A stretch of 64,000 nt of DNA, taken from NCBI RefSeq assembly GCF_003121705.1, contig NZ_PYHR01000002.1, positions 2,790,001-2,854,000 on the forward strand, written 5' to 3'. The notes under the pieces were generated by a model. That model saw nothing but the letters and a program-made list of their open reading frames with translations, was not told the DNA's origin and ran no database searches. Made by a program: the position numbers and the translations under genes. Position 1 is the first letter of the stretch. Each line of letters opens with the position of its first letter. Positions 1 through 64,000 of this stretch are shown piece after piece. The stretch is from Serinibacter arcticus (GTDB taxonomy: Bacteria; Actinomycetota; Actinomycetes; Actinomycetales; Beutenbergiaceae).

Positions 1-441
1 CCGATGCCGCAGTACGAGGCGGGTGACGCCGTGAACTCCGAGAACGGCGGCAGCGCGCTCGTGGTCACCGAGGCCAGCACCCAGCAGGCTCTCGCCTACG
101 GTTTCGTCGAGTTCTCCAACGCCGGCGACGGCGTCGGCGTCCGCCTCGAGGCGGGCACCTTCCCGGCCACCGTCGCCGACATCGAGTCGACCGAGTTCAC
201 GGACAAGGAGTTCCCGTACTTCGGCAACCAGAAGGTCAACGAGGTCCTCGCCGAGGCCGCGACGACCGTCTCCTCCGGCTGGCAGTACCTGCCGTACCAG
301 GCCTACGCCGTCTCGATCTACAACGACAACCTGGGCTCGACCTACACAGGCAGCCAGCCGCTGATGGAGGGCCTGACGGCCTGGCAGGACGCCATCGTCA
401 GCTACGGCAACGGCCAGGGCTTCACCGTCAACGGCGGCTGA
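1..441 (+). CDS. ABC transporter sugar-binding protein, C-terminal part (5' end outside window)
   Basis: The frame is open from the first base, so the N-terminus with its lipoprotein signal lies outside the window. The visible 146 residues resemble the C-terminal lobe of family 1 extracellular solute-binding proteins: helices rich in Ala and Glu, aromatic ligand-site residues (SSGWQYLPYQAYAVSIYND) and a closing helix (LTAWQDAIVSYGNGQGF). Such proteins capture oligosaccharides outside the cell and hand them to an ABC permease pair. The LacI regulator and GH42 enzyme downstream make a beta-galactoside the likely ligand, which is inference. A hairpin directly after the stop ends this unit. Confidence 0.75.
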   Translation, partial: PMPQYEAGDAVNSENGGSALVVTEASTQQALAYGFVEFSNAGDGVGVRLEAGTFPATVADIESTEFTDKEFPYFGNQKVNEVLAEAATTVSSGWQYLPYQAYAVSIYNDNLGSTYTGSQPLMEGLTAWQDAIVSYGNGQGFTVNGG

Positions 442-447
442 CGCCCC

Positions 448-485
448 GGCGGTCGGGGCGCCGAACCCACGGCGTCCCGACCGCC
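448..485 (+). terminator. Hairpin terminator after the binding-protein gene
   Basis: A 16-bp stem with one G-T wobble (448-463 against 470-485) and a 6-base loop starts 6 bases after the stop codon. There is no T-run. The 3' arm CGGCGTCCCGACCGCC is repeated at about 493-508, so an alternative pairing is possible. Confidence 0.65.
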
Positions 486-554
486 GGAACCTCCGGCGTC
501 CCGACCGCCGTCGTCCCTCCCGTACCCGGGAAGGCCGACCTCTTCCCCACTAGA

Positions 555-570
555 GTGACTGCGCAGTCAC
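555..570. promoter_or_regulatory. Perfect 16-bp palindrome, probable LacI operator
   Basis: GTGACTGCGCAGTCAC is a perfect palindrome with a central CG, the usual architecture of LacI-family operators. It lies 18 bases before the start of the LacI gene, so autoregulation, and perhaps control of the downstream galactosidase, is likely. The assignment to this regulator is inference from position. Confidence 0.6.
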
Positions 571-588
571 CGTCCCGAGGAGTCATCG

Positions 589-1641
589 ATGCCGCCCTCC
601 ACCCGTCGCGCCGAGCGCCCGCCGGCGATGGTCGACGTCGCCCGGCTCGCCGAGGTGTCGCAGAAGACCGTCTCGCGCGTGGTCAACGGTGAGCCTCACG
701 TCTCGCCGCACGTCACCGAGCGGGTGCTGGCAGCCATCGAGGAGCTCAACTTCCGCCCGAACACGGCGGCCCGCGCGCTCGTCACGGCGCGGACCCGGGT
801 CATCGGCTTCGTCTACACCGGGAGTGCGCTGTTCGGCCCGAGCTCGATGTCGGTCGGGGTGGAGCGCGCGGCGCGCGACGCGGGCTACTCGGTCGCCGTC
901 GTCCACACGCCTGACGGTTCGCCCGCCAGCGTCCGCGCGGCGTTCGACGACCTGATCGGTCGGGGCGTCGAGGGCATCGTCGTCTCCGAGCCGGCGGACA
1001 ACGTCCGCCCCTCCGACCTGGGGGTCCGCGGGGTCCCGGTGCTCTCCCTGGAGAACAACCCGGGCGACGCCGGCGACTGGATCATGGTCGGCGCCGACGA
1101 CCGGGCCGCCGCCCGTGAGGCCACCGCCCACCTGATCGGACTCGGTCACCGTGCCGTCTGGCACGTCGCCGGACCCGCGGGCTGGGCCACGAGCCAGAGC
1201 CGGCTGCTCGGCTGGCAGGACGCCCACGCCGCCGAGGGGCTCGTGGCGCCCCAGGTGCTGCGCGGCGACTGGTCGGTCGGGTCCGGGTTCGACGCCGGTC
1301 AGGTGCTCGCGTCCCGGACGGACGTCACCGCCGTCCTCGCCGGGAACGACGAGATGGCGATCGGCGCGATCCACGCGCTCGAGCTCGCCGGACTGGCCAT
1401 TCCGACGGACGTCAGCGTCATCGGCATCGACGACATCCCGCTCGCCGCCTACCTCTCCGTGCCCCTGACCACCGTCCGCCAGGACTTCGACGCCATCGCG
1501 CGCGAGGGCATGTCGCGCCTCCTCGACGTGATCGAGGGACGCCCGCTCGCCTCGCAGCGGTTCGCCGTGCCGACGGAGCTCATCGTCCGCGACTCGGCGG
1601 CGGCCGCCCACCCCGACCGCGTCGGCCGGCTCGCGAGCTGA
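589..1641 (+). CDS. LacI-family transcriptional regulator
   Basis: A 350-residue protein with the classic N-terminal LacI helix-turn-helix (MVDVARLAEVSQKTVSRVVN, residues about 13-32) and hinge helix (PNTAARALVTARTR), then a periplasmic-binding-protein-like effector domain ending with GIDDIPLAAYLSVPLTTVRQ. Length is normal for the family. The ATG follows a GAGGAG ribosome site (577-582). The gene sits between a sugar-binding protein and a GH42 galactosidase, so it probably represses local galactoside uptake and hydrolysis until an inducer binds. The 16-bp palindrome just upstream is its likely operator. Confidence 0.92.
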   Translation: MPPSTRRAERPPAMVDVARLAEVSQKTVSRVVNGEPHVSPHVTERVLAAIEELNFRPNTAARALVTARTRVIGFVYTGSALFGPSSMSVGVERAARDAGYSVAVVHTPDGSPASVRAAFDDLIGRGVEGIVVSEPADNVRPSDLGVRGVPVLSLENNPGDAGDWIMVGADDRAAAREATAHLIGLGHRAVWHVAGPAGWATSQSRLLGWQDAHAAEGLVAPQVLRGDWSVGSGFDAGQVLASRTDVTAVLAGNDEMAIGAIHALELAGLAIPTDVSVIGIDDIPLAAYLSVPLTTVRQDFDAIAREGMSRLLDVIEGRPLASQRFAVPTELIVRDSAAAAHPDRVGRLAS

Positions 1642-1782
1642 CCCGCACCGCCCGCACACCCGAGCACCCACACACCACCGCACCCGCACACCCCGTACCC
1701 ACTCACCCCGCACCCGGAACGACGACGCGCGCCTCCGCCGTCGTGATCCCGCGCCCCCGCCCCACGAAGGAAGACGCTCGTC

Positions 1783-3909
1783 ATGACCGACCACGCCCCC
1801 TCCCGGATCCACTTCGGGGCCGCGTACTACCTGGAGTACCAGCGCGACCCGCAGCTCGACCGGGACCTCGACCTCATGGTCGAGGCGGGTTTCACCGTCA
1901 TCCGGGTGGGTGAGTCGGTCTGGTCGACGTGGGAGCCCGAGGACGGCGTCTTCGACCTCGACTGGCTGCAGCCGGTGCTCGACGCCGCGCACGCGCGCGG
2001 GATCGGCGTCATCCTCGGCACGCCGACCTACGCCGTCCCGATGTGGCTCGCGCGCAAGTACCCGGAGATCGGTGGTGAGCGACGCACCGGCCAGAAGATC
2101 GGGTGGGGCACCCGGCAGGAGGCCGACTTCAGCCACGCCGCGTTCCGGTTCCACGCGGAGCGGGTCGTGCGCAAGGTCGTCGGCCGCTACGCCGACCACC
2201 CCGCCGTCATCGGCTTCCAGGTCGACAACGAGCCGGGCAACGAGCTCTTCCACAACCACAGCGTCTTCCAGCGGTTCGTCGACGAGCTGCGCGGTCAGTA
2301 CGGCACGGTCGAGCGGTTGAACGAGGAGTGGGGGCTGACCTACTGGTCGCACCGACTCTCGACCTGGGCCGACCTGTGGACGCCGGACAACAACGCGCAG
2401 CCGCAGTACGACCTGGCCTGGCGCCGGTTCCAGGCGCGGCTGACGACCGAGCTCATCACGTGGCAGCGCGACGTCGTGAAGGAATACGCCCGCCCCGAGC
2501 AGTTCGTCACCACCTGCATGTCCTACGACCGCCCCGCGCTCCGGGACGACGCCGTCGGGGCCGTGCTCGACATCGCCTCCGGCAACCCCTACTTCCGCGT
2601 CCAGGACCACCTGGCGCTGCCGGACACGGCCGATCTCGACGTCGAGCAGTCCTGGTACACGACCGGCGCGTGGTCGGTCTACCGGACGGCCGACCGGATG
2701 TGGTCGACGAAGCAGGCGCCGTTCCTCGTCACCGAGACGGCCGCCGCGTCGATCTGGGGTTCGAGCCTCAACGAGCCGCCCTACCGCGGCCAGCTCCGGC
2801 AGGCGGCGTGGGCCCTGGTCTCGCGTGGCGCGCACGCGATCGAGTACTGGCACTGGAACTCGCTGCCCTACGGTGCCGAGACGTACTGGGGCGGCGTGCT
2901 GCCGCACACGGACCGGCCGGGACGTATCTACCACGAGGCCGCGCAGCTGGGTCGCGAGCTCGCGGCCGCGGGCGCCGACGTCGCGCGGCTCGTGCCCGAG
3001 GCCGACATCGGCCTCCTCTACTCCACGGACTCCAAGTGGGCGATGGCCTTCCAGCCGCCGTTCGGCCTGGCCGAGCCCGACGTGCGTTCCTACGAGCGCA
3101 TCGTCGACGGCTGGTACCGCGCCGCGTTCGACGCCCGCCTGCAGACCCGCGTGGTCCAGCCTCGGCACGTGTTCGCGGACACCCCGGCCGACGTCGCGGC
3201 GGATCTGCCCGTGCTCGTCGTGCCCGGCTTCTACATCGCCACCGACGCCCAGCTCGACTGGCTGCGCGAGTACGCCGCGGCGGGCGGGCACCTCGTGCTC
3301 GGCATCCGTTCGGGCTACGCCGACGCCGAGGCTCGGCCGCGCACCGACGCCCAGCCCGCGCGCCTGGCCGAGGCGGCCGGGGTCAGCTACGACGAGTTCT
3401 CCAACCTCGCCTCCGTGCCGGCCGTCGGGTCGGGGACGCTGCCGGTGCCCGACGGCGCCGCGGCCCGGCTCTGGGCGGACGCGCTGCGCGCGGACGAGGG
3501 CACGGAGGTCCTCGCAGGTTACGCGCACCCGCACTTCGGTCAGTCACCGGCGGTCACCACGCGCGAGCACGGCGCGGGCCGGATCACCGTCGTGGGCACG
3601 CAGCCCGATCCGGTGTTCGGCGCCGCGATCCTGCGGTGGGCCGTACCCGACGCGGCGACGGCGGCATGGGTCTCCGGGGTGGACCGGCCCGAGTCGGTGA
3701 CCGTGACCGGGGCGCGCGGCGCCGACGGTCCCGTGCGCTACGTCCACAACTACTCGTGGGAGCCTGCGACCGTCGTCGTCCCGGTGGACTCGGAGGACCT
3801 GCTCGCCGATCGCGACGACGACGGCGCGCGCCCCGTCCTCGCGGCCGGCACCCGGGTGGAGCTCGGGGCGTGGGACGTGCGCGTGCTGCGGGAGGTGGCA
3901 GCCGGCTGA
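1783..3909 (+). CDS. GH42 beta-galactosidase
   Basis: A 708-residue protein with the GH42 TIM-barrel start (IHFGAAYYLEYQRDPQ...DLDLMVEAGFTVIRVGE), the acid/base Glu150 in FQVDNEPGN and the nucleophile Glu318 in PFLVTETAAASIWG. A trimerisation domain (from about residue 400) and a C-terminal beta domain follow, giving full family length. It hydrolyses terminal beta-galactosides. There is no signal peptide, so it acts in the cytoplasm on imported oligosaccharides, consistent with the ABC binding protein upstream. The ATG is preceded by AAGGAAG (1767-1773). Substrate specificity (lactose or galacto-oligosaccharide) is not readable from sequence. Confidence 0.93.
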   Translation: MTDHAPSRIHFGAAYYLEYQRDPQLDRDLDLMVEAGFTVIRVGESVWSTWEPEDGVFDLDWLQPVLDAAHARGIGVILGTPTYAVPMWLARKYPEIGGERRTGQKIGWGTRQEADFSHAAFRFHAERVVRKVVGRYADHPAVIGFQVDNEPGNELFHNHSVFQRFVDELRGQYGTVERLNEEWGLTYWSHRLSTWADLWTPDNNAQPQYDLAWRRFQARLTTELITWQRDVVKEYARPEQFVTTCMSYDRPALRDDAVGAVLDIASGNPYFRVQDHLALPDTADLDVEQSWYTTGAWSVYRTADRMWSTKQAPFLVTETAAASIWGSSLNEPPYRGQLRQAAWALVSRGAHAIEYWHWNSLPYGAETYWGGVLPHTDRPGRIYHEAAQLGRELAAAGADVARLVPEADIGLLYSTDSKWAMAFQPPFGLAEPDVRSYERIVDGWYRAAFDARLQTRVVQPRHVFADTPADVAADLPVLVVPGFYIATDAQLDWLREYAAAGGHLVLGIRSGYADAEARPRTDAQPARLAEAAGVSYDEFSNLASVPAVGSGTLPVPDGAAARLWADALRADEGTEVLAGYAHPHFGQSPAVTTREHGAGRITVVGTQPDPVFGAAILRWAVPDAATAAWVSGVDRPESVTVTGARGADGPVRYVHNYSWEPATVVVPVDSEDLLADRDDDGARPVLAAGTRVELGAWDVRVLREVAAG

Positions 3910-3911
3910 GC

Positions 3912-3933
3912 GGCGGCGCCTCTCAGCGCCGCC
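3912..3933. terminator. Bidirectional hairpin between GH42 and TetR genes
   Basis: GGCGGCGC / GCGCCGCC form an 8-bp perfect stem with loop CTCTCA. It lies directly after the GH42 stop and spans the stop codon of the convergent TetR gene, so it can serve both transcripts. Confidence 0.5.
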
Positions 3934-4591
3934 CGAACCGCCCGCGCGCGGCCGTCACGAGGCCGGTGAGCCCGTCGCGCACGCCCGCCCCCGGTCCCGA
4001 CCGCGGCGCGATGCCGTGCAGCACGTTGCGCACGAGGTGGCGCGCGAGGTCGGGGGTCAGGGGCTCGTCGGGGATGAGCAGCCGGTGGTAGCAGGCCCCC
4101 CAGAGCTGGTCGACGACGACGGCGAGGTCGACGTCCTCGGCGACCTGACCGCGCGAGCGTGCTCGCCGCAGCGCCCGGACGGCGAGGTCGCGGCGGGGGC
4201 GGGAGTAGTGCTCCGACCACGCCGCGGCGAGCGCCGGATCGGACTGGGCGGCGCCCAGCAGCCCGGCGACCACGGGACCCGTGGGCCCCGTGAGCAGGAC
4301 GACGAACGCCGTCAGCTGGGTCGTGAGGTCCGCCTCGACGTCCGCCGTGTCCGGGAAGTCGAGCAGCGGCTCGGCCCGGGCGAAGTAGGCCTCGACGGCG
4401 AGCGCCCCCGGAGTCGGCCACCACTTGTGCAGCGTGGTCCGGCTCAGTCCGCCGGTCGTCGCGACCCGCTCGAACGTGACGGCCCTGATGCCCTCGGACA
4501 GCAGGACCTCGGCGGCGGCGGCGAGCGCGGCGGTCCTGACCTCGGCGGCGGGGCGGCGGCCGCGGCCCGGGCGCGGTGCGGGATCGGTCAT
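3923..4591 (-). CDS. TetR/AcrR-family transcriptional regulator
   Basis: A 222-residue protein. The N-terminal TetR helix-turn-helix reads AAEVLLSEGIRAVTFERVATTGGLSRTTLHKWW (spanning about residues 25-58; quoted here only to show the helices), followed by an all-helical ligand-binding domain. It is divergent to a short-chain dehydrogenase, and the 77-bp gap holds two inverted repeats sharing GTGGAC, the probable operators. It likely represses the SDR gene and itself. The ligand is unknown. Confidence 0.88.
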   Translation of the reverse strand: MTDPAPRPGRGRRPAAEVRTAALAAAAEVLLSEGIRAVTFERVATTGGLSRTTLHKWWPTPGALAVEAYFARAEPLLDFPDTADVEADLTTQLTAFVVLLTGPTGPVVAGLLGAAQSDPALAAAWSEHYSRPRRDLAVRALRRARSRGQVAEDVDLAVVVDQLWGACYHRLLIPDEPLTPDLARHLVRNVLHGIAPRSGPGAGVRDGLTGLVTAARGRFGRR

Positions 4592-4603
4592 GCCCCCACG
4601 GTA

Positions 4604-4655
4604 GTGGACGCGCTGTCCATCTCGGGCGTACGCTCGATGTGGACACCGTGACCAC
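4604..4655. promoter_or_regulatory. Two inverted repeats between divergent TetR and SDR genes
   Basis: GTGGACACCGTGACCAC (4639-4655) is a 17-bp palindrome with one mismatch. The second element, GTGGACGCGCTGTCCA (4604-4619), has arms TGGAC/GTCCA. Both start with GTGGAC, and the proximal one ends just before the AAGGAG ribosome site of the SDR gene (4657-4662). Placement fits binding by the adjacent TetR protein. Confidence 0.5.
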
Positions 4656-4668
4656 TAAGGAGATCAGC

Positions 4669-5421
4669 ATGTCGGCCGAGCGTGAGGCGAGTCAGGACGG
4701 GCGCACCGTCATCGTGACGGGGGCGTCGGGCGGGATCGGTCGGGCGATCTCCCTCCGGCAGGCGCGCGAGGGACACCGCGTCCTCGTGCACTACAGCGGC
4801 AACGCCGGACGGGCCGACGAGGTGGTGGCGGAGATCCGCGAGCGGGGCGGCGAGGCCGTCGCCGTCGGCGGCGACGTCGCCGACGAGGTGGCGATGGCGG
4901 CGCTGTTCGAGCGGGCGGAGGCGGAGCTCGGCGGCGTCGACGTCCTCGTCCATTCGGCCGGCGTGATGCCGCTCGCTCCCGTCGCCGAGATGGACCTCGC
5001 CGAGTTCGACCGCGTCCAGCGCACCAACGTGCGCGGCGCGTTCGTGGTCAACCAGCTGGCGGCGCGGCACGTGCGCGACGGTGGGGCGATCGTCAACCTC
5101 TCGACCTCCATCACCCGGTTGCAGCTGCCGACCTACGGCGCCTACGCGGCGTCGAAGGCCGCGGTCGAGGCGATGACGCTGATCCTGGCGCGCGAGCTGC
5201 GCGGGCGGGACGTCACGGTGAACGCCGTCGCGCCCGGGCCGACGGCGACGCCGCTGTTCTTCGAGGGCAAGTCCGACGACGTCGTCGCGCGCATCGCCTC
5301 GCTCAGCCCGATGGAGCGGCTCGGGGCGCCCGAGGACATCGCGGAGGTGGTGGCGTTCCTGGCGGGACCGGGGCGCTGGGTCAACGGGCAGGTGCTCCAC
5401 GCCAACGGCGGTGCCGCCTGA
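4669..5421 (+). CDS. Short-chain dehydrogenase/reductase (SDR)
   Basis: A 250-residue classical SDR: nucleotide-binding motif TGASGGIG, the NSAG-equivalent LVHSAGVM, catalytic Ser in IVNLSTSI and YxxxK in YGAYAASKAA, then the post-catalytic APGPTATP. It reduces or oxidises a small carbonyl/alcohol with NAD(P)H; resemblance is closest to the FabG/glucose-dehydrogenase type. The ATG at 4669 is chosen because AAGGAG lies 7 bases before it; an earlier in-frame GTG or ATG would run through the operator region. The divergent TetR gene probably controls it. Substrate unknown. Confidence 0.88.
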   Translation: MSAEREASQDGRTVIVTGASGGIGRAISLRQAREGHRVLVHYSGNAGRADEVVAEIRERGGEAVAVGGDVADEVAMAALFERAEAELGGVDVLVHSAGVMPLAPVAEMDLAEFDRVQRTNVRGAFVVNQLAARHVRDGGAIVNLSTSITRLQLPTYGAYAASKAAVEAMTLILARELRGRDVTVNAVAPGPTATPLFFEGKSDDVVARIASLSPMERLGAPEDIAEVVAFLAGPGRWVNGQVLHANGGAA

Positions 5422-5464
5422 CGCGAGGCGACCACGCCGCCCGTCACGTCGCAGGCCCAGGAAA

Positions 5465-5525
5465 TGTGAACGTCAACAGGTTGGAACGTCGGGCAACGTC
5501 CTCGTAACGGCGGGGTAATGGGGCG
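5465..5525 (+). promoter_or_regulatory. Probable promoter region of the cohesin gene, with repeated AACGTC
   Basis: A locally less GC-rich stretch holds three direct AACGTC copies (5469, 5485 and 5495) ahead of the cohesin gene. No convincing -35/-10 pair can be fixed by eye. Confidence 0.3.
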
Positions 5526-5635
5526 CGGGTTGTATCGGAGGCGGCAGGGGGCTGCCCCCATCCGCATCGGCCACGAGGTCGCGGGTGACCGGCGCGCGTC
5601 GTGCGCGCCGGGCGAGAGAAAGGACCCTGCCCCCG

Positions 5636-6502
5636 ATGCAGGCCTCTGCCCCACGCCGGACCGCTCCCCGCGCGTCCACCAACCTCGCGACCGCCTCCCA
5701 GGGGCGTCGCCACCGTCGCCGCCCTCTCCGCGCCGCCGGCACCCTTCTCCTCGCCCTGACGGCGCTCGTCGGCCTCGGCGGCGTCGCGCACGCAGTGCCC
5801 ACCCCGGGGACGCCCACGCTGACGGTCACCCCGAGCGCCACGGCGGGCGACGTCGTCGACGTCGCCGTGGCGCTCGGCGGGACCGCCGACCTCTACAGCT
5901 CCGCCGTGACGCTGACCTACGACCCCGCGCTGCTGACCTACGCCTCGGGCGAGGTGACCTCCCCCGAGGGTGGCTTCGGCCAGGTGGTGCCCGGCGAGGG
6001 CACGGTGACGTTCGTCTACTCGCGCCTCGGCACGTCACCCGGCATCGAGGGTGACGTCCCCGTCGGCACCGCGCAGTTCACCGCGGCTGCGGCGGGCACG
6101 GCAACGGTCGCGCTCAGCAGCGTGACGGTGGTCGGCGCGGACGGCGTCGGTGCCGGGATCGCCCCGGAGGACCTGCCGAGCCAGGCCGTCGTCATCGAGG
6201 CGGCCCCCACCACGCCGCCGGTCGACCCGACGGATCCCCCGACGGACCCGACCGACCCGCCGACAGACCCGCCGACCGGTCCGACCGACGAGCCCACCGA
6301 CCCGCCGAGCGACCCCACGAGCACCCTCCCGACCACGGGCCCGACCGACACCGCGACGACCGACGCCCCGCCGGCGGCCGGCGCGGCCACCGGAGGCCTC
6401 GCCTCGACCGGCGTCGCCCTGACCGGTCTCGCCGTGGCGGGCACGGTCTTCGTCGTCGTGGGCATCGTGCTGGCCCGACGCCGGACGGTGATGTCGCGAT
6501 GA
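5636..6502 (+). CDS. Secreted, wall-anchored cohesin-domain protein
   Basis: A 288-residue protein. A long basic n-region and hydrophobic core end at AHA (residue about 53). One cohesin-like domain follows (about 54-187): TAGDVVDVAVAL, then YSSAVTLTYDPALLTYAS, then GTVTFVYSR and TAQFTAAAAGTATVALSSV, the strand order of type I cohesins. A Pro/Thr/Asp linker (about 188-254, PTDPPTDPTD repeats) leads to LASTG (255-259), a membrane helix and ARRR, which is a sortase-like sorting signal. The ATG at 5636 is preferred over an in-frame GTG at 5585 because AAAGGA precedes it. The next gene encodes a secreted amidase with a dockerin, so this protein is its likely surface receptor. Confidence 0.75.
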   Translation: MQASAPRRTAPRASTNLATASQGRRHRRRPLRAAGTLLLALTALVGLGGVAHAVPTPGTPTLTVTPSATAGDVVDVAVALGGTADLYSSAVTLTYDPALLTYASGEVTSPEGGFGQVVPGEGTVTFVYSRLGTSPGIEGDVPVGTAQFTAAAAGTATVALSSVTVVGADGVGAGIAPEDLPSQAVVIEAAPTTPPVDPTDPPTDPTDPPTDPPTGPTDEPTDPPSDPTSTLPTTGPTDTATTDAPPAAGAATGGLASTGVALTGLAVAGTVFVVVGIVLARRRTVMSR

Positions 6503-6558
6503 GCGCCGCCCTCCGCCGTCGTCCCCTGCCGTCCCGCCCCCTCGCGAAGGACCAGCCC

Positions 6559-8415
6559 GTGAACCCCTCCCTCCCGTCCCCGGATCGCGGGCGGCGCACC
6601 GGTGCCCTCGCGACGGCGTCGCTCGGCGCCCTCGCCCTCGTCGGCACCCTCGCCGTCCCGGCCCAGGCCACCCCCGTCCCGATCTCCGCCGAGGTGCCCG
6701 CCCCCGCCGGTGCCTCGTTCCTCGCGCCGTACTACACCGAGCTGGACCTCACGGGCGACGACCAGGTCACGCAGGAGGACCTCGCCGTCGTCGCCGCGGC
6801 GCTCGGGGCGACCCCGACCTCCGCGGACTGGATCGCGGAGGCCGACGTCGACGGCGACGGGCTCCTCACGCTCGCCGACCTCGCCGCGATCTCGCAGCGG
6901 ATGATCTACGACGACGGTCCGTTCGAGCTCGTCGAGGCGTCCGTCGTCGAGATGCAGGCCGCCATGAACGCGGGCGTCGTCACCTCCGTCGACCTCACGC
7001 AGGCCTACGCCGAGCGCATCGCGGCCTACGACCGCGTGCAGATCGACCCGGCCGGCCGACCGCTCAACTCGATCATCACGGTGAGCGACGTCGCCCTGGC
7101 GGCGGCGGCCGAGGCGGACGCCACCCGCGCCGCGAACGGCATGACGAGCATGCTGCTGGGCGTCCCGATCGCGCTGAAGGACAACTACAACACCATCGAC
7201 ATGCCCACGTCGGGCGGCTGCGAGTGCTGGGCCGACAACCGGACCAGCACCGACTCCACGATGGTCGAGGGCCTCCGGGCCGATGGCGCGGTGATCCTGG
7301 CGAAGGCGAGCCTCGACGAGTTCGCCTACGGCTTCGCCTCCGAGTTCACCACCGGGCTCTCGGCCGGGCGGAGCGCGCTCGTCGCCAGCCCGTACCTCAC
7401 GACCCGGACGGCGGGCGGTTCCTCGGGCGGGACCGGCGCCGCGGTCTCGGCCAACCTCGTCGGCCTCGGGTTCGGCACCGACACGGGTGGCTCGATCCGC
7501 GTCCCGTCGTCGTACAACCAGCTCGTCGGCATCCGCCCGACCGTCGGCCTCGCCAGTCGCTCGGGCATCATCCCGCTCGCGCTGAGCCAGGACACCGGCG
7601 GCCCGATGGCCCGCACCGTGACGGACGCCGCGGTGGCGCTGGACGCCGTCGTCGGCGTCGACGCCTCCGACCCGGTGACGCTGACGCAGGCCGGCCGTGT
7701 GCCGACGTCCTACACGTCCTCGCTCGACGCCGAGTCGCTCGACGGCGCCCGCATCGGCTACCTGCCGTCCATGCTCAGCACCAACCGGACCACGCTGCGC
7801 CTGTGGGGCGACGCGCGCGTCGCGATGGAGGAGGCCGGTGCCTCGTTCGTCGAGGTCCCGATCTCGGACGAGTTCCGCGCCGTCCTCAACGAGGGCAGCG
7901 GGAGCACGAACGAGTTCAAGCACGACCTCGACCTGTACGTGGCCGAGCACCTCGCGCCGCAGGTGCAGCAGCGCACGATCACGGACATCCTCGCCTCGGG
8001 GAACTTCGTGAACTCGCGCCGCTCGGTCTACGTCCAGCGCGACAACGTCCTCCCGGCCACGTACGAGAGCTGGGCGGGGCCGCAGGGCACCCACACGCTG
8101 CAGCTCGCCCGCGGCAAGGTGCTGCTCGCGCAGCTCATGGACACCTACGACCTCGACGCCATCGCCTACCCGTCGGGCACGCCGTACGGCACGTTCAGCA
8201 CGAACATGCGGCTCAGCCCCAACACCGGGATGCCGTCCGTGACGGTGCCGATGGGCCAGGCGATCGAGGCGGACGCCACGATCACGGGGGCCGGGGTCAA
8301 CCTCGAGCTCCTCGGCCGCGACTTCTCCGAGGGCACGCTGCTCGGCCTCGCCTACGCCTTCGAGCAGGCGACGCAGGCGCGCACCACCCCCGCGCTGTAC
8401 GGCCCGCTGGGGTAG
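6559..8415 (+). CDS. Secreted amidase-signature hydrolase with N-terminal dockerin-like domain
   Basis: A 618-residue protein from the GTG at 6559. The signal peptide ends at AQA (37). A dockerin-like pair of Ca-binding loops follows (about 60-115): DLTGDDQVTQEDL and DVDGDGLLTLADL, each with Asp at loop positions 1, 5 and 12. The amidase-signature domain (about 130-610) shows the catalytic Lys207 (ALKDNYN), the GGSSGG serine and the nucleophile Ser312 (GTDTGGSIRVP), so a Ser-Ser-Lys amide hydrolase. GTG 6559 has GAAGGA 7 bases upstream; an in-frame ATG at 6499 overlaps the cohesin stop as ATGA and would add 20 residues. Amide substrate unknown. It probably docks to the upstream cohesin protein. 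Confidence 0.8.
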   Translation: MNPSLPSPDRGRRTGALATASLGALALVGTLAVPAQATPVPISAEVPAPAGASFLAPYYTELDLTGDDQVTQEDLAVVAAALGATPTSADWIAEADVDGDGLLTLADLAAISQRMIYDDGPFELVEASVVEMQAAMNAGVVTSVDLTQAYAERIAAYDRVQIDPAGRPLNSIITVSDVALAAAAEADATRAANGMTSMLLGVPIALKDNYNTIDMPTSGGCECWADNRTSTDSTMVEGLRADGAVILAKASLDEFAYGFASEFTTGLSAGRSALVASPYLTTRTAGGSSGGTGAAVSANLVGLGFGTDTGGSIRVPSSYNQLVGIRPTVGLASRSGIIPLALSQDTGGPMARTVTDAAVALDAVVGVDASDPVTLTQAGRVPTSYTSSLDAESLDGARIGYLPSMLSTNRTTLRLWGDARVAMEEAGASFVEVPISDEFRAVLNEGSGSTNEFKHDLDLYVAEHLAPQVQQRTITDILASGNFVNSRRSVYVQRDNVLPATYESWAGPQGTHTLQLARGKVLLAQLMDTYDLDAIAYPSGTPYGTFSTNMRLSPNTGMPSVTVPMGQAIEADATITGAGVNLELLGRDFSEGTLLGLAYAFEQATQARTTPALYGPLG

Positions 8416-8489
8416 CGGTCCGGACGCGACGACGGCGCACGGCCCGTCCTCGATCCCGTGCGGATCGGGGGCGGGCCGCGGGCGTTACC

Positions 8490-8557
8490 GCCGTGCACCG
8501 TGAACCGCCGTGCACCGTGAACCGCAGTGCACCGGGAACCGGCGTGCACCGGGAACA
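8490..8557. repeat. Four tandem 17-bp repeats upstream of the Ohr gene
   Basis: Units 8490-8506 and 8507-8523 are identical (GCCGTGCACCGTGAACC); 8524-8540 and 8541-8557 differ at a few bases. Each contains the palindrome GTGCAC. They lie 73 bases before the Ohr start and may be regulator binding sites. Nothing else is seen in 8416-8629. Confidence 0.75.
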
Positions 8558-8629
8558 GACGGCCGCGCCGCGGGGCTGTACCCCTCGGGCCCGGCGAACG
8601 CCGGACCGCACCGAACGGGAGGAACCACG

Positions 8630-9052
8630 ATGGACGCGCTGTACACGGCCGAGGCACTGGCGACCGGGGCGGGCCGCAACGGACACGTCCGCAGCTCAGA
8701 CGGCCGCATCGACCTCGACCTCGCGACGCCGACCGGTCTCGGCGGCAGCGGTGAGGGCGCGAACCCGGAGCAGCTGTTCGCCAGCGGCTACGCGGCGTGC
8801 TTCCACTCCGCGCTGCAGGCGGTCGCCCGCGAGCGGAAGGTCGCCCTCAGCGACTCCTCCGTCGGGGCGAGCGTCTCGATCGGGTCGAACGACGCCGGCG
8901 GCTTCGGGCTGGCCGTGACGCTGGAGGTCGTGCTGCCGGGCGTCGAGCCCGACGTGGCCCAGGAGATCGCCGACGCCGCGCACCAGGTCTGCCCGTACTC
9001 CAACGCCACCCGCGGCAACATCGAGGTGACGATCACCGTCAGCGACGACTAG
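8630..9052 (+). CDS. ohr: Organic hydroperoxide resistance protein (Ohr/OsmC family)
   Basis: A 140-residue Ohr-type thiol peroxidase with the two redox cysteines, Cys57 in YAACFHSAL and Cys121 in HQVCPYSNATRGN, and the family N-terminus (YTAEALATGAGRNGHV). It reduces organic hydroperoxides in the cytoplasm. The ATG follows GGGAGG; longer in-frame starts would run through the repeat array. No OhrR-type MarR gene is adjacent. The stop codon overlaps that of the convergent ROK gene within CTAG (9049-9052). Confidence 0.92.
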   Translation: MDALYTAEALATGAGRNGHVRSSDGRIDLDLATPTGLGGSGEGANPEQLFASGYAACFHSALQAVARERKVALSDSSVGASVSIGSNDAGGFGLAVTLEVVLPGVEPDVAQEIADAAHQVCPYSNATRGNIEVTITVSDD

Positions 9053-10270
9053 CCGCCGACCAGCCGCCCGCGCGCCTCGGCGGCGCCGACCCGGGCGAGC
9101 CCGAGCGCGACCTCGGTCGGCCCCGCCGAGGTCGTCAGCACGCCGTCGTCGTCGCCGCCCGCCCCGGTCCCGAGGCGGGACAGCAGCGGCGGCGCGAGGT
9201 CCCGCGCCCACGGCAGGAGCTCGCGCAGGTCGCCCGCCAGCACCACGAGCTGCGGGGCCAGCAGGGTGGCGATCGTCGTGACGGCGTCACGCAGCCCGCG
9301 GCCGGCCGCCTCGACCGCCGCCGCGGCGGCCGGGTCGCCGGCCCGGGCGCGCGCGTGCACCCGCGCCGACGCCTCGACGAGGTCGTCGCCCGGCTCGAGG
9401 CCCGCGGCGGCGACGATGCTGGCGGGGGAGGCGACGGTCGCCAGGCACCCGGTGCGGCCGCAGCCGCACGGGAGCGCGCCGCCGTCGACCCGGATGTGCC
9501 CGGGCTCGAACGCCCGCCCGGTGGCCCCCGTGAGCAGCCGCCCCCGGTCACGGCCCCGCCGCCGAGGCCGGTACCGCTCTTGAGGAGGACGAGGTCGGTC
9601 AGCGTCGCTCCGGGCCGCTCGCGCCGCAGCGTCTCGAAGACGATCCAGGTCAGCGCGTTCGCGTCGTTGTGGACGGCGACGCCCAGCGGGAGGTCGGGGA
9701 GTCGGTGCGCCAGCTCCGCGCGCAGCGGCACGCGTCCCCAGCCCAGGTCGATCGCCGCCACGACGGATCCGTCCGTGGGATCGACCGGCCCCGGGGCAGC
9801 GACCTGGAGGGAGACGGTGGTGACGTCGTCGCGCGCGAGCGTGCGGCTCGCGTCGCGGACGAGGTGCGCGACGGCGTCGCACAGGTCGGCCGGGCCCCGC
9901 TCGGCCGGGCCGATCGATCGGCCCGCGGTCAGGAGCCGGCGGCCGCCCAGATCCGTGGCCGCGAGGTCCAGCCCCCGTCCCCGACGACGACGGCGAGGGT
10001 CGCCACCCCGGTGCCGTCCACCTCCAGGCCCACCCCCGGCCGCCCGCGACCGCGCGGTCCGGCGTCGTCCCCCGCCGCCGCGGTGGGGCGGACGAGGCCG
10101 CGCTCGAGCAGGTGGGCCACGAGGGGGGTGAGGGCGCCGGGGGTGAGGCCGACGGCGGTCGCGAGCTCGGCCCGCGACGACCCGGGGGCGGCGTCGAGCG
10201 CCCGCAGCACCAGCTGCAGGTTGTGCCGACGCACGTCCTGCGTCTGTCGTCCCCGAGTCACGCCGGACAT
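9049..10270 (-). pseudogene. ROK-family (NagC/XylR-like) regulator, interrupted by two frameshifts
   Basis: Three frames together give one ROK protein. The N-terminal winged helix (SSRAELATAVGLTPGALTPL) starts at ATG 10270. The nucleotide-binding start (LDLAATDLGG) and the middle (VHNDANALTW, LLKSGTGLGGG) lie in a second frame. The ROK zinc motif CGCGRTGCLAT and the C-terminus lie in a third. Each switch needs one extra base and falls in or next to a short C-run: 9541-9545 and about 9972-9982. The second repairs GAVTGGCSR to GAVTGGRLLTG. Either a true pseudogene or, more likely, two homopolymer errors. The repaired protein probably regulates the divergent esterase. Confidence 0.75.
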
Positions 10271-10342
10271 CCTGCCCCCTCCCGTCGCGGGACGTGGGGC
10301 CGACGGGCGCGATCCCGGCGGCCGGACGCCGTCGTCCCCACC

Positions 10343-10385
10343 GTTGTGCAATTTTATATGAGTCGCTAACTTATTGACTGACGGG
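10343..10385. promoter_or_regulatory. AT-rich divergent promoter/operator region
   Basis: About 40 bases rich in A and T (GTGCAATTTTATATGAGTCG onward), sharply unlike the surrounding DNA, between the start of the ROK gene (10270, reverse) and the esterase gene (10480, forward). TTTTATAT could supply a -10 element. ROK regulators commonly bind AT-rich sites, so this is the likely shared control region. Confidence 0.5.
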
Positions 10386-10479
10386 CTGACGTCGGCTCGT
10401 CGATCCCCCTCCGTCCGAGCACCCCCTGCGCCCGGACGCCCCGATCGAGGCAGCGACGCCTCGAGGATGGAGCACCCCT

Positions 10480-12639
10480 GTGAAGACTCGACCGTTGCCG
10501 ACACGAGTGGCGGGAGGGCTCACGCTGGCCCTCGCGCTCTCGGTGGGCATCCCGGCCGCCGCGTCCGCGGAGCCGGCCGCTCCCGCCGCCGCCGCAGCCG
10601 CCGCGCTCGGCCCGACCGTCACCGCGACGGGCACCGGCCCCACGGGCCACACCGTCACGTTCCGCCACCAGGCGCCCGAGGGCGTCGAGAGCGTGCAGAT
10701 CTTCGGCGAGTGGCTGTTCTCGAAGGCGTCCTCGGTGACGACGCTGACGAGCGCCGACCTGCGCACCGGGGCCGACTGGCTGCCGGGCGACATCCTCGCC
10801 GGGTACAACAACGGCTGGCTCACCGTGCCGATGACCGAGGGCGAGGACGGCGTCTGGGAGTACACGACGCCGCTGCCGTCGGGCACGTTCAGCTACACCT
10901 TCACCTACGACTGCACCTCGCCGACGGCGACCGGGTGCGCGCGGATCCAGGACCCGGCGAACCCGGTGTGGTCCGCGGGCCTGCCGGGTGCCGGCGTGCA
11001 GACGCTCAGCCAGGTCTACGTGCCGCAGAGCGCGGCCGTCCCCACCTACGACAACGACTACCAGGACCCGACCGCCGCCGCAGCGAAGGGGACGCTCGAG
11101 AACCGCAGCTACCCGTCGCCGCTCTCGACGAACCCGGTCGGCACCCACCACGTCTCCGTCTACCTGCCGCCCGGCTACGACGCCGAGCGCGCCGAGCCGT
11201 ACCCGACGCTCTACCTGAGCCACGGCGCCGGCGGCAACGACACGGACTGGACCACGCAGGGCGGGGCCCAGCACATCCTCGACAACGCGCTCGCGAGCGG
11301 AGACGTCGCCGAGATGGTGATGGTCTCGACCGACTTCAACGGACTGCCCGGCGGCAGCCAGGGCTACGCCGACGAGCTGCGCACGAACGTCATCCCGTTC
11401 ATCGAGGCCGGCTACAACGTCTCGGTCGAGCGCGAGGACCGCGCGTTCGGCGGACTCTCGGCCGGCGGCGGTCGCGCCGTCGTGATCATGCAGGACAACC
11501 CGGACCTGTTCGGGTACGTCGGGGCCTGGAGCGCCGCCGGCGCCTTCACGCCGCCGACGCCGGCGCAGGTCGCGAACCTCCAGCAGGCCACCGCCCTCCA
11601 CCTCGGGACCGGCCTGCAGGACGTGCTCGCCAACATCAACGTCAACTCCGTCAACCGCAGCAACGCCTACGTCGCGCTCGGCCTCCCGGTCGTGCAGGAC
11701 GACTTCGACGGCATCCATTCGTGGGACGTGTGGCGCCAGCTGCTGCGCGACTACCTCCACACCGTCGCGTTCCGCACGACGACGACGACCGTCACCGCCG
11801 GTGACGCCGTCGCCGGGGGGTCCACGTCGCTCGTCGCGCAGGTCGACGCCGTCAGCGTCGGCGCCGACCCGAGCGGTACCGTGACGTTCCACGCGGGCAC
11901 CGACGCGAGCGGTGCGGTGCTCGGCACGGCCGAGGTCGCGGCCGACGGTTCGGCCACGACCGAGGTGGTTTTCGCCGAGGCCGGCGCCACCTCCGTCGTC
12001 GCGGTGTTCGACGGCGGGGACGTGCACAACGCCTCGACGTCGGAGGCGGTGACCCTCGAGGTCCTGGCGTTCACCGACATCGCGGACAACCAGTTCGTGG
12101 GCGAGATCTCGTGGCTCGCCGAGGCGAACATCTCCGCCGGGTGGAGCAACGGTGACGGGACGTTCTCCTACCGCCCGCTGGCCTCGATCGCGCGCGACGC
12201 GATGGCGGCCTTCCTCTACCGGGCGGCCGGCTCGCCCGACTTCACGCCGCCGACGACCTCGCCGTTCACCGACGTGCCGACCACCAACCAGTTCTACACG
12301 GAGATCGCCTGGCTCTCGGAGAAGGGCATCTCCACCGGCTGGGACAACGGCGACGGGACGTTCTCCTTCCGCCCGCTCGAGCCGATCGCCCGTGACGCGA
12401 TGGCCGCGTTCCTGCACCGCTCGGCCGGGTCGCCGGTCGTCGCGCTGCCCGCGACCTCGCCGTTCGAGGACGTGCGCCCCGACAACCAGTTCTACGCCGA
12501 GATCGCCTACGTCCACGCCGAGGGCATCGCCACCGGATGGGCCGGGAACGACGGCCGGGACTACTACCAGCCGCTGGCCCCCGTGGCCCGCGACGCCATG
12601 GCGGCCTTCCTGTACCGCGCCCTCGACCGGGAGGTGTGA
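10480..12639 (+). CDS. Secreted esterase with Ig-like and SLH-like domains
   Basis: A 719-residue protein. The signal peptide ends near ASA (about 29). An E-set/CBM48-like domain (about 42-180) precedes an esterase-D-type alpha/beta hydrolase (about 215-420) with nucleophile Ser327 in GGLSAGGG and probable catalytic His413 in DGIHSWDVW, as in feruloyl/acetyl-xylan esterases. A bacterial Ig-like domain (about 430-525) and three SLH-like repeats (12060-12636), each ending ARDAMAAFL, follow. The SLH-like repeats probably hold the enzyme at the cell surface. GTG start with an AGGA-type site upstream. It is followed by a strong terminator, then a second enzyme with the same tail. Confidence 0.85.
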   Translation: MKTRPLPTRVAGGLTLALALSVGIPAAASAEPAAPAAAAAAALGPTVTATGTGPTGHTVTFRHQAPEGVESVQIFGEWLFSKASSVTTLTSADLRTGADWLPGDILAGYNNGWLTVPMTEGEDGVWEYTTPLPSGTFSYTFTYDCTSPTATGCARIQDPANPVWSAGLPGAGVQTLSQVYVPQSAAVPTYDNDYQDPTAAAAKGTLENRSYPSPLSTNPVGTHHVSVYLPPGYDAERAEPYPTLYLSHGAGGNDTDWTTQGGAQHILDNALASGDVAEMVMVSTDFNGLPGGSQGYADELRTNVIPFIEAGYNVSVEREDRAFGGLSAGGGRAVVIMQDNPDLFGYVGAWSAAGAFTPPTPAQVANLQQATALHLGTGLQDVLANINVNSVNRSNAYVALGLPVVQDDFDGIHSWDVWRQLLRDYLHTVAFRTTTTTVTAGDAVAGGSTSLVAQVDAVSVGADPSGTVTFHAGTDASGAVLGTAEVAADGSATTEVVFAEAGATSVVAVFDGGDVHNASTSEAVTLEVLAFTDIADNQFVGEISWLAEANISAGWSNGDGTFSYRPLASIARDAMAAFLYRAAGSPDFTPPTTSPFTDVPTTNQFYTEIAWLSEKGISTGWDNGDGTFSFRPLEPIARDAMAAFLHRSAGSPVVALPATSPFEDVRPDNQFYAEIAYVHAEGIATGWAGNDGRDYYQPLAPVARDAMAAFLYRALDREV

Positions 12640-12687
12640 GCACCTCCGGAGCCGATCACGCAGCTCCGATCACCCAGCACCGACCGT

Positions 12688-12722
12688 CGGGCCCGGCGAC
12701 TCCTCGCGAGTCGCCGGGCCCG
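12688..12722 (+). terminator. Strong hairpin terminator after the esterase gene
   Basis: A perfect 15-bp stem (12688-12702 against 12708-12722, core GGGCCCGGCGACTC) with loop CTCGC. No T-run, as is common in high-GC actinobacteria. Confidence 0.8.
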
Positions 12723-12794
12723 GTGGTGTCTCCGGACCGAGCCAAGACACGAGCCTTGTCCGAACCTGACAGTTCGTGTTGTGTTCTGTGCATG

Positions 12795-12853
12795 GTGACG
12801 TCATCATGGGTGCTCACCTACTCAATGCTGAGGAGTTCTGACGATGACGTCAC
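12795..12853. promoter_or_regulatory. Inverted pair of GATGACGTCAC sites at the GH43 start
   Basis: GTGACGTCATC (12795-12805) and its exact reverse complement GATGACGTCAC (12843-12853) both centre on the palindrome TGACGTCA, 49 bases apart. The second covers the ATG. The AGGAG ribosome site (12831-12835) lies between them. A repressor bridging both would block translation or transcription start; the binding protein is unknown. Confidence 0.35.
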
Positions 12854-15800
12854 GCACGAGAAGGGGTGCGGTGGTGATGGCCGCCGCACTCGCCGTCGGA
12901 CTGGTGCCGTCGCTGGTCGCGACCGGCGCCGCCGCCGCCCCGGGGGACGGGGTGCCCTCCACGGACACCCCGATCACCTACACGACGTTCGGCGCGATCC
13001 AGGACGGCGGACTGACCTCCGCGGGCTACTTCCAGCCGTTCTGGTACGACACCGACGGCCGCCACATCCAGGCGCACGGCGGCCAGACGGTCACCGTCCA
13101 GGAGGCGGGAGAGACCGTCCACTACTGGTACGGCGAGGACCGCAGCAACGGCTACTGGGGCAGCCCCGGCGTCGCCGTCTACCGCTCCACCGATCTGATG
13201 AACTGGACCAACGAGGGCACCGCGATGCGCAGCGTGAGCGCGCGCGACGAGCTCACCGAGCCGTACTTCGACGACCTCTACGGCACGCTGGACGCCTCCG
13301 GCCAGCCCGACGACGCCCGGATCGACGAGCTGAACTTCCACCTCAACACCACCCAGGCCGAGGACTACACGGCGATCTTCGAGCGTCCGAAGGTGCTCTA
13401 CAACGACGCCACCGACGAGTGGGTGATGTGGTGGCACTCCGACGGGCGCATCACGCCGGGCGGAAGCACCTACGCGCGCTCGTTCGCCGCGGTCGCCGTC
13501 GCCGACAGCCCCACCGGACCGTTCCGGATGACCGGCGCCTACCGCCTCTACAACCGCGCGAACTACCAGGCGTGCACGTCCTCGGCCGTGCCCGGCCAGG
13601 CGCGCGACATGACGGTGTTCAAGGACGCGGACGGCACGGCGTACATCTCCTACTCCTCCGAGGAGAACTACTCCCTCTACATCGCGAAGCTGAACGCGGA
13701 CTACACGAACGTCGAGCACACGGTGCCGACCGACACGATCGGCGCGCACCAGTACTCCGAGGACGGCGAGTTCCCGTACATCTTCGCGGACGGGACGGCG
13801 GACGCCCCGGTGCGCGGGGAGGACTTCCAGATCGTCAAGGAGTGCGGCCACCTCGAGGCGCCCGCGATCTTCGCCAACGGCGACACCTACGCGACGCTCG
13901 CCTCGGGTGCCACGGGCTGGGGCCCGAACCCGCAGACCTACTACACGGCCGACGACCTGCTCGGCACGTGGATCCGCGGCGTCGAGGCCGACGACGTGCA
14001 CGAGAACGTCAACTACGCCTCCATCCCCGAGGGCGGTGACGGCCTGCTGTCGGTCGGCGACGTCCGCAAGACGACGTTCGGCTCGCAGGGCACGAACGTC
14101 ATCACGCTCGCCCCCGGCAAGTACGTCTACATGGGTGACCGCTGGAACGAGGGCAAGAACGACTCGACCTACGTCTGGCTCCCGCTCACGGTCGGCGAGA
14201 ACGGCCGCCTCGAGATGCACAACCCGGCGATCGAGGACCCGGCCCGCTGGGGCCAGGGCTGGGACGCGAGCTACTGGGACGACAAGGGCTACGGCGTCGG
14301 GACCTGGTCGGTGACCGAGGACGGCCTGGTCGACACGGTCGCCCGCGGCACCGACCCGGCCACCGTCCTGCCCACCACCGTGACCGTCGACTCGGCCGGG
14401 ACGACCCGGACCACCGGGGTGACCTGGAGCGACGTCGACCTCGGACGTCTCGGGAAGCAGACCGTCACCGGGACGCTCGACGGCGATGCCACGTTCGCGG
14501 ACGGGCGGACGTTCCGCCGCACGATCACCGTGACGGCCGACGGCATCGTCAACATCGCACCGCTGGCCGCCGTCACGGTCAGCAGCCGGTCCGACCTGGC
14601 CGGCCGCCTCACCGACGGCGACGTCAAGGGCAAGGGCTGGGACGACTGGGCCGCGGCCGGCGCCTACCCGCGCAGCAGCACGCTGACGTTCGCGTGGGAC
14701 GCGCCGCGCACGCTCGACTCCATCGCCGTCCACACCTACAAGGACAGCGGGGTCGCCAGCTGGCCCTCCGCCATCGCCGTGCAGGTGCGCGACCAGAGCG
14801 GCGCGTGGGTCGACAGCCCCCTGGCCGCCCAGCTGCTGCAGGACCCGAGCCTCCCGGCCCCGACGGCGCTCCTGGACGCCACGGAGCTGCCCGAGGTCAC
14901 GGGGGTCCGGCTCCGGCTGACCAGCGAGGCCGACACCTGGCAGGCGATCTCCGAGGTGGAGATCTGGGGCGACGCCCCGCCGGTCAACGTCTGCCGCGCG
15001 CCCGGGTCGACCGTCTCGGCGTCGTTCCACCAGACCCGGTGGAACACGTTCCCGGCAGCCGGGGCGTGCGACGGCAACGCCGGCACGTCGTGGTCGACCT
15101 GGTCCGACACGGACCTGCGCGACTCGGTCACCTTCACGATCGAGGCGGCGCAGGCCCACCTTCTCGACCGGGTGAGCTTCACCAACATCGAGGGCACCAT
15201 CGCCTCGGTCGGCGTGGAGTACCGCGACGTCGACGGCACCTGGACGCCGACCAGCGCCCAGGACGTGGCTCCGGCTGCGAACAGCACCGTGACGACGATC
15301 GGTTTCGACGACGTCACGGCCACCGGCCTGCGGCTCACCTTCGCGACCCCCGGCTCCTACCTCAAGATCACCGAGATCCAGGTGCCCGAGAAGGTCGTGG
15401 CGCCGGTCGTCTCCCCGTTCCTCGACGTCCCCGTGGACAACGAGTTCTTCACCGAGATCGCCTGGCTCGCCGAGCAGCGCATCTCCACGGGGTGGACGAC
15501 CGAGGCCGGCGTGGAGTTCCGTCCCCTGGCGCCGATCGCCCGCGACGCCATGGCGGCGTTCCTCTACCGGATGGCGGGGTCGCCGGAGTTCACGGCCCCG
15601 ACCACGTCGCCGTTCACCGACGTGCCCACCACCAACCTGTACTACGACGAGATCGCCTGGCTCGCCGACCAGGAGATCTCCACGGGGTGGGCCGTCGGGG
15701 CGGGTGCGGAGTTCCGCCCGCTCGAGCCGATCGCCCGCGACGCGATGGCGGCGTTCCTCTACCGCTACGCCGGGGCGGTGCTCGGGACGGACGTCGAGGG

Positions 15801-16008
15801 CTACGTCACGCCGACCACCTCACGGTTCGAGGACGTCTCCCCGGCGACGCTCTACCACCGGGAGATCTCCTGGCTGGCGGACGCGGAGATCTCCACCGGC
15901 TGGGACCTCGGTGAGGGTCGCGCGGAGTACCGGCCGCTGAGTCCGGTCGCCCGGGACGCGATGGCGGCGTTCCTGTACCGCTCGGTGGACGGCGCCGACA
16001 TCGGCTGA
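12844..16008 (+). CDS. Secreted GH43 (galactan 1,3-beta-galactosidase-like) with F5/8C and SLH-like domains
   Basis: A 1054-residue protein. The signal peptide ends near AAA (about 33). A GH43 five-blade propeller (about 38-475) carries HGGQTVTVQEAGETVHYWYGE, ERPKVLYND (Glu180), RDMTVFKDADG, EAPAIF and YMGDRWNEG, the pattern of exo-beta-1,3-galactanases (GH43_24). An Ig-like domain (about 480-565), two F5/8-type (CBM32-like) modules (about 570-850) and three SLH-like repeats (856-1050) follow. It probably trims beta-1,3-galactan side chains of plant arabinogalactan while attached to the cell surface; substrate is inferred from family. AGGAG lies 8 bases before the ATG. Confidence 0.85.
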   Translation: MTSRTRRGAVVMAAALAVGLVPSLVATGAAAAPGDGVPSTDTPITYTTFGAIQDGGLTSAGYFQPFWYDTDGRHIQAHGGQTVTVQEAGETVHYWYGEDRSNGYWGSPGVAVYRSTDLMNWTNEGTAMRSVSARDELTEPYFDDLYGTLDASGQPDDARIDELNFHLNTTQAEDYTAIFERPKVLYNDATDEWVMWWHSDGRITPGGSTYARSFAAVAVADSPTGPFRMTGAYRLYNRANYQACTSSAVPGQARDMTVFKDADGTAYISYSSEENYSLYIAKLNADYTNVEHTVPTDTIGAHQYSEDGEFPYIFADGTADAPVRGEDFQIVKECGHLEAPAIFANGDTYATLASGATGWGPNPQTYYTADDLLGTWIRGVEADDVHENVNYASIPEGGDGLLSVGDVRKTTFGSQGTNVITLAPGKYVYMGDRWNEGKNDSTYVWLPLTVGENGRLEMHNPAIEDPARWGQGWDASYWDDKGYGVGTWSVTEDGLVDTVARGTDPATVLPTTVTVDSAGTTRTTGVTWSDVDLGRLGKQTVTGTLDGDATFADGRTFRRTITVTADGIVNIAPLAAVTVSSRSDLAGRLTDGDVKGKGWDDWAAAGAYPRSSTLTFAWDAPRTLDSIAVHTYKDSGVASWPSAIAVQVRDQSGAWVDSPLAAQLLQDPSLPAPTALLDATELPEVTGVRLRLTSEADTWQAISEVEIWGDAPPVNVCRAPGSTVSASFHQTRWNTFPAAGACDGNAGTSWSTWSDTDLRDSVTFTIEAAQAHLLDRVSFTNIEGTIASVGVEYRDVDGTWTPTSAQDVAPAANSTVTTIGFDDVTATGLRLTFATPGSYLKITEIQVPEKVVAPVVSPFLDVPVDNEFFTEIAWLAEQRISTGWTTEAGVEFRPLAPIARDAMAAFLYRMAGSPEFTAPTTSPFTDVPTTNLYYDEIAWLADQEISTGWAVGAGAEFRPLEPIARDAMAAFLYRYAGAVLGTDVEGYVTPTTSRFEDVSPATLYHREISWLADAEISTGWDLGEGRAEYRPLSPVARDAMAAFLYRSVDGADIG

Positions 16009-16051
16009 GCCTCACGCCGATCCCCGGTCGCCCGGGGTGGCAGCGCGACGG

Positions 16052-16090
16052 CGCGACGGGCCCGGACCTTCACGGTCCGGGCCCGTCGTG
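16052..16090 (+). terminator. Hairpin terminator after the GH43 gene
   Basis: Core stem GACGGGCCCGGACC (16055-16068) pairs perfectly with 16074-16087 around loop TTCAC and extends by three more pairs, one a wobble. Confidence 0.75.
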
Positions 16091-16097
16091 CGTGCGG

Positions 16098-16173
16098 TCA
16101 GCGGCTGGGTCGGTCAGCGGCGCGGTGGGTCAGCGGCGCGGTGGGTCAGCGGCGCGGTGGGTCAGCGGCGCGG
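16098..16173. repeat. 16-bp tandem repeats overlapping the rhomboid 3' end
   Basis: Identical units TCAGCGGCGCGGTGGG at 16114, 16130 and 16146, a diverged one at 16098 and a partial one at 16162. Every unit starts with TCA, which on the reverse strand is a TGA stop preceded by codons for PRR. The last unit is the true end of the rhomboid gene, so the array looks like repeated duplication of its final codons. Confidence 0.75.
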
Positions 16174-16803
16174 CGACCGATCGGCCCGCGCGACCAGGAA
16201 GGCCGCCAACCCGCCGCCGATCGCGCCGAACAGGTGACCCTGCCAGGAGACGGACCCCGGGCCGAACGCGGCCCCGGCGATTCCGGTCCAGAAGATGCTG
16301 CCCCAGAGCGCCAGGAGCACGAGCCCGAGCGCGATCTGCCAGGCCGAGCGCGTGAGGAACCCCCGCAGCACGAGGAAGGCGAGCCACCCGAAGACCAGGA
16401 CGGACGCGCCGATCGTCACGCTCCCCGAGGGGGCGGTGAGCCAGACGCCGAGCCCGCTCACGATCCACACGACGGCGGTGACCCCGACGAACTGTCGGGC
16501 GCCGCCGAGGAGGACGAGGAACCCCAGGACGAGCACGAGCGCGAGGTTGGACCACAGGTGCGCCCAGTCGGCGTGCAGCAGCGGGGCGCCGACGACGCCG
16601 AGCAGGCCCTCGCCCGTGCGCGGCACGATCCCGAGGTGGCGGGTGAGCGCCGAACCGGTGAGGGAGTTCACGATCTGGAGGAGCAGCATCACGGCCGCCA
16701 TCGCGCCGATCGGGGTCGCTGCGGCCCGGACGGTGCCGCCGAGATCCGTCGGCGTCCCGCGCCGGGTCGGTGCGGACCGGGGGGTGCGGAAGAGGTCGGT
16801 CAT
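16162..16803 (-). CDS. Rhomboid-family intramembrane protein
   Basis: A 213-residue protein with about six membrane helices. Rhomboid features include LLHADWAHLWSNLALVLVLG (helix 2 with the HxxxN-type motif), a Ser in TIGASVLVFGW and a His in SWQGHLFGAIGG on the last helix, i.e. the Ser-His dyad. The canonical GxSG reads GASV here, so the glycine after the nucleophile is Val; activity is therefore less certain. Rhomboid proteases cut transmembrane helices of other proteins. The gene is monocistronic and convergent to GH43, and its 3' end is buried in a tandem repeat. Confidence 0.85.
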   Translation of the reverse strand: MTDLFRTPRSAPTRRGTPTDLGGTVRAAATPIGAMAAVMLLLQIVNSLTGSALTRHLGIVPRTGEGLLGVVGAPLLHADWAHLWSNLALVLVLGFLVLLGGARQFVGVTAVVWIVSGLGVWLTAPSGSVTIGASVLVFGWLAFLVLRGFLTRSAWQIALGLVLLALWGSIFWTGIAGAAFGPGSVSWQGHLFGAIGGGLAAFLVARADRSPRR

Positions 16804-16829
16804 GGTCCGAGCCTACGGAGCGGGGCGAC

Positions 16830-17609
16830 TCAGCCCGTCAGGGCCGCACGCGTGAGCAGCGCGGCGGCGGCCACGAGCGCCGCCGTGACGGTGAGCAGCT
16901 CGAACAGGCGCTGGTCGACGGCGCGCAGCACGCGGCGCCCGATCCAGGCCCCCACCAGCACGACGGGCACGAGGACGAGGGTGAGCTGGAGCGTCGCAGG
17001 CGGGAAGAGCCCGAGCCCGGCGGAGAACGGCACCTTGGAGACGTTGACGAGCAGGAAGAACCAGGCGTTCGTGCCGACGAACCTCAGCTTGTCGACGCGG
17101 GCTGCGAGCAGGTAGACGGCCATCACCGGGCCGGCGGCGTTGGCGACCATCGTGGTGAATCCGGCCGCCGTGCCGGCCCCGATCGTGGCGGCGAGGTGCG
17201 GGTGGCCGGGGTTCGGCAGCGCGGCGGCGGGCCGGAGGCGCAGCCAGAGCTGCACCGAGAGCGCGGCGAGGATGCAGCCGGCGATGACCAGGGTCATGGT
17301 GCGGTCGTCGACGACGTTGATGAGCAGCGCGCCGAGAACGATACCGGGCAGGACGGCGGGGAGCAGGCGCCTCAGCATCGCCCAGTCCGCGCCGCGCCGG
17401 TACAGGCGGACGGCGATGACGTCGCCGACGATGAGGAGCAGCAGCACCGCCGCCGTCGACTCCTTCGCGGGGAGGAAGGTGGCGAAGCCGGCGACCGGGA
17501 GCGCGGCGACGCCGCCGATCGAGGTCTTCGCGATGCCGACCACGAGGGCCGAGACGCCGAGCACGAGCCACCCGAGCAGCGGGAGGTCGAGCGCGGCGAG
17601 GTCGCTCAC
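16830..17609 (-). CDS. TauE/SafE-family membrane anion exporter
   Basis: A 259-residue protein with about eight membrane helices and the two family half-repeats (LLGWLVLGVSALVVGIAKTS... and GAGTAAGFTTMVANAAGPVM). TauE/SafE proteins export sulfite, sulfoacetate or related organic anions. The GTG start at 17609 overlaps the TetR stop as GTGA, so it is translationally coupled in the MFS-TetR-TauE operon. Substrate unknown. Confidence 0.85.
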   Translation of the reverse strand: MSDLAALDLPLLGWLVLGVSALVVGIAKTSIGGVAALPVAGFATFLPAKESTAAVLLLLIVGDVIAVRLYRRGADWAMLRRLLPAVLPGIVLGALLINVVDDRTMTLVIAGCILAALSVQLWLRLRPAAALPNPGHPHLAATIGAGTAAGFTTMVANAAGPVMAVYLLAARVDKLRFVGTNAWFFLLVNVSKVPFSAGLGLFPPATLQLTLVLVPVVLVGAWIGRRVLRAVDQRLFELLTVTAALVAAAALLTRAALTG

Positions 17610-18163
17610 GCGTCGGTGGCCGGGGCGCGCGTGGCCGGGGCGTCGGTGACGAGCGCGACGATGCGGTCGGCGAGCTCGGCCCGCCGCTCGGGGGGCAGCG
17701 CGATGCCGGAGAGTGCCTCGTGGACCCAGAGCCCGTCGGCCGCGATCACCGCGAGACGGTGGGAGTCGGGGACGTCGTCGTCCGGCCCGGGCAGCCAGCG
17801 TCCGGTCACGCCATGCCAGATCGCCGCGAGGTCGGGCGTGGCGCCCGACTCGAGGGCCAGCTGGAGCTCGGCCCGGCTCGCCGCCCGACGGTTGACGGCG
17901 ACGTAGGCGAGCAGGCGCTGGGTCGGGGTGGCCCGTGCGGCGGTCGAGCCGCACGCCGCCTCGAGCTCGCGTTCCCACTGCTGGGCGACGTGCTCGTGCA
18001 GCGCGGTCACGAGCCCCTCGCGCGAGGGGAAGTGGTAGGTCACGCCGCCGCGCGTCAGGCCCGCGGCGGCGGCCACCGCGTCGAAGGTGACGGCGGCGAC
18101 CCCCTGCTCCTCGACGACGGCCACGGCGGCGTCGAGGATGCGCATCCGGTTGCTCGGTCTCAC
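17606..18163 (-). CDS. TetR-family transcriptional regulator
   Basis: A 185-residue protein with TetR helix-turn-helix at residues about 10-52 (ILDAAVAVVEEQGVAAVTF, then AGLTRGGVTYHFPSREGLV) and a helical effector domain. The GTG start is supported by GGGAGG 8 bases upstream; a shorter ATG exists at 18145. It lies between an MFS pump and a TauE gene on the same strand. The 44-bp palindrome in the promoter of the MFS gene is its likely operator, making this a self-regulated efflux operon. Confidence 0.88.
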   Translation of the reverse strand: MRPSNRMRILDAAVAVVEEQGVAAVTFDAVAAAAGLTRGGVTYHFPSREGLVTALHEHVAQQWERELEAACGSTAARATPTQRLLAYVAVNRRAASRAELQLALESGATPDLAAIWHGVTGRWLPGPDDDVPDSHRLAVIAADGLWVHEALSGIALPPERRAELADRIVALVTDAPATRAPATDA

Positions 18164-18205
18164 GGGGTCAGCCTCCCAGGTCGGTGCGCGGGCCGCGCGG
18201 GGTGC

Positions 18206-19711
18206 TCAGTGGTTGTCCGCGAACGCCTGCGACTCGGTGCCAGGCGTGTAGCGCCGCAGCAGACGTCCGGTGACCGCCGTGCCGAGCGCGAGCACGACGG
18301 CGATGACCACCAGCGTCACGAGGTAGCCGGAGTCGAAGGCGCGGCCCGCGGCGTCGATCACCGCGGCGTCGCCGTCGGCGACCGCCAGGGCGTCGGCGAG
18401 GCTGGACCCGGCGCCGTCGGGCGCCCCGGCGGGCAGGCGGACGGTTGCGGAGTAGACCAGCGTGAGCAGGCTGCCCAGCAGCGCGACGGCGGTGAGCGAG
18501 CCGAACTCGTAGCTCACCTCCTCGACCGAGGCGGCCATGCCGGCGCGACGGGCCGGGACGTTGCCGACGATCGCGGCGGACGCGACCGACATCGTCGCCC
18601 CGAGGCCCGCCCCGGTGACCACGAGGGCGACGACGAGTGCCGGCAGCAGGTCGGCGCGGGCGGCCAGCACGAGGCCGATCGTCCCGAGCGTGGCCAGGCC
18701 GAGCCCGCCGGTGACGAGCACGAGCAGGCCGACGCGGTGCAGGAGCGCGCCGCCGAGGAGCGCCGTCGGGAGCGTACCGAGGGCGACGGCGGCCACCAGC
18801 AGCCCGGCCTCGATCGGCTCGAAGCCCTCGACCAGCTGGAAGCGCTGGGTGATGACGAGCTGCGCGCCGGCGACGGCGAACATCGCGGTGGCCGCGCCCG
18901 CGACCCCGGCGGAGAACGCGGGGTTGCGGAACACGGAGAACTCGAGCAGCGGATCGGCCAGGCGGCGCTGGCGACGGACGAACAGCGTGAGGGCGACGAC
19001 GGCGGTCGCGGCCGACGCGGCGATCAGGCCCCACTGCTGCGGCAGGTGCGCGAGCTCCTTGATCGTCAGGACGGCCCCGACGAGGCCGACCATCGCCAGG
19101 AGCGAGGACAGGAGGTCCCAGTGCTTGGTCGGATCGCCCGAGTCGGCCGGGGTGAGCGCGAGGGTGGCGATCGCCGCGACGACCACGACCGGAACGTTGA
19201 CGAGGAAGACCGAGCCCCACCAGAACTGCGTGAGCAGGAGACCGCCGACGATGGGGCCGAGCGCCGACCCGACGACGGCGATGCTGCCCCAGACGGCGAG
19301 CGCGAGGTTCCGCTCCCGCTCGATGCTGAACGTGAGGCGGACCAGCGCGAGCGTGGCGGGCATCATCGCGGCTGCCCCGACGGCCAGCAGTGCGCGGGCG
19401 CCGATCAGGACGGCCGGGTCGGGGGCGAACGCGGCGAGCAGCGAGGCCGTGCCGAAGATCGCGAGGCCGGCCAGGAACATCCGCCGGTGCCCGATCCGGT
19501 CGCCGAGCGTGCCCGACCCCAGGAGCAGGCCGGCCATGACGACGGGGTAGGCGTTGATGATCCACAGACTCTGCGACCCGGTGGCCCCGAGCTCGGCCGT
19601 CAGCGTCGGCAGGGCCGTGTAGAGGATCGAGTTGTCGAGCGTGATGAGCAGCAGCCCCGCAGCGACGGTGGCCAGGACGCCCCACCGGCGCCGGGACGTG
19701 AGCTGGTTCAT
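18206..19711 (-). CDS. MFS drug exporter, DHA2 (14-helix) type
   Basis: A 501-residue transporter with about 14 membrane helices. Motif A appears as GTLGDRIGHRRMF after helix 2 and the DHA2 signature in LLLITLDNSILYTALPTL. It resembles QacA/SmvA-type proton-driven exporters of cationic or lipophilic compounds. The ATG at 19711 is set by the start of the first helix and GGGAGG upstream on the reverse strand. It is the first gene of an operon with a TetR regulator and a TauE-like exporter. Substrate not predictable. Confidence 0.9.
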   Translation of the reverse strand: MNQLTSRRRWGVLATVAAGLLLITLDNSILYTALPTLTAELGATGSQSLWIINAYPVVMAGLLLGSGTLGDRIGHRRMFLAGLAIFGTASLLAAFAPDPAVLIGARALLAVGAAAMMPATLALVRLTFSIERERNLALAVWGSIAVVGSALGPIVGGLLLTQFWWGSVFLVNVPVVVVAAIATLALTPADSGDPTKHWDLLSSLLAMVGLVGAVLTIKELAHLPQQWGLIAASAATAVVALTLFVRRQRRLADPLLEFSVFRNPAFSAGVAGAATAMFAVAGAQLVITQRFQLVEGFEPIEAGLLVAAVALGTLPTALLGGALLHRVGLLVLVTGGLGLATLGTIGLVLAARADLLPALVVALVVTGAGLGATMSVASAAIVGNVPARRAGMAASVEEVSYEFGSLTAVALLGSLLTLVYSATVRLPAGAPDGAGSSLADALAVADGDAAVIDAAGRAFDSGYLVTLVVIAVVLALGTAVTGRLLRRYTPGTESQAFADNH

Positions 19712-19746
19712 GGTGAGTCCTCCCGACCGGCGCAGGAGGGTCCTGG

Positions 19747-19790
19747 CCGACACCCAACTATACAAACATGTTTGTATAGTTGGGTGTCGG
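19747..19790. promoter_or_regulatory. Perfect 44-bp palindrome upstream of the MFS operon
   Basis: All 22 base pairs match. The centre is TATACAAACATGTTTGTATA (19759-19778 region), flanked by CCGACACCCAAC and its complement. The core resembles TetR-family operators (ACAAACatGTTTGT) and is AT-rich in a GC-rich genome. It lies 36 bp before the MFS ATG and just after the stop of the next gene upstream, so it may act both as operator and as a terminator hairpin. Confidence 0.75.
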
Positions 19791-19821
19791 ATCGGAGGGT
19801 GGGATCGCTGTGACTCCGGTC

Positions 19822-20283
19822 TCAGCGCGCGGCCAGGGCGGCGAACCTCCGGGCGTGCACGGTGTCGAGGACGAGGAGGAACGCGCCCTGGAGGATCACG
19901 GCGGCGCCGTCGGCCGCCACGGTCGGACGGGGCGGGTTCCGCCAGCGGGTGAGGAACACACCGCCGGCGACGTAGCCGACGTCGAGCACCGCGTTGACCG
20001 CCGTGAGGGTGCGCATCCGCCGGGCCCGCGCGCGGGCGTCGTCGGCGTCGGTCGGTGGCTCGGCCACGCCGCGGCTCCCGGCGGCGGCGATGAGGCCGTC
20101 GATCGCCGCCCAGGCGAGGGTCTGGCGACCGAAGGTGGTGGCGTGCGGGCGCGTCGTGGCCGCGCCGACCGCCAGCGCGCCGAGACCGACCACCGCCGAC
20201 ACGGCGGCGCCGGTGGTCAGGGTGCGCAGCAGCTCCCGCTCGACGGCGTGCACCTCGCTCGGGAGCGTGCCCTCGCGTCCCAT
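19822..20283 (-). CDS. Small integral membrane protein, unknown function
   Basis: A 153-residue protein with about four hydrophobic segments (VSAVVGLGALAVGAATT, LAWAAIDGLIAAAGS, AVLDVGYVAGGVFLT, GAAVILQGAFLLVLDTVHA). The spacing resembles a family of small membrane proteins of unknown function. Its ATG overlaps the stop of the PCD/VOC gene by one base (TGATG), so the two are cotranslated. No catalytic motif is visible. Confidence 0.7.
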   Translation of the reverse strand: MGREGTLPSEVHAVERELLRTLTTGAAVSAVVGLGALAVGAATTRPHATTFGRQTLAWAAIDGLIAAAGSRGVAEPPTDADDARARARRMRTLTAVNAVLDVGYVAGGVFLTRWRNPPRPTVAADGAAVILQGAFLLVLDTVHARRFAALAAR

Positions 20284-20939
20284 CAGCTCGCCGCCCGTCC
20301 CTGCCAGGTGCAGACGCACGCCTCGTTGCCCTCGACGTCGGCGAGCACCCAGAACGCCGGTGCCTCCTCGGCCGACACGAGCGTGCCGCCGGCGGCCAGG
20401 GCCGCCTCGAGCCGGGCGGGTGCCTCGTCGTGCGCGACGGTGACGTCGACGTGGATCCGGTTGCGCTGAGGACGCGGGGCATCCATCTGCTGGAACCAGA
20501 CGTCCGGTCCGACGCCGTCGGGGTCGACGAGCTCGTCGGGAGCCGTGCGGCGGTACCCGAGCACGGCCTCCCAGAACGCCGAGACGGCGGGGATGTCGAT
20601 CGCGTCGATGGCGACCTCGATCGCCTGCCCCGCCGAGCCCTTCGCGCCGAGTCCGGCCGCCTCGGCGAGCGCGCTCACGCGGGCGGCCAGCGTGACGTCG
20701 CGCTCGGTGAGGCCGCCGACGTCGTGGCTCGTGGTCGTCACCACGACCGCGCCCCACCGCAGCAGCAGGTCCGGGTGGTGGTCGAGCTCCTGGGCCAGCG
20801 CCGCGACGTCGGCGGTGAACCGTGTCAGCGCGGGGTAGTCCTTCGACGTGAAGGTGGCGCGCAGCCGCCCGAGCATCACCCGCCAGTGGCGTTCGTCGAC
20901 GGAGGCGCTGACTTCGGAGTGGGGGAGCGTGACGGCCAT
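20283..20939 (-). CDS. Pterin-4a-carbinolamine dehydratase fused to a glyoxalase-like (VOC) domain
   Basis: A 218-residue protein. Residues about 1-95 match pterin-4a-carbinolamine dehydratase, including LDHHPDLLLRWGAVVVTTTSH and LTERDVTLAARV. Residues about 105-215 form a VOC/glyoxalase-like fold (IEVAIDAIDIPAVSAFWEAVLGY, VWFQQMD, RIHVDVTV, FWVLADVEGNEACVCTW). This fusion is known in actinobacteria; the physiological substrate is not. The ATG at 20939 is chosen because a GAGGGTGGGG tract precedes it; a GTG at 20954 is possible. It is cotranslated with the small membrane protein downstream. Confidence 0.8.
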   Translation of the reverse strand: MAVTLPHSEVSASVDERHWRVMLGRLRATFTSKDYPALTRFTADVAALAQELDHHPDLLLRWGAVVVTTTSHDVGGLTERDVTLAARVSALAEAAGLGAKGSAGQAIEVAIDAIDIPAVSAFWEAVLGYRRTAPDELVDPDGVGPDVWFQQMDAPRPQRNRIHVDVTVAHDEAPARLEAALAAGGTLVSAEEAPAFWVLADVEGNEACVCTWQGRAAS

Positions 20940-21043
20940 GCCCCACCCTCGCACCGGTCACCGACATCCGGCCAGGGCCGTGCCGGACCGTCGTGGCCGC
21001 ACGGTCGTGGGCCCGGAGCGTCGCCGTCGGTGATGATGGTCGG

Positions 21044-21535
21044 ATGGACGACCTCACGCCCCTCCTCCCGAACGTCACCGGCACCGCTCTCGGATCCCAG
21101 GTCGCCCCGCACGAGGCCGCCGAGCTCGAGGCCATCGAGGCCGAGCTGGGCGAGGCCCTCGAGCTGACCGAGCCGGTCGCGCTGCCGCCCGTCCTGGTCG
21201 AGCTGCTGACCGCCGGCGTCGAGCTCCTCACCCTGGAGTCCGGCCGCCTGTCCGCCGTCGACGACCGCGTGCGCGACGAGCTCGGCCTGCTCGGGCGCGA
21301 CACGGGCGCCTACCTGGCCGACTACGAGTTCGCCGAGTACATGCCGGGGGCGGCGCCGATCGCGCTCGACGGCGCCGGCGGCTTCTTCTGCCTCGACCTG
21401 CGCGCCGTGGTGGCGGGCGAGGCGGAGAACGACGGCGGGGCGCCCCTGGTGTGGTCGCACGCGGGCAACCTGGGCTGGGACGACGACGCCGTCGTGCCGA
21501 TCGCCGACGACCTCGCCCAGCTCCTGCTGGGCTGA
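21044..21535 (+). CDS. SUKH (SMI1/KNR4)-like protein
   Basis: A 163-residue acidic protein with no signal or membrane segment. A helix-rich start (ELEAIEAELGEAL), LPPVLVELLTAGVELL and a C-terminal core (GGFFCLDLRAV, PLVWSHAGNLGWDDDAVVPIADDLAQLL) resemble the SMI1/KNR4 fold. Many SUKH members are immunity proteins against toxic nucleases, but no toxin gene is nearby, so immunity is only a possibility. It starts 104 bp from the divergent PCD/VOC gene. Confidence 0.6.
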   Translation: MDDLTPLLPNVTGTALGSQVAPHEAAELEAIEAELGEALELTEPVALPPVLVELLTAGVELLTLESGRLSAVDDRVRDELGLLGRDTGAYLADYEFAEYMPGAAPIALDGAGGFFCLDLRAVVAGEAENDGGAPLVWSHAGNLGWDDDAVVPIADDLAQLLLG

Positions 21536-21549
21536 GCGGGCCGACGCCG

Positions 21550-22119
21550 GTGCCCCGTCCCACCCGCGAGGAGCTCGCCGCGGCGCTCGAGCGCACGGCC
21601 GACGACCTCGTCCCGCCCCGCCTGCGCCTGCTGTTCGTCGGCATCAACCCCAGCCCGTGGACGGCCGCCGTCGGAGCGCACTTCGCCCGTCCGGGCAACC
21701 GGTTCTACCCAGCGCTCGCGGCCGCCGGGATCGTGCCCGAGGTCATCGACGCCTCGGAGGGCTACCGCCCGCAGGACCGGGCGCTGCTCGAGGCGGCCGG
21801 CGTCGGCGTCTCCAACCTCGTGCGCCGCGCGACGGCACGCGCCGACGAGCTCACGCGCGAGGAGCTGCGGGCCGGGGCCGAGCGGCTGGAGCGCGACGTC
21901 GCGGGATGGCGCCCCGCCGTCGTCGCCGTCCTGGGGGTGACCGCCTACCGGGAGGGCTTCGCGCGGCCGCGCGCCGCCGTCGGGAAGCAGGAGGAGACGC
22001 TCGGCGGGGCCGAGCTGTGGGTGGTGCCGAACCCGAGCGGCCTCAACGCGCACGAGAGCGTGGCGAGCCTCGCGACCGCCTATGCGGCGCCGGCGCGGGC
22101 GGCGGGCGTCATCGCCTGA
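21550..22119 (+). CDS. mug: G/U mismatch-specific uracil-DNA glycosylase (Mug-like)
   Basis: A 189-residue protein of the Mug/TDG branch of uracil-DNA glycosylases: LLFVGINPSPWT (active-site GINP), FARPGNRFYPALAAAG and the C-terminal NPSGLNAHES, which inserts into the DNA helix. It removes uracil or ethenocytosine from mismatches with G, a relevant lesion in a GC-rich genome. GTG start at 21550, 14 bases after the SUKH stop; the ribosome site is weak, so an earlier start is possible. Confidence 0.9.
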   Translation: MPRPTREELAAALERTADDLVPPRLRLLFVGINPSPWTAAVGAHFARPGNRFYPALAAAGIVPEVIDASEGYRPQDRALLEAAGVGVSNLVRRATARADELTREELRAGAERLERDVAGWRPAVVAVLGVTAYREGFARPRAAVGKQEETLGGAELWVVPNPSGLNAHESVASLATAYAAPARAAGVIA

Positions 22120-22146
22120 TCCGGCGTCGAGCAGCGAGCGGAGCGC

Positions 22147-22653
22147 TCACTCGTACGTGGTGTCCAGCGCGAGCGACCCCAGCAGGCGCGTCGGCGGGTC
22201 GAGCGCGACCGCCGAGTCGGCGGGCTCGGCCGTCAGCAGCGGGAGCAGGCGCTTCTCCTCGTAGGCGAAGTGCGTGAGCATGACGGCCTCGATGCCGTCG
22301 AGGTGGTGCGACAGCGTGTCCTCGTCGCCGCCGGCGGTGAGCGCGCCGTCGAAACCGCGGATGAGGTGCGCGAGCATCGAGTGGTCGCGCTGCAGGTCCG
22401 TCACCAGGTCGGCGAGGTCCCGGTGCGCGCCGAGGATGGCCGGGAAGAGGTGCTCGTCCTCGGCGACGTGGTGCTCGGCGAGCGCGAGGCAGAAGCCGGT
22501 GCAGTAGACCTGCAGGTCCGTGCTCGCGAGCGCGACGGGGTTGCCGCCGTCGATCGCCGCCCGCGCGAGGTCGACGGCGCGGCGCAGCCGGGCGTGGACG
22601 GCCCGGAGCTCGGCAGCCAGGGCCGCGGAGCGCGACCTCGGGACGGCTGACAC
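22147..22653 (-). CDS. Hemerythrin-like domain protein
   Basis: A 168-residue four-helix bundle with spaced His/Glu ligands: AEHHVAEDEHLFPAIL, LQRDHSMLAHLI and MLTHFAYEEKRLLPLL, plus an N-terminal ligand region, the pattern of HHE cation-binding proteins. It probably binds a di-iron centre and oxygen or nitric oxide in the cytoplasm; the precise role is unknown. GTG start (22653). It is convergent to mug. Confidence 0.82.
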   Translation of the reverse strand: MSAVPRSRSAALAAELRAVHARLRRAVDLARAAIDGGNPVALASTDLQVYCTGFCLALAEHHVAEDEHLFPAILGAHRDLADLVTDLQRDHSMLAHLIRGFDGALTAGGDEDTLSHHLDGIEAVMLTHFAYEEKRLLPLLTAEPADSAVALDPPTRLLGSLALDTTYE

Positions 22654-22673
22654 GCCACCAGTCTGACGCAGCG

Positions 22674-22722
22674 GTCGGTCGGGCGCAGGGGTCGGTCGGG
22701 CGCAGGGGTCGGTCGGGCGCAG
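22674..22722. repeat. Three 17-bp tandem repeats
   Basis: GTCGGTCGGGCGCAGGG at 22674 and 22691, and a 15-base partial copy at 22708, in the gap between the hemerythrin and hexapeptide genes. No function visible. Confidence 0.7.
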
Positions 22723-22725
22723 CGA

Positions 22726-22774
22726 AGGGCGGGCGGGCCGCTCGCTCGAGATCGAGCTGCGTCCCGCCCGCCCT
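22726..22774 (-). terminator. Hairpin terminator of the hexapeptide-repeat gene
   Basis: Outer 12-bp stem AGGGCGGGCGGG (22726-22737) against 22763-22774, with an inner 6-bp stem GCTCGA/TCGAGC (22744-22757). It lies 20 bases after the stop of the reverse-strand hexapeptide gene. Confidence 0.7.
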
Positions 22775-22793
22775 CCGGCGTAACGTGCTGGTG

Positions 22794-23216
22794 CTAGGCG
22801 GCCCTGACGACCGAGGACTTCACGAGGGCGCCGGGGCGGATGGTGACGCCCGGGGCGACGTGCACGTCGTCCTCCACGCGGACCCCCGCGCCGACGACGG
22901 CGCCCGCTCCGATCTTGACGCCTCGCCCGAGGCGGACGAGATCGCCGATGCGCGCATCGGGTCCGACGTGAACGTTCTCGGCCACGACGACGGCGCGTCC
23001 CAGCTGGGCGTTCTCGTCGATCCAGCCGCCGGCCTTGAGCCGCGACCCGGCCCCGATCCGGGCACCCGCCTCGACGTAGGCGCCCGGGACGACGATCACG
23101 TCGTCCGGAACCTCCGCCTTCGGCGAGACCAGCCCGCCGCCGTTCTCGTGGCGTGCGTAGTGAACGACCTCACCTCGGTCGTTCTCGAACTCGATGCGAC
23201 CCCGTCGCCGTGCCAT
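22794..23216 (-). CDS. Hexapeptide-repeat (left-handed beta-helix) protein
   Basis: A 140-residue protein made largely of isoleucine-patch hexapeptide repeats ([LIV]-G-x4), e.g. AYVEAGARIGAGSRLKAG, VHVGPDARIGDLVRLGRG, VKIGAGAVVGAG, VRVEDDVHVAPG. It folds as a left-handed beta helix like gamma-carbonic anhydrases and acyltransferases, but no catalytic His triad is evident, so activity is unknown. The ATG at 23216 has AAGGGA 6 bases upstream; longer in-frame extensions have non-coding composition. It has its own terminator. Confidence 0.75.
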   Translation of the reverse strand: MARRRGRIEFENDRGEVVHYARHENGGGLVSPKAEVPDDVIVVPGAYVEAGARIGAGSRLKAGGWIDENAQLGRAVVVAENVHVGPDARIGDLVRLGRGVKIGAGAVVGAGVRVEDDVHVAPGVTIRPGALVKSSVVRAA

Positions 23217-23300
23217 CGCTGTCCCTTCCGTCGGTGCTTCCGCCTTCTCGACCCGCGTTCCGCGAGGATGTCGGCTTCCTCTACCAACGCCGTGGATCCC

Positions 23301-23330
23301 GGGAATGTTCCCAGGGGTAGGCGAGCCTAA
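23301..23330. promoter_or_regulatory. Palindrome and DtxR/IdeR-box-like site upstream of the hexapeptide gene
   Basis: GGGAATGTTCCC (23301-23312) is an inverted repeat. TAGGCGAGCCTAA (23318-23330), read on the reverse strand as TTAGGCTCGCCTA, resembles half or more of the iron-regulator box. They lie 85-115 bases upstream of the hexapeptide gene. The match is partial. Confidence 0.3.
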
Positions 23331-23421
23331 GTCGGCGTCCCGGACGGACGTCGTCGGGAGGGGTGTTCGGGGTCGTTCGGAGAACATGACACAGCTCCGA
23401 ACCGCCGGGCAGGATCGTTCA

Positions 23422-23667
23422 GCACGAGACGATCTCGTGCCACTCCCGTCTCGGTCGGTCAGCCCCCTGAGAAACCGAGACGGGGCGTCCCCAGACTCGC
23501 CGTCGACCCCGTGCACCGGGGTCGATCGGGCCACCGAGACCTCCCGCCCCATGCCCTGGGCGGCCGGAACCGGTGGGACACGAGATCTGCGGCGAATCGG
23601 CGTCGTGCGAGACGCCGGTTCGCCGGACGGGACGGGCCGCGACTTTCTGAGGGGGGAGTCGCGGCCC
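23422..23667. ncRNA. Highly structured intergenic region, candidate non-coding RNA
   Basis: The 535-bp gap between two divergent genes (23217-23751) has no believable coding frame but holds five strong stems in 246 bases: 23422-23440 (8 bp), 23445-23484 (11 bp, CCCGTCTCGGT), 23503-23525 (8 bp), 23591-23624 (6+6 bp) and 23634-23667 (11 bp, GGGCCGCGACT). The loops of the second and fifth are nearly complementary (CCCCCTGAGAA against TTCTGAGGGGGG). Since both neighbours point away, terminators are not expected here, which favours a structured transcript. Strand cannot be decided and no known RNA family is claimed. Confidence 0.4.
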
Positions 23668-23751
23668 GATCCGTCGCACCGGCCGTCCCACCCCTCGTCG
23701 TCGACGAGGTGCGCTCTGTCGCCGTCGCCCGGCCTGACCTAGCGTGGGGGC

Positions 23752-24522
23752 ATGACTCTCAACGCCAAGGCCCACGTCCTGCGCGACCTCCACACCGCGC
23801 CCGAGCTGCTCCAGGTCGTCAACGTCTGGGACGTCGTCAGCGCCCGCGCGATCGCGGACCTGCCCGGCACCCGCGCGCTCGCCACCGCCGGTCACTCCAT
23901 CGCCGCCACGTTCGGCTACGACGACGGCGAGATCCCCTTCGACCTCACGCTCGACCTCCTCGGTCGCATCACGGCCGCCGTCGACCTCCCCGTGACGGCC
24001 GACCTCGACGACGGCTACGTCGAGCCCGGCGAGACCACGCGTCGCGTGATCGGTGCCGGCGTCGTCGGTGCCAACGTCGAGGACCGCCTCCGCCCGCTCG
24101 CGGAGTCCGTCGCGCGCGTCGAGGCGATCATCGCCGCCGGCGCCGCCGAGGGCGTCGACTTCGTCCTCAACGCCCGCACCGACGCCTTCGTGCGCGGCGG
24201 GGACCGGCCCGTCGAGGAGTCGCTGGCCGACGCCGTCGCCCGCGGCCGCGCCTACGTCGCCGCCGGGGCGACGACCGTCTTCGTGCCGGGCAACTTCGGC
24301 GAGGACGTCGTGGCGCAGCTCGTCGACGGGATCGGCGAGCGCAAGGTCAGCCTCATCGGCTTCCCCGCGATCCCGGCGCCGGCCCGCCTGGCCGAGCTCG
24401 GCGTCGCGCGCCTGTCCTACGGCCCGCTCACGCAGCGCGTCGCGCTCGGGGCGCTCGTCGACCTCGCCGAGTCCGTCTACTCGGGCGCCGTCCCGCCCGA
24501 GGGCATCCGCCCGCTCAACTGA
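23752..24522 (+). CDS. Isocitrate lyase/PEP mutase superfamily enzyme
   Basis: A 256-residue single-domain protein of the ICL/PEPM TIM-barrel superfamily: VVNVWDVVSARAIADLPGTRALATAG near the start (spanning residues 22-47), Mg-binding TADLDDGYV, GVVGANVEDR and LNARTDAFV. It cleaves or forms C-C or P-C bonds of 2-oxo acids; short members without the KKCGH loop are often annotated as oxaloacetate decarboxylase or 2-methylisocitrate lyase-like. The ATG is preceded by GTGGGGGC with a moderate ribosome site. Exact reaction unknown. Confidence 0.85.
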   Translation: MTLNAKAHVLRDLHTAPELLQVVNVWDVVSARAIADLPGTRALATAGHSIAATFGYDDGEIPFDLTLDLLGRITAAVDLPVTADLDDGYVEPGETTRRVIGAGVVGANVEDRLRPLAESVARVEAIIAAGAAEGVDFVLNARTDAFVRGGDRPVEESLADAVARGRAYVAAGATTVFVPGNFGEDVVAQLVDGIGERKVSLIGFPAIPAPARLAELGVARLSYGPLTQRVALGALVDLAESVYSGAVPPEGIRPLN

Positions 24523-24532
24523 GCCGGCGCCC

Positions 24533-25015
24533 GTGCCCCGCGACGCCCCTGCCTTCCCCTCCCCGGGGGAGGTCGGGGAGGGCGACCTCGCCGCCGTCGT
24601 GCGCGGGGTGCTGTGCGCCCCCGACCGTCCCTGGTGCACCGCGGTGCTGCGGGGGCGGTGGCCGGGCGGTCAGCCGCTGGGCGAGCTGTGGCGCGCGGAC
24701 GCCGTCCACCCCGAGGGCGACGGCCTCGTCGTCGTGCTCGACGGCGGTCGGCGCGTCCTCACGCTGACCCGGCCGCGCGGGGCGCGGGTCGTGCACACGC
24801 GCGACCTCGTCTCGGTGACGATCGCGCGGGTGGACGCCGCGCTGCTCGAGGACGACGGCCGCGTGCGTCGGGTGTCCTTCCGCGTGCGGGGCGGGGTGGC
24901 GCGCGGGGCCGCGTCGGGCGAGACGTCGTCGTGGCCGCGGGCCAGGGCGCCGTGGCGGCGTGTCGTCACGGGGCAGCGGCCGCTGCCGGCGGTGGAGCTG
25001 GTCGCGATCCTCTGA
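24533..25015 (+). CDS. Hypothetical protein
   Basis: A 160-residue frame starting at GTG 24533, 10 bases after the preceding stop. Third-position bias and composition fit a real gene; the segments DGLVVVLDGGRRVLTLTRPRGARVV and VHTRDLVSVTIARVDAALLED look like beta strands. No signal, membrane segment or recognisable motif. It could be cotranscribed with the ICL/PEPM-like gene. Confidence 0.5.
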   Translation: MPRDAPAFPSPGEVGEGDLAAVVRGVLCAPDRPWCTAVLRGRWPGGQPLGELWRADAVHPEGDGLVVVLDGGRRVLTLTRPRGARVVHTRDLVSVTIARVDAALLEDDGRVRRVSFRVRGGVARGAASGETSSWPRARAPWRRVVTGQRPLPAVELVAIL

Positions 25016-25164
25016 GCGAGGGCTCGGGGCTGGGGGCTTCGGGCTCGGGGGATCGGTCCACTCCTCAGGACCGGTCCGTTCCGCCGCGCGGGTAGCGGAA
25101 CCGAGCCCTACGCTCGGCCCGACGGGAGCCCTCACTCCCGCGCCCCTCGCCCGAAGGACCCGAG

Positions 25165-25785
25165 ATGACCTCGCCCACGCAGTCCAGCCAGCCCACGCCC
25201 TCGCCGTCGTCCGGTTCATCCGCCTTCCCGCCCGCCCTGGCCGAGGCCTCGGCCAGGGCGCTCCGGATCCTGCGGATCGCCCTCGGCCTCGCCGGGGTCG
25301 TCACGCTCCTGGTCGGGGCCCTCATCCTCATCTGGCCCGGCCGCACCGCCGTCGTCGGCACCGCGATCCTCGCCGTCTACCTGATCGTGGTCGGTCTGCT
25401 CTACCTGGCCGCGGCGATCTTCTCCCAGCACCGCGGCGCCTGGGCCCGGATCGGTCACCTGGTGCTCGCGGCCCTGTTCGTCGCCGGCGGCATCTCCGCG
25501 TTCTCCAACCTCCAGGCGACCACCGCCGTGCTCGCCGTCTTCCTCGCCGTCCTGATCGGCGTGCTCTGGATCGTCGAGGGCATCGTCTCGCTCGCGACCG
25601 TCAGCCGGTCCGAGAACCGGGTCTGGACGGTCGTCTTCGCGGTCATCAGCGTGCTCGCCGGCATCTCACTCGTGACCTCGCCCCTGTGGAGCGCCGTGCT
25701 GCTGTGGTGGCTCGTGGGCATCTCGCTCGTGGTGATCGGCGCGCTGCAGGTCGCACGAGCGATCACCTTCGGCAGGCCCGCCTGA
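25165..25785 (+). CDS. HdeD-family membrane protein (DUF308)
   Basis: A 206-residue protein: a Ser/Pro-rich cytoplasmic tail (1-25), then six membrane helices with the DUF308 repeat pattern (GVVTLLVGALILIWPGRTA, LYLAAAIFSQ, VLIGVLWIVEGIVSLAT, WWLVGISLVVIGALQVARAI). HdeD-family proteins are associated with acid resistance in enterobacteria; the role in actinobacteria is unclear. It precedes the GTPase gene by 39 bases and may be cotranscribed. Confidence 0.85.
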   Translation: MTSPTQSSQPTPSPSSGSSAFPPALAEASARALRILRIALGLAGVVTLLVGALILIWPGRTAVVGTAILAVYLIVVGLLYLAAAIFSQHRGAWARIGHLVLAALFVAGGISAFSNLQATTAVLAVFLAVLIGVLWIVEGIVSLATVSRSENRVWTVVFAVISVLAGISLVTSPLWSAVLLWWLVGISLVVIGALQVARAITFGRPA

Positions 25786-25824
25786 GCCTACGATCGAGCC
25801 TCCGGGTCCGACCAGGAGGTACGC

Positions 25825-26979
25825 GTGGGCATCACCGACAACCTGTTCCGCAAGACGTTCAGGGACGAGTACGACAAGCAGGGCGTGGCCATCGGTCGCT
25901 TCAACCTGGCGATCTTCGGGAAGACCGGGGTCGGGAAGTCGACGCTGATCAACGCGATCTTCGGTGAGGACGTCGCGGCCACCGGCATCGGTGAACCCGT
26001 CACGAAGGGCTCGCGCCTGTACATCGACCGGATCGGCGGCCACCTCGGCATCCTCGACACCCAGGGGCTCGAGGTCGGCAAGAACACCAAGGAGCTGATC
26101 GGCGAGCTCGACAAGGTGGTCAAGGAGACGCGCGGCAAGCCGATCGAGGAGCAGCTGCACGTCGCCTGGTACTGCGTGCGCGGGCTGGACCGACGATTCG
26201 AGGACTCCGAGGCCGACTTCATCAACCGCCTGCACAAGCTCGGCCTGCCCGTGATCGTCGTGATGACCCAGGTGCCGATGCGCGACGGCGAGCACCACCC
26301 CGACGCGATCGCGCTCGCCCGGGACATCACCTCGCGCGGGCTGCCGATCGTCGACGGGAAGGTCTTCCACACCGTCGCGCTCGCCGACCGGTTCATCGGG
26401 CTCGAGCCCCACGGCCTGCACGACCTCCTCGATGCCACGTTTCGCGTCGCTCCGACAGGTGCTCAGACTGCACTCGCCGCAGCCCAGGCGATCGATGCTG
26501 CATCCAAGATTCGGCACGCGCGCATCGCGATCCGAGCGGCTGTAGGCAGCGCCGTCGCCGCGGCGGCGGTCCCGATCCCATTCGCCGACGCCACGCTCCT
26601 GGTGCCGATCCAGCTCGGGATGATGGCCAGGATCGCCCAGATCTTCAGGATGCCGTTCGACCGGACGGCGCTGATGACCACGATCGCGACGACGGCCGCC
26701 ACCCAGGGCGGACGGGCCGCCGTCACCGGGCTGCTCAAGATGATCCCGGGGGCGGGCTCGATCGCCGGCGGGGTGATCGGGGCGTCCGTGGCGTCCACCT
26801 TCACGTTCGCGATGGGTGAGGCCTGGCTGACGGTGTGCCAGCGGGCGGCCGCCGGCCAGCTCGACAACGTCGCCGGGGTGCTCGACAACGAGCAGGTGCG
26901 CCGGGCGTTCCTGGACGCGTTCGGGACGTGGGTCAAGCTCGACCCGAAGGCGCGCAAGGAGCTGACGAAGGGGCTGTAG
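25825..26979 (+). CDS. GTPase with membrane-associated DUF697-like C-terminus
   Basis: A 384-residue protein. A TRAFAC-type GTPase domain has the P-loop GKTGVGKST (residues 32-40), switch-II LDTQG and NKXD-equivalent VVMTQVP. The C-terminal half (about 220-345) has hydrophobic helices (AVGSAVAAAAVPIPFADATLL, GLLKMIPGAGSIAGGVIGAS) typical of DUF697-type partners of such GTPases. GTG start with an ideal AGGAGG 5 bases upstream. Function unknown; the family is linked to membrane or stress processes. Codon use in 26433-26546 is unusually AT-ending compared with the rest of the gene. Confidence 0.82.
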   Translation: MGITDNLFRKTFRDEYDKQGVAIGRFNLAIFGKTGVGKSTLINAIFGEDVAATGIGEPVTKGSRLYIDRIGGHLGILDTQGLEVGKNTKELIGELDKVVKETRGKPIEEQLHVAWYCVRGLDRRFEDSEADFINRLHKLGLPVIVVMTQVPMRDGEHHPDAIALARDITSRGLPIVDGKVFHTVALADRFIGLEPHGLHDLLDATFRVAPTGAQTALAAAQAIDAASKIRHARIAIRAAVGSAVAAAAVPIPFADATLLVPIQLGMMARIAQIFRMPFDRTALMTTIATTAATQGGRAAVTGLLKMIPGAGSIAGGVIGASVASTFTFAMGEAWLTVCQRAAAGQLDNVAGVLDNEQVRRAFLDAFGTWVKLDPKARKELTKGL

Positions 26980-27031
26980 GGCGGGGGTGCTGTCGGGTGT
27001 GCTGCCGGGAGTGCGGAGTACCGTGGGCGGC

Positions 27032-27805
27032 ATGACTCGTACCGACGCCAACGTCGCCGCCCTGGCGCTCGCGACCCTCGACCTGACCGATCTCGGCGAG
27101 AGCACCTCGCTCGAGAACGCCCTCGCCCTCGCGGCGCGCGCCGCCGAGCACGGCGTGGCCGCCGTGTGCGTGTGGCCGCGCTACGTCGCCGCCTGCGCCG
27201 AGGCGCTGGCCGGCACCGGCGTGAAGGTGGCGACGGTCGTGAACTTCCCGTCGGGCGACGAGCCGGTCGCCGACGTCGTCGCCATGACGACCCGCGCGGT
27301 CGCCGACGGCGCCGACGAGATCGACGTCGTGCTGCCCTACCGTGCGTTCCTCGCGGCCGACGCCGGTCGCGCCGAGGAGGTGCTCGACGGCGTCCGCGGC
27401 GCCAGCGGTGACGCGGCGGTCAAGGTGATCATCGAGTCGGGCGAGCTCAGGGCCCCCGCGGTGATCACGGCTGCGGCACGCCTCGCGATCGACCACGGCG
27501 CCCAGTTCGTCAAGACCTCCACCGGGAAGTCGCCCGTCTCCGCGACGCCCGAGGCCGCCGAGGCGATCCTCGCCGTCATCGCCGAGCAGCCCGCCGCCGC
27601 GCCGCGCGTGGGCTTCAAGGCCTCCGGCGGGATCCGCTCCGTGGCCGACGCCCGCGTCTACATCGAGATCGCCGACCGGCTGCTCGGCGAGGACTGGGTC
27701 TCCGCCGACACGTTCCGCTTCGGCGCCTCGAGCCTGCTCGACGACGTGCTGCGCGTGCTCGACGGCGGGGAGTCCGCCGCGCCGGAGTCCCCGACCGCGT
27801 ACTGA
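27032..27805 (+). CDS. deoC: Deoxyribose-phosphate aldolase
   Basis: A 257-residue DERA class I aldolase: VCVWPRYVAACAEAL, VATVVNFPSGDEP, EIDVVLPY, the Schiff-base Lys161 in FVKTSTGKS and the phosphate-binding FKASGGIR. It splits 2-deoxyribose-5-phosphate into acetaldehyde and glyceraldehyde-3-phosphate in nucleoside catabolism. No other deo gene is nearby. The ATG at 27032 begins the conserved N-terminus. The ribosome site is weak. Confidence 0.93.
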   Translation: MTRTDANVAALALATLDLTDLGESTSLENALALAARAAEHGVAAVCVWPRYVAACAEALAGTGVKVATVVNFPSGDEPVADVVAMTTRAVADGADEIDVVLPYRAFLAADAGRAEEVLDGVRGASGDAAVKVIIESGELRAPAVITAAARLAIDHGAQFVKTSTGKSPVSATPEAAEAILAVIAEQPAAAPRVGFKASGGIRSVADARVYIEIADRLLGEDWVSADTFRFGASSLLDDVLRVLDGGESAAPESPTAY

Positions 27806-27813
27806 CCTCGGCC

Positions 27814-27930
27814 GACCGCGCCCTCGTGGTCGCTGCCCCGCGTTGACCGCGCCCTTGTGGTCGCTGATCCCCGTGATCCGCGACCGCGAGGGCACGGTCG
27901 CGTGTGGGGTGCGACCACGAGGGCGCGGTC
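27814..27930. repeat. Two direct and two inverted copies of a 20-bp GC-rich element
   Basis: GACCGCGCCCTCGTGGTCGC at 27814-27833 is matched exactly in inverse orientation at 27911-27930. A near copy sits at 27845-27865 and a diverged inverse copy at 27880-27899. The outer pair can fold into a long stem and may end deoC transcription. Nothing else is seen in 27806-27960. Confidence 0.7.
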
Positions 27931-27965
27931 GCGCGTCGGCGGCACGCGCGTGGGGCAGATCACCT

Positions 27966-28025
27966 GAAAGTAGTTGACCGATGTCAACCGATCGGGCGTA
28001 CAGTTGACATCGGTCAACTACTTTC
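27966..28025. promoter_or_regulatory. Perfect 23-bp inverted repeats, probable MarR operator of the MFS-MarR operon
   Basis: Arms 27966-27988 and 28003-28025 are exact reverse complements separated by 14 bases. Each arm contains TTGACCGATGTCAA, itself an inverted repeat (TTGAC-N4-GTCAA), giving two potential dimer sites. TTGACC/TTGACA could also serve as -35 hexamers. The repeat ends 16 bases before the MFS start, and the operon's second gene is a MarR regulator. Confidence 0.75.
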
Positions 28026-28041
28026 GCTCGTAAGGAACTTC

Positions 28042-29811
28042 ATGTCGGCGGCTGCCCCCACACCCGAACCCCGGCCCGAACGCACGACCGCGACGGCCAC
28101 CCCCGCCACGGCCACGGCGCCGCCCAAGCACCGCGCCGGCGTCCTGCCCGTGATGCTCGCGCTGATGATGGCGATGTTCGTCTCGATGCTCGCCGCCACC
28201 GTGGTGAGCACGTCGCTCCCCGTGATCATCGCCGACCTCGGCGGCGACCAGTCGGCGTTCACCTGGGTCGTCACGGCCACGCTGCTGGCGACGACCGTCA
28301 GCACACCGGTGTGGGGCAAGCTCGCCGATCTGTTCAACCGCAAGCTGCTGCTGCAGCTGGCGCTCACGCTGTTCGTCGTCGCGACGGCGATCGCCGGCTT
28401 CTCGACCACCACCGACATGCTCATCCTGATGCGCGTGTTCCAGGGTCTCGGCGCCGGTGGTCTCGCGGCCCTCTCGCAGATCGTGATGGCCGACGTCGTC
28501 TCGCCGCGTGAGCGCGGCCGCTACGCCGGACTGTTCGGCGCGGCCATGGCGCTCGGCACGGTCGGCGGCCCGCTCCTGGGCGGCTTCCTCACCGACACCC
28601 TCAGCTGGCACTGGAACTTCTACGTGGCGATCCCGTTCGCCGTCGCCGCCCTGGTGATGCTGCAGCGCTCGCTCCACCTCCCGAAGCAGACCCGCTCGAG
28701 CACGCGCATCGACTACCTCGGCATCGTGCTGATCTCCTCGGGCATCTCGCTCGTCCTGCTGTGGGTCTCCTTCGGTGGCGCGCAGTTCGCGTGGTCGTCG
28801 CTGCCGTCGTACGCGATGATCGGCGGCGCCGTCGCGATCCTCGTCGTGGCGGTCTGGTGGGAGCTGCGCGCGGCCGACCCGCTGCTGCCGCTGACGATGT
28901 TCCGCAACCGCACCTTCACCCTCGCGGTGATCGCCTCGCTCGCCACCGGCGTCGCGATGTTCGGCACCTCGGTCTTCCTGTCGCAGTACATGCAGCTCGC
29001 CCGCGGCGCGACCCCGATGGAGTCCGGCGTGATGACCATCCCGATGATGGCCGGACTGCTGATCACCTCGACCATCATCGGCAACGTCGTCAGCCGGACC
29101 GGCATCTGGAAGCGCTTCGTCGTGACCGGCTCGATCCTCATGGTCGTCGGGCTCGCCCTGCTCTCGACGCTGCACTACGACACCGCGTTCTGGATCGTCG
29201 GCGTCTCGATGGCCACGCTCGGCGCCGGCGTCGGCATGGTGATGCAGAACCTCGTCATCGTCACGCAGAACGCCGTCGAGACGCGCCACCTCGGCGTCGC
29301 CACGAGCGCCGTGACCTTCTTCCGCAGCCTCGGCGGCACCATCGGCGTCTCGGCGATGGGGTCCATCCTCGGGTCGGTCGTCGCGTCGCAGATCACGACG
29401 TCGATCGGCAGCCTCTCGCCGACCGACCAGGCTGCCGCGGCCCAGGCCCTGGGTGACGGCACCATCCCGAAGCTCGCCGAGCTCCCCGACGCCATCCGCG
29501 TGGTCGTCGAGGCCGCGTACGGCATCGGCATCGGGCGCGTGTTCCTCGCCGCCCTGCCGCTCGCCGTGATCACGGTCGTCGCCGCGTTCCTGCTCCCGAA
29601 CGTCCCGCTCGGCACCCAGAACGCCGTCGAGAAGCGCGCCGCCGAGGCCGGGGAGGTCGTGGACGAGGGCGGTCTCCACCGCGTCAGCGCCGCCGAGGTG
29701 CTCGAGGAGGCGGAGGACCTGACGATCGAGTCGGCCTCCGCCGTCGCAGCCCTCCCGGCCGTCGGCTCCGGCCGTCGGGGTGACAACGTGCGCGACGGCT
29801 CGGGAGAATGA
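28042..29811 (+). CDS. MFS drug exporter, DHA2 (14-helix) type
   Basis: A 589-residue transporter with about 14 helices: SMLAATVVSTSLPVIIADLGG (DHA2 motif), motif A GKLADLFNRKLLL, RVFQGLGAGGLAALSQIVMADVVSPRERGRYAG (motif B/C region) and a long hydrophilic C-terminal tail. It resembles EmrB-type multidrug exporters. The ATG at 28042 follows AAGGAA. It is cotranscribed with the MarR gene, whose start is 5 bases after this stop. Control through the 23-bp inverted repeats upstream is likely. Confidence 0.9.
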   Translation: MSAAAPTPEPRPERTTATATPATATAPPKHRAGVLPVMLALMMAMFVSMLAATVVSTSLPVIIADLGGDQSAFTWVVTATLLATTVSTPVWGKLADLFNRKLLLQLALTLFVVATAIAGFSTTTDMLILMRVFQGLGAGGLAALSQIVMADVVSPRERGRYAGLFGAAMALGTVGGPLLGGFLTDTLSWHWNFYVAIPFAVAALVMLQRSLHLPKQTRSSTRIDYLGIVLISSGISLVLLWVSFGGAQFAWSSLPSYAMIGGAVAILVVAVWWELRAADPLLPLTMFRNRTFTLAVIASLATGVAMFGTSVFLSQYMQLARGATPMESGVMTIPMMAGLLITSTIIGNVVSRTGIWKRFVVTGSILMVVGLALLSTLHYDTAFWIVGVSMATLGAGVGMVMQNLVIVTQNAVETRHLGVATSAVTFFRSLGGTIGVSAMGSILGSVVASQITTSIGSLSPTDQAAAAQALGDGTIPKLAELPDAIRVVVEAAYGIGIGRVFLAALPLAVITVVAAFLLPNVPLGTQNAVEKRAAEAGEVVDEGGLHRVSAAEVLEEAEDLTIESASAVAALPAVGSGRRGDNVRDGSGE

Positions 29812-29815
29812 CACC

Positions 29816-30325
29816 GTGACCGCGCCCGCCCCGACTCTCGCCGAGGACCCGACGCTCGACGACGTGCCGACCGCCGCCGTGCACGATCCCGCCGCCGTCG
29901 CCCTGGTCGAGGAGCAGATCAGCGTGCTGTTCCAGCGCGCCAAGCTCCTCTGGCGCCGGGCCGCGGAGTCGGTGCACCCCGAGCTCCAGCCGGTCGGGTA
30001 CCGCATGCTGAGCCAGCTCGTGCACCGCGGCCCGACCAACGCCGGGACGCTCGCCGACTGCCTCGACACCGACAAGAGCGTCATCAGCCGTCAGGCGCGC
30101 GTCCTCGGCGACCTCGAGCTGATCACGGTCGAGCCGGACCCGAGCGACGGCCGCGGCCGCCTGTTCCAGGCGACCGAACCTGCGCGCGAGCTCGTCCTGC
30201 GCACGCGCGCCGAGATGTCGCAGATGTTGTTCGGCGGGCTCGGCGCGCTCGACGCCGAGGAGGTCGAGCAGCTGGGCGCCATGCTCGGACGGCTCAACGA
30301 GGCCGCCCGGCCCGCGGTGGGCTGA
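29816..30325 (+). CDS. MarR-family transcriptional regulator
   Basis: A 169-residue protein with the MarR winged helix: GYRMLSQLVHRGPTNAGTLADCL, DKSVISRQARVLGDLELI (recognition helix) and the wing EPDPSDGRGRLF. The GTG at 29816 is chosen because GGGAGAA lies 8 bases upstream; it follows the MFS stop directly. It probably represses the MFS-MarR operon and is released by a drug-like ligand. A strong terminator follows. Confidence 0.9.
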   Translation: MTAPAPTLAEDPTLDDVPTAAVHDPAAVALVEEQISVLFQRAKLLWRRAAESVHPELQPVGYRMLSQLVHRGPTNAGTLADCLDTDKSVISRQARVLGDLELITVEPDPSDGRGRLFQATEPARELVLRTRAEMSQMLFGGLGALDAEEVEQLGAMLGRLNEAARPAVG

Positions 30326-30375
30326 CTCCCGCGGCGAGCGCCCGCACCGCCGCGGCGCCACACCACCCCGCACCA

Positions 30376-30415
30376 CCGCGACCCCCGCGCAGCCGTCGCT
30401 GCCCGGGGGTCGCGG
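30376..30415 (+). terminator. Hairpin terminator after the MarR gene
   Basis: 12-bp perfect stem CCGCGACCCCCG (30376-30387) against 30404-30415, with an inner GCAGC/GCTGC stem. Confidence 0.75.
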
Positions 30416-30436
30416 CATTCTCACCCGCCCTAGATG

Positions 30437-30472
30437 TAACGTGAGTAACACGTTAGGTAACCGTTTGGTTAC
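30437..30472. promoter_or_regulatory. Two adjacent inverted repeats in the pilus promoter region
   Basis: TAACGTG-agtaa-CACGTTA (30437-30455) and GTAACC-gttt-GGTTAC (30457-30472) lie in an AT-rich island 130-165 bases before the giant adhesin gene. GTAAC occurs repeatedly in both orientations. Probable promoter and regulator-binding region. No gene is seen in 30326-30600. Confidence 0.5.
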
Positions 30473-30600
30473 GACTTACTTCTGGGGGTGCGTCCCGCTC
30501 TCTCGGCCTCTACGTTCGTCCCAGGTGAGCACGTCCCGCTGTCAGCGTGGCGCGCCACCGAGGCCGGGGGGCCCACGCCAGTGCAGGGAGCACCACCACG

Positions 30601-33600
30601 ATGTCGACGACCGGCCGGCACCCCGCGAGTCGCCGCGGGCTGCGCCGTCGTCGTCGGGAGCGCACGGCCCGGCTGCGGTCCGCCGTCGTCGTCGTCCTCG
30701 CCCTCGTCGTCCTGATCTCCGCGAGCCCGGCCCTCGCGCTCCGCTTCGGAGCGGTGACGGTCGGCACCCCCGCGACCACCGCGACCCAGACCTACACGCA
30801 GGCCAGCACCCCCAACCAGACGGCGACGTGGACCACCAGCCCGACCTCGCTCTCGACGGGCACGACGAGCTGGCAGTGGTTCGGCATCACCGATGCGGTG
30901 CTGGGCGCCTCCGGCTTCCCCGCCACGGTGCCGACCGCCCAGCGTGTCGCCCGCTCCATCAGCGTGCCGGCCGCCGGCTGCAGCTTCACCGCCCCGCTCG
31001 TGACCGAGTGCGTGAATCGCGGCACGGTCACGGTGACGTTCGACCGCGCCGTCACCAACCCGATCCTCTACGTCGCCGGCCTGGGCGAGGCGCCCCTCCT
31101 CAGCTTCTACCGCATGGGGGCCTACCTCGACGTGACGACGGCGAACGTCACGATGGCCACTCCCACCGCCGGCGCCACCAACCTCCAGGTCGTGGGTGGC
31201 ACGCGGCTGCAGACCGTCAACACGCGGCCGTCGGGGTCGTGCAACCCGCTGCTCGGCCTCGACAACCAGGCGGGCTGCGGCGCCGTGGTGCTCCAGGGAA
31301 CGTTCACGTCCGTGACCTTCAGCACCGGGATCCGGGTCCAGGGCGAGATCGGCAGCGGCAACGTCGGCGCCGGCGTCGTCGACTCCCTCGCGCTCTACAT
31401 CGCCCTTCAGGACCAGCCGCTCCCGGTCGCGAACCCCGACACCTTCTCGGCCGTCGCCGGGACGACCGGCGCCCCGCAGAGCCTGCTCGCCAACGACGTC
31501 GCGGCGGCGGGCTTCCCCCTCGTCCCCGCGAGCACGGTGTTCACGGCCACCACCGGATGGACGCTGACCAACAACAACCGCACGGCCACCGGCGCGGGCA
31601 TCGGTACCGCGGAGATCAGCGCCACCACGGGCCTGGTCACGTTCGCGCCGGTCGCCGGGTACGCGGGTCCCTCGGGCCCGATCAACTACCAGATCACCGA
31701 CAGCGTCGGCAGCACCGCCACCTCCACGGTGACCTTCAACGTGGCTACGGGCGCGCTCGCGTGCGGCACCACGGTCTACCAGATCAACGCCTCGGGCGAG
31801 GTGCGCGGTGTCCCGACGAGCGCGGTCGGCAACGCCGCGAACGCGACCTCGACGCCGCTACTCCCCGCCGTCAGCGGGACCACCGAGGCGAACGCCCTCG
31901 GCATCGCCGCCGGGGGCACCTCGGTCATCTACATCGCCACCCGCGGCGGCTCCGCCGTCGCCACCCGGTACGACACGGTGGCCGGCACCTACACCCACAC
32001 GACCGTGACCCCGCCGGGCGTGCGCGTCGCGGGTGCCGTCAACCCCGTCAACGGCTTCTACTACTACGGCGGCGTGGCCACCGGCAGCGCGATCTACATG
32101 TTCAACCCCACCACGGGCGTCAGCTTCCAGGTCGGCACCTCGCCGGGCTCGGCCGGCGGCAACGGCGACTACGCCTTCACCTCGGCGGGGGACATGTTCA
32201 TCCTCAGCGACGCCGTGATCACGGCGGTCAGGGCTACCGACCTCCCGACGACGCAGGGCACCGCTGCGATCACCGGCTCGGTGATCTCGAGCGGACAGTC
32301 CCAGACGAGCAACGGCATCGCGTTCGGCGGCGACGGCTTCATGTACGTCAACAACACGAACACGGGCAGCTCGAACCTGCAGCGCGTCGACCCGGTCACG
32401 GGTGCGCTCGGCGGGACGCTCGGCACCACGACGCGGGCGACGACGTCCACGTTCGCCAGCATCGACCTCGGGGCGTGCGCCCCGACCGCCAGCATCCGGG
32501 TGGAGAAGGACGTCGCCGCCCGCGCCCTCACCACCGACCAGTTCACCCTGCAGCTCGCCACGACCGGCGCCACCGCGCTCACCGGCACCACGACGGGCGC
32601 GGCGACCGGCGTCCAGAGCGTCGCGGCCGGGCCGATGATCGGCCAGGTCGGCCGCACCTACACCTTCACCGAGACCGGCGCCGGGACCCCGGCGGCCCAG
32701 CTCGGCGCCTACCGCCCGACCTGGACGTGTCGCAACGGCGCGACCGGTACGACGCTCACCACCGGCACCGGTGCGACGGGCACGTACGCCTTCACGGAGG
32801 CGAGTCCCACGACCGTCGTCTGCACGTTCCGCAACGCGACGGGTCCGCTGCTGTCGGTCGACAAGACGGCCTCGGCCACGAGCTTCACGGTCGGTCAGCC
32901 GGCGAGCTACGCCGTCGCCGTCACGAACACGGGTCAGAGCGCGACGACGGCGCCCATCACCGTGACCGACGTGCTCGCCACGGGCATCACGTTCACCGGG
33001 GCGTCCGGCGCGGGCTGGTCCTGCACGGGCACCGGCACGCTCACCTGCACGTACACGGGCACCCTCGCACCGGGCGCGACGACGACCCTCACGCTCGGCG
33101 TGACGCCCACGATCGCCGCCGTCACGGGCAACAACACCGCCACCGTCAGCGGTGGCGGTGACCCGACGTGCTCCGCGGCGGGACGCTGCTCCGACCAGGT
33201 CGCCGTCAGCCTGACGGCCAACTCCGGGCGCCCCGTGCAGTGCAACGCGCTGTGGGGGCTCGCGGGGGGCTCGCCCACGGCCACGCCGGCAGGCAACCAG
33301 GTCTACACGTTGGACACGACCACCGGGGCGGCCACCCGCTTCACCACCACCCCGGTCTCGACGACGAACAACGACCTCGGCAACACCTCGTCGCTGGCGA
33401 TCGACCCGCGGACCGGACGACTGTTCGCGGCCGACAACCTCGGCACGCTCGCGATCCGCACGCTCGCTCCCGGGTCGACCACCTGGACCACGACGACGGC
33501 GGTCGTCCCCGGCGCGGCCGGCGTCAACGGCGTCGCCCGCGCGGTGATGGACGGCGGCGGCTTCCTCTACATCGGCCGGAACACCGCCGACAACGGGACG

Positions 33601-36216
33601 ATCTACCGCTACCCGGTGGGTCTGGACGGGTCCGTCGGGGCACCGACGACGATCCCCGTCACCGGCATCCCGACCACGGGCCTGGGCGGCGGCGACTTCG
33701 CGATCGCGCCCGACGGCACGTTCTACCTCGGGGCGGCCAACGCCGGCACCGTCTCGCTCTACCGGATCGCCCCCACGGCTCCGGCGACGTCGATGAGCGC
33801 CGCGGCCGCGGCGACCGCCACCCTCGTCCCGACGTCGCAGACGGTGTCGGGCTCGACCGACCTCGGCGGCCTCGCCTTCCAGAGCGGGACGCTCTACGGC
33901 GCCGGGTCCACGGCGTCGCTCTTCCGGTTCAACCTCACCTCCTCCGGGCCGACCGGCACGTGGCCCGCCGCCGGCGGCACGACCGTGATCGGTCCCACCG
34001 GTGTGGCGATCTCCGACACGGCAGGCTGCGCGGGAGCGGCGACCGTCCAGCTGGCCAAGACGTCGGTCTCCGGGACCGGCACGTTCGGCTTCACCGGGCT
34101 GACGAACGTGGCCGACAACGTCGGCACGGCCGTCACCACCGACCAGATCACCACCACGACCGCGGGCACCACGGTGCGCTCCGCCTCCACCCACGTCGTC
34201 ACGCGGCTCGCGACGGCCGTGACGGCGACCGAGACGCCGACCCCGGGCTGGAGCGTCGTCTCCGGGGCCGGCCTCTGCACCGACACCAACAGCGCCGTCA
34301 CCGGCAACCCCGCCACGTTCGGCACGATCACCGGCGCCGGGGCGCTCGCCGTCCCGGCCGTCAACGTCCGCGCCGGCGCGGCGATCGTCTGCACGGTGAC
34401 GAACACCCTCGACCCCGTCCTCGCGACGTCGAAGACGCTCGCGCAGGTCAACGGATCGGCGGCCGTGCCCGGTCAGACGGTGCGCTCCGGGGATGTGCTG
34501 ACCTACACGATCACGACCGGCAACACCGGCGGGGCCGGGAGCGTCACGCTGACCGAGCAGGTCCCGGCGGGCACCACCTACACCGGCGCCGGGCAGGGCT
34601 GGAGCTGCGCCGGCGGGTCGACGGCGGGGACCGGGTGCTCGCAGAACGTCTCCGTCCCGGCCGGCGGCTCCGCGAGCCGCAGCTTCACCGTCACGGTCGG
34701 CGGTGGCACGCTGCCGGCGTCGATCTCCAACACGGTGTCCGCCTCGTCCGGCACGTGCGCCTCGTGCACGGTGACCACCGCCGTCACCCCGCTCGTGCCC
34801 GTGACGAAGGTGGTCGTGAGCCCGACGCTCCCGGCCGTCGCGGGCGGCACGGTGGTCACCTACCGCCTGACGCTCGCCAACGGCGCCGGGGTCGCGGGGT
34901 TCGTCGACCACCAGGACGTGTTGACCGGCGTCCTCGACGACGCCGTGTGGCCCAGCCCCGGCGGCGTCCCCGCGCAGCCGCAGGTCGCCCCCGCCGGAAG
35001 CGTCACCGCGAGCTACTCCGCCGCGACCCAGCGACTCACGCTCGGCGGCACGGTACCCGCCGGTCAGAGCGTCACCGTGACCTACCAGGTGCAGGTGAAG
35101 CCGTGGGACGAGGTGGCGGCGGGGGCGGGGGACGCGACGCTGCGCAACGCCGTCGTCCGCACCGGCGCCACCCCGCCCCCGACGTGCGCGCCCGGCTCCA
35201 CGACCTGCACCACGACCCCGATCGCCAGCTACTCGCTGACGAAGTCGTCCCTGCCCGTGCCCGCCACCTCGGTCGACCCGGGCGAGCGGATCGACTACAC
35301 CGTCACGGTCGCGAGCGCCGCGCGCAGCACCGGGCCGGTGACGGGCGTGCAGGTCACCGACAACCTCACCGACGTGCTGGCGGACGCCGCGTTCGTGCCC
35401 GGGTCCGTCGTGCTCACGGTCGGGGCGGGCGCACCGCAGCCGCTCGCCGTCGCTCCCGCGCTCGACCCGGTCACGCAGCAGTGGCTGCTCACCTCGCCCG
35501 CGTTCACGCTCCCGGCCGGCGCGACGGCGACGCTCCGGTACGCCGTCGAGGTGGCCGACGTCGCGTGGTTCGCGCAGCTGCGCAACGTCGCCGGCGTGAC
35601 TGGGGGCATCCCGCCGGCGCAGTGCCTCTACGTGCCCGGCGCCCCGCCCGGCGGTCCCACCCTGCCGGCGTGCGAGAACGTCCACGTCGTCAACGGGTTC
35701 GTCGAGCTGGCCAAGGTCGGGCTGGACGGGTCGGGGAGCACGGTGCCGATGGCGGGCTCGGCCTTCGCGATCCACACGATCGTGGTGCAGGACGACGAGC
35801 CCGTCCTCGGGCCGGTGCTCGCGGGTGTGACGCCCGAGCCGGTGCCTGGCCTGACGGGGCGGTTCGCCGTCGCCGGCATCCCGGTGGGCAGCTACCTCCT
35901 CGTCGAGACCCGGGCCCCCGAGGGCTACTCGCTGCTCGCCCGGCCCGTCCCGTTCGAGGTGACCGCGCAGGGCACGGTCCTGCTCGACGGCGCGCAGGCG
36001 CCCGCGGTCACGGTCGCCAATCCGCCGGGGGTGACGTTCCCGGTGCTGACCGTGCGGGACGTCCCCCGGTTCGCCATCCCCGAGGCGGGAGGGACGGGCC
36101 AGAACCCGTTCCACGCCGTCGGGCTCGGCCTCCTCGCGGGTGCGCTCGCGATCCTGGGCCGTCTCCAGCTCCGGCGACGTGCCGGCACCCGCCCCGCCGT
36201 CGAGGGGAGGAGCTGA
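30601..36216 (+). CDS. Giant surface adhesin / pilus tip protein with sortase signal
   Basis: An 1871-residue secreted protein. A basic n-region and signal core end near ALA (about 47). An N-terminal beta domain follows, then a CshA-like repeat (PVANPDTFSAVAGTTGAPQSLLAND), beta-propeller-like segments (about 390-620 and 890-1150), DUF11 conserved repeats (LLSVDKTASATSFTVGQ; VLATSKTLAQVNGSAAV; SYSLTKSSLPVPATS) and a SpaA-type domain with YLLVETRAPEGYSLL (about 1700-1800). The end is IPEAG (1826-1830), a membrane helix and RRR, an LPxTG variant. As first gene before the major pilin and a class C sortase it is the likely tip adhesin. The ATG at 30601 has AGGGAG 10 bases upstream. Confidence 0.85.
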   Translation: MSTTGRHPASRRGLRRRRRERTARLRSAVVVVLALVVLISASPALALRFGAVTVGTPATTATQTYTQASTPNQTATWTTSPTSLSTGTTSWQWFGITDAVLGASGFPATVPTAQRVARSISVPAAGCSFTAPLVTECVNRGTVTVTFDRAVTNPILYVAGLGEAPLLSFYRMGAYLDVTTANVTMATPTAGATNLQVVGGTRLQTVNTRPSGSCNPLLGLDNQAGCGAVVLQGTFTSVTFSTGIRVQGEIGSGNVGAGVVDSLALYIALQDQPLPVANPDTFSAVAGTTGAPQSLLANDVAAAGFPLVPASTVFTATTGWTLTNNNRTATGAGIGTAEISATTGLVTFAPVAGYAGPSGPINYQITDSVGSTATSTVTFNVATGALACGTTVYQINASGEVRGVPTSAVGNAANATSTPLLPAVSGTTEANALGIAAGGTSVIYIATRGGSAVATRYDTVAGTYTHTTVTPPGVRVAGAVNPVNGFYYYGGVATGSAIYMFNPTTGVSFQVGTSPGSAGGNGDYAFTSAGDMFILSDAVITAVRATDLPTTQGTAAITGSVISSGQSQTSNGIAFGGDGFMYVNNTNTGSSNLQRVDPVTGALGGTLGTTTRATTSTFASIDLGACAPTASIRVEKDVAARALTTDQFTLQLATTGATALTGTTTGAATGVQSVAAGPMIGQVGRTYTFTETGAGTPAAQLGAYRPTWTCRNGATGTTLTTGTGATGTYAFTEASPTTVVCTFRNATGPLLSVDKTASATSFTVGQPASYAVAVTNTGQSATTAPITVTDVLATGITFTGASGAGWSCTGTGTLTCTYTGTLAPGATTTLTLGVTPTIAAVTGNNTATVSGGGDPTCSAAGRCSDQVAVSLTANSGRPVQCNALWGLAGGSPTATPAGNQVYTLDTTTGAATRFTTTPVSTTNNDLGNTSSLAIDPRTGRLFAADNLGTLAIRTLAPGSTTWTTTTAVVPGAAGVNGVARAVMDGGGFLYIGRNTADNGTIYRYPVGLDGSVGAPTTIPVTGIPTTGLGGGDFAIAPDGTFYLGAANAGTVSLYRIAPTAPATSMSAAAAATATLVPTSQTVSGSTDLGGLAFQSGTLYGAGSTASLFRFNLTSSGPTGTWPAAGGTTVIGPTGVAISDTAGCAGAATVQLAKTSVSGTGTFGFTGLTNVADNVGTAVTTDQITTTTAGTTVRSASTHVVTRLATAVTATETPTPGWSVVSGAGLCTDTNSAVTGNPATFGTITGAGALAVPAVNVRAGAAIVCTVTNTLDPVLATSKTLAQVNGSAAVPGQTVRSGDVLTYTITTGNTGGAGSVTLTEQVPAGTTYTGAGQGWSCAGGSTAGTGCSQNVSVPAGGSASRSFTVTVGGGTLPASISNTVSASSGTCASCTVTTAVTPLVPVTKVVVSPTLPAVAGGTVVTYRLTLANGAGVAGFVDHQDVLTGVLDDAVWPSPGGVPAQPQVAPAGSVTASYSAATQRLTLGGTVPAGQSVTVTYQVQVKPWDEVAAGAGDATLRNAVVRTGATPPPTCAPGSTTCTTTPIASYSLTKSSLPVPATSVDPGERIDYTVTVASAARSTGPVTGVQVTDNLTDVLADAAFVPGSVVLTVGAGAPQPLAVAPALDPVTQQWLLTSPAFTLPAGATATLRYAVEVADVAWFAQLRNVAGVTGGIPPAQCLYVPGAPPGGPTLPACENVHVVNGFVELAKVGLDGSGSTVPMAGSAFAIHTIVVQDDEPVLGPVLAGVTPEPVPGLTGRFAVAGIPVGSYLLVETRAPEGYSLLARPVPFEVTAQGTVLLDGAQAPAVTVANPPGVTFPVLTVRDVPRFAIPEAGGTGQNPFHAVGLGLLAGALAILGRLQLRRRAGTRPAVEGRS

Positions 36217-36394
36217 CCGCCGCCGGGACGACGTGCGGCTGCTGACCCAGCCGCTCCCGAGCCGGGTCGACCACGGACGGTCGACCACCCGCAGTGCCTG
36301 CACGACGCCTGACCCGCTCGTCTCTCTGCACCACCCCTGCACGACCTTCTGCACCACCCCCTGACAGCTCGACCGACCACCGAGGAGTGGACAC

Positions 36395-37948
36395 ATGACT
36401 ACGACGACCCGGACGCGCACACGCCGCGTCTCCGCCGCCGCCCTTGCCGGGGCGGTGCTGCTCGCCGTCGGCCTGGGCACCGCCGCCGTCGCGGCCCCCG
36501 TGATCGAGGAGGGCACGGTCGGCTCGCTGACCGTGCACAAGTTCCAGGCGCCCGACACCCTGCCCGACCTGCCGAACGACGGCTCCGAGATCACCGAGCC
36601 GATCGACGCCCTCCCGCTCGCGGGCGCCCAGTTCACGATCTACGAGGTCGAGGGGATCGACCTCACGGAGAACCAGGGCTGGCAGGACGCCGCCGCGCTG
36701 GAGGGGACGTTCGACCCCGCGACAGTCCTGCCCGGCTCCGTCCCGGCGACCGCCGGCGCCTACACGCTGACGCAGGTCGGTCAGCAGACGACCAGCGCGA
36801 CCGGCGTCGCGGCCTTCACGGGCCTGCCGATCGCCCTCTACCTCGTGGTGGAGAGCTCGACGCCGACCGGCTTCACGCCGGTGCCCTCGTTCATGGTGAC
36901 CGTGCCGCTGACGCTCACGGCCGAGGGGGCTACCGAGCAGGCCTGGGAGTACGACGTCCACGTCTACCCCAAGAACCCGAGCTTCACGGCCACGAAGACG
37001 GTCGCCGACGCGATCGACCAGGAGGACGCCGTCGTCGGGGACCAGATCGTCTACACCGTGACCGGTGACATCCCGGCCCAGGGTCTGGACGCGTACCGCA
37101 TCGCCGACACGCTCGCGACGCAGCTCACCTACGCGCCCGACGACACCCAGTCGGACATCGTGCTCTCCGTGAGCGGCTCGGCAGGCGAGACGCTGACGTT
37201 CGGGACCGACTACACGGTCGCCGTCGCCGGCCAGACCCTCACGGTCGACCTCACCGCGGCCGGCCTCGCCACGGTGGCCGAGGCGAAGTCGCTGGACGCG
37301 ACCGCCCAGGTCGTCATGGCGCTGACCGTCACGGTGAACGCTCCGGGCGAGATCTCCAACACGGCGAACGTCTTCCCGAGCGCCGCCGCGATCGCGAACG
37401 TCATCCCGACCGTCACGCCCGCGGTCGTGTCCAAGTGGGGCAGCGTCGCGATCGCGAAGACGTCCTCCGACACCACGATCACGGCCCTCGGCGGAGCGAC
37501 CTTCGAGGTGTACTACACGACCGGGAGCGAGTGGGACGGCGACCCCGACACGGCCACGCAGGTCGACGTCAACGGCGTGACCACGTGGACGACGACGGCC
37601 ACCGGCACCGTGACCATCGGCGCCCTGCGCTACAGCGACTGGGCGAACGGCGCGGAGGTGCCGGCCGGTGCGGACGACTTCCGTCAGTACTGGCTGGTCG
37701 AGACGGTCGCCCTGGCCGGTCACGAGCTGCTCGCCGAGCCCGTCGGCTTCCTCATCGAGGATCTCGACGAGACGACGACGACGCCGACCGTGGCGCCGGC
37801 CCCGATCGTCAACGTGCCGAGCAACGCCGGCTTCGAGCTGCCCTTCACCGGTGGCATCGGGACCGTGTGGTTCACGGTCGCCGGGGTTCTGCTGCTCGGT
37901 GGTGCCACGCTGCTGGTGGTGCGTCAGCGCCGTCGCACGCAGGCGTGA
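36395..37948 (+). CDS. Major pilin, SpaA-type, LPxTG-anchored
   Basis: A 517-residue protein. The signal peptide ends at VAA (about 33). A SpaA-like first domain is followed by the pilin motif WEYDVHVYPKN with Lys193, the residue that class C sortases link to the Thr of the next subunit. Two isopeptide-type domains follow (FTATKTVADAIDQEDAVVGD; VAIAKTSSDTTITALGGATF), with E-box-like Glu in YLVVESSTP and YWLVETVALAG. The C-terminus is LPFTG (482-486), a helix and RQRRR. It forms the shaft of a covalent pilus. The sortase gene follows after two strong hairpins. Confidence 0.92.
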   Translation: MTTTTRTRTRRVSAAALAGAVLLAVGLGTAAVAAPVIEEGTVGSLTVHKFQAPDTLPDLPNDGSEITEPIDALPLAGAQFTIYEVEGIDLTENQGWQDAAALEGTFDPATVLPGSVPATAGAYTLTQVGQQTTSATGVAAFTGLPIALYLVVESSTPTGFTPVPSFMVTVPLTLTAEGATEQAWEYDVHVYPKNPSFTATKTVADAIDQEDAVVGDQIVYTVTGDIPAQGLDAYRIADTLATQLTYAPDDTQSDIVLSVSGSAGETLTFGTDYTVAVAGQTLTVDLTAAGLATVAEAKSLDATAQVVMALTVTVNAPGEISNTANVFPSAAAIANVIPTVTPAVVSKWGSVAIAKTSSDTTITALGGATFEVYYTTGSEWDGDPDTATQVDVNGVTTWTTTATGTVTIGALRYSDWANGAEVPAGADDFRQYWLVETVALAGHELLAEPVGFLIEDLDETTTTPTVAPAPIVNVPSNAGFELPFTGGIGTVWFTVAGVLLLGGATLLVVRQRRRTQA

Positions 37949-38004
37949 CGTGCGGGGGCGTCCGTGGGGGCGAGACGCCCCGCGCGTGATGTCGAGCGTG
38001 TGAC

Positions 38005-38078
38005 GCCGTCGGGGTGGGCGGGGCGGACCCGCCCACCCCGACGGCAGGTGGCGGCGTGCCGGGGGGCACGCCGCCACC
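38005..38078 (+). terminator. Two back-to-back perfect hairpins between pilin and sortase genes
   Basis: 18-bp stem GCCGTCGGGGTGGGCGGG (38005-38022 against 38028-38045, loop GCGGA), then one base later a 14-bp stem GGTGGCGGCGTGCC (38047-38060 against 38065-38078, loop GGGG). Both are perfect. They probably attenuate read-through from the pilin into the sortase gene and protect the pilin mRNA. Confidence 0.75.
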
Positions 38079-38142
38079 GTCCTCGTCCCCCGGCTGATGC
38101 CGCGTCCGCGAACGACCCAAACTCGAGGAGAGGAGCACCGCG

Positions 38143-39081
38143 ATGAGCCGGACCGTCACCACCGCCCGCCACGGCGCGGTACGCACGGGGCTGCTCGCCG
38201 CCTGGCGCCGGAGTTCCGCCATGACCTGGCAGCATTGGCTCGTCGTGGTCGTCGCCGTCGCCGGCGTGGGCGTGCTGCTCTACCCGACGGCGGCGAGCTG
38301 GTTCACCGCGAGGGTGCAGGCCGGCCAGATCGCGAGCTACAGCGAGAGCGTGGAGGCGATCGGGTCGCAGGAGGTCGATCAGATGCTCGCCGACGCGCGG
38401 GCCTACAACGAGTGGTTGCCCAAGGGCCCGCTGCGCGACCCGTTCCGCCCCGACGGCGTGGTTCAGACCGCCGTCGGCGACTACGTGGCGGAGTACTACA
38501 GCAAGCTCGCGGTCCCGGAGAGCGACGCGATGGCTCGGCTGAGCATCCCGGCGATCGGGGTGGACCTTCCCGTGCTGCACGGCACGGATCCGGCGGCGCT
38601 CACGCGCGGGGTCGGTCACATCTTCGGCTCCTCCCTTCCCGTGGGGGGTGAGGGCACGCACAGCGTGCTGACGGCCCACTCGGGCTACGTGAACGCGGTC
38701 CTCTTCGACAACCTGGCCCGGCTCGACCACGGCGACACCTTCTCCATCCACGTGCTCGGCGAGGACCTGCACTACCGCGTCGACCAGATCCTGGAGGTGC
38801 TGCCCGACGAGGCGGACAGCCTCCAGGTGGTGGACGGCCACGACTACGTCACCCTCATCACGTGCACCCCGATCGGGATCAACACCCACCGGCTGCTCGT
38901 GCGCGGCGAGCGGGTCGACGACCCGGACGCCGGCACCGGTCAGACGATCTCGGCGGCGTCGCCCCCGACCGCCCCCGGGTTCCCGTGGTGGGCGGTGGCG
39001 ATCCTCGCGACGGCGGCGCTGTCCTACGGGGCGGCGCGGCTCTCGACTCCGGCGACGGCGTCTACTCCGGCGTCGCGGTAG
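38143..39081 (+). CDS. Class C (pilus-assembly) sortase
   Basis: A 312-residue membrane transpeptidase. It has an N-terminal helix (WLVVVVAVAGVGVLLYPTAASWF), a lid segment with the class C DPF motif (LRDPFRPDG), catalytic His179 in TAHSGY, Cys241 in LITCTPIGINTHR and Arg250, and a C-terminal membrane helix (FPWWAVAILATAALSYGAARL). It polymerises the upstream pilins by joining the sorting-signal Thr to the pilin Lys. The ATG follows GAGAGGAGC. A separate housekeeping sortase for wall anchoring is not in the window. Confidence 0.94.
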   Translation: MSRTVTTARHGAVRTGLLAAWRRSSAMTWQHWLVVVVAVAGVGVLLYPTAASWFTARVQAGQIASYSESVEAIGSQEVDQMLADARAYNEWLPKGPLRDPFRPDGVVQTAVGDYVAEYYSKLAVPESDAMARLSIPAIGVDLPVLHGTDPAALTRGVGHIFGSSLPVGGEGTHSVLTAHSGYVNAVLFDNLARLDHGDTFSIHVLGEDLHYRVDQILEVLPDEADSLQVVDGHDYVTLITCTPIGINTHRLLVRGERVDDPDAGTGQTISAASPPTAPGFPWWAVAILATAALSYGAARLSTPATASTPASR

Positions 39082-39162
39082 CCCGGGTCCGCACGGTCCT
39101 GACCCGCGAGGGCCCGCCACGAGCCCGACTCAGCCCCCAGCGGGCGCACGGTCCGCCGCTGC

Positions 39163-39687
39163 TCAGGCCCCCTGCGGCAGCGAGACGGCTGCGGCCCGGA
39201 GCGCCGCCTCCTCGGCGCGGTAGGCCGGTGTCATGGGCACGTCCCGACCCTTGTAGCGCCAGGTGACGATCGATCCGATGTCGAAGCCGCTGCCGCACTC
39301 GCCGCACGACATCGGGTGGGCCGGGCGGCGGTGTCGCTCGGCCCGGTGACCCTGCGGGCAGGTACCGACCCAGTCGTGGGCGGGCGCCGCCGCGGTGTGG
39401 AGCGAGACGCGGCCGGTGGCGCCGATCTTGCGGGCGACCTCGCGCCACGCCTCGTCGTGCCCGTGGGTGGGTCCCACCAGCGCGTGGGCGATCTCGTGGA
39501 GCACCGTCTCGGTCACCTCGGACTCGTCCATCAGGGCCACGAGCGGGGCGCTGAGCACGATCGTCCGGCGGTCGTGGCGGCACGAGCCCGAGCTGGTCTT
39601 CGCCCGGCCGAACTCGAGCCGCCACGAGCCGACGCCGTAGCGGTGCATGAGGGTGACGGCGAGCCGTCGAGCCTCGAACAGATTCAT
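39163..39687 (-). CDS. SprT-like zinc metalloprotease-fold protein
   Basis: A 174-residue protein of the SprT/SPRTN-like family: ETVLHEIAHALVGPTHGHDEAW gives HExxH plus the downstream third zinc-ligand region, and a C-terminal zinc-ribbon-like pattern is formed by GTCPQGH and SCGECGS. The substrate in bacteria is not established; eukaryotic SPRTN degrades DNA-protein crosslinks. The ATG at 39687 is preferred (AAGGGA 9 bases upstream) over the one at 39696. Convergent to the sortase gene. Confidence 0.85.
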   Translation of the reverse strand: MNLFEARRLAVTLMHRYGVGSWRLEFGRAKTSSGSCRHDRRTIVLSAPLVALMDESEVTETVLHEIAHALVGPTHGHDEAWREVARKIGATGRVSLHTAAAPAHDWVGTCPQGHRAERHRRPAHPMSCGECGSGFDIGSIVTWRYKGRDVPMTPAYRAEEAALRAAAVSLPQGA

Positions 39688-39776
39688 GGTCCTCATCCCT
39701 TTCTCGAACGCGTGTGCGGTACGTGTCCGAGACTAGAGGTGGGGTCTGACATCGAGGCCGGCGGCCGCCGTCGTGC

Positions 39777-39842
39777 GACCCGAAGGGCCTCGCGAACGGA
39801 CCCGAAGGGCCTCGCGAACGGACCCGAAGGGCCTCGCGAACG
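39777..39842. repeat. Three perfect 22-bp tandem repeats
   Basis: Units start at 39777, 39799 and 39821; core CGAAGGGCCTCGCGAACG. They lie between the divergently arranged end of the MerR gene and the SprT start. No function visible. Confidence 0.75.
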
Positions 39843-39850
39843 GCGACCGG

Positions 39851-40627
39851 CTAGCCCCCGAGCGCGCCGCTCGCCACGTGGGCGGTGAGCGCGTCACGGA
39901 CGAAAGCGGCGCCGTCGGGCACGTCGTCTGCGGCGTAGTTCCGGGCGAAACGCGGGTCCGCGACGTACATCTCCGCCAGGCCGAGCACGTACGCCCGGGT
40001 CTGCTCCGGATCGCCCGCGGCGGCCGGCGTGCCCGGCGTCGCCGTGAGCCACGCGATGTGGCGCGCGCTGAGCTCGCGCGCGCGCTCGCCGTCGGGCGCC
40101 TCGCCGTCGCGCGCCGCCGCGATCCAGTCGGCCGACAGCTGGGCGACGCGGGCCTTGAACGCCGCTTGCTCGGCCGGTGTCAGCCCCCGCCACCAGCGGT
40201 CGCTCGCGGCGTAGGTCTCGCTGCCCCAGCGCTCGCTGACCTCGTCCTGGTACTGCGTGTGGTCGAACCCGTCGAACATGTCGCTCGTCATGGGCTCCTC
40301 TCCTTCCCGTGCCTCGATCGTGCGGCGCACCGCGCCGATCCGACGGTCGAGCGCGGCTCGCTCGACCTCCAGCAGCTCCAGGTGGGTGCGCAGGTGCGCG
40401 ACGACGTCGCCGTCGCCGTCCACCACCTCGCCGATGGCGGCGAGGCCGAGCCCGAGGTCCTTCAGCAGCAGGATGCGCTGCAGCCGGACGAGGGCGTCGT
40501 CGTCGTAGTGACGGATCCCGCCCGGACCGACGAAGGACGCCGGGAGCAGGCCGATGGCGTCGTAGTGACGCAGCGTCCTGCTCGTGACGCCGGTGGTGCG
40601 TGACACGTCCTGGATCGTCCAGCTCAC
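39851..40627 (-). CDS. MerR-family regulator with TipAS drug-sensing domain
   Basis: A 258-residue protein. N-terminal MerR winged helix (SWTIQDVSRTTGVTSRTLRHYD, residues about 2-23), coiled-coil dimerisation helix (about 75-115), then a TipAS-type domain (DEVSERWGSETYAASDRWWRG... ARHIAWLTATPG... YVADPRFARNYA). TipA proteins bind thiopeptide-like antibiotics and activate their own promoter. GTG at 40627 has AGGGAGG 5 bases upstream. The palindrome at 40662-40676 is the expected MerR site. Confidence 0.9.
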   Translation of the reverse strand: MSWTIQDVSRTTGVTSRTLRHYDAIGLLPASFVGPGGIRHYDDDALVRLQRILLLKDLGLGLAAIGEVVDGDGDVVAHLRTHLELLEVERAALDRRIGAVRRTIEAREGEEPMTSDMFDGFDHTQYQDEVSERWGSETYAASDRWWRGLTPAEQAAFKARVAQLSADWIAAARDGEAPDGERARELSARHIAWLTATPGTPAAAGDPEQTRAYVLGLAEMYVADPRFARNYAADDVPDGAAFVRDALTAHVASGALGG

Positions 40628-40661
40628 GGTGACCTCCCTGGGTGCGTGACCACGATGCATC

Positions 40662-40676
40662 TTGACGCAGCGTCAA
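40662..40676 (-). promoter_or_regulatory. MerR-type operator TTGACGC-A-GCGTCAA
   Basis: A perfect 7-bp inverted repeat around one base, 35 bases before the MerR/TipA start. TTGACG can also be the -35 hexamer, the usual arrangement in which MerR proteins sit in an overlong promoter spacer. Confidence 0.7.
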
Positions 40677-40787
40677 CCGCAAGTCGCCCTCGGTGACGCC
40701 GCCGCAACGCCGTACGACCACCCCGCCGTCGTCACGTCCGAGCGCCGGTTCCGGGGCAATCGCACCCGGAAGTGCAAGGATCGCCCC

Positions 40788-42593
40788 ATGAACGCCTTCG
40801 ACCCGCCCAACGACGCCGTCGAGCCGGTCCCGCCCACGCGCCGCGAGCGCCGCCGGGACCGCGCGAGCAGGCCGTGGTGGCACACCGCCGTCGTCTACCA
40901 GGTCTACCCCCGCAGCTTCGCGGACTCCAACGGCGACGGCGTCGGGGACATCCCCGGCATCACGGCGCGGCTGGACCACCTGGACGAGCTCGGCGTCGAC
41001 GTCGTGTGGCTCTCACCGGTCTATCGCTCGCCCCACGACGACAACGGTTACGACATCTCCGACTACACCGACGTCGACCCGGCCTTCGGCACGCTCGCGG
41101 ACCTCGACGAGCTCATCGCCGAGGCGGCCAGGCGCGACATCGGTGTCGTCATGGACCTCGTGGTCAACCACACCAGCGACGAGCACCCGTGGTTCGAGGA
41201 GTCCCGCTCGAGCACCGACAGCGCCAAGCGCGACTGGTACTGGTGGCGCGACGCCAAGCCGGGCACGACGGCGGGGGAGCCCGGCGCCGAGCCCACCAAC
41301 TGGGGCTCGTTCTTCTCGGGCAGCGCCTGGCAGCTCGACGAGGCCACGGGGCAGTACTACCTGCACCTCTTCAGCCGGAAGCAGCCCGACCTCAACTGGG
41401 AGAACCCCGAGGTTCGCGCCGAGATCTACGCGATGATGCGCTGGTGGCTCAAGCGGGGCGTCGCCGGCTTCCGCATGGACGTCATCAACCTCATCTCCAA
41501 GCGCGTCGGTCGCGACGGGTCGCTCGAGGACGGCGCCCCGCGCGCCGACGGCTGGGGCAACGGCTTCCCGCAGTACGTCGACGGTCCGCGGATGCACGCG
41601 TTCCTGGCGGAGATGCACCAACAGGTCTTCGACGCCTTCCCCGGCACCTACCTCACGGTCGGGGAGACCCCGGGCGTCACGCTCGAGCAGGCGCGCGCCT
41701 ACACCGACCCCGCCAACCGCGAGGTCGACATGGTGTTCCAGTTCGAGCACATGGGGCTCGACCACGGCGTCGGCGGCAAGTTCGACCCGAGGCCGCTGCA
41801 CCTGCCCGACCTCAAGGCGAACCTCGCGCGCTGGCAGGACGGCCTGGCCGAGACCGGCTGGAACGCCCTGTACTGGAACAACCACGACCAGCCGCGCATC
41901 GTCAGCCGGTGGGGCGACGACGGCGAGCACCGCGTCGTCTCCGCCAAGACGCTCGGTACCGTGCTGCACCTCCACCGCGGCACGCCGTACGTCTACCAGG
42001 GCGAGGAGCTCGGCATGCCCAACGCCGGCTTCACCTCGCTCGAGCAGTACCGGGACCTCGAGAGCCTCAACCACGCGGCCGACGCCGAGCGGCTGGGCAT
42101 CGACCCCGAGGTGCTGCTGCGCGGACTCGCGGCCCAGAGCCGCGACAACGCCCGCACCGGGGTGGCGTGGGACGGTGGCCCGCACGGCGGGTTCACCACC
42201 GGTGAGCCGTGGATCGGCTCGACGCCGGGCTGGGAGCACACCAACGCCGAGGCGGCCCGCGCCGACCAGGGATCCGTGTTCCACCACTACCGCCGGCTGA
42301 TCGAGCTGCGCCACACCGATCCGGTGGTGGTGGACGGCGAGTTCGCCCTGCTCGCCCCCGAGCACGAGGAGCTGTGGGCGTTCACGCGTACGACGGCGGA
42401 GGCGCAGCTGGTCGTGCTGGCCAACCTGTCGGGTGACGAGCTGGCCGTGGACCTCGCCGAGCTCGGGCTGGCGGAGGGGGCGCCGCTGAGGGACGTCGCC
42501 GTCGCCTCGCACGCGGAGGCGGCGCGGCCCGACGGCGAGGGCCGCCTGGTGCTCCGGCCGTGGGAGAGCGTGGTGTTCCGCCGAGCGGTGTGA
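40788..42593 (+). CDS. GH13 alpha-glucosidase (oligo-1,6-glucosidase type)
   Basis: A 601-residue GH13 enzyme with VYQVYPRSFADSNGDGVGDIPGI, DLVVNHTSDEHPWF, nucleophile Asp231 in FRMDVINLI, acid/base Glu293 in TVGETPG and Asp367 in NNHDQPRIVSRWG. QPDLNWENPEVR and the NGYDISDY segment are typical of oligo-1,6-glucosidase/alpha-glucosidase (GH13_30/31-like). It is cytoplasmic and releases glucose from short alpha-glucans or sucrose-type sugars. The ATG at 40788 has AAGGA 7 bases upstream. Single gene, followed by a repeat hairpin. Confidence 0.92.
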   Translation: MNAFDPPNDAVEPVPPTRRERRRDRASRPWWHTAVVYQVYPRSFADSNGDGVGDIPGITARLDHLDELGVDVVWLSPVYRSPHDDNGYDISDYTDVDPAFGTLADLDELIAEAARRDIGVVMDLVVNHTSDEHPWFEESRSSTDSAKRDWYWWRDAKPGTTAGEPGAEPTNWGSFFSGSAWQLDEATGQYYLHLFSRKQPDLNWENPEVRAEIYAMMRWWLKRGVAGFRMDVINLISKRVGRDGSLEDGAPRADGWGNGFPQYVDGPRMHAFLAEMHQQVFDAFPGTYLTVGETPGVTLEQARAYTDPANREVDMVFQFEHMGLDHGVGGKFDPRPLHLPDLKANLARWQDGLAETGWNALYWNNHDQPRIVSRWGDDGEHRVVSAKTLGTVLHLHRGTPYVYQGEELGMPNAGFTSLEQYRDLESLNHAADAERLGIDPEVLLRGLAAQSRDNARTGVAWDGGPHGGFTTGEPWIGSTPGWEHTNAEAARADQGSVFHHYRRLIELRHTDPVVVDGEFALLAPEHEELWAFTRTTAEAQLVVLANLSGDELAVDLAELGLAEGAPLRDVAVASHAEAARPDGEGRLVLRPWESVVFRRAV

Positions 42594-42616
42594 GCCGCCG
42601 TCGCGCCGCCGCCGGT

Positions 42617-42713
42617 GTGCGCAACCCCCTCGCCGATGGTGCGCAACCCCCTCGCCGGTGGTGGGTGACGGCGTCGGCGAGGGGTTTCTGCGCCACCGGC
42701 GAGGGGGTTGCGG
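42617..42713. repeat. Direct and inverted copies of the CCCCTCGCCGGTG repeat family, forming a long hairpin
   Basis: Two direct 22-bp copies (42617-42638 and 42639-42660, GCGCAACCCCCTCGCCGGTG type) face two inverted copies (42675-42691 and 42693-42713). GCGCAACCCCCTCGCCGGTG pairs over about 20 bases with 42693-42712. The same unit family recurs at 51872-51957 and 52971-53062. Likely terminator of the GH13 gene. Otherwise 42594-42864 is empty. Confidence 0.75.
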
Positions 42714-42864
42714 CGCAGTCCGACGGTCGGGATCCTCCGGCGCCGGGTGTCGCGTGTCCGACGCCGGGCATAGGCTCTGCGCTGTTGCGCGGCTCACCCG
42801 AGCCCGGGGCCTGCACGGGGCAGGGGTCCGACCTCAGCGCACCCCGATCAACCGGAGGTCACCC

Positions 42865-43035
42865 ATGGCACTCGACGACATCATCTCCAAGGCCAAGGAC
42901 GCGCTCGGCGGCGGCAAGGCCGACGGCGCCATCGACAAGGCGGCCGAGTTCATCAAGGACAAGACGCCCGACAACATCGACGGCCACGTCGACACGGCGG
43001 CCGAGAAGGCCAAGGACTTCCTCGACAAGCCGTAG
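42865..43035 (+). CDS. Small MT0933-like (Rv0909-type) antitoxin-like protein
   Basis: A 56-residue acidic helical protein: DDIISKAKDALGGGKADGAI and DKAAEFIKDKTPDNIDGHV show the Lys/Asp-rich helical pattern of the MT0933/Rv0909 family. GGAGG lies 6 bases before the ATG. In mycobacteria the relative is proposed as antitoxin of a neighbouring toxin gene, but no toxin partner is adjacent here, so the role is open. A strong terminator follows. Confidence 0.8.
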   Translation: MALDDIISKAKDALGGGKADGAIDKAAEFIKDKTPDNIDGHVDTAAEKAKDFLDKP

Positions 43036-43046
43036 CTCGGTCGGTC

Positions 43047-43085
43047 ACGACGGCGAGGCACCCACCGCGGGTGCCTCGCCGTCGT
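43047..43085. terminator. Bidirectional hairpin terminator
   Basis: 17-bp perfect stem ACGACGGCGAGGCACCC (43047-43063 against 43069-43085), loop ACCGC, between the small antitoxin-like gene and the convergent hrpA gene. Confidence 0.8.
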
Positions 43086-43113
43086 CGTTCCACCGGGCGC
43101 CGGCGACCGCGCC

Positions 43114-46100
43114 TCAGATCTCGGCGAGCGCCTTGCGGATCCGCTTCGCCGACACCGTGCCGCTCGTCCCGAGCTGCTGCGCGAACAGCGAGACCCGCAG
43201 CTCCTCGAGCTGCCAGCGCACGGCCGCGGCCCGCGCCCTCCGCGTCGGGGTGAGCGTCGGGCCGTCGACGACGGCGAGCGCGTCCGTCAGCTCCTGCACC
43301 TCCCAGGCGAGGGTCGCGTCACGCGCGGGGTTCTCCTGCGCCTTGGTCAGCCGCACGCCGTCGGCCCGCAGGTAGCGGACGAGGTGGCGCAGCGCCTCGG
43401 GCGGCGTCGTCACGAGGAAACCCGGGTGCACGAGCGAGGCCGCGTGCTCGCGGATCTGCTGCAGCGTGCCGAGCAGGGCGATCGACGTCGCGCCGCGGAC
43501 GGCCGCCTCGAGCTCGCGGTACGCGACCAGCGCCTCGACCGTGCGGGCCACGACGCCGTACACGGTGTCCTCGAGCGACGCCCGGACGTCGGAGCGCAGC
43601 GTCCGGTAGGCGACGTCGTCGCGCACCCCCGCGAGGTCGCTCCCCTGGGTGAGCGCCGCGATCCCCGCCGCCTGGACGTCGCGCACCAGCGCCGCCGTCG
43701 TCCGGTACGGGCTGGACGCGAGCGTGAGCGCCTCGCGGCCGGTCCAGCGCGACGTGACGCGCGACTCCGAGAGCGCGAGGTCGGACAGGAGCAGCTCGCG
43801 CACGCCGGCGGCGTGGGAGGCCGCGGCCTGCTCGACGTCGGTGAGCACGCGCAGCGCGACGTGGCGCTCCTTCCCCGAGCCCTCGATGACGAGCGCCGGG
43901 TAGCCCTTGACCTCGAGGCCGCCGACGACGGTCGCCACCTCGCGCGGGATCGGGCGGCCGTCGAGCGACTCCCACGAGTCGACCTTCGCGACCTCCACCG
44001 CGCCCGACGTCGTCAGCCCCGACCCTCCCACCCCACCGAGAGGTGCGCCGGCAGCGCCACCCGAGGAGGGGATGCCGGAACGGTCCCCGGACGATGGCGG
44101 GTTTGGCGGGAGCGACCCGTCGCGCGAGGAACGAGCCGACCGGTCGCGGATGGCGGCCGAGGACCGTTCCGGCATCCCGCCCGCCCCAGCCCCGGCCTCC
44201 TTGAGCGCCCGCCGCACCGCGGACTGGACCGCCGACTGCGACTGCGCGGCGAGGCGGCGCTGCAGGTAGCGCAGGTCGCGGGACTCCTCCAGCACCTGGC
44301 CCCGCTCGCCGACCACACGGAACGTGATGCGCAGGTGGGCGGGCAGCTTGTCAGCGACGTCGTCGAACGCCTCGGGTGGCACGACGACGTCGCGCACCCG
44401 GCGCAGCGCCGCGGCGAACGCCGCGTGGAACCCGGGGGCGCCGTCGGGCGCGGGCGCGACGTCGGACCAGTCGGGCAGGAGGTCGACGGCGGCCGCCGCG
44501 GTGTCGGGGGCCGGCACGAGCTGGACGCGCACGGGCTTGGGCAGGGCGCGGATCGTCGCCGTCGTGAGCTCGGGCACGAGGGAGGGAACGAGCCAGTCGA
44601 AGCCGTCGGGGCGCACGCGCGGGAGGACGGCCAGCGGGATGTGGACGGTCACGCCGTTGGCGTCCTGGCCCGGCGAGAACTGGTACGTCAGCGGGAGCTC
44701 GAGCACCGTCGTCGAGCCGGGGACGACCTGACGCCAGACCTCGGGCAGCCCCGAGGTGTCGATCTCGGAGGCGCCGGGGGCGAGCAGGTCGAGGGAGTAC
44801 GTGAGCAGGTACGGGTGCTCGCGACGGGCGTCCTTCCACCAGGCGTCGAACGTCCGCGCGGTGGCGATGTGCTCGGGCAGGACCGCGTCGAAGAAGGCGA
44901 CCAGCGCCTCCTCGTCGGCCAGCAGGTCCAGCCGGCGGGTGCGCTCGGCCAGCTCGGACGCCTCGGCGCGCAGCTCGCGGTTGCGCGCGACGAAGCGGTG
45001 GTGGGTGGTCCAGGCGTCGTCGACGAGCGCGTTGCGGATGAACATCTCGCGCGCGAGCTCGGGGTCGACCTTCGCATACGGCACGATCCGGTCGGCCACG
45101 AGAGTGACGCCGTACAGCAGCACCTTCTCGTGGCACATCGCCGCGCCCTGCTTGCTCGACCAGTACGGCTCCGAGTGCGTGCGCTTGACAGTGTCGCCCG
45201 CCAGCTTCTCCGCCCACTCGGGCTGGATCCGCGCGGCGGTGCGCGCGAACAGGCGCGAGGTCTCCACCAGCTCGGCCGCCATCACGTAGGCCGGCGGCTT
45301 CTTCGCCAGCGCGGATCCGGGGAACGGGATGAACCGGGTGCCGCGGGCGCCCGCGTACTCGCGGCGTCGCTCGTCCCAGCTGCCGATGTGGCTGAGCAGG
45401 CCGGCGAGGATCGCGGTGTGGACGCCGTCGGAGTCGACGCGACGCTTGCGCACGACGGCGACCTCGGGCTCACCGTCGATCCGCAGCCCCCGCTCGGGAT
45501 GGATCCCGACGGCGCCGGCCAGCTGGCGCAGCTGGCCGTGGATGTCCTGCCACTCGCGCACGCGCAGGAAGTGCAGGAACTCGGTGCGGCACATCCGGCG
45601 GAAGGCGCTGGAGCCCATGACCTGCTGCTGGTCGCCGAGGTAGTCCCAGAGCGTGAGGATGCCGAGGAAGTCCGAGGAGGAGTCGGCGAACCGGCGGTGC
45701 GAGGCGTCGGCGAGCTCCTGCTTGTCCACCGGGCGCTCGCGGACGTCCTGGACCGACAGCGCCGCCACGATGACCATGACCTCGCTGACGCAGCCCAGTC
45801 GCTGGGCCTCGATGAGCATCCGGCCCAGCCGCGGGTCGATCGGGAGCTGGGCGAGCTGGTGGCCGATGTGGGTGAGCGAGGGACCGCGAGGGGCCTGCGC
45901 AGCGTCGCCGACCTCCTGCTGCTCGGCGATGGCACCGAGCTCGGTGAGCAGCGCGACGCCGTCGCGGATCGCGCGGAGCTCGGGCGGCTCGACGAACGGG
46001 AAGTCCTCCATCCGGCCGAGGTTGAGCTCGGTCATCTGCAGGATCACGCTGGCGAGCGAGGTGCGCAGGATCTCGGGCTCGGTGAACTCCGGGCGGGAGG

Positions 46101-47579
46101 TGAAGTCCTCCTCGGAGTACAGGCGGATCGCGACGCCGTCCGCCACGCGTCCGCAGCGCCCGGAGCGCTGGTTGGCGCTCGCCTGCGAGACGGGCTCGAT
46201 CGGGAGCCGCTGCACCTTCGTGCGGTTGGAGTAGCGGGAGATGCGGGCCAGGCCGGTGTCGACGACGTAGCGGATGCCGGGCACGGTGAGGCTGGTCTCG
46301 GCGACGTTGGTCGAGATGACGACGCGGCGGTACGGGTGCGGCTCGAAGACGCGGTGCTGCTCTGCGGCGCTCAGGCGCGCGTACAGCGGCAGCACCTCGA
46401 CGGCGCCGGGGACGGTGCTCGAGGCGCCCGGCAGGGTGAAGCGGTTGCCGAGGTGGTCGCGCAGCGCGTCGGTGGCGTCGCGGATCTCCCGCTCGCCGGA
46501 GCAGAACACGAGGATGTCGCCGGGGCCGAGGTGGGAGAGCTCCTCGACGGCGCGGGCGATCGCCGTCGGCTGGTCGAGGTCCTCCTGGGCCGGCGCCTCG
46601 GGGTCCTCGCGGTCGGGGACGAGCGGGCGGTAGCGGATCTCGACCGGGAACGTGCGGCCGGTGACCTCGATGACCGGGGCGGGCTCCGCGCCGTCGGGCA
46701 GATCGCTGCCGGGGCGCGTCGCGGGGACGACGTGGCCCTTCGCATCCTGCGCGGAGTGGCTCGCGAAGCGGTCGGAGTCGATGGTGGCCGACGTGATGAT
46801 GACCTTGAGGTCGGGGCGCGTCGGCAGCAGGCGGCGCAGGTAGCCGAGGATGAAGTCGATGTTGAGCGACCGCTCGTGCGCCTCGTCCACGATGATCGTG
46901 TCGTAGCGCGACAGGGCTGGATCCCTCTGTATTTCAGAAAGCAGGATGCCGTCCGTCATCACCTTGATCAGCGTCGTCGCGCTGACCTTGTCGGTGAAAC
47001 GGACCTGGAAGCCGACGACGCCGCCCAGCTCGCCCCCGAGCTCCTCCGCCAGACGGTCGGCGACGGCGCGCGCCGCGATCCGGCGCGGCTGCGTGTGGCC
47101 GATGGTGCCCTCGACGCCGCGGCCCAGCTCGAGGCAGATCTTCGGGATCTGCGTGGTCTTGCCCGAGCCGGTCTCGCCCGCGACGACGACGACCTGGTGG
47201 TCGCGGATCGCGGCGGCGATGTCCTCGCGGCGGGCCGTGACAGGCAGCTGCGGCGGGTAGGTGATCTCGGGGACCGCGGCGCGGCGCGAGGCGATCAGCT
47301 CGGGGCTGGGCGGCAGCGGGCCGCGGCGCGGGCCCTGGCCGCGGCGGTGCTCGCGGGGGCGCGGTTCTCGCGGCGCTCACGCGGGGGTCGGTTCTCGCGG
47401 GGCTCACGGGGCTCACGAGGTTCGCGGGGTTCGCGCTCCACGCCCTCGCGGTTCTCGTTCGGCCCGCCCTGGCGCTGCCCACCCCGGCCCCGGCGGGGAC
47501 GACGACGGCGCGGCTGACCCTCGGGGGGATCGGCTGCGGCGCCGGCATCGGCGTGGGGAGGCGGGACGGCGTCGGACAT
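43114..47579 (-). CDS. hrpA: ATP-dependent RNA helicase HrpA (one frameshift near the N-terminus)
   Basis: A DEAH-box helicase of about 1488 residues after repair. The Arg/Gly-rich tail with REPREPREP repeats is followed by Walker A GETGSGKTTQ, DEAHERSLN, SATIDSDRFA, the ratchet/OB region and a long HrpA C-terminus (ending RIRKALAEI). The frame changes at about 47349-47363 in a GGGGG run; adding one base joins ENRAP to REHRRGQGPRRGPLPPSP. Downstream the frame is intact for 3.8 kb, so an assembly error is more likely than a pseudogene. A linker at 44069-44178 contains a palindromic inserted element. It probably acts in rRNA or stalled-ribosome processing. Start codon uncertain (47579 or 47588). 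Confidence 0.85.
44069..44178. repeat. 110-bp palindromic element lying in frame within hrpA
   Basis: Ends GGGATGCCGGAACGGTCC (44069-44086) and its exact complement (44161-44178) flank 74 bases. It encodes a Ser/Arg/Pro-rich linker (MPERSSAAIRDRSARSSRDG) in an otherwise conserved protein. Its right half resembles the element at 56431-56488 in moeZ. Confidence 0.6.
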
Positions 47580-47674
47580 CCCTCCCATCATCCCAGCCCG
47601 GTCCACCGGTTACTCCCGCGGATCGTGCCTGGCTGCGGAGGGCGAGGCGTCAAGCGCTCGACGGCGTGGAGCGC

Positions 47675-48871
47675 TCAGTCCTCGCGCTCGCTCGCGGGCC
47701 GCTCGGACCCGGTCGTCTCGCCGTCGCCGGCCGCCGCCGACACCTCCGACAGCGTGCCGGACGACAGCTCCTCGGCGTCGTCCGAGTCGGGGTCCTCGTC
47801 GTCGGACGGCGGCTCCGCGAACGCCGGGTACGGGCCGACCGATGCGGCGCTCTCGCCCCACTCCCGGTCCGCCCACGCCACGGCGGCGGCCCCCAGCTCG
47901 GCGAGCACCGGAGTCGTGACGGTGAGCCGCATGGCGAGCCAGGACCAGCGCGAGCGCAGCAGCTGGCGGCGCGTGGGCGAGGGCACGCCGTCGGGGCCGA
48001 TGGGGCCGTCACCCTCCAGGGCCCGCGGCAGCAGCCACGAGGTGGTCGCGACGATCCAGATCGCGGACGCGACGTCGACGTCGCCCCGCCACTCGTCGCG
48101 GTCCGTGATGTGCGGGGCGTGGCCGGACAGCGCGAGCGTGAACGCCGAGAGCATCTGCTCGGTCAGGCCCTCGGGCGGGTCGAACGCGCACCAGCAGGTC
48201 GCGAACGGCAGCGCCGGATAGGCGGCGACGAGAGCCGCGTGGCTGACGTCGGTGCCCTCGAGGTCGAGGAAGACCCACCCGGAGCCCGTGGCCAGAGCGT
48301 TGTCGGGGCAGGTGTCGGTGGGCCAGGCGACCTCGGCACCCTCCGTCTCCAGCAGCGCCTCCATGGTGTCGAGGTCGTCGGCGGCGCGCTCCGGGTCGAC
48401 GCCCGCGAGCTCGGCCAGGCGTGCGACGCCGTCGCGCAGCGCCGGGGTCGGGTCGTAGACCTGGACGCCGGACAGCTCGGTGCGCACCGCCGCGAGGTCG
48501 TCCACGGAGCGTCCGGCGACGTCGCCGAGCGCGCCGGCCCACGCGATCGCGGCGGCCCACGCGGCATCGCCGTCCTCCCCGAGCAGGTGGTCGGCCAACG
48601 TCGGGGCCTGGCCGACGTCGCTCATCAGGACGAGGTGGGTCTCCGGATCGCTCGCCAGCATGGTCGGCGTGCGCGGCAGGTGGCGCAGCCCGACGGTCTC
48701 GCGCAGGAAGCTCGTGGCGGCGTCGTCACCCGTGAACTGCTTGGCGACGACGGTGCTCCCGTCCGCGAGCGTCACCCGCAGCACCCGGGACCGCGCCGAG
48801 CCCCCGAGGTCCTCGGTGGCGGTGGGCTCCTCGCCCAGCAGGCGGGTCAGGACGTCCTGGGACTCGGGCAT
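47675..48871 (-). CDS. Aminoglycoside-phosphotransferase-like (kinase-fold) protein
   Basis: A 398-residue protein resembling APH-type small-molecule kinases: LADGSTVVAKQF (ATP-binding Lys), ATSFLRETVGLRHL (helix-C Glu), LVLMSDVG (hinge), PTDTCPDNALATGSGWVFLDLEGTD (loop region with the DxxxxN- and DxE-like motifs). The C-terminus is a low-complexity acidic tail (DDEDPDSDDAEEL). Substrate unknown; resistance is not implied. The ATG at 48871 begins the conserved region. Confidence 0.7.
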   Translation of the reverse strand: MPESQDVLTRLLGEEPTATEDLGGSARSRVLRVTLADGSTVVAKQFTGDDAATSFLRETVGLRHLPRTPTMLASDPETHLVLMSDVGQAPTLADHLLGEDGDAAWAAAIAWAGALGDVAGRSVDDLAAVRTELSGVQVYDPTPALRDGVARLAELAGVDPERAADDLDTMEALLETEGAEVAWPTDTCPDNALATGSGWVFLDLEGTDVSHAALVAAYPALPFATCWCAFDPPEGLTEQMLSAFTLALSGHAPHITDRDEWRGDVDVASAIWIVATTSWLLPRALEGDGPIGPDGVPSPTRRQLLRSRWSWLAMRLTVTTPVLAELGAAAVAWADREWGESAASVGPYPAFAEPPSDDEDPDSDDAEELSSGTLSEVSAAAGDGETTGSERPASERED

Positions 48872-49000
48872 GGTCGATCCTCACACGGTCGGACGCCCGT
48901 GAGGGCGACCCATCCGCGCCGACGACGACGCTGCGGGCATCGCCGTCGGTGCGGAGAGATCGCCCTCGCGGGTGCAGCGTGCGAGTGGGGGAGCGTGGCG

Positions 49001-49648
49001 TCAGCGCTTGCCGCCGCCGAGAAGGCCTCCGAGCAGGTCGCCCAGGCCGCCGCCGGGGCCCGAGCCCGCGCCGGCCGAGCCGCCCTGGGTGCCGAGGACG
49101 CCGCCGAGGATGTCGCCGAGGCCGCCGCCCCCGCCCGTGCCGCCGGAGCCGCCGCCGAGGATCCCGCCGAGGACGTCACCGATGCCTCCGCCGAGACCGC
49201 CGCCACCCTGCGCCTGACCGCGCCCGGTGCCGGACCCGCCCGCCCCGCCGCCGAGGAACTTCTTCGCGAGCCACGCCAGCACGATCGGCGCCAGGATCGG
49301 GAGGAGCTGCTTGAGGAGGCCCGAGCTCTGCGCGCCGGGCGCGGCACCGAGCGTGGCGACGACCTGGTCGGTGTTCTCCCCGAAGACGTTGCGGACGATC
49401 TTGGCGCCGTCGGCGCTGTCGACGTCCGCGAGGTCGATGCCGCCGTCGACGAGGGAGGCGTCCTTGGTCTGCAGGGCCGAGGCGAGCGACGCCGCGCCCG
49501 CCGGGTCCTGCGCGTTGGCCTGGAGCCCGGCCAGCAGGGTGGGGAGGGCGGCGACGATGCCGGCCTGCGCCGTCGGCTCGTCGACGCCGAGCTGGGCGGC
49601 GACCTGGTCGACCGGGATCAGGCTCATGAGTTCGGTGATGTCTGACAT
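49001..49648 (-). CDS. DUF937-family protein with Gly-rich tail
   Basis: A 215-residue protein. N-terminal DUF937 region (SDITELMSLIPVDQVAAQLGVDEPT, NVFGENTDQVVATLG, LLKQLLPILAPIVLAWLAKKF), then a long Gly-rich repetitive C-terminus (GGGLGDLLGGLLGGG). Members of the family are of unknown function and are related to YidB-like proteins. The ATG at 49648 has GGCACCTCC-type complementarity upstream on the coding strand (GGAGGTG reversed). Confidence 0.8.
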   Translation of the reverse strand: MSDITELMSLIPVDQVAAQLGVDEPTAQAGIVAALPTLLAGLQANAQDPAGAASLASALQTKDASLVDGGIDLADVDSADGAKIVRNVFGENTDQVVATLGAAPGAQSSGLLKQLLPILAPIVLAWLAKKFLGGGAGGSGTGRGQAQGGGGLGGGIGDVLGGILGGGSGGTGGGGGLGDILGGVLGTQGGSAGAGSGPGGGLGDLLGGLLGGGKR

Positions 49649-49817
49649 GGAGGTGCCCCGTCCGTGAGGGAGCCCGTCGGTGGGCCCGGGTGGCACGAGG
49701 CTAGGCGCTGGTCGGGGTGGGGGTCACGCCGTCGGGGAGGTGTTCACGGGTCGGTGCCGCCCGGTCGCGGTCGATCTCGGCCCGGCCGTTCGGGGCGTGC
49801 TCGCCTACGCTCGTGAG

Positions 49818-50312
49818 GTGTCCCCGCACCGCACGACCTCCGCCCGCGTCGCCGTCGTGACCGTCTCCGACCGGTCGGCGTCGGGCGAGCGCGCCGACGC
49901 GTCCGGTCCAGCCGCTCGCGAGGCGCTGGTCGCGGCGGGGTTCGCCGACGTCGTGGTGACCGTGGTGCCCGACGGCGAGGCCCCCGTCCGCGAGGCCCTC
50001 ACGGCCGCGCTGGCCGACGGCGCCCGCCTCGTGCTGACGCTCGGCGGCACCGGCGTCGGGCCCCGCGATCGCACGCCCGAGGGCACGCGCGGCGTCATCG
50101 AGCTCGAGCTGCCCGGGATCGCCGAGGTGCTCCGCGAGCGCGGCCGGGCCGCCGTCGCGACCGCCGCCCTGACCCGCGGGATCGCCGGGACCGTCGGCGA
50201 CGCTCTCGTGGTCAACCTGCCCGGCTCGCCGAAGGCCGTGCTCGAGTCGTTCGAGGTGCTGCTGCCGCTGGTGGGCCACGTGCTGGACCAGCTGGCCGGG
50301 GGAGACCACTGA
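49818..50312 (+). CDS. moaB: Molybdopterin adenylyltransferase (MoaB/MogA)
   Basis: A 164-residue protein of the MoaB/Mog family: RVAVVTVSDRSASGERAD, LVLTLGGTGVGPRDRTPEGTR and VNLPGSPKAV. It adenylates molybdopterin before metal insertion by MoeA. GTG start; the ribosome site is weak. Its TGA overlaps the moaE ATG by one base, so the pair is cotranslated. Confidence 0.9.
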   Translation: MSPHRTTSARVAVVTVSDRSASGERADASGPAAREALVAAGFADVVVTVVPDGEAPVREALTAALADGARLVLTLGGTGVGPRDRTPEGTRGVIELELPGIAEVLRERGRAAVATAALTRGIAGTVGDALVVNLPGSPKAVLESFEVLLPLVGHVLDQLAGGDH

Positions 50313-50743
50313 TGACGGTCGCGATCGCGCGCGTGACGACCGACGTGCTCGACGTCGCCGAGCACCTGGCCGCCGTCGACGACCTGGCGTGCGGTGCCGT
50401 CGTCACCTTCGTCGGACGGATCCGCGACCACGACCCGGGCGCGCAGGGCGAGGTCACGGGTATCGAGTACTCCGCGCACCCGGACGCGAGCCGCACCATC
50501 GAGGAGCTGGCGGCGCGCGCCGCCGCGAGCGACGTCGTCGGCGGCGTGGCGCGGGTGGCGGTGAGCCACCGGATCGGGGCGCTCGCCGTCGGGGACCTCG
50601 CGCTGGTCGCGTGCGTCGCGACGCCGCACCGGGCCGACGCGTACGAGGTCTCGCGGGTGCTGGTCGAGCAGATCAAGGCGGAGCTGCCGATCTGGAAGCG
50701 GCAGCACGAGGTCGACGGCCGCACGCACTGGGTGGGGCTGTGA
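50312..50743 (+). CDS. moaE: Molybdopterin synthase catalytic subunit MoaE
   Basis: 143 residues with GAVVTFVGRIRDHDPG, VTGIEYSAHPDA, VSHRIGALAVGD and the catalytic VEQIKAELPIWKRQ. It transfers sulfur from the MoaD C-terminal thiocarboxylate to precursor Z. MoaD is encoded 2.3 kb away on the other strand. Confidence 0.94.
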   Translation: MTVAIARVTTDVLDVAEHLAAVDDLACGAVVTFVGRIRDHDPGAQGEVTGIEYSAHPDASRTIEELAARAAASDVVGGVARVAVSHRIGALAVGDLALVACVATPHRADAYEVSRVLVEQIKAELPIWKRQHEVDGRTHWVGL

Positions 50744-50756
50744 CCGGGGTGACGAC

Positions 50757-51869
50757 GTGACCGGGGTCCCCGTGTCGATCGGTCGGCGCCGGCCGGACGA
50801 GCGGTGGTCGGGGTCGGGTGCCGTCGGCGGTCCGGACCTGGGCCGACCGGGCGAACCGCTGGTGGACACCTACGGACGCGTCCATCGCGACCTGCGGATC
50901 TCGCTGACGGACCGGTGCTCGCTCCGCTGCACCTACTGCATGCCCGAGCAGGGGATGGAGTGGCTGTCGCGGACGTCCATCCTGACCACGGACGAGATCG
51001 TCAGGATCGCGCGGATCTGCGCCGAGTCCGGGATCACGACGTTCCGGCTCACCGGCGGCGAGCCGCTGCTGCGGCGCGACCTGCCGGAGGTCGTCGGGCG
51101 GCTCGCGGCGCTCCGTGGGCCCGACGGCGAGCCCGTCCAGATCGCGATGACCACCAACGGCATCGGGCTGGACCGGGCGCTGCCCGAGCTCGAGGCCGCG
51201 GGGCTCGCTCGCCTGAACATCAGCCTCGACACGCTGCGGCCGGAGCGTTTCCGCGACCTCACGCGGCGCGACCGGCTCGACGACGTGCTGCGCGGCATCG
51301 CCGCCGCGCAGGCCTCGGGGCTGCGACCGCTGAAGATCAACGCCGTCGCGATGCGCGGGGTGAACGACGACGAGCTGGTCGAGCTGGTCGAGTTCGCCGT
51401 CGCGCACGACGCCCAGATGCGGTTCATCGAGCAGATGCCGCTCGACGTCGGGCACACGTGGGACCGTGCGGCGATGGTGACGCGCGAGGAGATCCTCGAC
51501 GCGCTCGCCGTGCGCTGGGACCTCACCCCCGTGCCGGGGCGCGGCGGGGCGCCGGCGGAGCGGTGGCGGCTGGGCGACAGCGAGCACACGGTGGGCGTGA
51601 TCGCGTCGGTGACGGCGCCGTTCTGCGGTGACTGTGACCGACTGCGCCTGACGGCGGACGGTCAGCTGCGCAACTGCCTGTTCTCGAACGCGGAGTTCGA
51701 CCTGGTGCCGGTGCTGCGGGGCGAGGGTGCGGAGGCCGACGCCGCTGGCGTCGACGGTGGGGTCGACGCGGTGCTGCGCGCGGCGATCCACGCCAAGCTG
51801 CCTGGCCACGCGATCAACGACCCGGGCTTCCTGCAGCCGGCCCGAGGCATGAACGCCATCGGCGGCTGA
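50757..51869 (+). CDS. moaA: GTP 3',8-cyclase MoaA
   Basis: A 370-residue radical SAM enzyme. The N-terminal [4Fe-4S] cysteines are Cys54, Cys58 and Cys61 (CSLRCTYC), followed by FRLTGGEPLLRRDL; a second cluster motif lies in CGDCDRLRLTADGQLRNCLF, and it ends in the conserved GG. It converts GTP to cyclic pyranopterin precursor. The GTG at 50757 starts a slightly extended N-terminus. The stop codon is followed within 2 bases by a repeat array. Confidence 0.94.
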   Translation: MTGVPVSIGRRRPDERWSGSGAVGGPDLGRPGEPLVDTYGRVHRDLRISLTDRCSLRCTYCMPEQGMEWLSRTSILTTDEIVRIARICAESGITTFRLTGGEPLLRRDLPEVVGRLAALRGPDGEPVQIAMTTNGIGLDRALPELEAAGLARLNISLDTLRPERFRDLTRRDRLDDVLRGIAAAQASGLRPLKINAVAMRGVNDDELVELVEFAVAHDAQMRFIEQMPLDVGHTWDRAAMVTREEILDALAVRWDLTPVPGRGGAPAERWRLGDSEHTVGVIASVTAPFCGDCDRLRLTADGQLRNCLFSNAEFDLVPVLRGEGAEADAAGVDGGVDAVLRAAIHAKLPGHAINDPGFLQPARGMNAIGG

Positions 51870-51871
51870 CC

Positions 51872-51957
51872 CCACCGGCGAGGGGTTTCTGCACCACCGG
51901 CGAGGGGTTTGCGCACACCGGCGAGGGGCTTCTGCACCACCGGCGAGGGGCTTCTGG
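51872..51957. repeat. Array of four direct CACCGGCGAGGGG repeats after moaA
   Basis: Four units of about 21-22 bp, each with CACCGGCGAGGGGTTTCTGC or a close variant, fill the gap between the moaA stop and the stop of the AbiEi/DUF559 gene. The same unit, in opposite orientation, lies at 52971-53062 on the far side of that gene. Confidence 0.8.
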
Positions 51958-52881
51958 TCACCACGTCCGCGGCCTCACCGTGATCCCGAGCAGCTCTCCC
52001 AGCTCCCGCTCGAACGAGTCGTCGTCGCCGAAGATCCGGTCGAACGTGGCGATGACGAACCGCCAGGCCAGCTCGTCGGACAGGCGGGCGCGCCGAGCGC
52101 CGTCGTGCTGGACGTCGGCCTCGTCGCTGTGGAACTCGCGGCCGTCGTACTCGGCCGCGACGCGGAAGGCGATGTAGGCGGCGTCGAGCCAGTACTCCCG
52201 TCCACGATGCTGGATCCGGTGGTCGACCTCGGGGACGGGGAGGCCGGCGTCGATCATCCGCAACCGCATCCACGACTCGCCGTGCGACTGGGCCCGCGGG
52301 TCGATGAGCGGCGCGAGCTCCTGCGCCTGACGGGTGCCCCGAAGCCCGCGGATCTGGCCGACGTAGGCCATCACGTCCTCGCGACGAGCGACGCCGGCGC
52401 GCACGAGAGCGTCGGCCGCGGCCAGCGCGTGCGGCCTCCAGGTGAGCCGCAGGAGGTCCGCGATGGTCCGCAGGGGAGAGGTGACCGGTAGGCCCGCGAT
52501 CGTGACGACGTCGGGATCGGGCATCGTCGTCTGGCGCATGGCTGCGCGGCTCGGGTGGGAACGGCTCGTCCCGTGCTTGACCACACACATGGGGCGGAGC
52601 TCCCGGAGGGCGCCCGGCGGGTACGTGTCGACGCCGTAGACCCAGGCCGCGGAGTGGTCGCTGATGATCGCGTGGGCCGGGAGGACGAGCGCGAGCGCGG
52701 CGACCCGCAGCTCCCGGGAGTCCGGGACGGAGGCGTCGACCAGGACGCCTCGGAACACGCGTCGCAGGCGGTGGGTCTGGACCAGGCGCCGGACGCCGTA
52801 GCGGTCGAGGCCGAGCGTGGGGGCTCGCGAGACCAGGAAGGGGGCGCCGTCGTTGATGAGGTCAGGCTGCGGGTGATCCAT
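51958..52881 (-). CDS. AbiEi-antitoxin-like / DUF559 endonuclease-fold protein
   Basis: A 307-residue protein of a widespread actinobacterial type. The N-terminal winged-helix/AbiEi-like half (LGLDRYGVRRLVQTHRLRRV, LPAHAIISDHSAAWVYGVD, PLRTIADLLRLT) is joined to a C-terminal DUF559/Vsr-like nuclease fold (ESWMRLRMIDAGLPVPEVDH, AEYDGREFHSD, RRARLSDELAWRFVIATFDRIF). The conserved Glu and Asp/Glu-x-Lys-like positions are partly present; activity is unproven. No AbiEii-type toxin gene is adjacent. It separates the two molybdenum-cofactor blocks and is flanked by inverted repeat arrays, suggesting insertion. Confidence 0.75.
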   Translation of the reverse strand: MDHPQPDLINDGAPFLVSRAPTLGLDRYGVRRLVQTHRLRRVFRGVLVDASVPDSRELRVAALALVLPAHAIISDHSAAWVYGVDTYPPGALRELRPMCVVKHGTSRSHPSRAAMRQTTMPDPDVVTIAGLPVTSPLRTIADLLRLTWRPHALAAADALVRAGVARREDVMAYVGQIRGLRGTRQAQELAPLIDPRAQSHGESWMRLRMIDAGLPVPEVDHRIQHRGREYWLDAAYIAFRVAAEYDGREFHSDEADVQHDGARRARLSDELAWRFVIATFDRIFGDDDSFERELGELLGITVRPRTW

Positions 52882-52970
52882 CCAGGGATCGTGGCGTAAG
52901 CACGCGAGACGGCGTCAAACGACTCCATAGATTGGGGATAAAGCTGTGGACGAGCGGGTGTGTCGTGCGG

Positions 52971-53062
52971 ATGGTGCGTAAGCCCCTCGCCGGTGGTGCG
53001 TAAGCCCCTCGGCGATGGTGCGTAAGCCCCTCGCGGGTGGTGCGGAAACCCCTCGCCGGGGG
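52971..53062. repeat. Array of four CCCCTCGCCGGTG repeats before moaD
   Basis: Four units (GGTGCGTAAGCCCCTCGCC type) ending exactly at the moaD stop. They are inverted relative to the array at 51872-51957. Confidence 0.8.
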
Positions 53063-53308
53063 TCAGCCGCCGGCGAAGGGGGGCAGGACGTCGAGCGTCG
53101 AGCCGGCGGGGACCGGGGTGGCCGGGTCGTCGGTGCGGACCCCCGCGACCAGGAACGAGCAGCGGGTCAGGACGTCGGCGGTGCCCGGGCCGCCGTCGCG
53201 CGCGAGCGTGGCGACCACGTCGGCGAGGGTGGCCGCCTCGATCGTCGCCTCCTCGGCGCCGTAGGCCTCGGCCGCGCCCGCGAAGAGGCGGACCGTCACG
53301 GCCGTCAC
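53063..53308 (-). CDS. moaD: Molybdopterin synthase sulfur-carrier subunit MoaD
   Basis: 81 residues with a ubiquitin-like fold (VTVRLFAGAAEAYGAEE, LADVVATLARD, LDVLPPFAGG) and the essential C-terminal Gly-Gly. Activated by MoeZ, it is the sulfur donor to MoaE. Its start overlaps the upstream DUF6457 stop by 4 bases. Confidence 0.92.
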   Translation of the reverse strand: MTAVTVRLFAGAAEAYGAEEATIEAATLADVVATLARDGGPGTADVLTRCSFLVAGVRTDDPATPVPAGSTLDVLPPFAGG

Positions 53309-53610
53309 TCCGACTCCTCCGGCTCCTGCGGCCGCGCGAGCGCGACGTCCTGCACCTGACGCGCCAGGCGCGCGAGCTCCTCGCCCACCGGCTGACCGGC
53401 CGGGACCGCGCGCCCGACGGCGAGCCCCAGCAGGAACGTCGTCAGCGGGGCGGCCGGGCGCGCGACGCCGTGCGCCACGTCCCGCGCGACGTCCAGCACG
53501 ACGGCGACGTCCGCCGTCGGCTCGACCTCGCCCTCGAGCCCGTACAGCGCGGCGACGCCGGCCAGCCAGTCGTCGAGGGCCTCGGGCGGAAGGTGGTGAG
53601 CGCTGGTCAT
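53305..53610 (-). CDS. DUF6457-like small protein
   Basis: 101 residues (LPPEALDDWLAGVAALYGLE... PLTTFLLGLAVGRA... LARLARQVQDVALARP). A helical family often found beside or fused to MobA in actinobacteria; function unknown. It overlaps both mobA (upstream) and moaD (downstream) by 4 bases, so it is part of the same translationally coupled unit. Confidence 0.75.
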   Translation of the reverse strand: MTSAHHLPPEALDDWLAGVAALYGLEGEVEPTADVAVVLDVARDVAHGVARPAAPLTTFLLGLAVGRAVPAGQPVGEELARLARQVQDVALARPQEPEESE

Positions 53611-54248
53611 CGCGGGTCCTCGGTCTGGTCGGCTGGATCTGGGACGTCGGGGTCCATCGTCGCAGCAGCGCGGGCCGCGCGGAGGTCGGCGGGGGTGTCG
53701 ACGTCGCGCGTCGCGCCGGTCGGGTCCGTCACCGTGCCCAACGTCAGGCTCCGCAGCGCGGCCCGCACGGGGAGGCCGGTGAGCCCGCCCGGCTCCCGGT
53801 GCGCGACGGCGTCGACTGCCTCGCGCAGGGCCCCGAGCCGGTACCGGGCTGCGAGCCACTGGTCGCGGCCGTCGCCGTCGCGCACGACGACGCCGTCGCA
53901 CCCGTCCGGGACGCCACCGTCGAGCAGCGCGACGAGCGCCGCCGCGCGCGGGAGGTCGCAGGCGAGGACGAGCACGTCGCCGTCGCCGTCCAGCAGCGCG
54001 AGACCGGCACCCAGCGCGGCGAGCGGGCCCCCGAACGGCGGGTCCTCCCGCGTCCGGAGCACGCCGGCGGGCACCTCCGCCTCCGGCCCGACCACGACGG
54101 ACCGCGCGGCCGGCACCCCCGCCGTCGCGACGGCGTCGAGCACCCCCGCGAGCAGCGTCCGGTCGCCGACCACCAGCCCGCCCTTGTCCACGCCTCCCAG
54201 CCGCGACGCGCGACCGCCCGCGAGGACGACGGCCGACAACGCGCTCAC
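53607..54248 (-). CDS. mobA: Molybdenum cofactor guanylyltransferase MobA
   Basis: 213 residues of a nucleotidyltransferase: AVVLAGGRASRLGGVDKGGL (consensus LAGG-x-S-x-R-x-G-x-DK), REDPPFGGPLAALGAGL and the metal-binding LACDLPRA. It attaches GMP to molybdopterin to form the MGD cofactor used by DMSO-reductase-family enzymes. The C-terminus is an acidic tail. GTG start; ends inside the DUF6457 start. Confidence 0.88.
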   Translation of the reverse strand: MSALSAVVLAGGRASRLGGVDKGGLVVGDRTLLAGVLDAVATAGVPAARSVVVGPEAEVPAGVLRTREDPPFGGPLAALGAGLALLDGDGDVLVLACDLPRAAALVALLDGGVPDGCDGVVVRDGDGRDQWLAARYRLGALREAVDAVAHREPGGLTGLPVRAALRSLTLGTVTDPTGATRDVDTPADLRAARAAATMDPDVPDPADQTEDPR

Positions 54249-54252
54249 CGCC

Positions 54253-54720
54253 TCACTCCCGGAACCAGTCGCCGGACTTCCCGCCCGTCTTCGCCTCGAG
54301 CCGGATCTCGCCGATCCACACGCCCTTGTCGAGCCCCTTGACCATGTCGACCAGCGCGAGCGCCGCGACCGACACAGCCGTGAACGCCTCCATCTCCACG
54401 CCCGTGCGGTCGGCCGTGCGGACCGTCGCGGCGATCGCGACGCCGTCGTCGGCCAGCTCGAGGTCCACGCTCGCGCCGTGCACGCCGATGACGTGCGCGA
54501 GCGGCAGCAGCTCGGCGCACCGCTTCGCGCCCGAGATCCCGGCGATGCGCGCGACGGCGAACGCGTCGCCCTTGGGCACGGTGTCGTCCCGCAGCGCCGC
54601 GATCACGCCGGGCGGGCAGTGGACGAACCCGGTCGCCGTCGCCGAGCGCACCGTCGGCAGCTTCTCGGTGACGTCGACCATGCGCGCGTGACCGGCGCCG
54701 TCGAGGTGGGTGAAGGTCAT
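54253..54720 (-). CDS. moaC: Cyclic pyranopterin monophosphate synthase MoaC
   Basis: 155 residues with the MoaC signatures MVDVTEKLPTVRSATA, KGDAFAVARIAGISGAKR, LLPLAHVIGVHG, GVEMEAFTAVSVAALALVDMVKG and EIRLEAKTGGKSG. It completes the MoaA reaction. It lies 4 bases before mobA in the reverse operon. Confidence 0.95.
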   Translation of the reverse strand: MTFTHLDGAGHARMVDVTEKLPTVRSATATGFVHCPPGVIAALRDDTVPKGDAFAVARIAGISGAKRCAELLPLAHVIGVHGASVDLELADDGVAIAATVRTADRTGVEMEAFTAVSVAALALVDMVKGLDKGVWIGEIRLEAKTGGKSGDWFRE

Positions 54721-54796
54721 GAGGCTCCTCAGATCGGCGTGGTCGAGACGGTCGGGGTGGTCGGCGTCGTCAGCATGGTCGGGAGGACGCGGCCCC

Positions 54797-56077
54797 TCAC
54801 GTCAGCGGGTGGTCGGTGCCGATCACGACGGCGTCCACCACCTCGCCCGCGTGCACCCGGTCGACCTCCGCGGGCACGATCGCGTAGCCGTTCGCCGCCG
54901 CGAGGCTGCCGACGAGGTGCGACTTCGAGCCGCGCGACGCGACCGGCGTCGCCACCAGCGAACCGTTGACCAGCGTCATCCGCGCGGGCAGGTACTGGGT
55001 CCGGCCCGGGGGAGTGCCCCAGTCGGCCCCCGCGGTGGCGCGCGACGGCGTGACGGTCAGCTCGCTCACGGGGGCGCCCTGCAGCGCGAGCAGCGCCGGC
55101 AGAACGAAGACGTGGAACGAGACCCACGCGCTGACGGGGTTCCCGGGCAGGCCGAACAGCAGGGGTCCGGAGGGCAGGCGCCCGAACGCCTGCGGCTTGC
55201 CCGGCTGCATCGCCACGGACGCGAACCGGACGTCGTCGGACCCGGCGAACACCTGCTTGACCGGGTCGTAGGCGCCCGCGCTCACGCCGCCGGTGAGCAC
55301 GACGACGTCGCTCCCGCCCGCGCGCGCGATCGCGGCCTCGAGGGCGGCCGGCTCGTCGGGGACACGCAGCACGGCGAGGACCTCGCCGCCCGCGCGGCGC
55401 ACCAGGCCGGCCAGCAGCAGCGAGTTGGAGTCGGGGATCTCGCCCCGGCGCAGGGGGGCGCCGGGCGCGACGAGCTCGCTGCCGGTGGAGATCACGGTGA
55501 CGCGCGGCGCGGGGTGCACCCGGACGCTCCCGTGCCCGGCCGAGGACAGCGCCGACAGCACGGTGCCGGTCGCCGTCGTGCCCGCGGCCGCCACGAGGGC
55601 GTCGACGCCGAGGTCCTCGCCCGCGCCGCGCAGGTGCTGCCCGCGCTCGACGGTGCGCAGCACGGTGACGGTGTCCGCGACCCCGGCCATCGGGTCGGTG
55701 CGGTCGGTGTGCTCGAGCTGGACGACGGCGTCGGCGTCGGTCGGCAGGACGGCCCCCGTCATGATCCGGGCGCACTCGCCGGGCGCGAGGGCGGGGTCCA
55801 GCGACGACCCGGCGGGCAGATCGGCGACGATCCGCAGCGTGACGGGCGCGTCGGGACCGGCGTGCGCGACGTCGTCGTACCGGACGGCGTAGCCGTCCAT
55901 CGCCGAGTTCTCCCACGCGGGGATCGGCACGAGCGTGCGGACGTCGGCCGCGAGGCGACGGTCGTACGCGTCGGCGAGCGCGACCTCGTGCGGCGGCAGG
56001 GCGACGACGGCGGCGAGGACGCGCGCGAGCTGGTCGGCGACCGTGACCATGCCGCCCCGCGACGTGGCGGCGCCCAT
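54797..56077 (-). CDS. moeA: Molybdopterin molybdenumtransferase MoeA
   Basis: 426 residues: PAWENSAMDGYAVR, ARIMTGAVLPTDADAVVQ, TVISTGSELV, DSNSLLLAGLV, LTGGVSAGAYDPVK, MQPGKPQAFGRL and FGLPGNPVSA. It inserts molybdate into adenylated molybdopterin. The ATG at 56077 overlaps the moeZ stop by one base (TGATG), indicating coupling; an internal ATG at 56050 is an alternative. Confidence 0.95.
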   Translation of the reverse strand: MGAATSRGGMVTVADQLARVLAAVVALPPHEVALADAYDRRLAADVRTLVPIPAWENSAMDGYAVRYDDVAHAGPDAPVTLRIVADLPAGSSLDPALAPGECARIMTGAVLPTDADAVVQLEHTDRTDPMAGVADTVTVLRTVERGQHLRGAGEDLGVDALVAAAGTTATGTVLSALSSAGHGSVRVHPAPRVTVISTGSELVAPGAPLRRGEIPDSNSLLLAGLVRRAGGEVLAVLRVPDEPAALEAAIARAGGSDVVVLTGGVSAGAYDPVKQVFAGSDDVRFASVAMQPGKPQAFGRLPSGPLLFGLPGNPVSAWVSFHVFVLPALLALQGAPVSELTVTPSRATAGADWGTPPGRTQYLPARMTLVNGSLVATPVASRGSKSHLVGSLAAANGYAIVPAEVDRVHAGEVVDAVVIGTDHPLT

Positions 56078-57264
56078 CAGCGCTGCCCCGCCGTCCGCGC
56101 GAGGGTGCGCAGCTCGTCGACGCCCGCGGGGGTCAGGGCGAGTGCGGTGCGGCCGACGACGGCGAGCGGTCCGAGCGCGCGGACCGACCGGATCCCGGCC
56201 GCGCAGTAGGTGACGAGGGTCGCGTCGGCGGGGACCCCGGCGTCGTCCAGCAGGGTGGCCAGCGCGGCCGTGCCCGACCGCTCGGCCTGGCCGAGCGCCG
56301 AGATCGGCACGTTCACCGCGCCGGCGAGCGCGTCGGCCGCGAACTCGGCCGGCTCGCGCACGTCGAGGAGCACGACGGACCCCTCGAGCTCGAGGTACCG
56401 GGTGGCCCCGATCTCGACGGTCGCCTGGCCGCGAGAACGCTCGGGCTCGCGGATCGCGGCCGTCCGCCGCGAGCTGGACCGTTCTCGCGCCGGTGTGCCG
56501 CCCACCAGCGGGACCTCGCGGATCCGCATCGTCAGGGCGTCGACCACGGCGACCCGGCCCAGCAGCACGTCGCCGGCACCGACGATCAGCTTGATCGCCT
56601 CGGTCGCCATCATCGCGCCGACGATCCCGCACAGCGCCCCGAGCACCCCCGCCTCGGCGCACGAGGGCACGGTGCCCGGCGCGGGCGGCTCCGGGAACAG
56701 GTCGCGGAGCGTGATGCCCGCGACGTCGCCCGGCGGCTGCGACCAGAAGACCGAGACCTGGGCGTCGAACCGCAGCACGGAGCCCCAGACGACCGGCACC
56801 CCCAGCGCGGCGCACGTGTCGGAGACGAGGTACCGGGTGGGGAAGGTGTCGGTGCCGTCGAGCACGAGGTCCCAGCCGGTGAGGAGCTCGGTCGCGTTGG
56901 CGTCGTCGAGCCGCACCCCGTGCTGCACGACGGCGACGTCCGGCGCGAGCTCGCGCAGTCGCCGGGCGGCGCTCGCGACCTTGGGCTCGCCCACCGACGC
57001 GGCGGAGTGGATGACCTGGCGGTGCAGGTTGGACAGGTCGACCACGTCGTCGTCGACGATCCCGATCGTGCCGACGCCCGCTGCGGCGAGGTAGGCCAGC
57101 ACGGGGGCGCCGAGCCCGCCGGCGCCGATCACGAGGACGCGCGCGGCCGCGAGGCGTCGCTGTCCGCTCTCGCCGATCTCGGGCAGCAGGGTCTGGCGCG
57201 AGGTGCGGAGCGACTCGGCGGCCGCGAGGGCCGGACCGGGCTCGACGAGGGGAGGGAGGCGCAC
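56077..57264 (-). CDS. moeZ: MoeZ/MoeB-type adenylyltransferase with rhodanese domain
   Basis: 395 residues. The E1-like ThiF domain has VLVIGAGGLGAPVLAYLAAAG, VDLSNLHRQVIH, DGTDTFPTRYLVSD and the likely Cys of GALCGIVGAMMATEAIKL. A C-terminal rhodanese domain carries Cys in VTYCAAGIRSV. It adenylates and sulfurates MoaD (and possibly other ubiquitin-like carriers). The linker between the domains carries a palindromic element (56431-56488). GTG start at 57264; the 236-bp region upstream to 57500 shows no other gene. Confidence 0.9.
   Translation of the reverse strand: MRLPPLVEPGPALAAAESLRTSRQTLLPEIGESGQRRLAAARVLVIGAGGLGAPVLAYLAAAGVGTIGIVDDDVVDLSNLHRQVIHSAASVGEPKVASAARRLRELAPDVAVVQHGVRLDDANATELLTGWDLVLDGTDTFPTRYLVSDTCAALGVPVVWGSVLRFDAQVSVFWSQPPGDVAGITLRDLFPEPPAPGTVPSCAEAGVLGALCGIVGAMMATEAIKLIVGAGDVLLGRVAVVDALTMRIREVPLVGGTPARERSSSRRTAAIREPERSRGQATVEIGATRYLELEGSVVLLDVREPAEFAADALAGAVNVPISALGQAERSGTAALATLLDDAGVPADATLVTYCAAGIRSVRALGPLAVVGRTALALTPAGVDELRTLARTAGQR
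56431..56488. repeat. 58-bp nested palindrome lying in frame in the moeZ linker
   Basis: Outer arms GCGAGAACG/CGTTCTCGC (56431-56439, 56480-56488) and inner arms GCTCGCGG/CCGCGAGC (56445-56452, 56467-56474). It encodes RERSSSRRTAAIREPERSR on the moeZ strand, similar to the hrpA insert (ERSSAAIRDRS). Confidence 0.55.
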
Positions 57265-57500
57265 GTCCGTCAGCCTAACGAGCGGACGCCGAACCACCCC
57301 GTCCCGGTCGGGTGCGCCCCCGTCGTCGCGGGAATCTCTACGAACGTGGTGGACGCCCGGTGGTTCGCCGGGTGACTCCCCCCGACCTCTGTCACGATGA
57401 CGGAGCCGCGGATGAGGGTCCGGGGCGAGGGCCACCGGGCGATCGTCCAGCGGCGGGGGACGGGTCGTCGGCCGAGGTCGACGACCGGGAGGTGGTGGAC

Positions 57501-59216
57501 ATGGCCAGGTTCTCGACGCCGAGACCGGGGGTGGGGCGACGACGGTGGGCCGCTCCGGCGCTCGCGCTGCTCCTGACGATCGTGGGGCTGGCACCGGCGA
57601 CGGCCGGACCCGCGGACGGGTCGACGGCGGAGGGCCCCGCTGCGGCGCCGTCCCCCGGCCCCGGGTCGCCGGGTGATCCCGTCGGCCAGGTCCCGAGGCC
57701 CGGGGCCCCCGAGCCGGTGGACCCGGTCGAGCCGGTGGCCACTGTCGAGCCCGCCGAGCCCACCGAGCCCGCCGAGCCCGTGCAGTCGGCCGAGCCCAAC
57801 GACCCCGTGCAGCCGGCTGAACCCACCGCACCTCCCGCCGAACCCGTGCCGCCCGCCCGTCTCGCCGCCGAGGAGGTCCGCTACCTCACGTCTCCGTGGG
57901 CCCCGGTGATCTACCGGGCGACCCCCGCGGCGTCGGCGCCGATCAGCTACGCCGACTGGGCGGCGGCGGGTTTCCCGGCGCCGGAGAGCGCGCTCGTCGG
58001 GATCGTCCGGCTCCCGTGGTCCGCATCGGTGTACGGCGTCCTGTCCTTCGCCTTCGACCGCACGCTGCCCGGTACCGAGGCGGTGCACCTCTCGGGCGCC
58101 CAGTGGGGCGGGCTCGCTCCCGCCGACCGGGCCCAGCTGCGGCTCACGGCTCACGTCACCGGTTCGCGCTACGTCTCCTGGGAGACCGCACCCGGGGAGC
58201 TGTCGGTGATCCCACCGGACGGCGTCGAACATCGCCTCACATTCGCTGAGTGGCGCGCCGCCGGCACGCCGCCGGCGTCGGTCAGGCCGGGAGGATTCGT
58301 CACGACGCCGTGGTCCGGGACCATCTGGCAGGTGGGGAGCCTCGGCCAGGGGACGTCAGGGACCGCGCTCACCCGCGCCCGCTGGGACGCCCTGGCGAAC
58401 CCCACGCCGCAGCAGCGCGTCACGGTGCCGGGGGCGTCGTACTTCGCGTGGGAGTCGAACCCCGCCCAGCGCTACGTCCGGCTGCCCGACGGCGTCGAGC
58501 ACCGCTTCTCCCTGGCCGAGTGGAACCGTGCCGGCAACCCCGGCCAGAGCATCCGGGCGGGCGGCTTCCTCCGGGTTCCCTGGTCCAGCTCGATCTGGTT
58601 CTTCCCGAACCTCGCGTCCGCCCAGGGTGGCCGGGCGCTGACCGGTGCGGACTGGGCCTCCTACGACAGTCCCGAGCCGCGGACGGTCGGGAACGTGCCC
58701 GGTGGGCGGTTCACCCAGCTCTGGGGCGAGAGCGCCGTCGTGCACTCCGCGCTCGGGCGCGAGTCGCACGTGCCGGCGTGGGGCTGGGCGGCCGCGGGGC
58801 CGCAGTCCCTCGACGTCGTCTGTCCCGTGTTCGTCTACGGCACGCTGCGCCCGGGCGAGCCGGCGTGGGGACGGTTGTCCGGCGTCGCGACGTCGGCCCC
58901 GGAGACGCGGATCGCGGGGTCGAGCCTGTACGTCCAACCGGGACGGGCCTTCCCGTACCTGGTCCCCGGTGGTGCCGGCGTGACCGGGAACCTCGTGCAC
59001 GTGCGCTCGGGCGCCTGCGGGTCGACGATCCCGCAGCTCGACGCCTACGAGAAGTTCGTCACGGGGGCGCCGATCCACGGGCAGGCGTACTACCGGGACG
59101 TCGCGACGATCGACGGCGTCAGGGCCTTCGTCTACGTGGCGGGGCCCGCCAAGGCCGCGGCCCTGCGCGGCGGGGCCGGCGTGCTCATCCCGAGCGGCGA
59201 CTGGAAGCGGCGCTGA
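57501..59216 (+). CDS. Secreted repeat protein with C-terminal GGCT-like domain
   Basis: A 571-residue protein. The signal peptide ends near TAG (about 36). A Pro/Glu/Val-rich linker (about 37-125) precedes repeated modules (about 127-440) with DGVEHRLTFAEWRAAGTP / DGVEHRFSLAEWNRAGNP and PWSGTIWQVGSL / PWSSSIWFFPNL. A C-terminal gamma-glutamylcyclotransferase-like fold (about 443-565) has FVYGTLRPGEP (Tyr446), FPYLVPG, GNLVHV and the family's catalytic-type Glu517 in DAYEKF. GGCT proteins are normally cytoplasmic, so a secreted one is odd; the substrate may be a wall peptide. GGGAGG lies 8 bases before the ATG. Confidence 0.75.
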   Translation: MARFSTPRPGVGRRRWAAPALALLLTIVGLAPATAGPADGSTAEGPAAAPSPGPGSPGDPVGQVPRPGAPEPVDPVEPVATVEPAEPTEPAEPVQSAEPNDPVQPAEPTAPPAEPVPPARLAAEEVRYLTSPWAPVIYRATPAASAPISYADWAAAGFPAPESALVGIVRLPWSASVYGVLSFAFDRTLPGTEAVHLSGAQWGGLAPADRAQLRLTAHVTGSRYVSWETAPGELSVIPPDGVEHRLTFAEWRAAGTPPASVRPGGFVTTPWSGTIWQVGSLGQGTSGTALTRARWDALANPTPQQRVTVPGASYFAWESNPAQRYVRLPDGVEHRFSLAEWNRAGNPGQSIRAGGFLRVPWSSSIWFFPNLASAQGGRALTGADWASYDSPEPRTVGNVPGGRFTQLWGESAVVHSALGRESHVPAWGWAAAGPQSLDVVCPVFVYGTLRPGEPAWGRLSGVATSAPETRIAGSSLYVQPGRAFPYLVPGGAGVTGNLVHVRSGACGSTIPQLDAYEKFVTGAPIHGQAYYRDVATIDGVRAFVYVAGPAKAAALRGGAGVLIPSGDWKRR

Positions 59217-59232
59217 CCCGCGCCGGGTCCGG

Positions 59233-59979
59233 TCACCCCCGCGACCCTGCCAGCACCCGCGCCGGCAGCGTCGCGGCCGCCGCGTCGTAGCGCTCGAGCA
59301 CGAGCGCGGCGAGCGCCGGGTCGGGCGCCAGCGCCTCGGTCACGACGTCGGCGCCGGACCGCAGCACCACGTCGAGGAAGTAGCCGGGCGCGAGGAGGTA
59401 GGAGGCGACGACGACGCGTCCGCCGTCGGGCACCTGGGTCTGCGCGACGGCGTCAGGCACCCGCGGGTGCGCGCCCGCGCCGTAGGAGGCGATCACGCCG
59501 CGGCCCAGCAGCTGCGCGAGGTCGCGCGTCACCGCGGCCACGGCCTCGGCGGCCTCCGGGTCGCTCGATCCGGCAGCGGCCAGCACGACCTGGTCCTGCG
59601 GCTGCAGGTCGTACGGCGCGAGGCGGTCGGCGAGCAGCCGGACGAGGGTCGTGTGCGGTCCGAGCGGCGGCGCGGCCACGACGTCGTCGCGCACCGTCGC
59701 GCCCTGGATGTCCTCCTTGACGTGGAACCCGGTCGACAGCAGGACCGGCACGATCACGGCGGGTCCCTCGACCCCGGCGACGACCGTGTCCAGGCGCGGC
59801 TCCTGGACGTCGACGAACGCCTCGCGGACCTCGAGCCCCGGCCGGGCCGCGCGCACCTGGTCGAGCAGCGCGCGGATCGCGGCGCGCCCGGTGAGGCTGG
59901 CGGTGCCGTGCGAGCAGCCGATCAGCACGGGGGCGGCGTCCGCCTGCGCGGTGTGGTGGGCGGTGCCGTTCTCGGTCAT
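59233..59979 (-). CDS. Sirohydrochlorin chelatase-like protein (CbiX/SirB family)
   Basis: 248 residues with two CbiX half-domains: PVLIGCSHGTAS, VREAFVDVQEPRL, VIVPVLLSTGFHVKEDI and the second half VVLAAAGSSDPEA, VVASYLLAPGYFLDVV. The Ser-His and FHVK residues fit metal (Fe or Co) insertion into sirohydrochlorin. As last gene after nirB-nirD-cysG-hemD, it likely makes siroheme for NirB. Its ATG overlaps the hemD stop by 4 bases (ATGA). Confidence 0.88.
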   Translation of the reverse strand: MTENGTAHHTAQADAAPVLIGCSHGTASLTGRAAIRALLDQVRAARPGLEVREAFVDVQEPRLDTVVAGVEGPAVIVPVLLSTGFHVKEDIQGATVRDDVVAAPPLGPHTTLVRLLADRLAPYDLQPQDQVVLAAAGSSDPEAAEAVAAVTRDLAQLLGRGVIASYGAGAHPRVPDAVAQTQVPDGGRVVVASYLLAPGYFLDVVLRSGADVVTEALAPDPALAALVLERYDAAAATLPARVLAGSRG

Positions 59980-61082
59980 GCGTCCTCCTGCGTCTCGAGC
60001 CGGTAGCCGCGCTTCACGACGGTCCGGATCACCTGGCGTCCGACGGCGTCGCGCAGCCGCGCGATCGCCACCTCGGCGGCGTGGGGGTCGGTCGACCCGC
60101 CGGGCAGCGCGCCGAGCACGGCCTCGCGGCTGACGACGGACCCGATGTTGTCGGTCAGCAGCCGCAGCACCGCGAGCCCCGACGGCGTGAGCGCGAGGTC
60201 GCGGCCGTCGAGCACCGCGCCGCCGCGCCGCAGGTGGAGCGCGCCGGCCGACGTGGCGACGCCGGGCTGCGAGGCGAAGTGTGTGGTGAGGGCGCGCACG
60301 AAGGAGCCGAGCCGGCCGCGGTCGGGGATGAGCGGCTCGATGCCGGCGTCCCGCAGCGGCGCGGCCGTGATGGGTCCGACGGCGGCCCACAGCACGTCGT
60401 CGCGATCGATCACCGCCTCCAGGATCTGCGCGTCGCGCGCGACGCCGAGCCACGCGGCGGCCGCGGGGGCGGAGGTGAAGGTGACGGCGTCGATCTCACC
60501 GTCCGCGACGGCGCGCACCGACTCCAGCACCAGCGCCGGATCCTTCGGCGGCCCCCACCGGTAGACCACGATGTTGTGGACCTGGGCGCCGGCGTCGCGG
60601 AACTGCTCGTCCAGGCCGTCGGCCCCGGCGCCGTGGTGCTGGATGACGATGTCGAGCCCCTCGACGCCCTCGTCCAGGAGCAGCTCGGCCACCTCCTCCG
60701 ACGTCTCGGACTCGGCGACCCAGTCGGCGGTGAGCCCGGCCGCCTGGATGGCGCCGCGGGCCTTCGGGCCGCGCGCGATGAGCCGGGCCCCGCCGATCGC
60801 CCGCACGAGGTCCTCGGCCAGCCCGGCGGTGTCGGCGGCCTCGATCCAGGCGCGGAAGCCGATACCGGTGGTGGCCAGCACGACGTCGGGCGGGTTCGCG
60901 ATCACCTCGCGCGTGCGTTCCAGCAGGAGCTGGTCGTCCGCGTGCGGGAGCATGCTGAGCGCGGGGGCGTGGCGCGTCTGGGCGCCGCGCCGGACCAGGG
61001 CCGCGGCGAGCTCGGTGGCCCGCCGTTCGGCCGTGATCAGCACGACGCACCCGGTCAGGACCTGGTCGATGTGGCTGTTCAC
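59976..61082 (-). CDS. hemD: Uroporphyrinogen-III synthase with C-terminal winged-helix domain
   Basis: 368 residues. HemD-type first part (VLITAERRATELAAALVRRGAQTRHAP, VLATTGIGFRAWIEAAD, LIARGPKARGAIQAAG, AVTFTSAPAAAAWLG, AAVGPITAAPLRDAG), then a C-terminal OmpR/PhoB-type winged helix (about 285-366: LALTPSGLAVLRLLTDN, VIRTVVKRGYRLE). This fusion is known in actinobacteria near nir genes and could add DNA-binding control. GTG start overlaps the cysG stop as GTGA. Confidence 0.9.
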   Translation of the reverse strand: MNSHIDQVLTGCVVLITAERRATELAAALVRRGAQTRHAPALSMLPHADDQLLLERTREVIANPPDVVLATTGIGFRAWIEAADTAGLAEDLVRAIGGARLIARGPKARGAIQAAGLTADWVAESETSEEVAELLLDEGVEGLDIVIQHHGAGADGLDEQFRDAGAQVHNIVVYRWGPPKDPALVLESVRAVADGEIDAVTFTSAPAAAAWLGVARDAQILEAVIDRDDVLWAAVGPITAAPLRDAGIEPLIPDRGRLGSFVRALTTHFASQPGVATSAGALHLRRGGAVLDGRDLALTPSGLAVLRLLTDNIGSVVSREAVLGALPGGSTDPHAAEVAIARLRDAVGRQVIRTVVKRGYRLETQEDA

Positions 61083-62325
61083 GAGTCCATTGTCGCGGCG
61101 GCCGGGGCGGCGGCACGAGCAGGTCCGGATCGGCCACCGCGCCCAGGACGACGACGGCGGGCGCCCGGACCCCGCGCTCGACCGCGACGGCGGCCACGGT
61201 ACCGAGCGTGGCGTGCGTGACGCGCTGCGTCGGCAGCGTCCCGTTCTCCACGACGGCGACAGGCAGGTCCGCCCGCACGCCGGCGTCGATCGCGGTGGCG
61301 GCCAGGTCGCCGAGCACGCCGACCCCCATCAGCACGACGACGGTGCAGCTCGCCTCGCGCAGACCCGTCAGGGCGGCGCCCGAGAACCCGTCCTGCCCGT
61401 TCATGACGAGCACGCTGCCGACCACGCCGCGGTGGGTGAGCGGGATCCCGGCGGCCGCGGGCGCCGCGAACGCGCTGCTCACTCCCGGGACGACCGTGAC
61501 CGGCACGCCGGCCTCGCGGCACGCGAGGACCTCCTCGCCGCCGCGGCCGTAGACGAACGGGTCGCCGCCCTTGAGCCGGACGACCTGCTGGCCGCGGCGC
61601 GCGTGCTCGACGAGGAGGTCGCCGATCTGAGCCTGCGTGAACCGGTGGTGGCCGGGAACCTTGCCGACGTCGATGACCAGGACGCTCGGCGGCAGCTCGT
61701 CGAGCACCCCCACGGGACCGAGCCGGTCGGTGACGACGACGTCGGCCTGCGCGAGCGCGCGCCGTCCCTCGACCGTCATGAGCCCCAGCTCGCCGGGACC
61801 GCCGCCGACCAGGGTGACGTGGCCGTGACCGGGGCGCGGCTCGCGACGGCGGCGCAGGTCCACCGCACCCTCGCGCAGGTGCGCGGCCATCGCGTCGCGG
61901 GCCGCGATGCTGCGGCGGGGGTCCGCGGCGCCGGTCGAGACGACGCCGAGCACGAGGTCCCCGGTCCGGGTCGTCGCAGGGGTGCGGGCCGAGCCGGCGG
62001 CCGGGCGGTTGCTGCCGCCGGCGTCGATGCAGAAGATCCGTCGCTCGTCGGCCCACGCCAGCACGGCCACGTCGGTGACGGAGTCGCCGGTCGCGGTGTG
62101 GACGAGCCAGCAGCCGTCGAGGTCGCACGGCTCGACGTCGCGCCGGTGCAGCGTCACCTCGCCGGCCAGGGCGAGGTCGCGCAGCGTCTCGCAGACGTCG
62201 GGGGCGACGACGGTGACGGCGGCGCCGTCGGCCAGCAGGGCCTGCGCGCGGCGGGCGGCGACGGGCCCGCCGCCGACCACCAGCACGTCCCGGCGGGTGA
62301 GGTCGAGGCCCATGAGGGTGGTCAC
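61079..62325 (-). CDS. cysG: Siroheme synthase-like fusion: precorrin-2 dehydrogenase plus SUMT (one frameshift at the 3' end)
   Basis: About 415 residues. The N-terminal NAD-binding dehydrogenase/ferrochelatase-like domain (DVLVVGGGPVAARRAQALLADG) is joined to uroporphyrinogen-III C-methyltransferase (VTLVGGGPGELGLMTVEGRRAL, VGKVPGHHRFTQAQIGDLLVEHARRG, RLKGGDPFVYGRGGEEV, PGVSSAFAAPAAAGIPLTHRG). The frame runs on without a stop into hemD, but adding one base in the GGGG run at 61104-61107 gives a natural end at 61079, with the GTGA overlap seen at other junctions of this operon. The GTG at 62325 overlaps the nirD stop. Confidence 0.88.
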
Positions 62326-62798
62326 GACGCGCTCCCCTCGGTGGCGACCGCGGCCGGTGCGACGCTCGGGGTCCCGACCTCGACCACGCCGTCGACGACC
62401 CGGACCGGCCAGGTGCGCAGCCCGCCCTCGCCCGGCAGCGGTTCCTTGCCGGCGGCGTCGAGGCACTCCCCGGTCCGCAGGTCGTACACCTGCTTGTGCA
62501 GCGGCGAGGCCAGCGTGGGCACCTCGACGCCGTCGACCAGGCGCGAGCCGACGAGCCCGCGGGCCATGACGTTCGCCCCGGTCACGGGGTCGCGCTGCTG
62601 GACGGCGAACACCGTGTCCCCCACGACGCGGACGAGAGCGATCTGGGTGCGGTGCGGCTCGCCGTTGATCGTCTCGTCCAGCAGCGCGGCCGCGCCGCGC
62701 TCGGGGGTGAGGTCGGTCAGCGCGCAGATGGCGCGGTGCTCGACGGCGGTGGTGGCGTCCGCGACGGCGGAGCCGGCGGTCCCGATCACGGTGCTCAC
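62322..62798 (-). CDS. nirD: Nitrite reductase small subunit NirD
   Basis: 158 residues with the NirD/Rieske-like fold: EHRAICALTDLTPERGAAAL, VQQRDPVTGANVMARGLVG, PTLASPLHKQVYDLRTGECLD. The Rieske cluster ligands (CxH, CxxH) are absent, as is usual in NirD. It accompanies NirB in NADH-dependent reduction of nitrite to ammonium. The GTG start overlaps nirB by 4 bases. Confidence 0.92.
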   Translation of the reverse strand: MSTVIGTAGSAVADATTAVEHRAICALTDLTPERGAAALLDETINGEPHRTQIALVRVVGDTVFAVQQRDPVTGANVMARGLVGSRLVDGVEVPTLASPLHKQVYDLRTGECLDAAGKEPLPGEGGLRTWPVRVVDGVVEVGTPSVAPAAVATEGSAS

Positions 62799-64000
62799 GA
62801 GCGGACCTCCAGGGTGGCGGGGGCGACGAGGACGGCGCCCTCGCGGCGCTCGGCCGCGGTGGCCGGGCGCATCTGGCCGCGGACGGGGACGTACTGCAGG
62901 TCGGGGTCGCTCACGCCGGGCGCGTTCACGAACGGGGCGAACTTTCGCAGCTTCTCGGGGTCCTCCAGGGTGGCTCGCCACTCGTCGACGTACTCCGCGA
63001 CGTGGGCGTCCATCTCGGCGTCGAGATCCGCGGCGATGCCGAGGGAGTCCTCCAGGACCACGGCTCGCACCGTGTCGAGGCCGCCCTCGAGGTCCTCGAT
63101 CCACGGGGCCGTGCGCTGCAGCCGGTCGGCGGTGCGGACGTAGTAGAGGAGGAAGCGGTCGATGACGCGGATGAGGGTGTCGGTGTCGAGGTCCTCGGCG
63201 AGCAGCTGCGCGTGCCGCGGCGTGAAGCCGCCGTTGCCGCCGACGTAGACGTTCCAGCCGTTGTCGGTGGCGATGACGCCGACGTCCTTGCCGCGGGCCT
63301 CGGCGCACTCGCGGGCGCAGCCGGAGACGCCGAGCTTGATCTTGTGCGGCGAGCGCAGGCCGCGGTAGCGCAGCTCCAGAAGCACGGCGAGGGCGACCGA
63401 GTCCTGCACCCCGAACCGGCACCAGGTCGAGCCCACGCACGACTTCACGGTGCGCAGCGACTTGCCGTAGGCGTGGCCGGACTCGAAGCCGGCGTCGATC
63501 AGCCTGGCCCAGATCTCGGGCAGCTGGTCGATGCGGGCGCCGAACATGTCCACGCGCTGGCCGCCCGTGATCTTCGTGTAGAGGCCGTAGTCGCGGGCCA
63601 CCTCACCGATCGCGATGAGCCCCTCGGGCGTCACCTCGCCGCCCGCCATCCGCGGCACGACCGAGTAGGAGCCGTCCTTCTGGATGTTGGCCATCACGTG
63701 GTCGTTGGTGTCCTGCAGCGAGGCGCGCTCGCCCTCGAGGACGTGCGCGGGCGCCGTCGTCGCGAGGATCGAGGCGACCACCGGGCGGCAGATGTCGCAG
63801 CCGCGGCTGCCCGTGCGACCGAACCGCTCGACGATCTCGCTGAAGGTGCGGGTGCCGGCCAGCCGGACGGCGTCGTAGAGCTGGGCGCGGGAGAGGGCGA
63901 AGTGCTCGCACAGCGCGGTGCTGACGGTGATGCCGAGGCGGGCGAGCTCGGTGCCGACGAGCTTCTTCACCAGCGGCAGGCAGGAGCCGCAGCTCGTCCC
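62795..64000 (-). CDS. nirB: Nitrite reductase large subunit NirB, C-terminal part (start outside window)
   Basis: 402 codons are visible. The frame begins in a BFD-type [2Fe-2S] loop (TSCGSCLPL), then SRGCDICRPVV, the nitrite/sulfite reductase domains (VVPRMAGGEVTPEGL, YTKITGGQRVDMFGA) and the siroheme-[4Fe-4S] cysteines CVGSTWC and CARECAEA. The FAD/NADH part lies beyond base 64000. It reduces nitrite to ammonium in the cytoplasm. The operon order nirB-nirD-cysG-hemD-chelatase couples the enzyme to synthesis of its siroheme. Confidence 0.94.
   Translation of the reverse strand, partial: GTSCGSCLPLVKKLVGTELARLGITVSTALCEHFALSRAQLYDAVRLAGTRTFSEIVERFGRTGSRGCDICRPVVASILATTAPAHVLEGERASLQDTNDHVMANIQKDGSYSVVPRMAGGEVTPEGLIAIGEVARDYGLYTKITGGQRVDMFGARIDQLPEIWARLIDAGFESGHAYGKSLRTVKSCVGSTWCRFGVQDSVALAVLLELRYRGLRSPHKIKLGVSGCARECAEARGKDVGVIATDNGWNVYVGGNGGFTPRHAQLLAEDLDTDTLIRVIDRFLLYYVRTADRLQRTAPWIEDLEGGLDTVRAVVLEDSLGIAADLDAEMDAHVAEYVDEWRATLEDPEKLRKFAPFVNAPGVSDPDLQYVPVRGQMRPATAAERREGAVLVAPATLEVRS

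Follow-up and report, generated by a model that had tools for sequence, protein, structure and literature searches.

The stretch of Serinibacter arcticus DNA analysed here (64,000 nucleotides, hereafter the window) carries two consecutive genes on its forward strand, the first encoding a putative wall anchor with a single cohesin module and the second an amidase with an N-terminal dockerin [Table 1]. The start codon of the amidase gene and the stop codon of the cohesin gene share 4 bases. A GTG codon further inside the frame is preceded by what looks, by eye, like a better ribosome site, and translation of the amidase may begin at either codon.

Table 1. Genes and parts of the cohesin/dockerin-amidase locus (positions in the window)
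Feature	Position	Strand	Details
Anchor (cohesin) gene	5636..6502	+	288 aa: signal peptide, cohesin, Pro/Thr linker, LASTG, hydrophobic helix, ARRR tail
Signal peptide end VAHA	5783-5794	+	Read by eye
Cohesin module	5816..6202	+	Pfam match (aa 65-170) falls within
Conserved S-R-L-G-T-S-P strand, within cohesin module	6017-6040	+	
Linker rich in Pro/Thr	6206..6382	+	Presumed to span the wall
Cell-wall sorting signal	6398..6484	+	LASTG (6398-6412), hydrophobic stretch and ARRR; by pattern; class E sortase type (LAXTG)
Dockerin-amidase gene	6499..8415	+	638 aa; start ATG 6499 or internal GTG 6559
Dockerin module	6745..6900	+	Putative Ca-binding loops 6745-6780 and 6844-6879
Amidase-signature catalytic domain	6919..8394	+	Lys in LKDN 7174-7185; GGSSGG 7414-7431; DTGGSIR 7480-7500

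A preliminary description of the locus had proposed that the first product is secreted and combines a single cohesin-like domain with a Pro/Thr linker and a tail of the form LASTG-helix-ARRR. The Pfam Cohesin model (PF00963) bears this out for the module, with 37.0 bits against a gathering cut-off of 24.1, and at E 0.01 recognises 24 of 25 cohesin rows when each is scanned by itself; the tail was recovered by pattern. Used as a single query against solved structures, the window cohesin returned one chance match only and no solved cohesin, whereas the family profile retrieved the NagJ cohesin (E 1.5e-8) and the ScaB adaptor cohesin (E 2e-8). The signal peptide and sorting signal were called by eye and by pattern; the Pfam and NCBIfam anchor models made no call on the C-terminal tail of the window protein, and those of NCBIfam call only some of 15 scanned relatives, the two commonest matching 5 each. 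An L-x-x-TG pattern lies at the C-terminus of 24 of the 27 cohesin proteins examined, the exceptions being a Paenibacillus protein, which has SLH domains instead, and the proteins of genome G065 (locus L037) and of Nocardioides (L074), in which no anchor was recognised. A class E sortase gene is present in the window's genome (248.7 bits against a cut-off of 160), and this gene and the LASTG..ARRR pattern at the C-terminus are the features expected of a class E sortase substrate.

The second product had been described as a secreted amidase, directly following the first, with two Ca-binding loops of dockerin type. Dockerin_1 (PF00404) indeed scores over its cut-off of 22.9 bits on the window protein (whole protein, 24.0 bits; isolated module, 29.1), placing both modules over their Pfam cut-offs in the profile search that had been suggested as a check. 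At E 0.01 the same model recognises 26 of 26 dockerin rows taken one by one, some of them, such as G022 with 16.3 bits, staying under the cut-off. The dockerin could in principle be a plain EF-hand pair that aids folding of the amidase, and the cohesin a generic beta-sandwich, a reading that would suit the narrow margin of the whole window protein over the Dockerin_1 cut-off, the EF-hand_7 matches in 17 of 26 rows, the calmodulin-type EF hands that are the solved matches of the dockerin profile among the matches listed (60 of 324), and the failure of the window cohesin alone to find a solved cohesin. We consider it extremely unlikely, given that Dockerin_1 matches every row, that the window module scores only 23.6 bits with EF-hand_7, under the cut-off of that model, that the cohesin profile does reach NagJ and ScaB, and that Asp occupies position 12 of both loops in the window protein and in 25 of 25 rows. 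Asp at this position is a dockerin trait, unlike canonical EF hands. Positions 1 and 5 of both loops are likewise Asp in the window dockerin, with Asn or Ser there in a few relatives (L040, L074, L075 and L076), and loop 1 has Thr, Ser or Asn at its position 3.

The catalytic domain matches the Amidase family (PF01425) with an E value of 7e-73, and all three motifs of the Ser-cisSer-Lys machinery are intact in the window enzyme and present in 25 of 25 amidases. No NCBIfam model exceeded its cut-off on the amidase among the matches listed (25 of 29). Residues 141-631, starting after the dockerin, align with the peptide amidase of Stenotrophomonas maltophilia (PDB 1m21/1m22). This likeness to 1m21 makes the enzyme a candidate peptide amidase; small or peptide amides are its inferred extracellular substrates, a peptide amidase being the closest solved relative.

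Within the 4.06 Mb genome of the window, the search for further modules called for earlier found no cohesin or dockerin over cut-off outside this pair. Two further dockerin rows fall under the cut-off. Membership of a cellulosome was rejected on these grounds: the genome has a single module of each kind over cut-off and no multi-cohesin scaffoldin, and its only over-cut-off dockerin is borne by an amidase in place of a glycoside hydrolase, in agreement with the earlier remark that an amidase would be unusual cellulosomal cargo. Scanning for promoters and terminators yielded nothing of use.

Pfam alone was rejected as a survey tool for relatives because it misses known pair members at E 0.001, PF00963 overlooking 4 of 19 cohesins (G086, G179, G280, G290) and PF00404 4 of 19 dockerins (G022, G179, G224, G290). 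The former also matches a 4186-aa frame of repeats in G259, dropped as unrelated, and the latter large proteins without an amidase in G030, G249 and G348 as well as a second protein in G065. Family profiles were built instead from 25 of 31 cohesins (A6) and 26 of 33 dockerins (A7), omitting near-copies, L020, L051 and L052. In the two profile scans, the 10 and 14 top candidates of a first look were scored per genome, a depth at which weak relatives may escape; the counts leave out two weak matches, one to the cohesin profile in G265 (E 5e-4) and one to the dockerin profile in G030 (E 2e-4). Among 396 genomes of the order, the cohesin profile matched strongly in 19, the window genome included (E below 1e-37), and the dockerin profile in the same 19 (E below 1e-27), with one of each per genome. 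None of the 396 has either gene alone at profile strength, and in the conservation check suggested in the preliminary description the two genes go together at that strength. The 19 genomes span 11 genera and 5 families; two relatives of the same genus have neither gene in the profile scan. The presence of the pair in 19 of 396 genomes and its status as sole carrier of these modules in its own genome exclude a chance arrangement. A scan of named genomes gave a concordant picture, with a dockerin at 16 of 80 amidase loci and a cohesin alongside in 14 of these, the other two being cut by contig ends with the cohesin on another contig in both genomes; none of the 64 dockerin-free loci has a cohesin in its available flank. 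In a phylum sample of 336 genomes, only the window genome gave a strong match, next to three weak ones in frames over 2000 aa. Spread of the pair on plasmids was rejected: in a tblastn search of a plasmid set the cohesin was unmatched, and the amidase matched 1171 records, all at less than 60 percent identity, the best 10 of the 1171 starting at the dockerin end or later.

In 17 of the 19 genomes the two genes lie side by side; in one they are split by contig ends and in one they are fused, the natural fusion being a single continuous frame at 201-2984 of locus L048 that reads dockerin-amidase-cohesin-LAVTG. An RTGA start/stop overlap joins the genes at 21 of the 22 cohesin-first junctions examined. 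The amidase comes first in G065, G238, G276, Nocardioides and Paenibacillus and the cohesin elsewhere, adjacency being kept. Gene families in the flanks are each shared by at most 2 of 20 loci.

In an amidase tree built by a quick method from the 87 of 90 sequences that were long enough, a branch with an SH-aLRT of 99 sets the dockerin-amidases apart, with Paenibacillus sp. SY21-1 outermost among them and dockerin-free Bacillota enzymes next. Since they are a single clade, co-occurrences of the pair across relatives are not independent of one another. A mirror-tree comparison of 25 of 30 pairs (omitting the near-copies L038, L039 and L045 and the later loci L051 and L052) gave a partial r of 0.39, with 29 of 5000 permutations as high; without Paenibacillus it fell to 0.21 (63 of 5000 permutations) and within the derived, main clade to 0.09 (912 of 5000), nothing beyond shared descent. 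The mirror-tree was rejected as proof of contact on account of this last result. It would be consistent with true cohesins and dockerins by descent that are no longer partners, the dockerin stabilising the amidase or binding something else, the cohesin protein acting separately and the two staying together as an inherited operon. The single origin of the dockerin-amidases, through which co-occurrence could be mere inheritance, the two cohesins without an anchor, the dockerins on other proteins in G030, G249 and G348, where the cohesin profile finds no match, and the second one in G065 point the same way. That the two are merely an inherited operon of former partners is nonetheless very unlikely: adjacency outlasts changes in gene order and even gives way to fusion, neither gene occurs alone at profile strength in the 396 genomes, and the surrounding families do not persist with the pair.

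The nearest Bacillota relative that we found is the amidase-cohesin pair of Paenibacillus sp. SY21-1. The cohesin partner of this amidase has 3 SLH domains and no sortase signal, and all four dockerin-free Paenibacillus amidases scanned carry SLH on the amidase itself. The occurrence of L-x-x-TG, SLH-on-cohesin and SLH-on-amidase variants suggests that wall attachment is conserved while the type of anchor changes. These variants also bear on the possibility that the complex is real and the tether is not, the cohesin being a secretion or stability partner with which the amidase is released. The G065 and Nocardioides cohesins and the uncalled tail of the window protein would fit such a release, which we hold to be very improbable in the face of the sorting-signal pattern in most cohesins, the SLH domains of another and the SLH borne directly by the four dockerin-free relatives. 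The cohesin-SLH genes of strain SY21-1 resemble the window system in idea, with a different anchor. That strain has eight cohesin-SLH anchors and at least 11 dockerins (on GH10, GH43, GH3 and other proteins), an internal cohesin being present in 6 of 7 dockerin proteins scanned, whereas the window genome has one of each module over cut-off. In a cohesin tree, the Paenibacillus and actinobacterial anchor cohesins are set apart from enzyme-internal ones (97/98); the tree does not show the cohesin of the Paenibacillus amidase to lie nearer than its paralogues to those of actinobacteria. Joint transfer of the pair is for this reason only a suggestion.

Taken at the level of sequence, the domains, sorting pattern, sortase gene, catalytic motifs, gene overlap, co-occurrence, fusion and anchor replacement indicate that the matched pair very probably fixes one secreted amidase to the cell wall. 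The tether is made more credible by the natural fusion, by changes in gene order that preserve adjacency and by the exchange of anchor type. Both proteins would be exported by way of their putative signal peptides; the class E sortase would cut the cohesin protein at LASTG and join it to peptidoglycan, with the Pro/Thr linker holding the single cohesin outward. The dockerin of the amidase, with its two Ca loops, would fold on export and plug into this cohesin, leaving one amidase per anchor at the cell surface, and the overlapping genes would permit coupled translation at a ratio near 1:1. We infer mutual, Ca-dependent binding of the two modules and processing of the anchor. With good confidence, we propose a two-gene, monovalent (one-to-one), sortase-anchored and non-cellulosomal cohesin-dockerin display of one amidase; the one-scaffold, one-enzyme tether envisaged at the outset is in this respect supported by the profiles, the sole modules and the co-occurrence. 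A broader scenario is offered tentatively and is rather less likely than not to hold in full: monoderms may also use cohesins and dockerins as private one-to-one sockets, with an enzyme encoded beside its own wall-anchored cohesin. Paenibacillaceae would maintain many pairs of this kind with SLH anchors, and one pair with an extracellular amidase would have passed to actinobacteria, exchanged its anchor for a sortase-type one and spread with its two genes together, yielding a wall-held, Ca-locked enzyme that removes surface amides, perhaps those of C-terminally amidated peptides.

Lone cohesins and dockerins outside cellulosomes reportedly (Peer et al., 2009) mostly have no known partners. Here the partner question has a single candidate per genome and can therefore be put to the test with two small proteins. 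Among the matches listed in a search of mostly open-access literature at title and abstract level, no paper describing a dockerin-amidase partnered by a cohesin came to light. The locus places a cohesin-dockerin pair in actinobacteria, including Cellulosimicrobium and Cellulomonas species; the available parts of reports on Cellulosimicrobium strain F16 (PMC4562250) and on three cellulomonad genomes (PMC3544764), which concern a strain and species other than those considered here, mention no such pair. Should binding hold, the pair would be a naturally occurring, minimal system for surface display, of use in engineering, that comes in LAXTG and SLH versions.

The best reading of the pair is as a putative one-to-one wall tether of a single enzyme. 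In NagJ, a glycosidase of Clostridium perfringens, the cohesin is carried by an enzyme and pairs with FIVAR-dockerins of further secreted enzymes. The best solved matches of our cohesin profile are its structures 2o4e, 2ozn, 2jh2 and 2w1n, making NagJ the closest non-cellulosomal cohesin by profile; unlike in NagJ, the window cohesin forms part of a dedicated anchor protein, with which a single partner gene goes. The S. maltophilia peptide amidase, for which we know of no anchor partner, shares the amidase signature, the alignable region and the three catalytic motifs with the window enzyme but not the dockerin that precedes them. Class E sortases display LAXTG proteins in actinobacteria, the displayed proteins described being chaplins (PMC5148588). 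The window system has in common with this display the LAXTG-type signals and the class E sortase, and differs in that what it displays would act as a socket into which another protein fits. Cellulosome anchoring scaffoldins combine a cohesin with a wall-binding module of the SLH or a non-SLH class (PMC11557425). The pair resembles them in uniting a cohesin with wall attachment (LPxTG or SLH) and in placing the dockerin on the enzyme, and departs from the cellulosome in its single cohesin and dockerin over cut-off, its lack of a multi-cohesin scaffold, its amidase cargo and its actinobacterial host.

The preliminary description had placed a secreted cohesin protein directly ahead of a secreted dockerin-amidase, and the position and make-up of both genes are confirmed by domain searches [Table]. 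The stop of the cohesin gene and the ATG of the dockerin-amidase gene share 4 bases; GTG at 6559, inside the latter, is an alternative start. A GH42-type beta-galactosidase, a TetR-type regulator and a short-chain dehydrogenase lie upstream of the pair and an OsmC-like protein downstream. When neighbourhoods were clustered, the amidase recurred in all 20 loci (the window and 19 others) and each flanking family in at most two; the cohesin cluster comprised just five loci because crude gene calling often took an overlapping frame and cohesins diverge fast. The Serinibacter genome (4.06 Mb, 99.7 percent complete) holds no cohesin or dockerin over the Pfam cut-offs other than the one of each in the window, two more dockerin rows (E 0.29 and 0.55) falling below cut-off, which leaves the dockerin one candidate partner.

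Features of the cohesin and dockerin-amidase genes (+ strand, window positions)
Feature	Position	Extent	Details
Cohesin gene	5636-6502	288 aa	Signal peptide, one cohesin, Pro/Thr linker, LASTG, hydrophobic stretch, ARRR
Signal peptide of cohesin protein			Ends VAHA (by eye)
Cohesin module		aa 65-170	PF00963, 37.0 bits (cut-off 24.1)
Pro/Thr linker of cohesin protein	6206-6382
LASTG	6398-6412		Followed by hydrophobic stretch and ARRR
Dockerin-amidase gene	6499-8415	up to 638 aa
Signal peptide of dockerin-amidase			Ends AQA (by eye)
Dockerin of amidase			PF00404, 24.0 bits in whole protein, 29.1 as module (cut-off 22.9)
Amidase domain			PF01425, E 7e-73

Within the order, the two modules proved to co-occur. 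A Pfam scan of 396 genomes matched cohesin in 16 and dockerin in 18, 15 of the latter on this amidase. Family profiles built from 25 cohesin and 26 dockerin rows, run over the same genomes, found the cohesin in 19 (E < 1e-37) and the dockerin in the same 19 (E < 1e-27), with exactly one of each module per genome, across 11 genera and five families; weak matches in other large frames of G265 and G030, one per profile scan, were dropped from this count. Cohesin and dockerin adjoin on one contig in 17 of the 19 genomes, lie at the ends of two contigs in another (G391) and share one reading frame in the last (G204). The naive chance of such co-occurrence, about 1e-32, is a rough guide only as the genomes share descent, and the real point of the survey is rather the patchy, all-or-none distribution of the pair; two genomes of the same genus as the window genome (G004 and G005) have neither module by these profiles. 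Counting against the pairing, a few dockerins in the order sit on proteins other than this amidase, in genomes where the family profile finds no cohesin. We note large proteins (open frames of 1375-1459 aa) that bear a dockerin close to their C-terminus at L023, L049 and L050, loci of genomes G065, G249 and G348, respectively; G249 and G348 had no match to the family cohesin profile.

A scan of named genomes with the dockerin-amidase alignment gave a similar picture. Among the best 80 of 255 loci, 16 have a dockerin on the amidase (hosts include Curtobacterium, Agreia, Leifsonia, Microbacterium, Frigoribacterium, Cellulosimicrobium, Cellulomonas, Oceanitalea, Oerskovia, Nocardioides and Paenibacillus), and a cohesin gene adjoins 14 of these, the other two (Cellulosimicrobium cellulans JZ5 and Cellulomonas iranensis) being cut by a contig end. 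No cohesin was found in the flanks (up to 5 kb a side) of the 64 dockerin-free amidase loci (14/14 versus 0/64; Fisher p 1e-15, a guide only given shared descent). For ten of these 16 loci, both contig-cut ones included, the host genome was searched: each has the cohesin and a dockerin over cut-off, with a single one of each in the nine actinobacterial hosts; the tenth host is a Paenibacillus. Some named loci repeat order genomes and are not to be counted twice: the contigs of L068 and L075 are as long as those of G377 and G238, respectively, and the genome of L064 gives the coordinates of G391.

The linkage of the two genes survives rearrangement of their order. Where the cohesin comes first, 21 of 22 junctions examined show a 4-base RTGA overlap (L068 repeats L045, and L052 was left out); the amidase comes first in G065, G238, G276, Nocardioides and Paenibacillus. 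In G204, a 69 percent complete draft from this order, a single open frame of 980 codons (L048:201-2984) encodes dockerin, amidase, cohesin and LAVTG in succession, its dockerin scoring 26.1 bits as a stretch and 21.1, below cut-off, in the whole protein. An anchor at the enzyme's end would be as expected if the two proteins, where separate, act as a unit. In a tree of 87 amidases, a branch with SH-aLRT 99 sets all 26 dockerin-bearing rows to one side, next to dockerin-free amidases of Paenibacillus and Bacillus; given this one origin, the genomes do not count as separate trials. Paenibacillus sp. SY21-1 is outermost, and Oerskovia, the fused G204 and Nocardioides follow in that order; the amidase comes first in Oerskovia and Nocardioides, as it does in G065, which falls inside the cohesin-first clade. 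A mirror-tree test of cohesin against dockerin gave no support within the main clade.

A C-terminal L-x-x-TG pattern, then a hydrophobic stretch and basic residues, is present in 24 of 27 cohesin proteins (17 LAxTG, five LPxTG, two LSxTG), the 27 being what remains of 31 after leaving out L042 (cut by a contig end), L052 and the repeats L068 and L075. The Serinibacter genome encodes, besides four class C sortases, one of class E scoring 248.7 bits (cut-off 160); class E sortases reportedly use LAXTG in actinobacteria (PMC5148588). Counting against such anchoring, NCBIfam anchor models made no call on the window cohesin protein and called only part of its relatives. Elsewhere in the window, a pilin-like gene (GramPos_pilinD1, SpaA, LPXTG) with a class C sortase gene after it (36395-39081) and two long upstream frames lacking a Pfam match (30441-36245) is a probable sortase-built pilus cluster. 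Of the three cohesins that lack the L-x-x-TG pattern, that of Paenibacillus bears three SLH domains in its place, and those of G065 (L037:6464-6988) and Nocardioides (L074:6704-7864) have no recognisable wall anchor, which counts against a universal wall-tether role.

Dockerin-free amidases of the same lineage in other Paenibacillus (L078-L081) have SLH on the enzyme itself, over cut-off in all four scanned. One enzyme lineage thus appears to be bound to the wall in four ways: by SLH directly, by dockerin and cohesin-SLH, by dockerin and cohesin-LAxTG, or by a cohesin-LAVTG fusion. This apparent retention of surface attachment while the hardware changes is, in our ranking, the strongest functional argument, and, with genomic co-occurrence, adjacency and fusion, it lends support to the earlier proposal that one scaffold tethers one enzyme to the wall. 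Two secreted window proteins, esterase-like (10480-12639) and GH43-like (12844-16008), end in SLH-type repeats (Pfam SLH called in the former only), so that surface attachment in this Serinibacter may be of two kinds.

The lysine (KDN), GGSS and DxGGSxR motifs are conserved in 25/25 family amidases, and the enzyme should therefore be active. Among solved chains, those of peptide amidases (1m21, 5ac3; E 2e-69) come closest to it, and none of the NCBIfam models among the matches listed for it was over cut-off; peptide or small amides are tentatively suggested as substrates, and peptidoglycan amides are possible ones. A point against the dockerin assignment is that the solved matches listed for the dockerin profile (60 of 324) are calmodulins, although Dockerin_1 fits 26/26 rows at E 0.01 and loop position 12 is invariably Asp. 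The window cohesin alone matched no solved cohesin in a single-sequence search of solved structures; the family profile does match solved cohesins, NagJ being the closest.

In Paenibacillus sp. SY21-1, cohesin is matched 14 times at E 0.01, counting copies inside enzymes, and dockerin 11 times. The stretches examined from this genome (L166-L173) hold eight cohesin genes with three SLH each, seven directly adjoining a dockerin-profile match and the eighth (L171) about 4.6 kb off. Two of these anchors pass the Pfam cohesin cut-off, four are just under and two are not called, so that several rest on the family profile. Among seven dockerin proteins scanned, six have an internal cohesin and all have FIVAR at E 0.01 (over cut-off in four); Pfam called no dockerin in L172 and L173, which are two of the seven, or in L169:11504-16000. 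GH43, GH3, GDSL-type, amidase, GH10 and other families occur in the region, and one array (L167) combines one cohesin gene with four dockerin proteins, so a strict one-to-one ratio does not hold throughout. This set is a putative multi-pair non-cellulosomal system.

Non-cellulosomal cohesins are already known, NagJ among them. Cohesins with SLH or LPxTG anchors are described as cellulosome anchoring scaffoldins (PMC11557425). Two papers report that Cellulosimicrobium cellulans F16 (PMC4562250) and three cellulomonad genomes (PMC3544764) lack both cohesins and dockerins; these are strains or species different from those studied here. Among the literature matches listed, no report of a dockerin-amidase with its own cohesin was found, and a 2009 survey of non-cellulosomal modules may include some of the proteins described here. 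What looks new is a conserved, putatively one-to-one two-gene system in actinobacteria whose enzyme is not a glycosidase, together with its exchange of anchors and its fusion.
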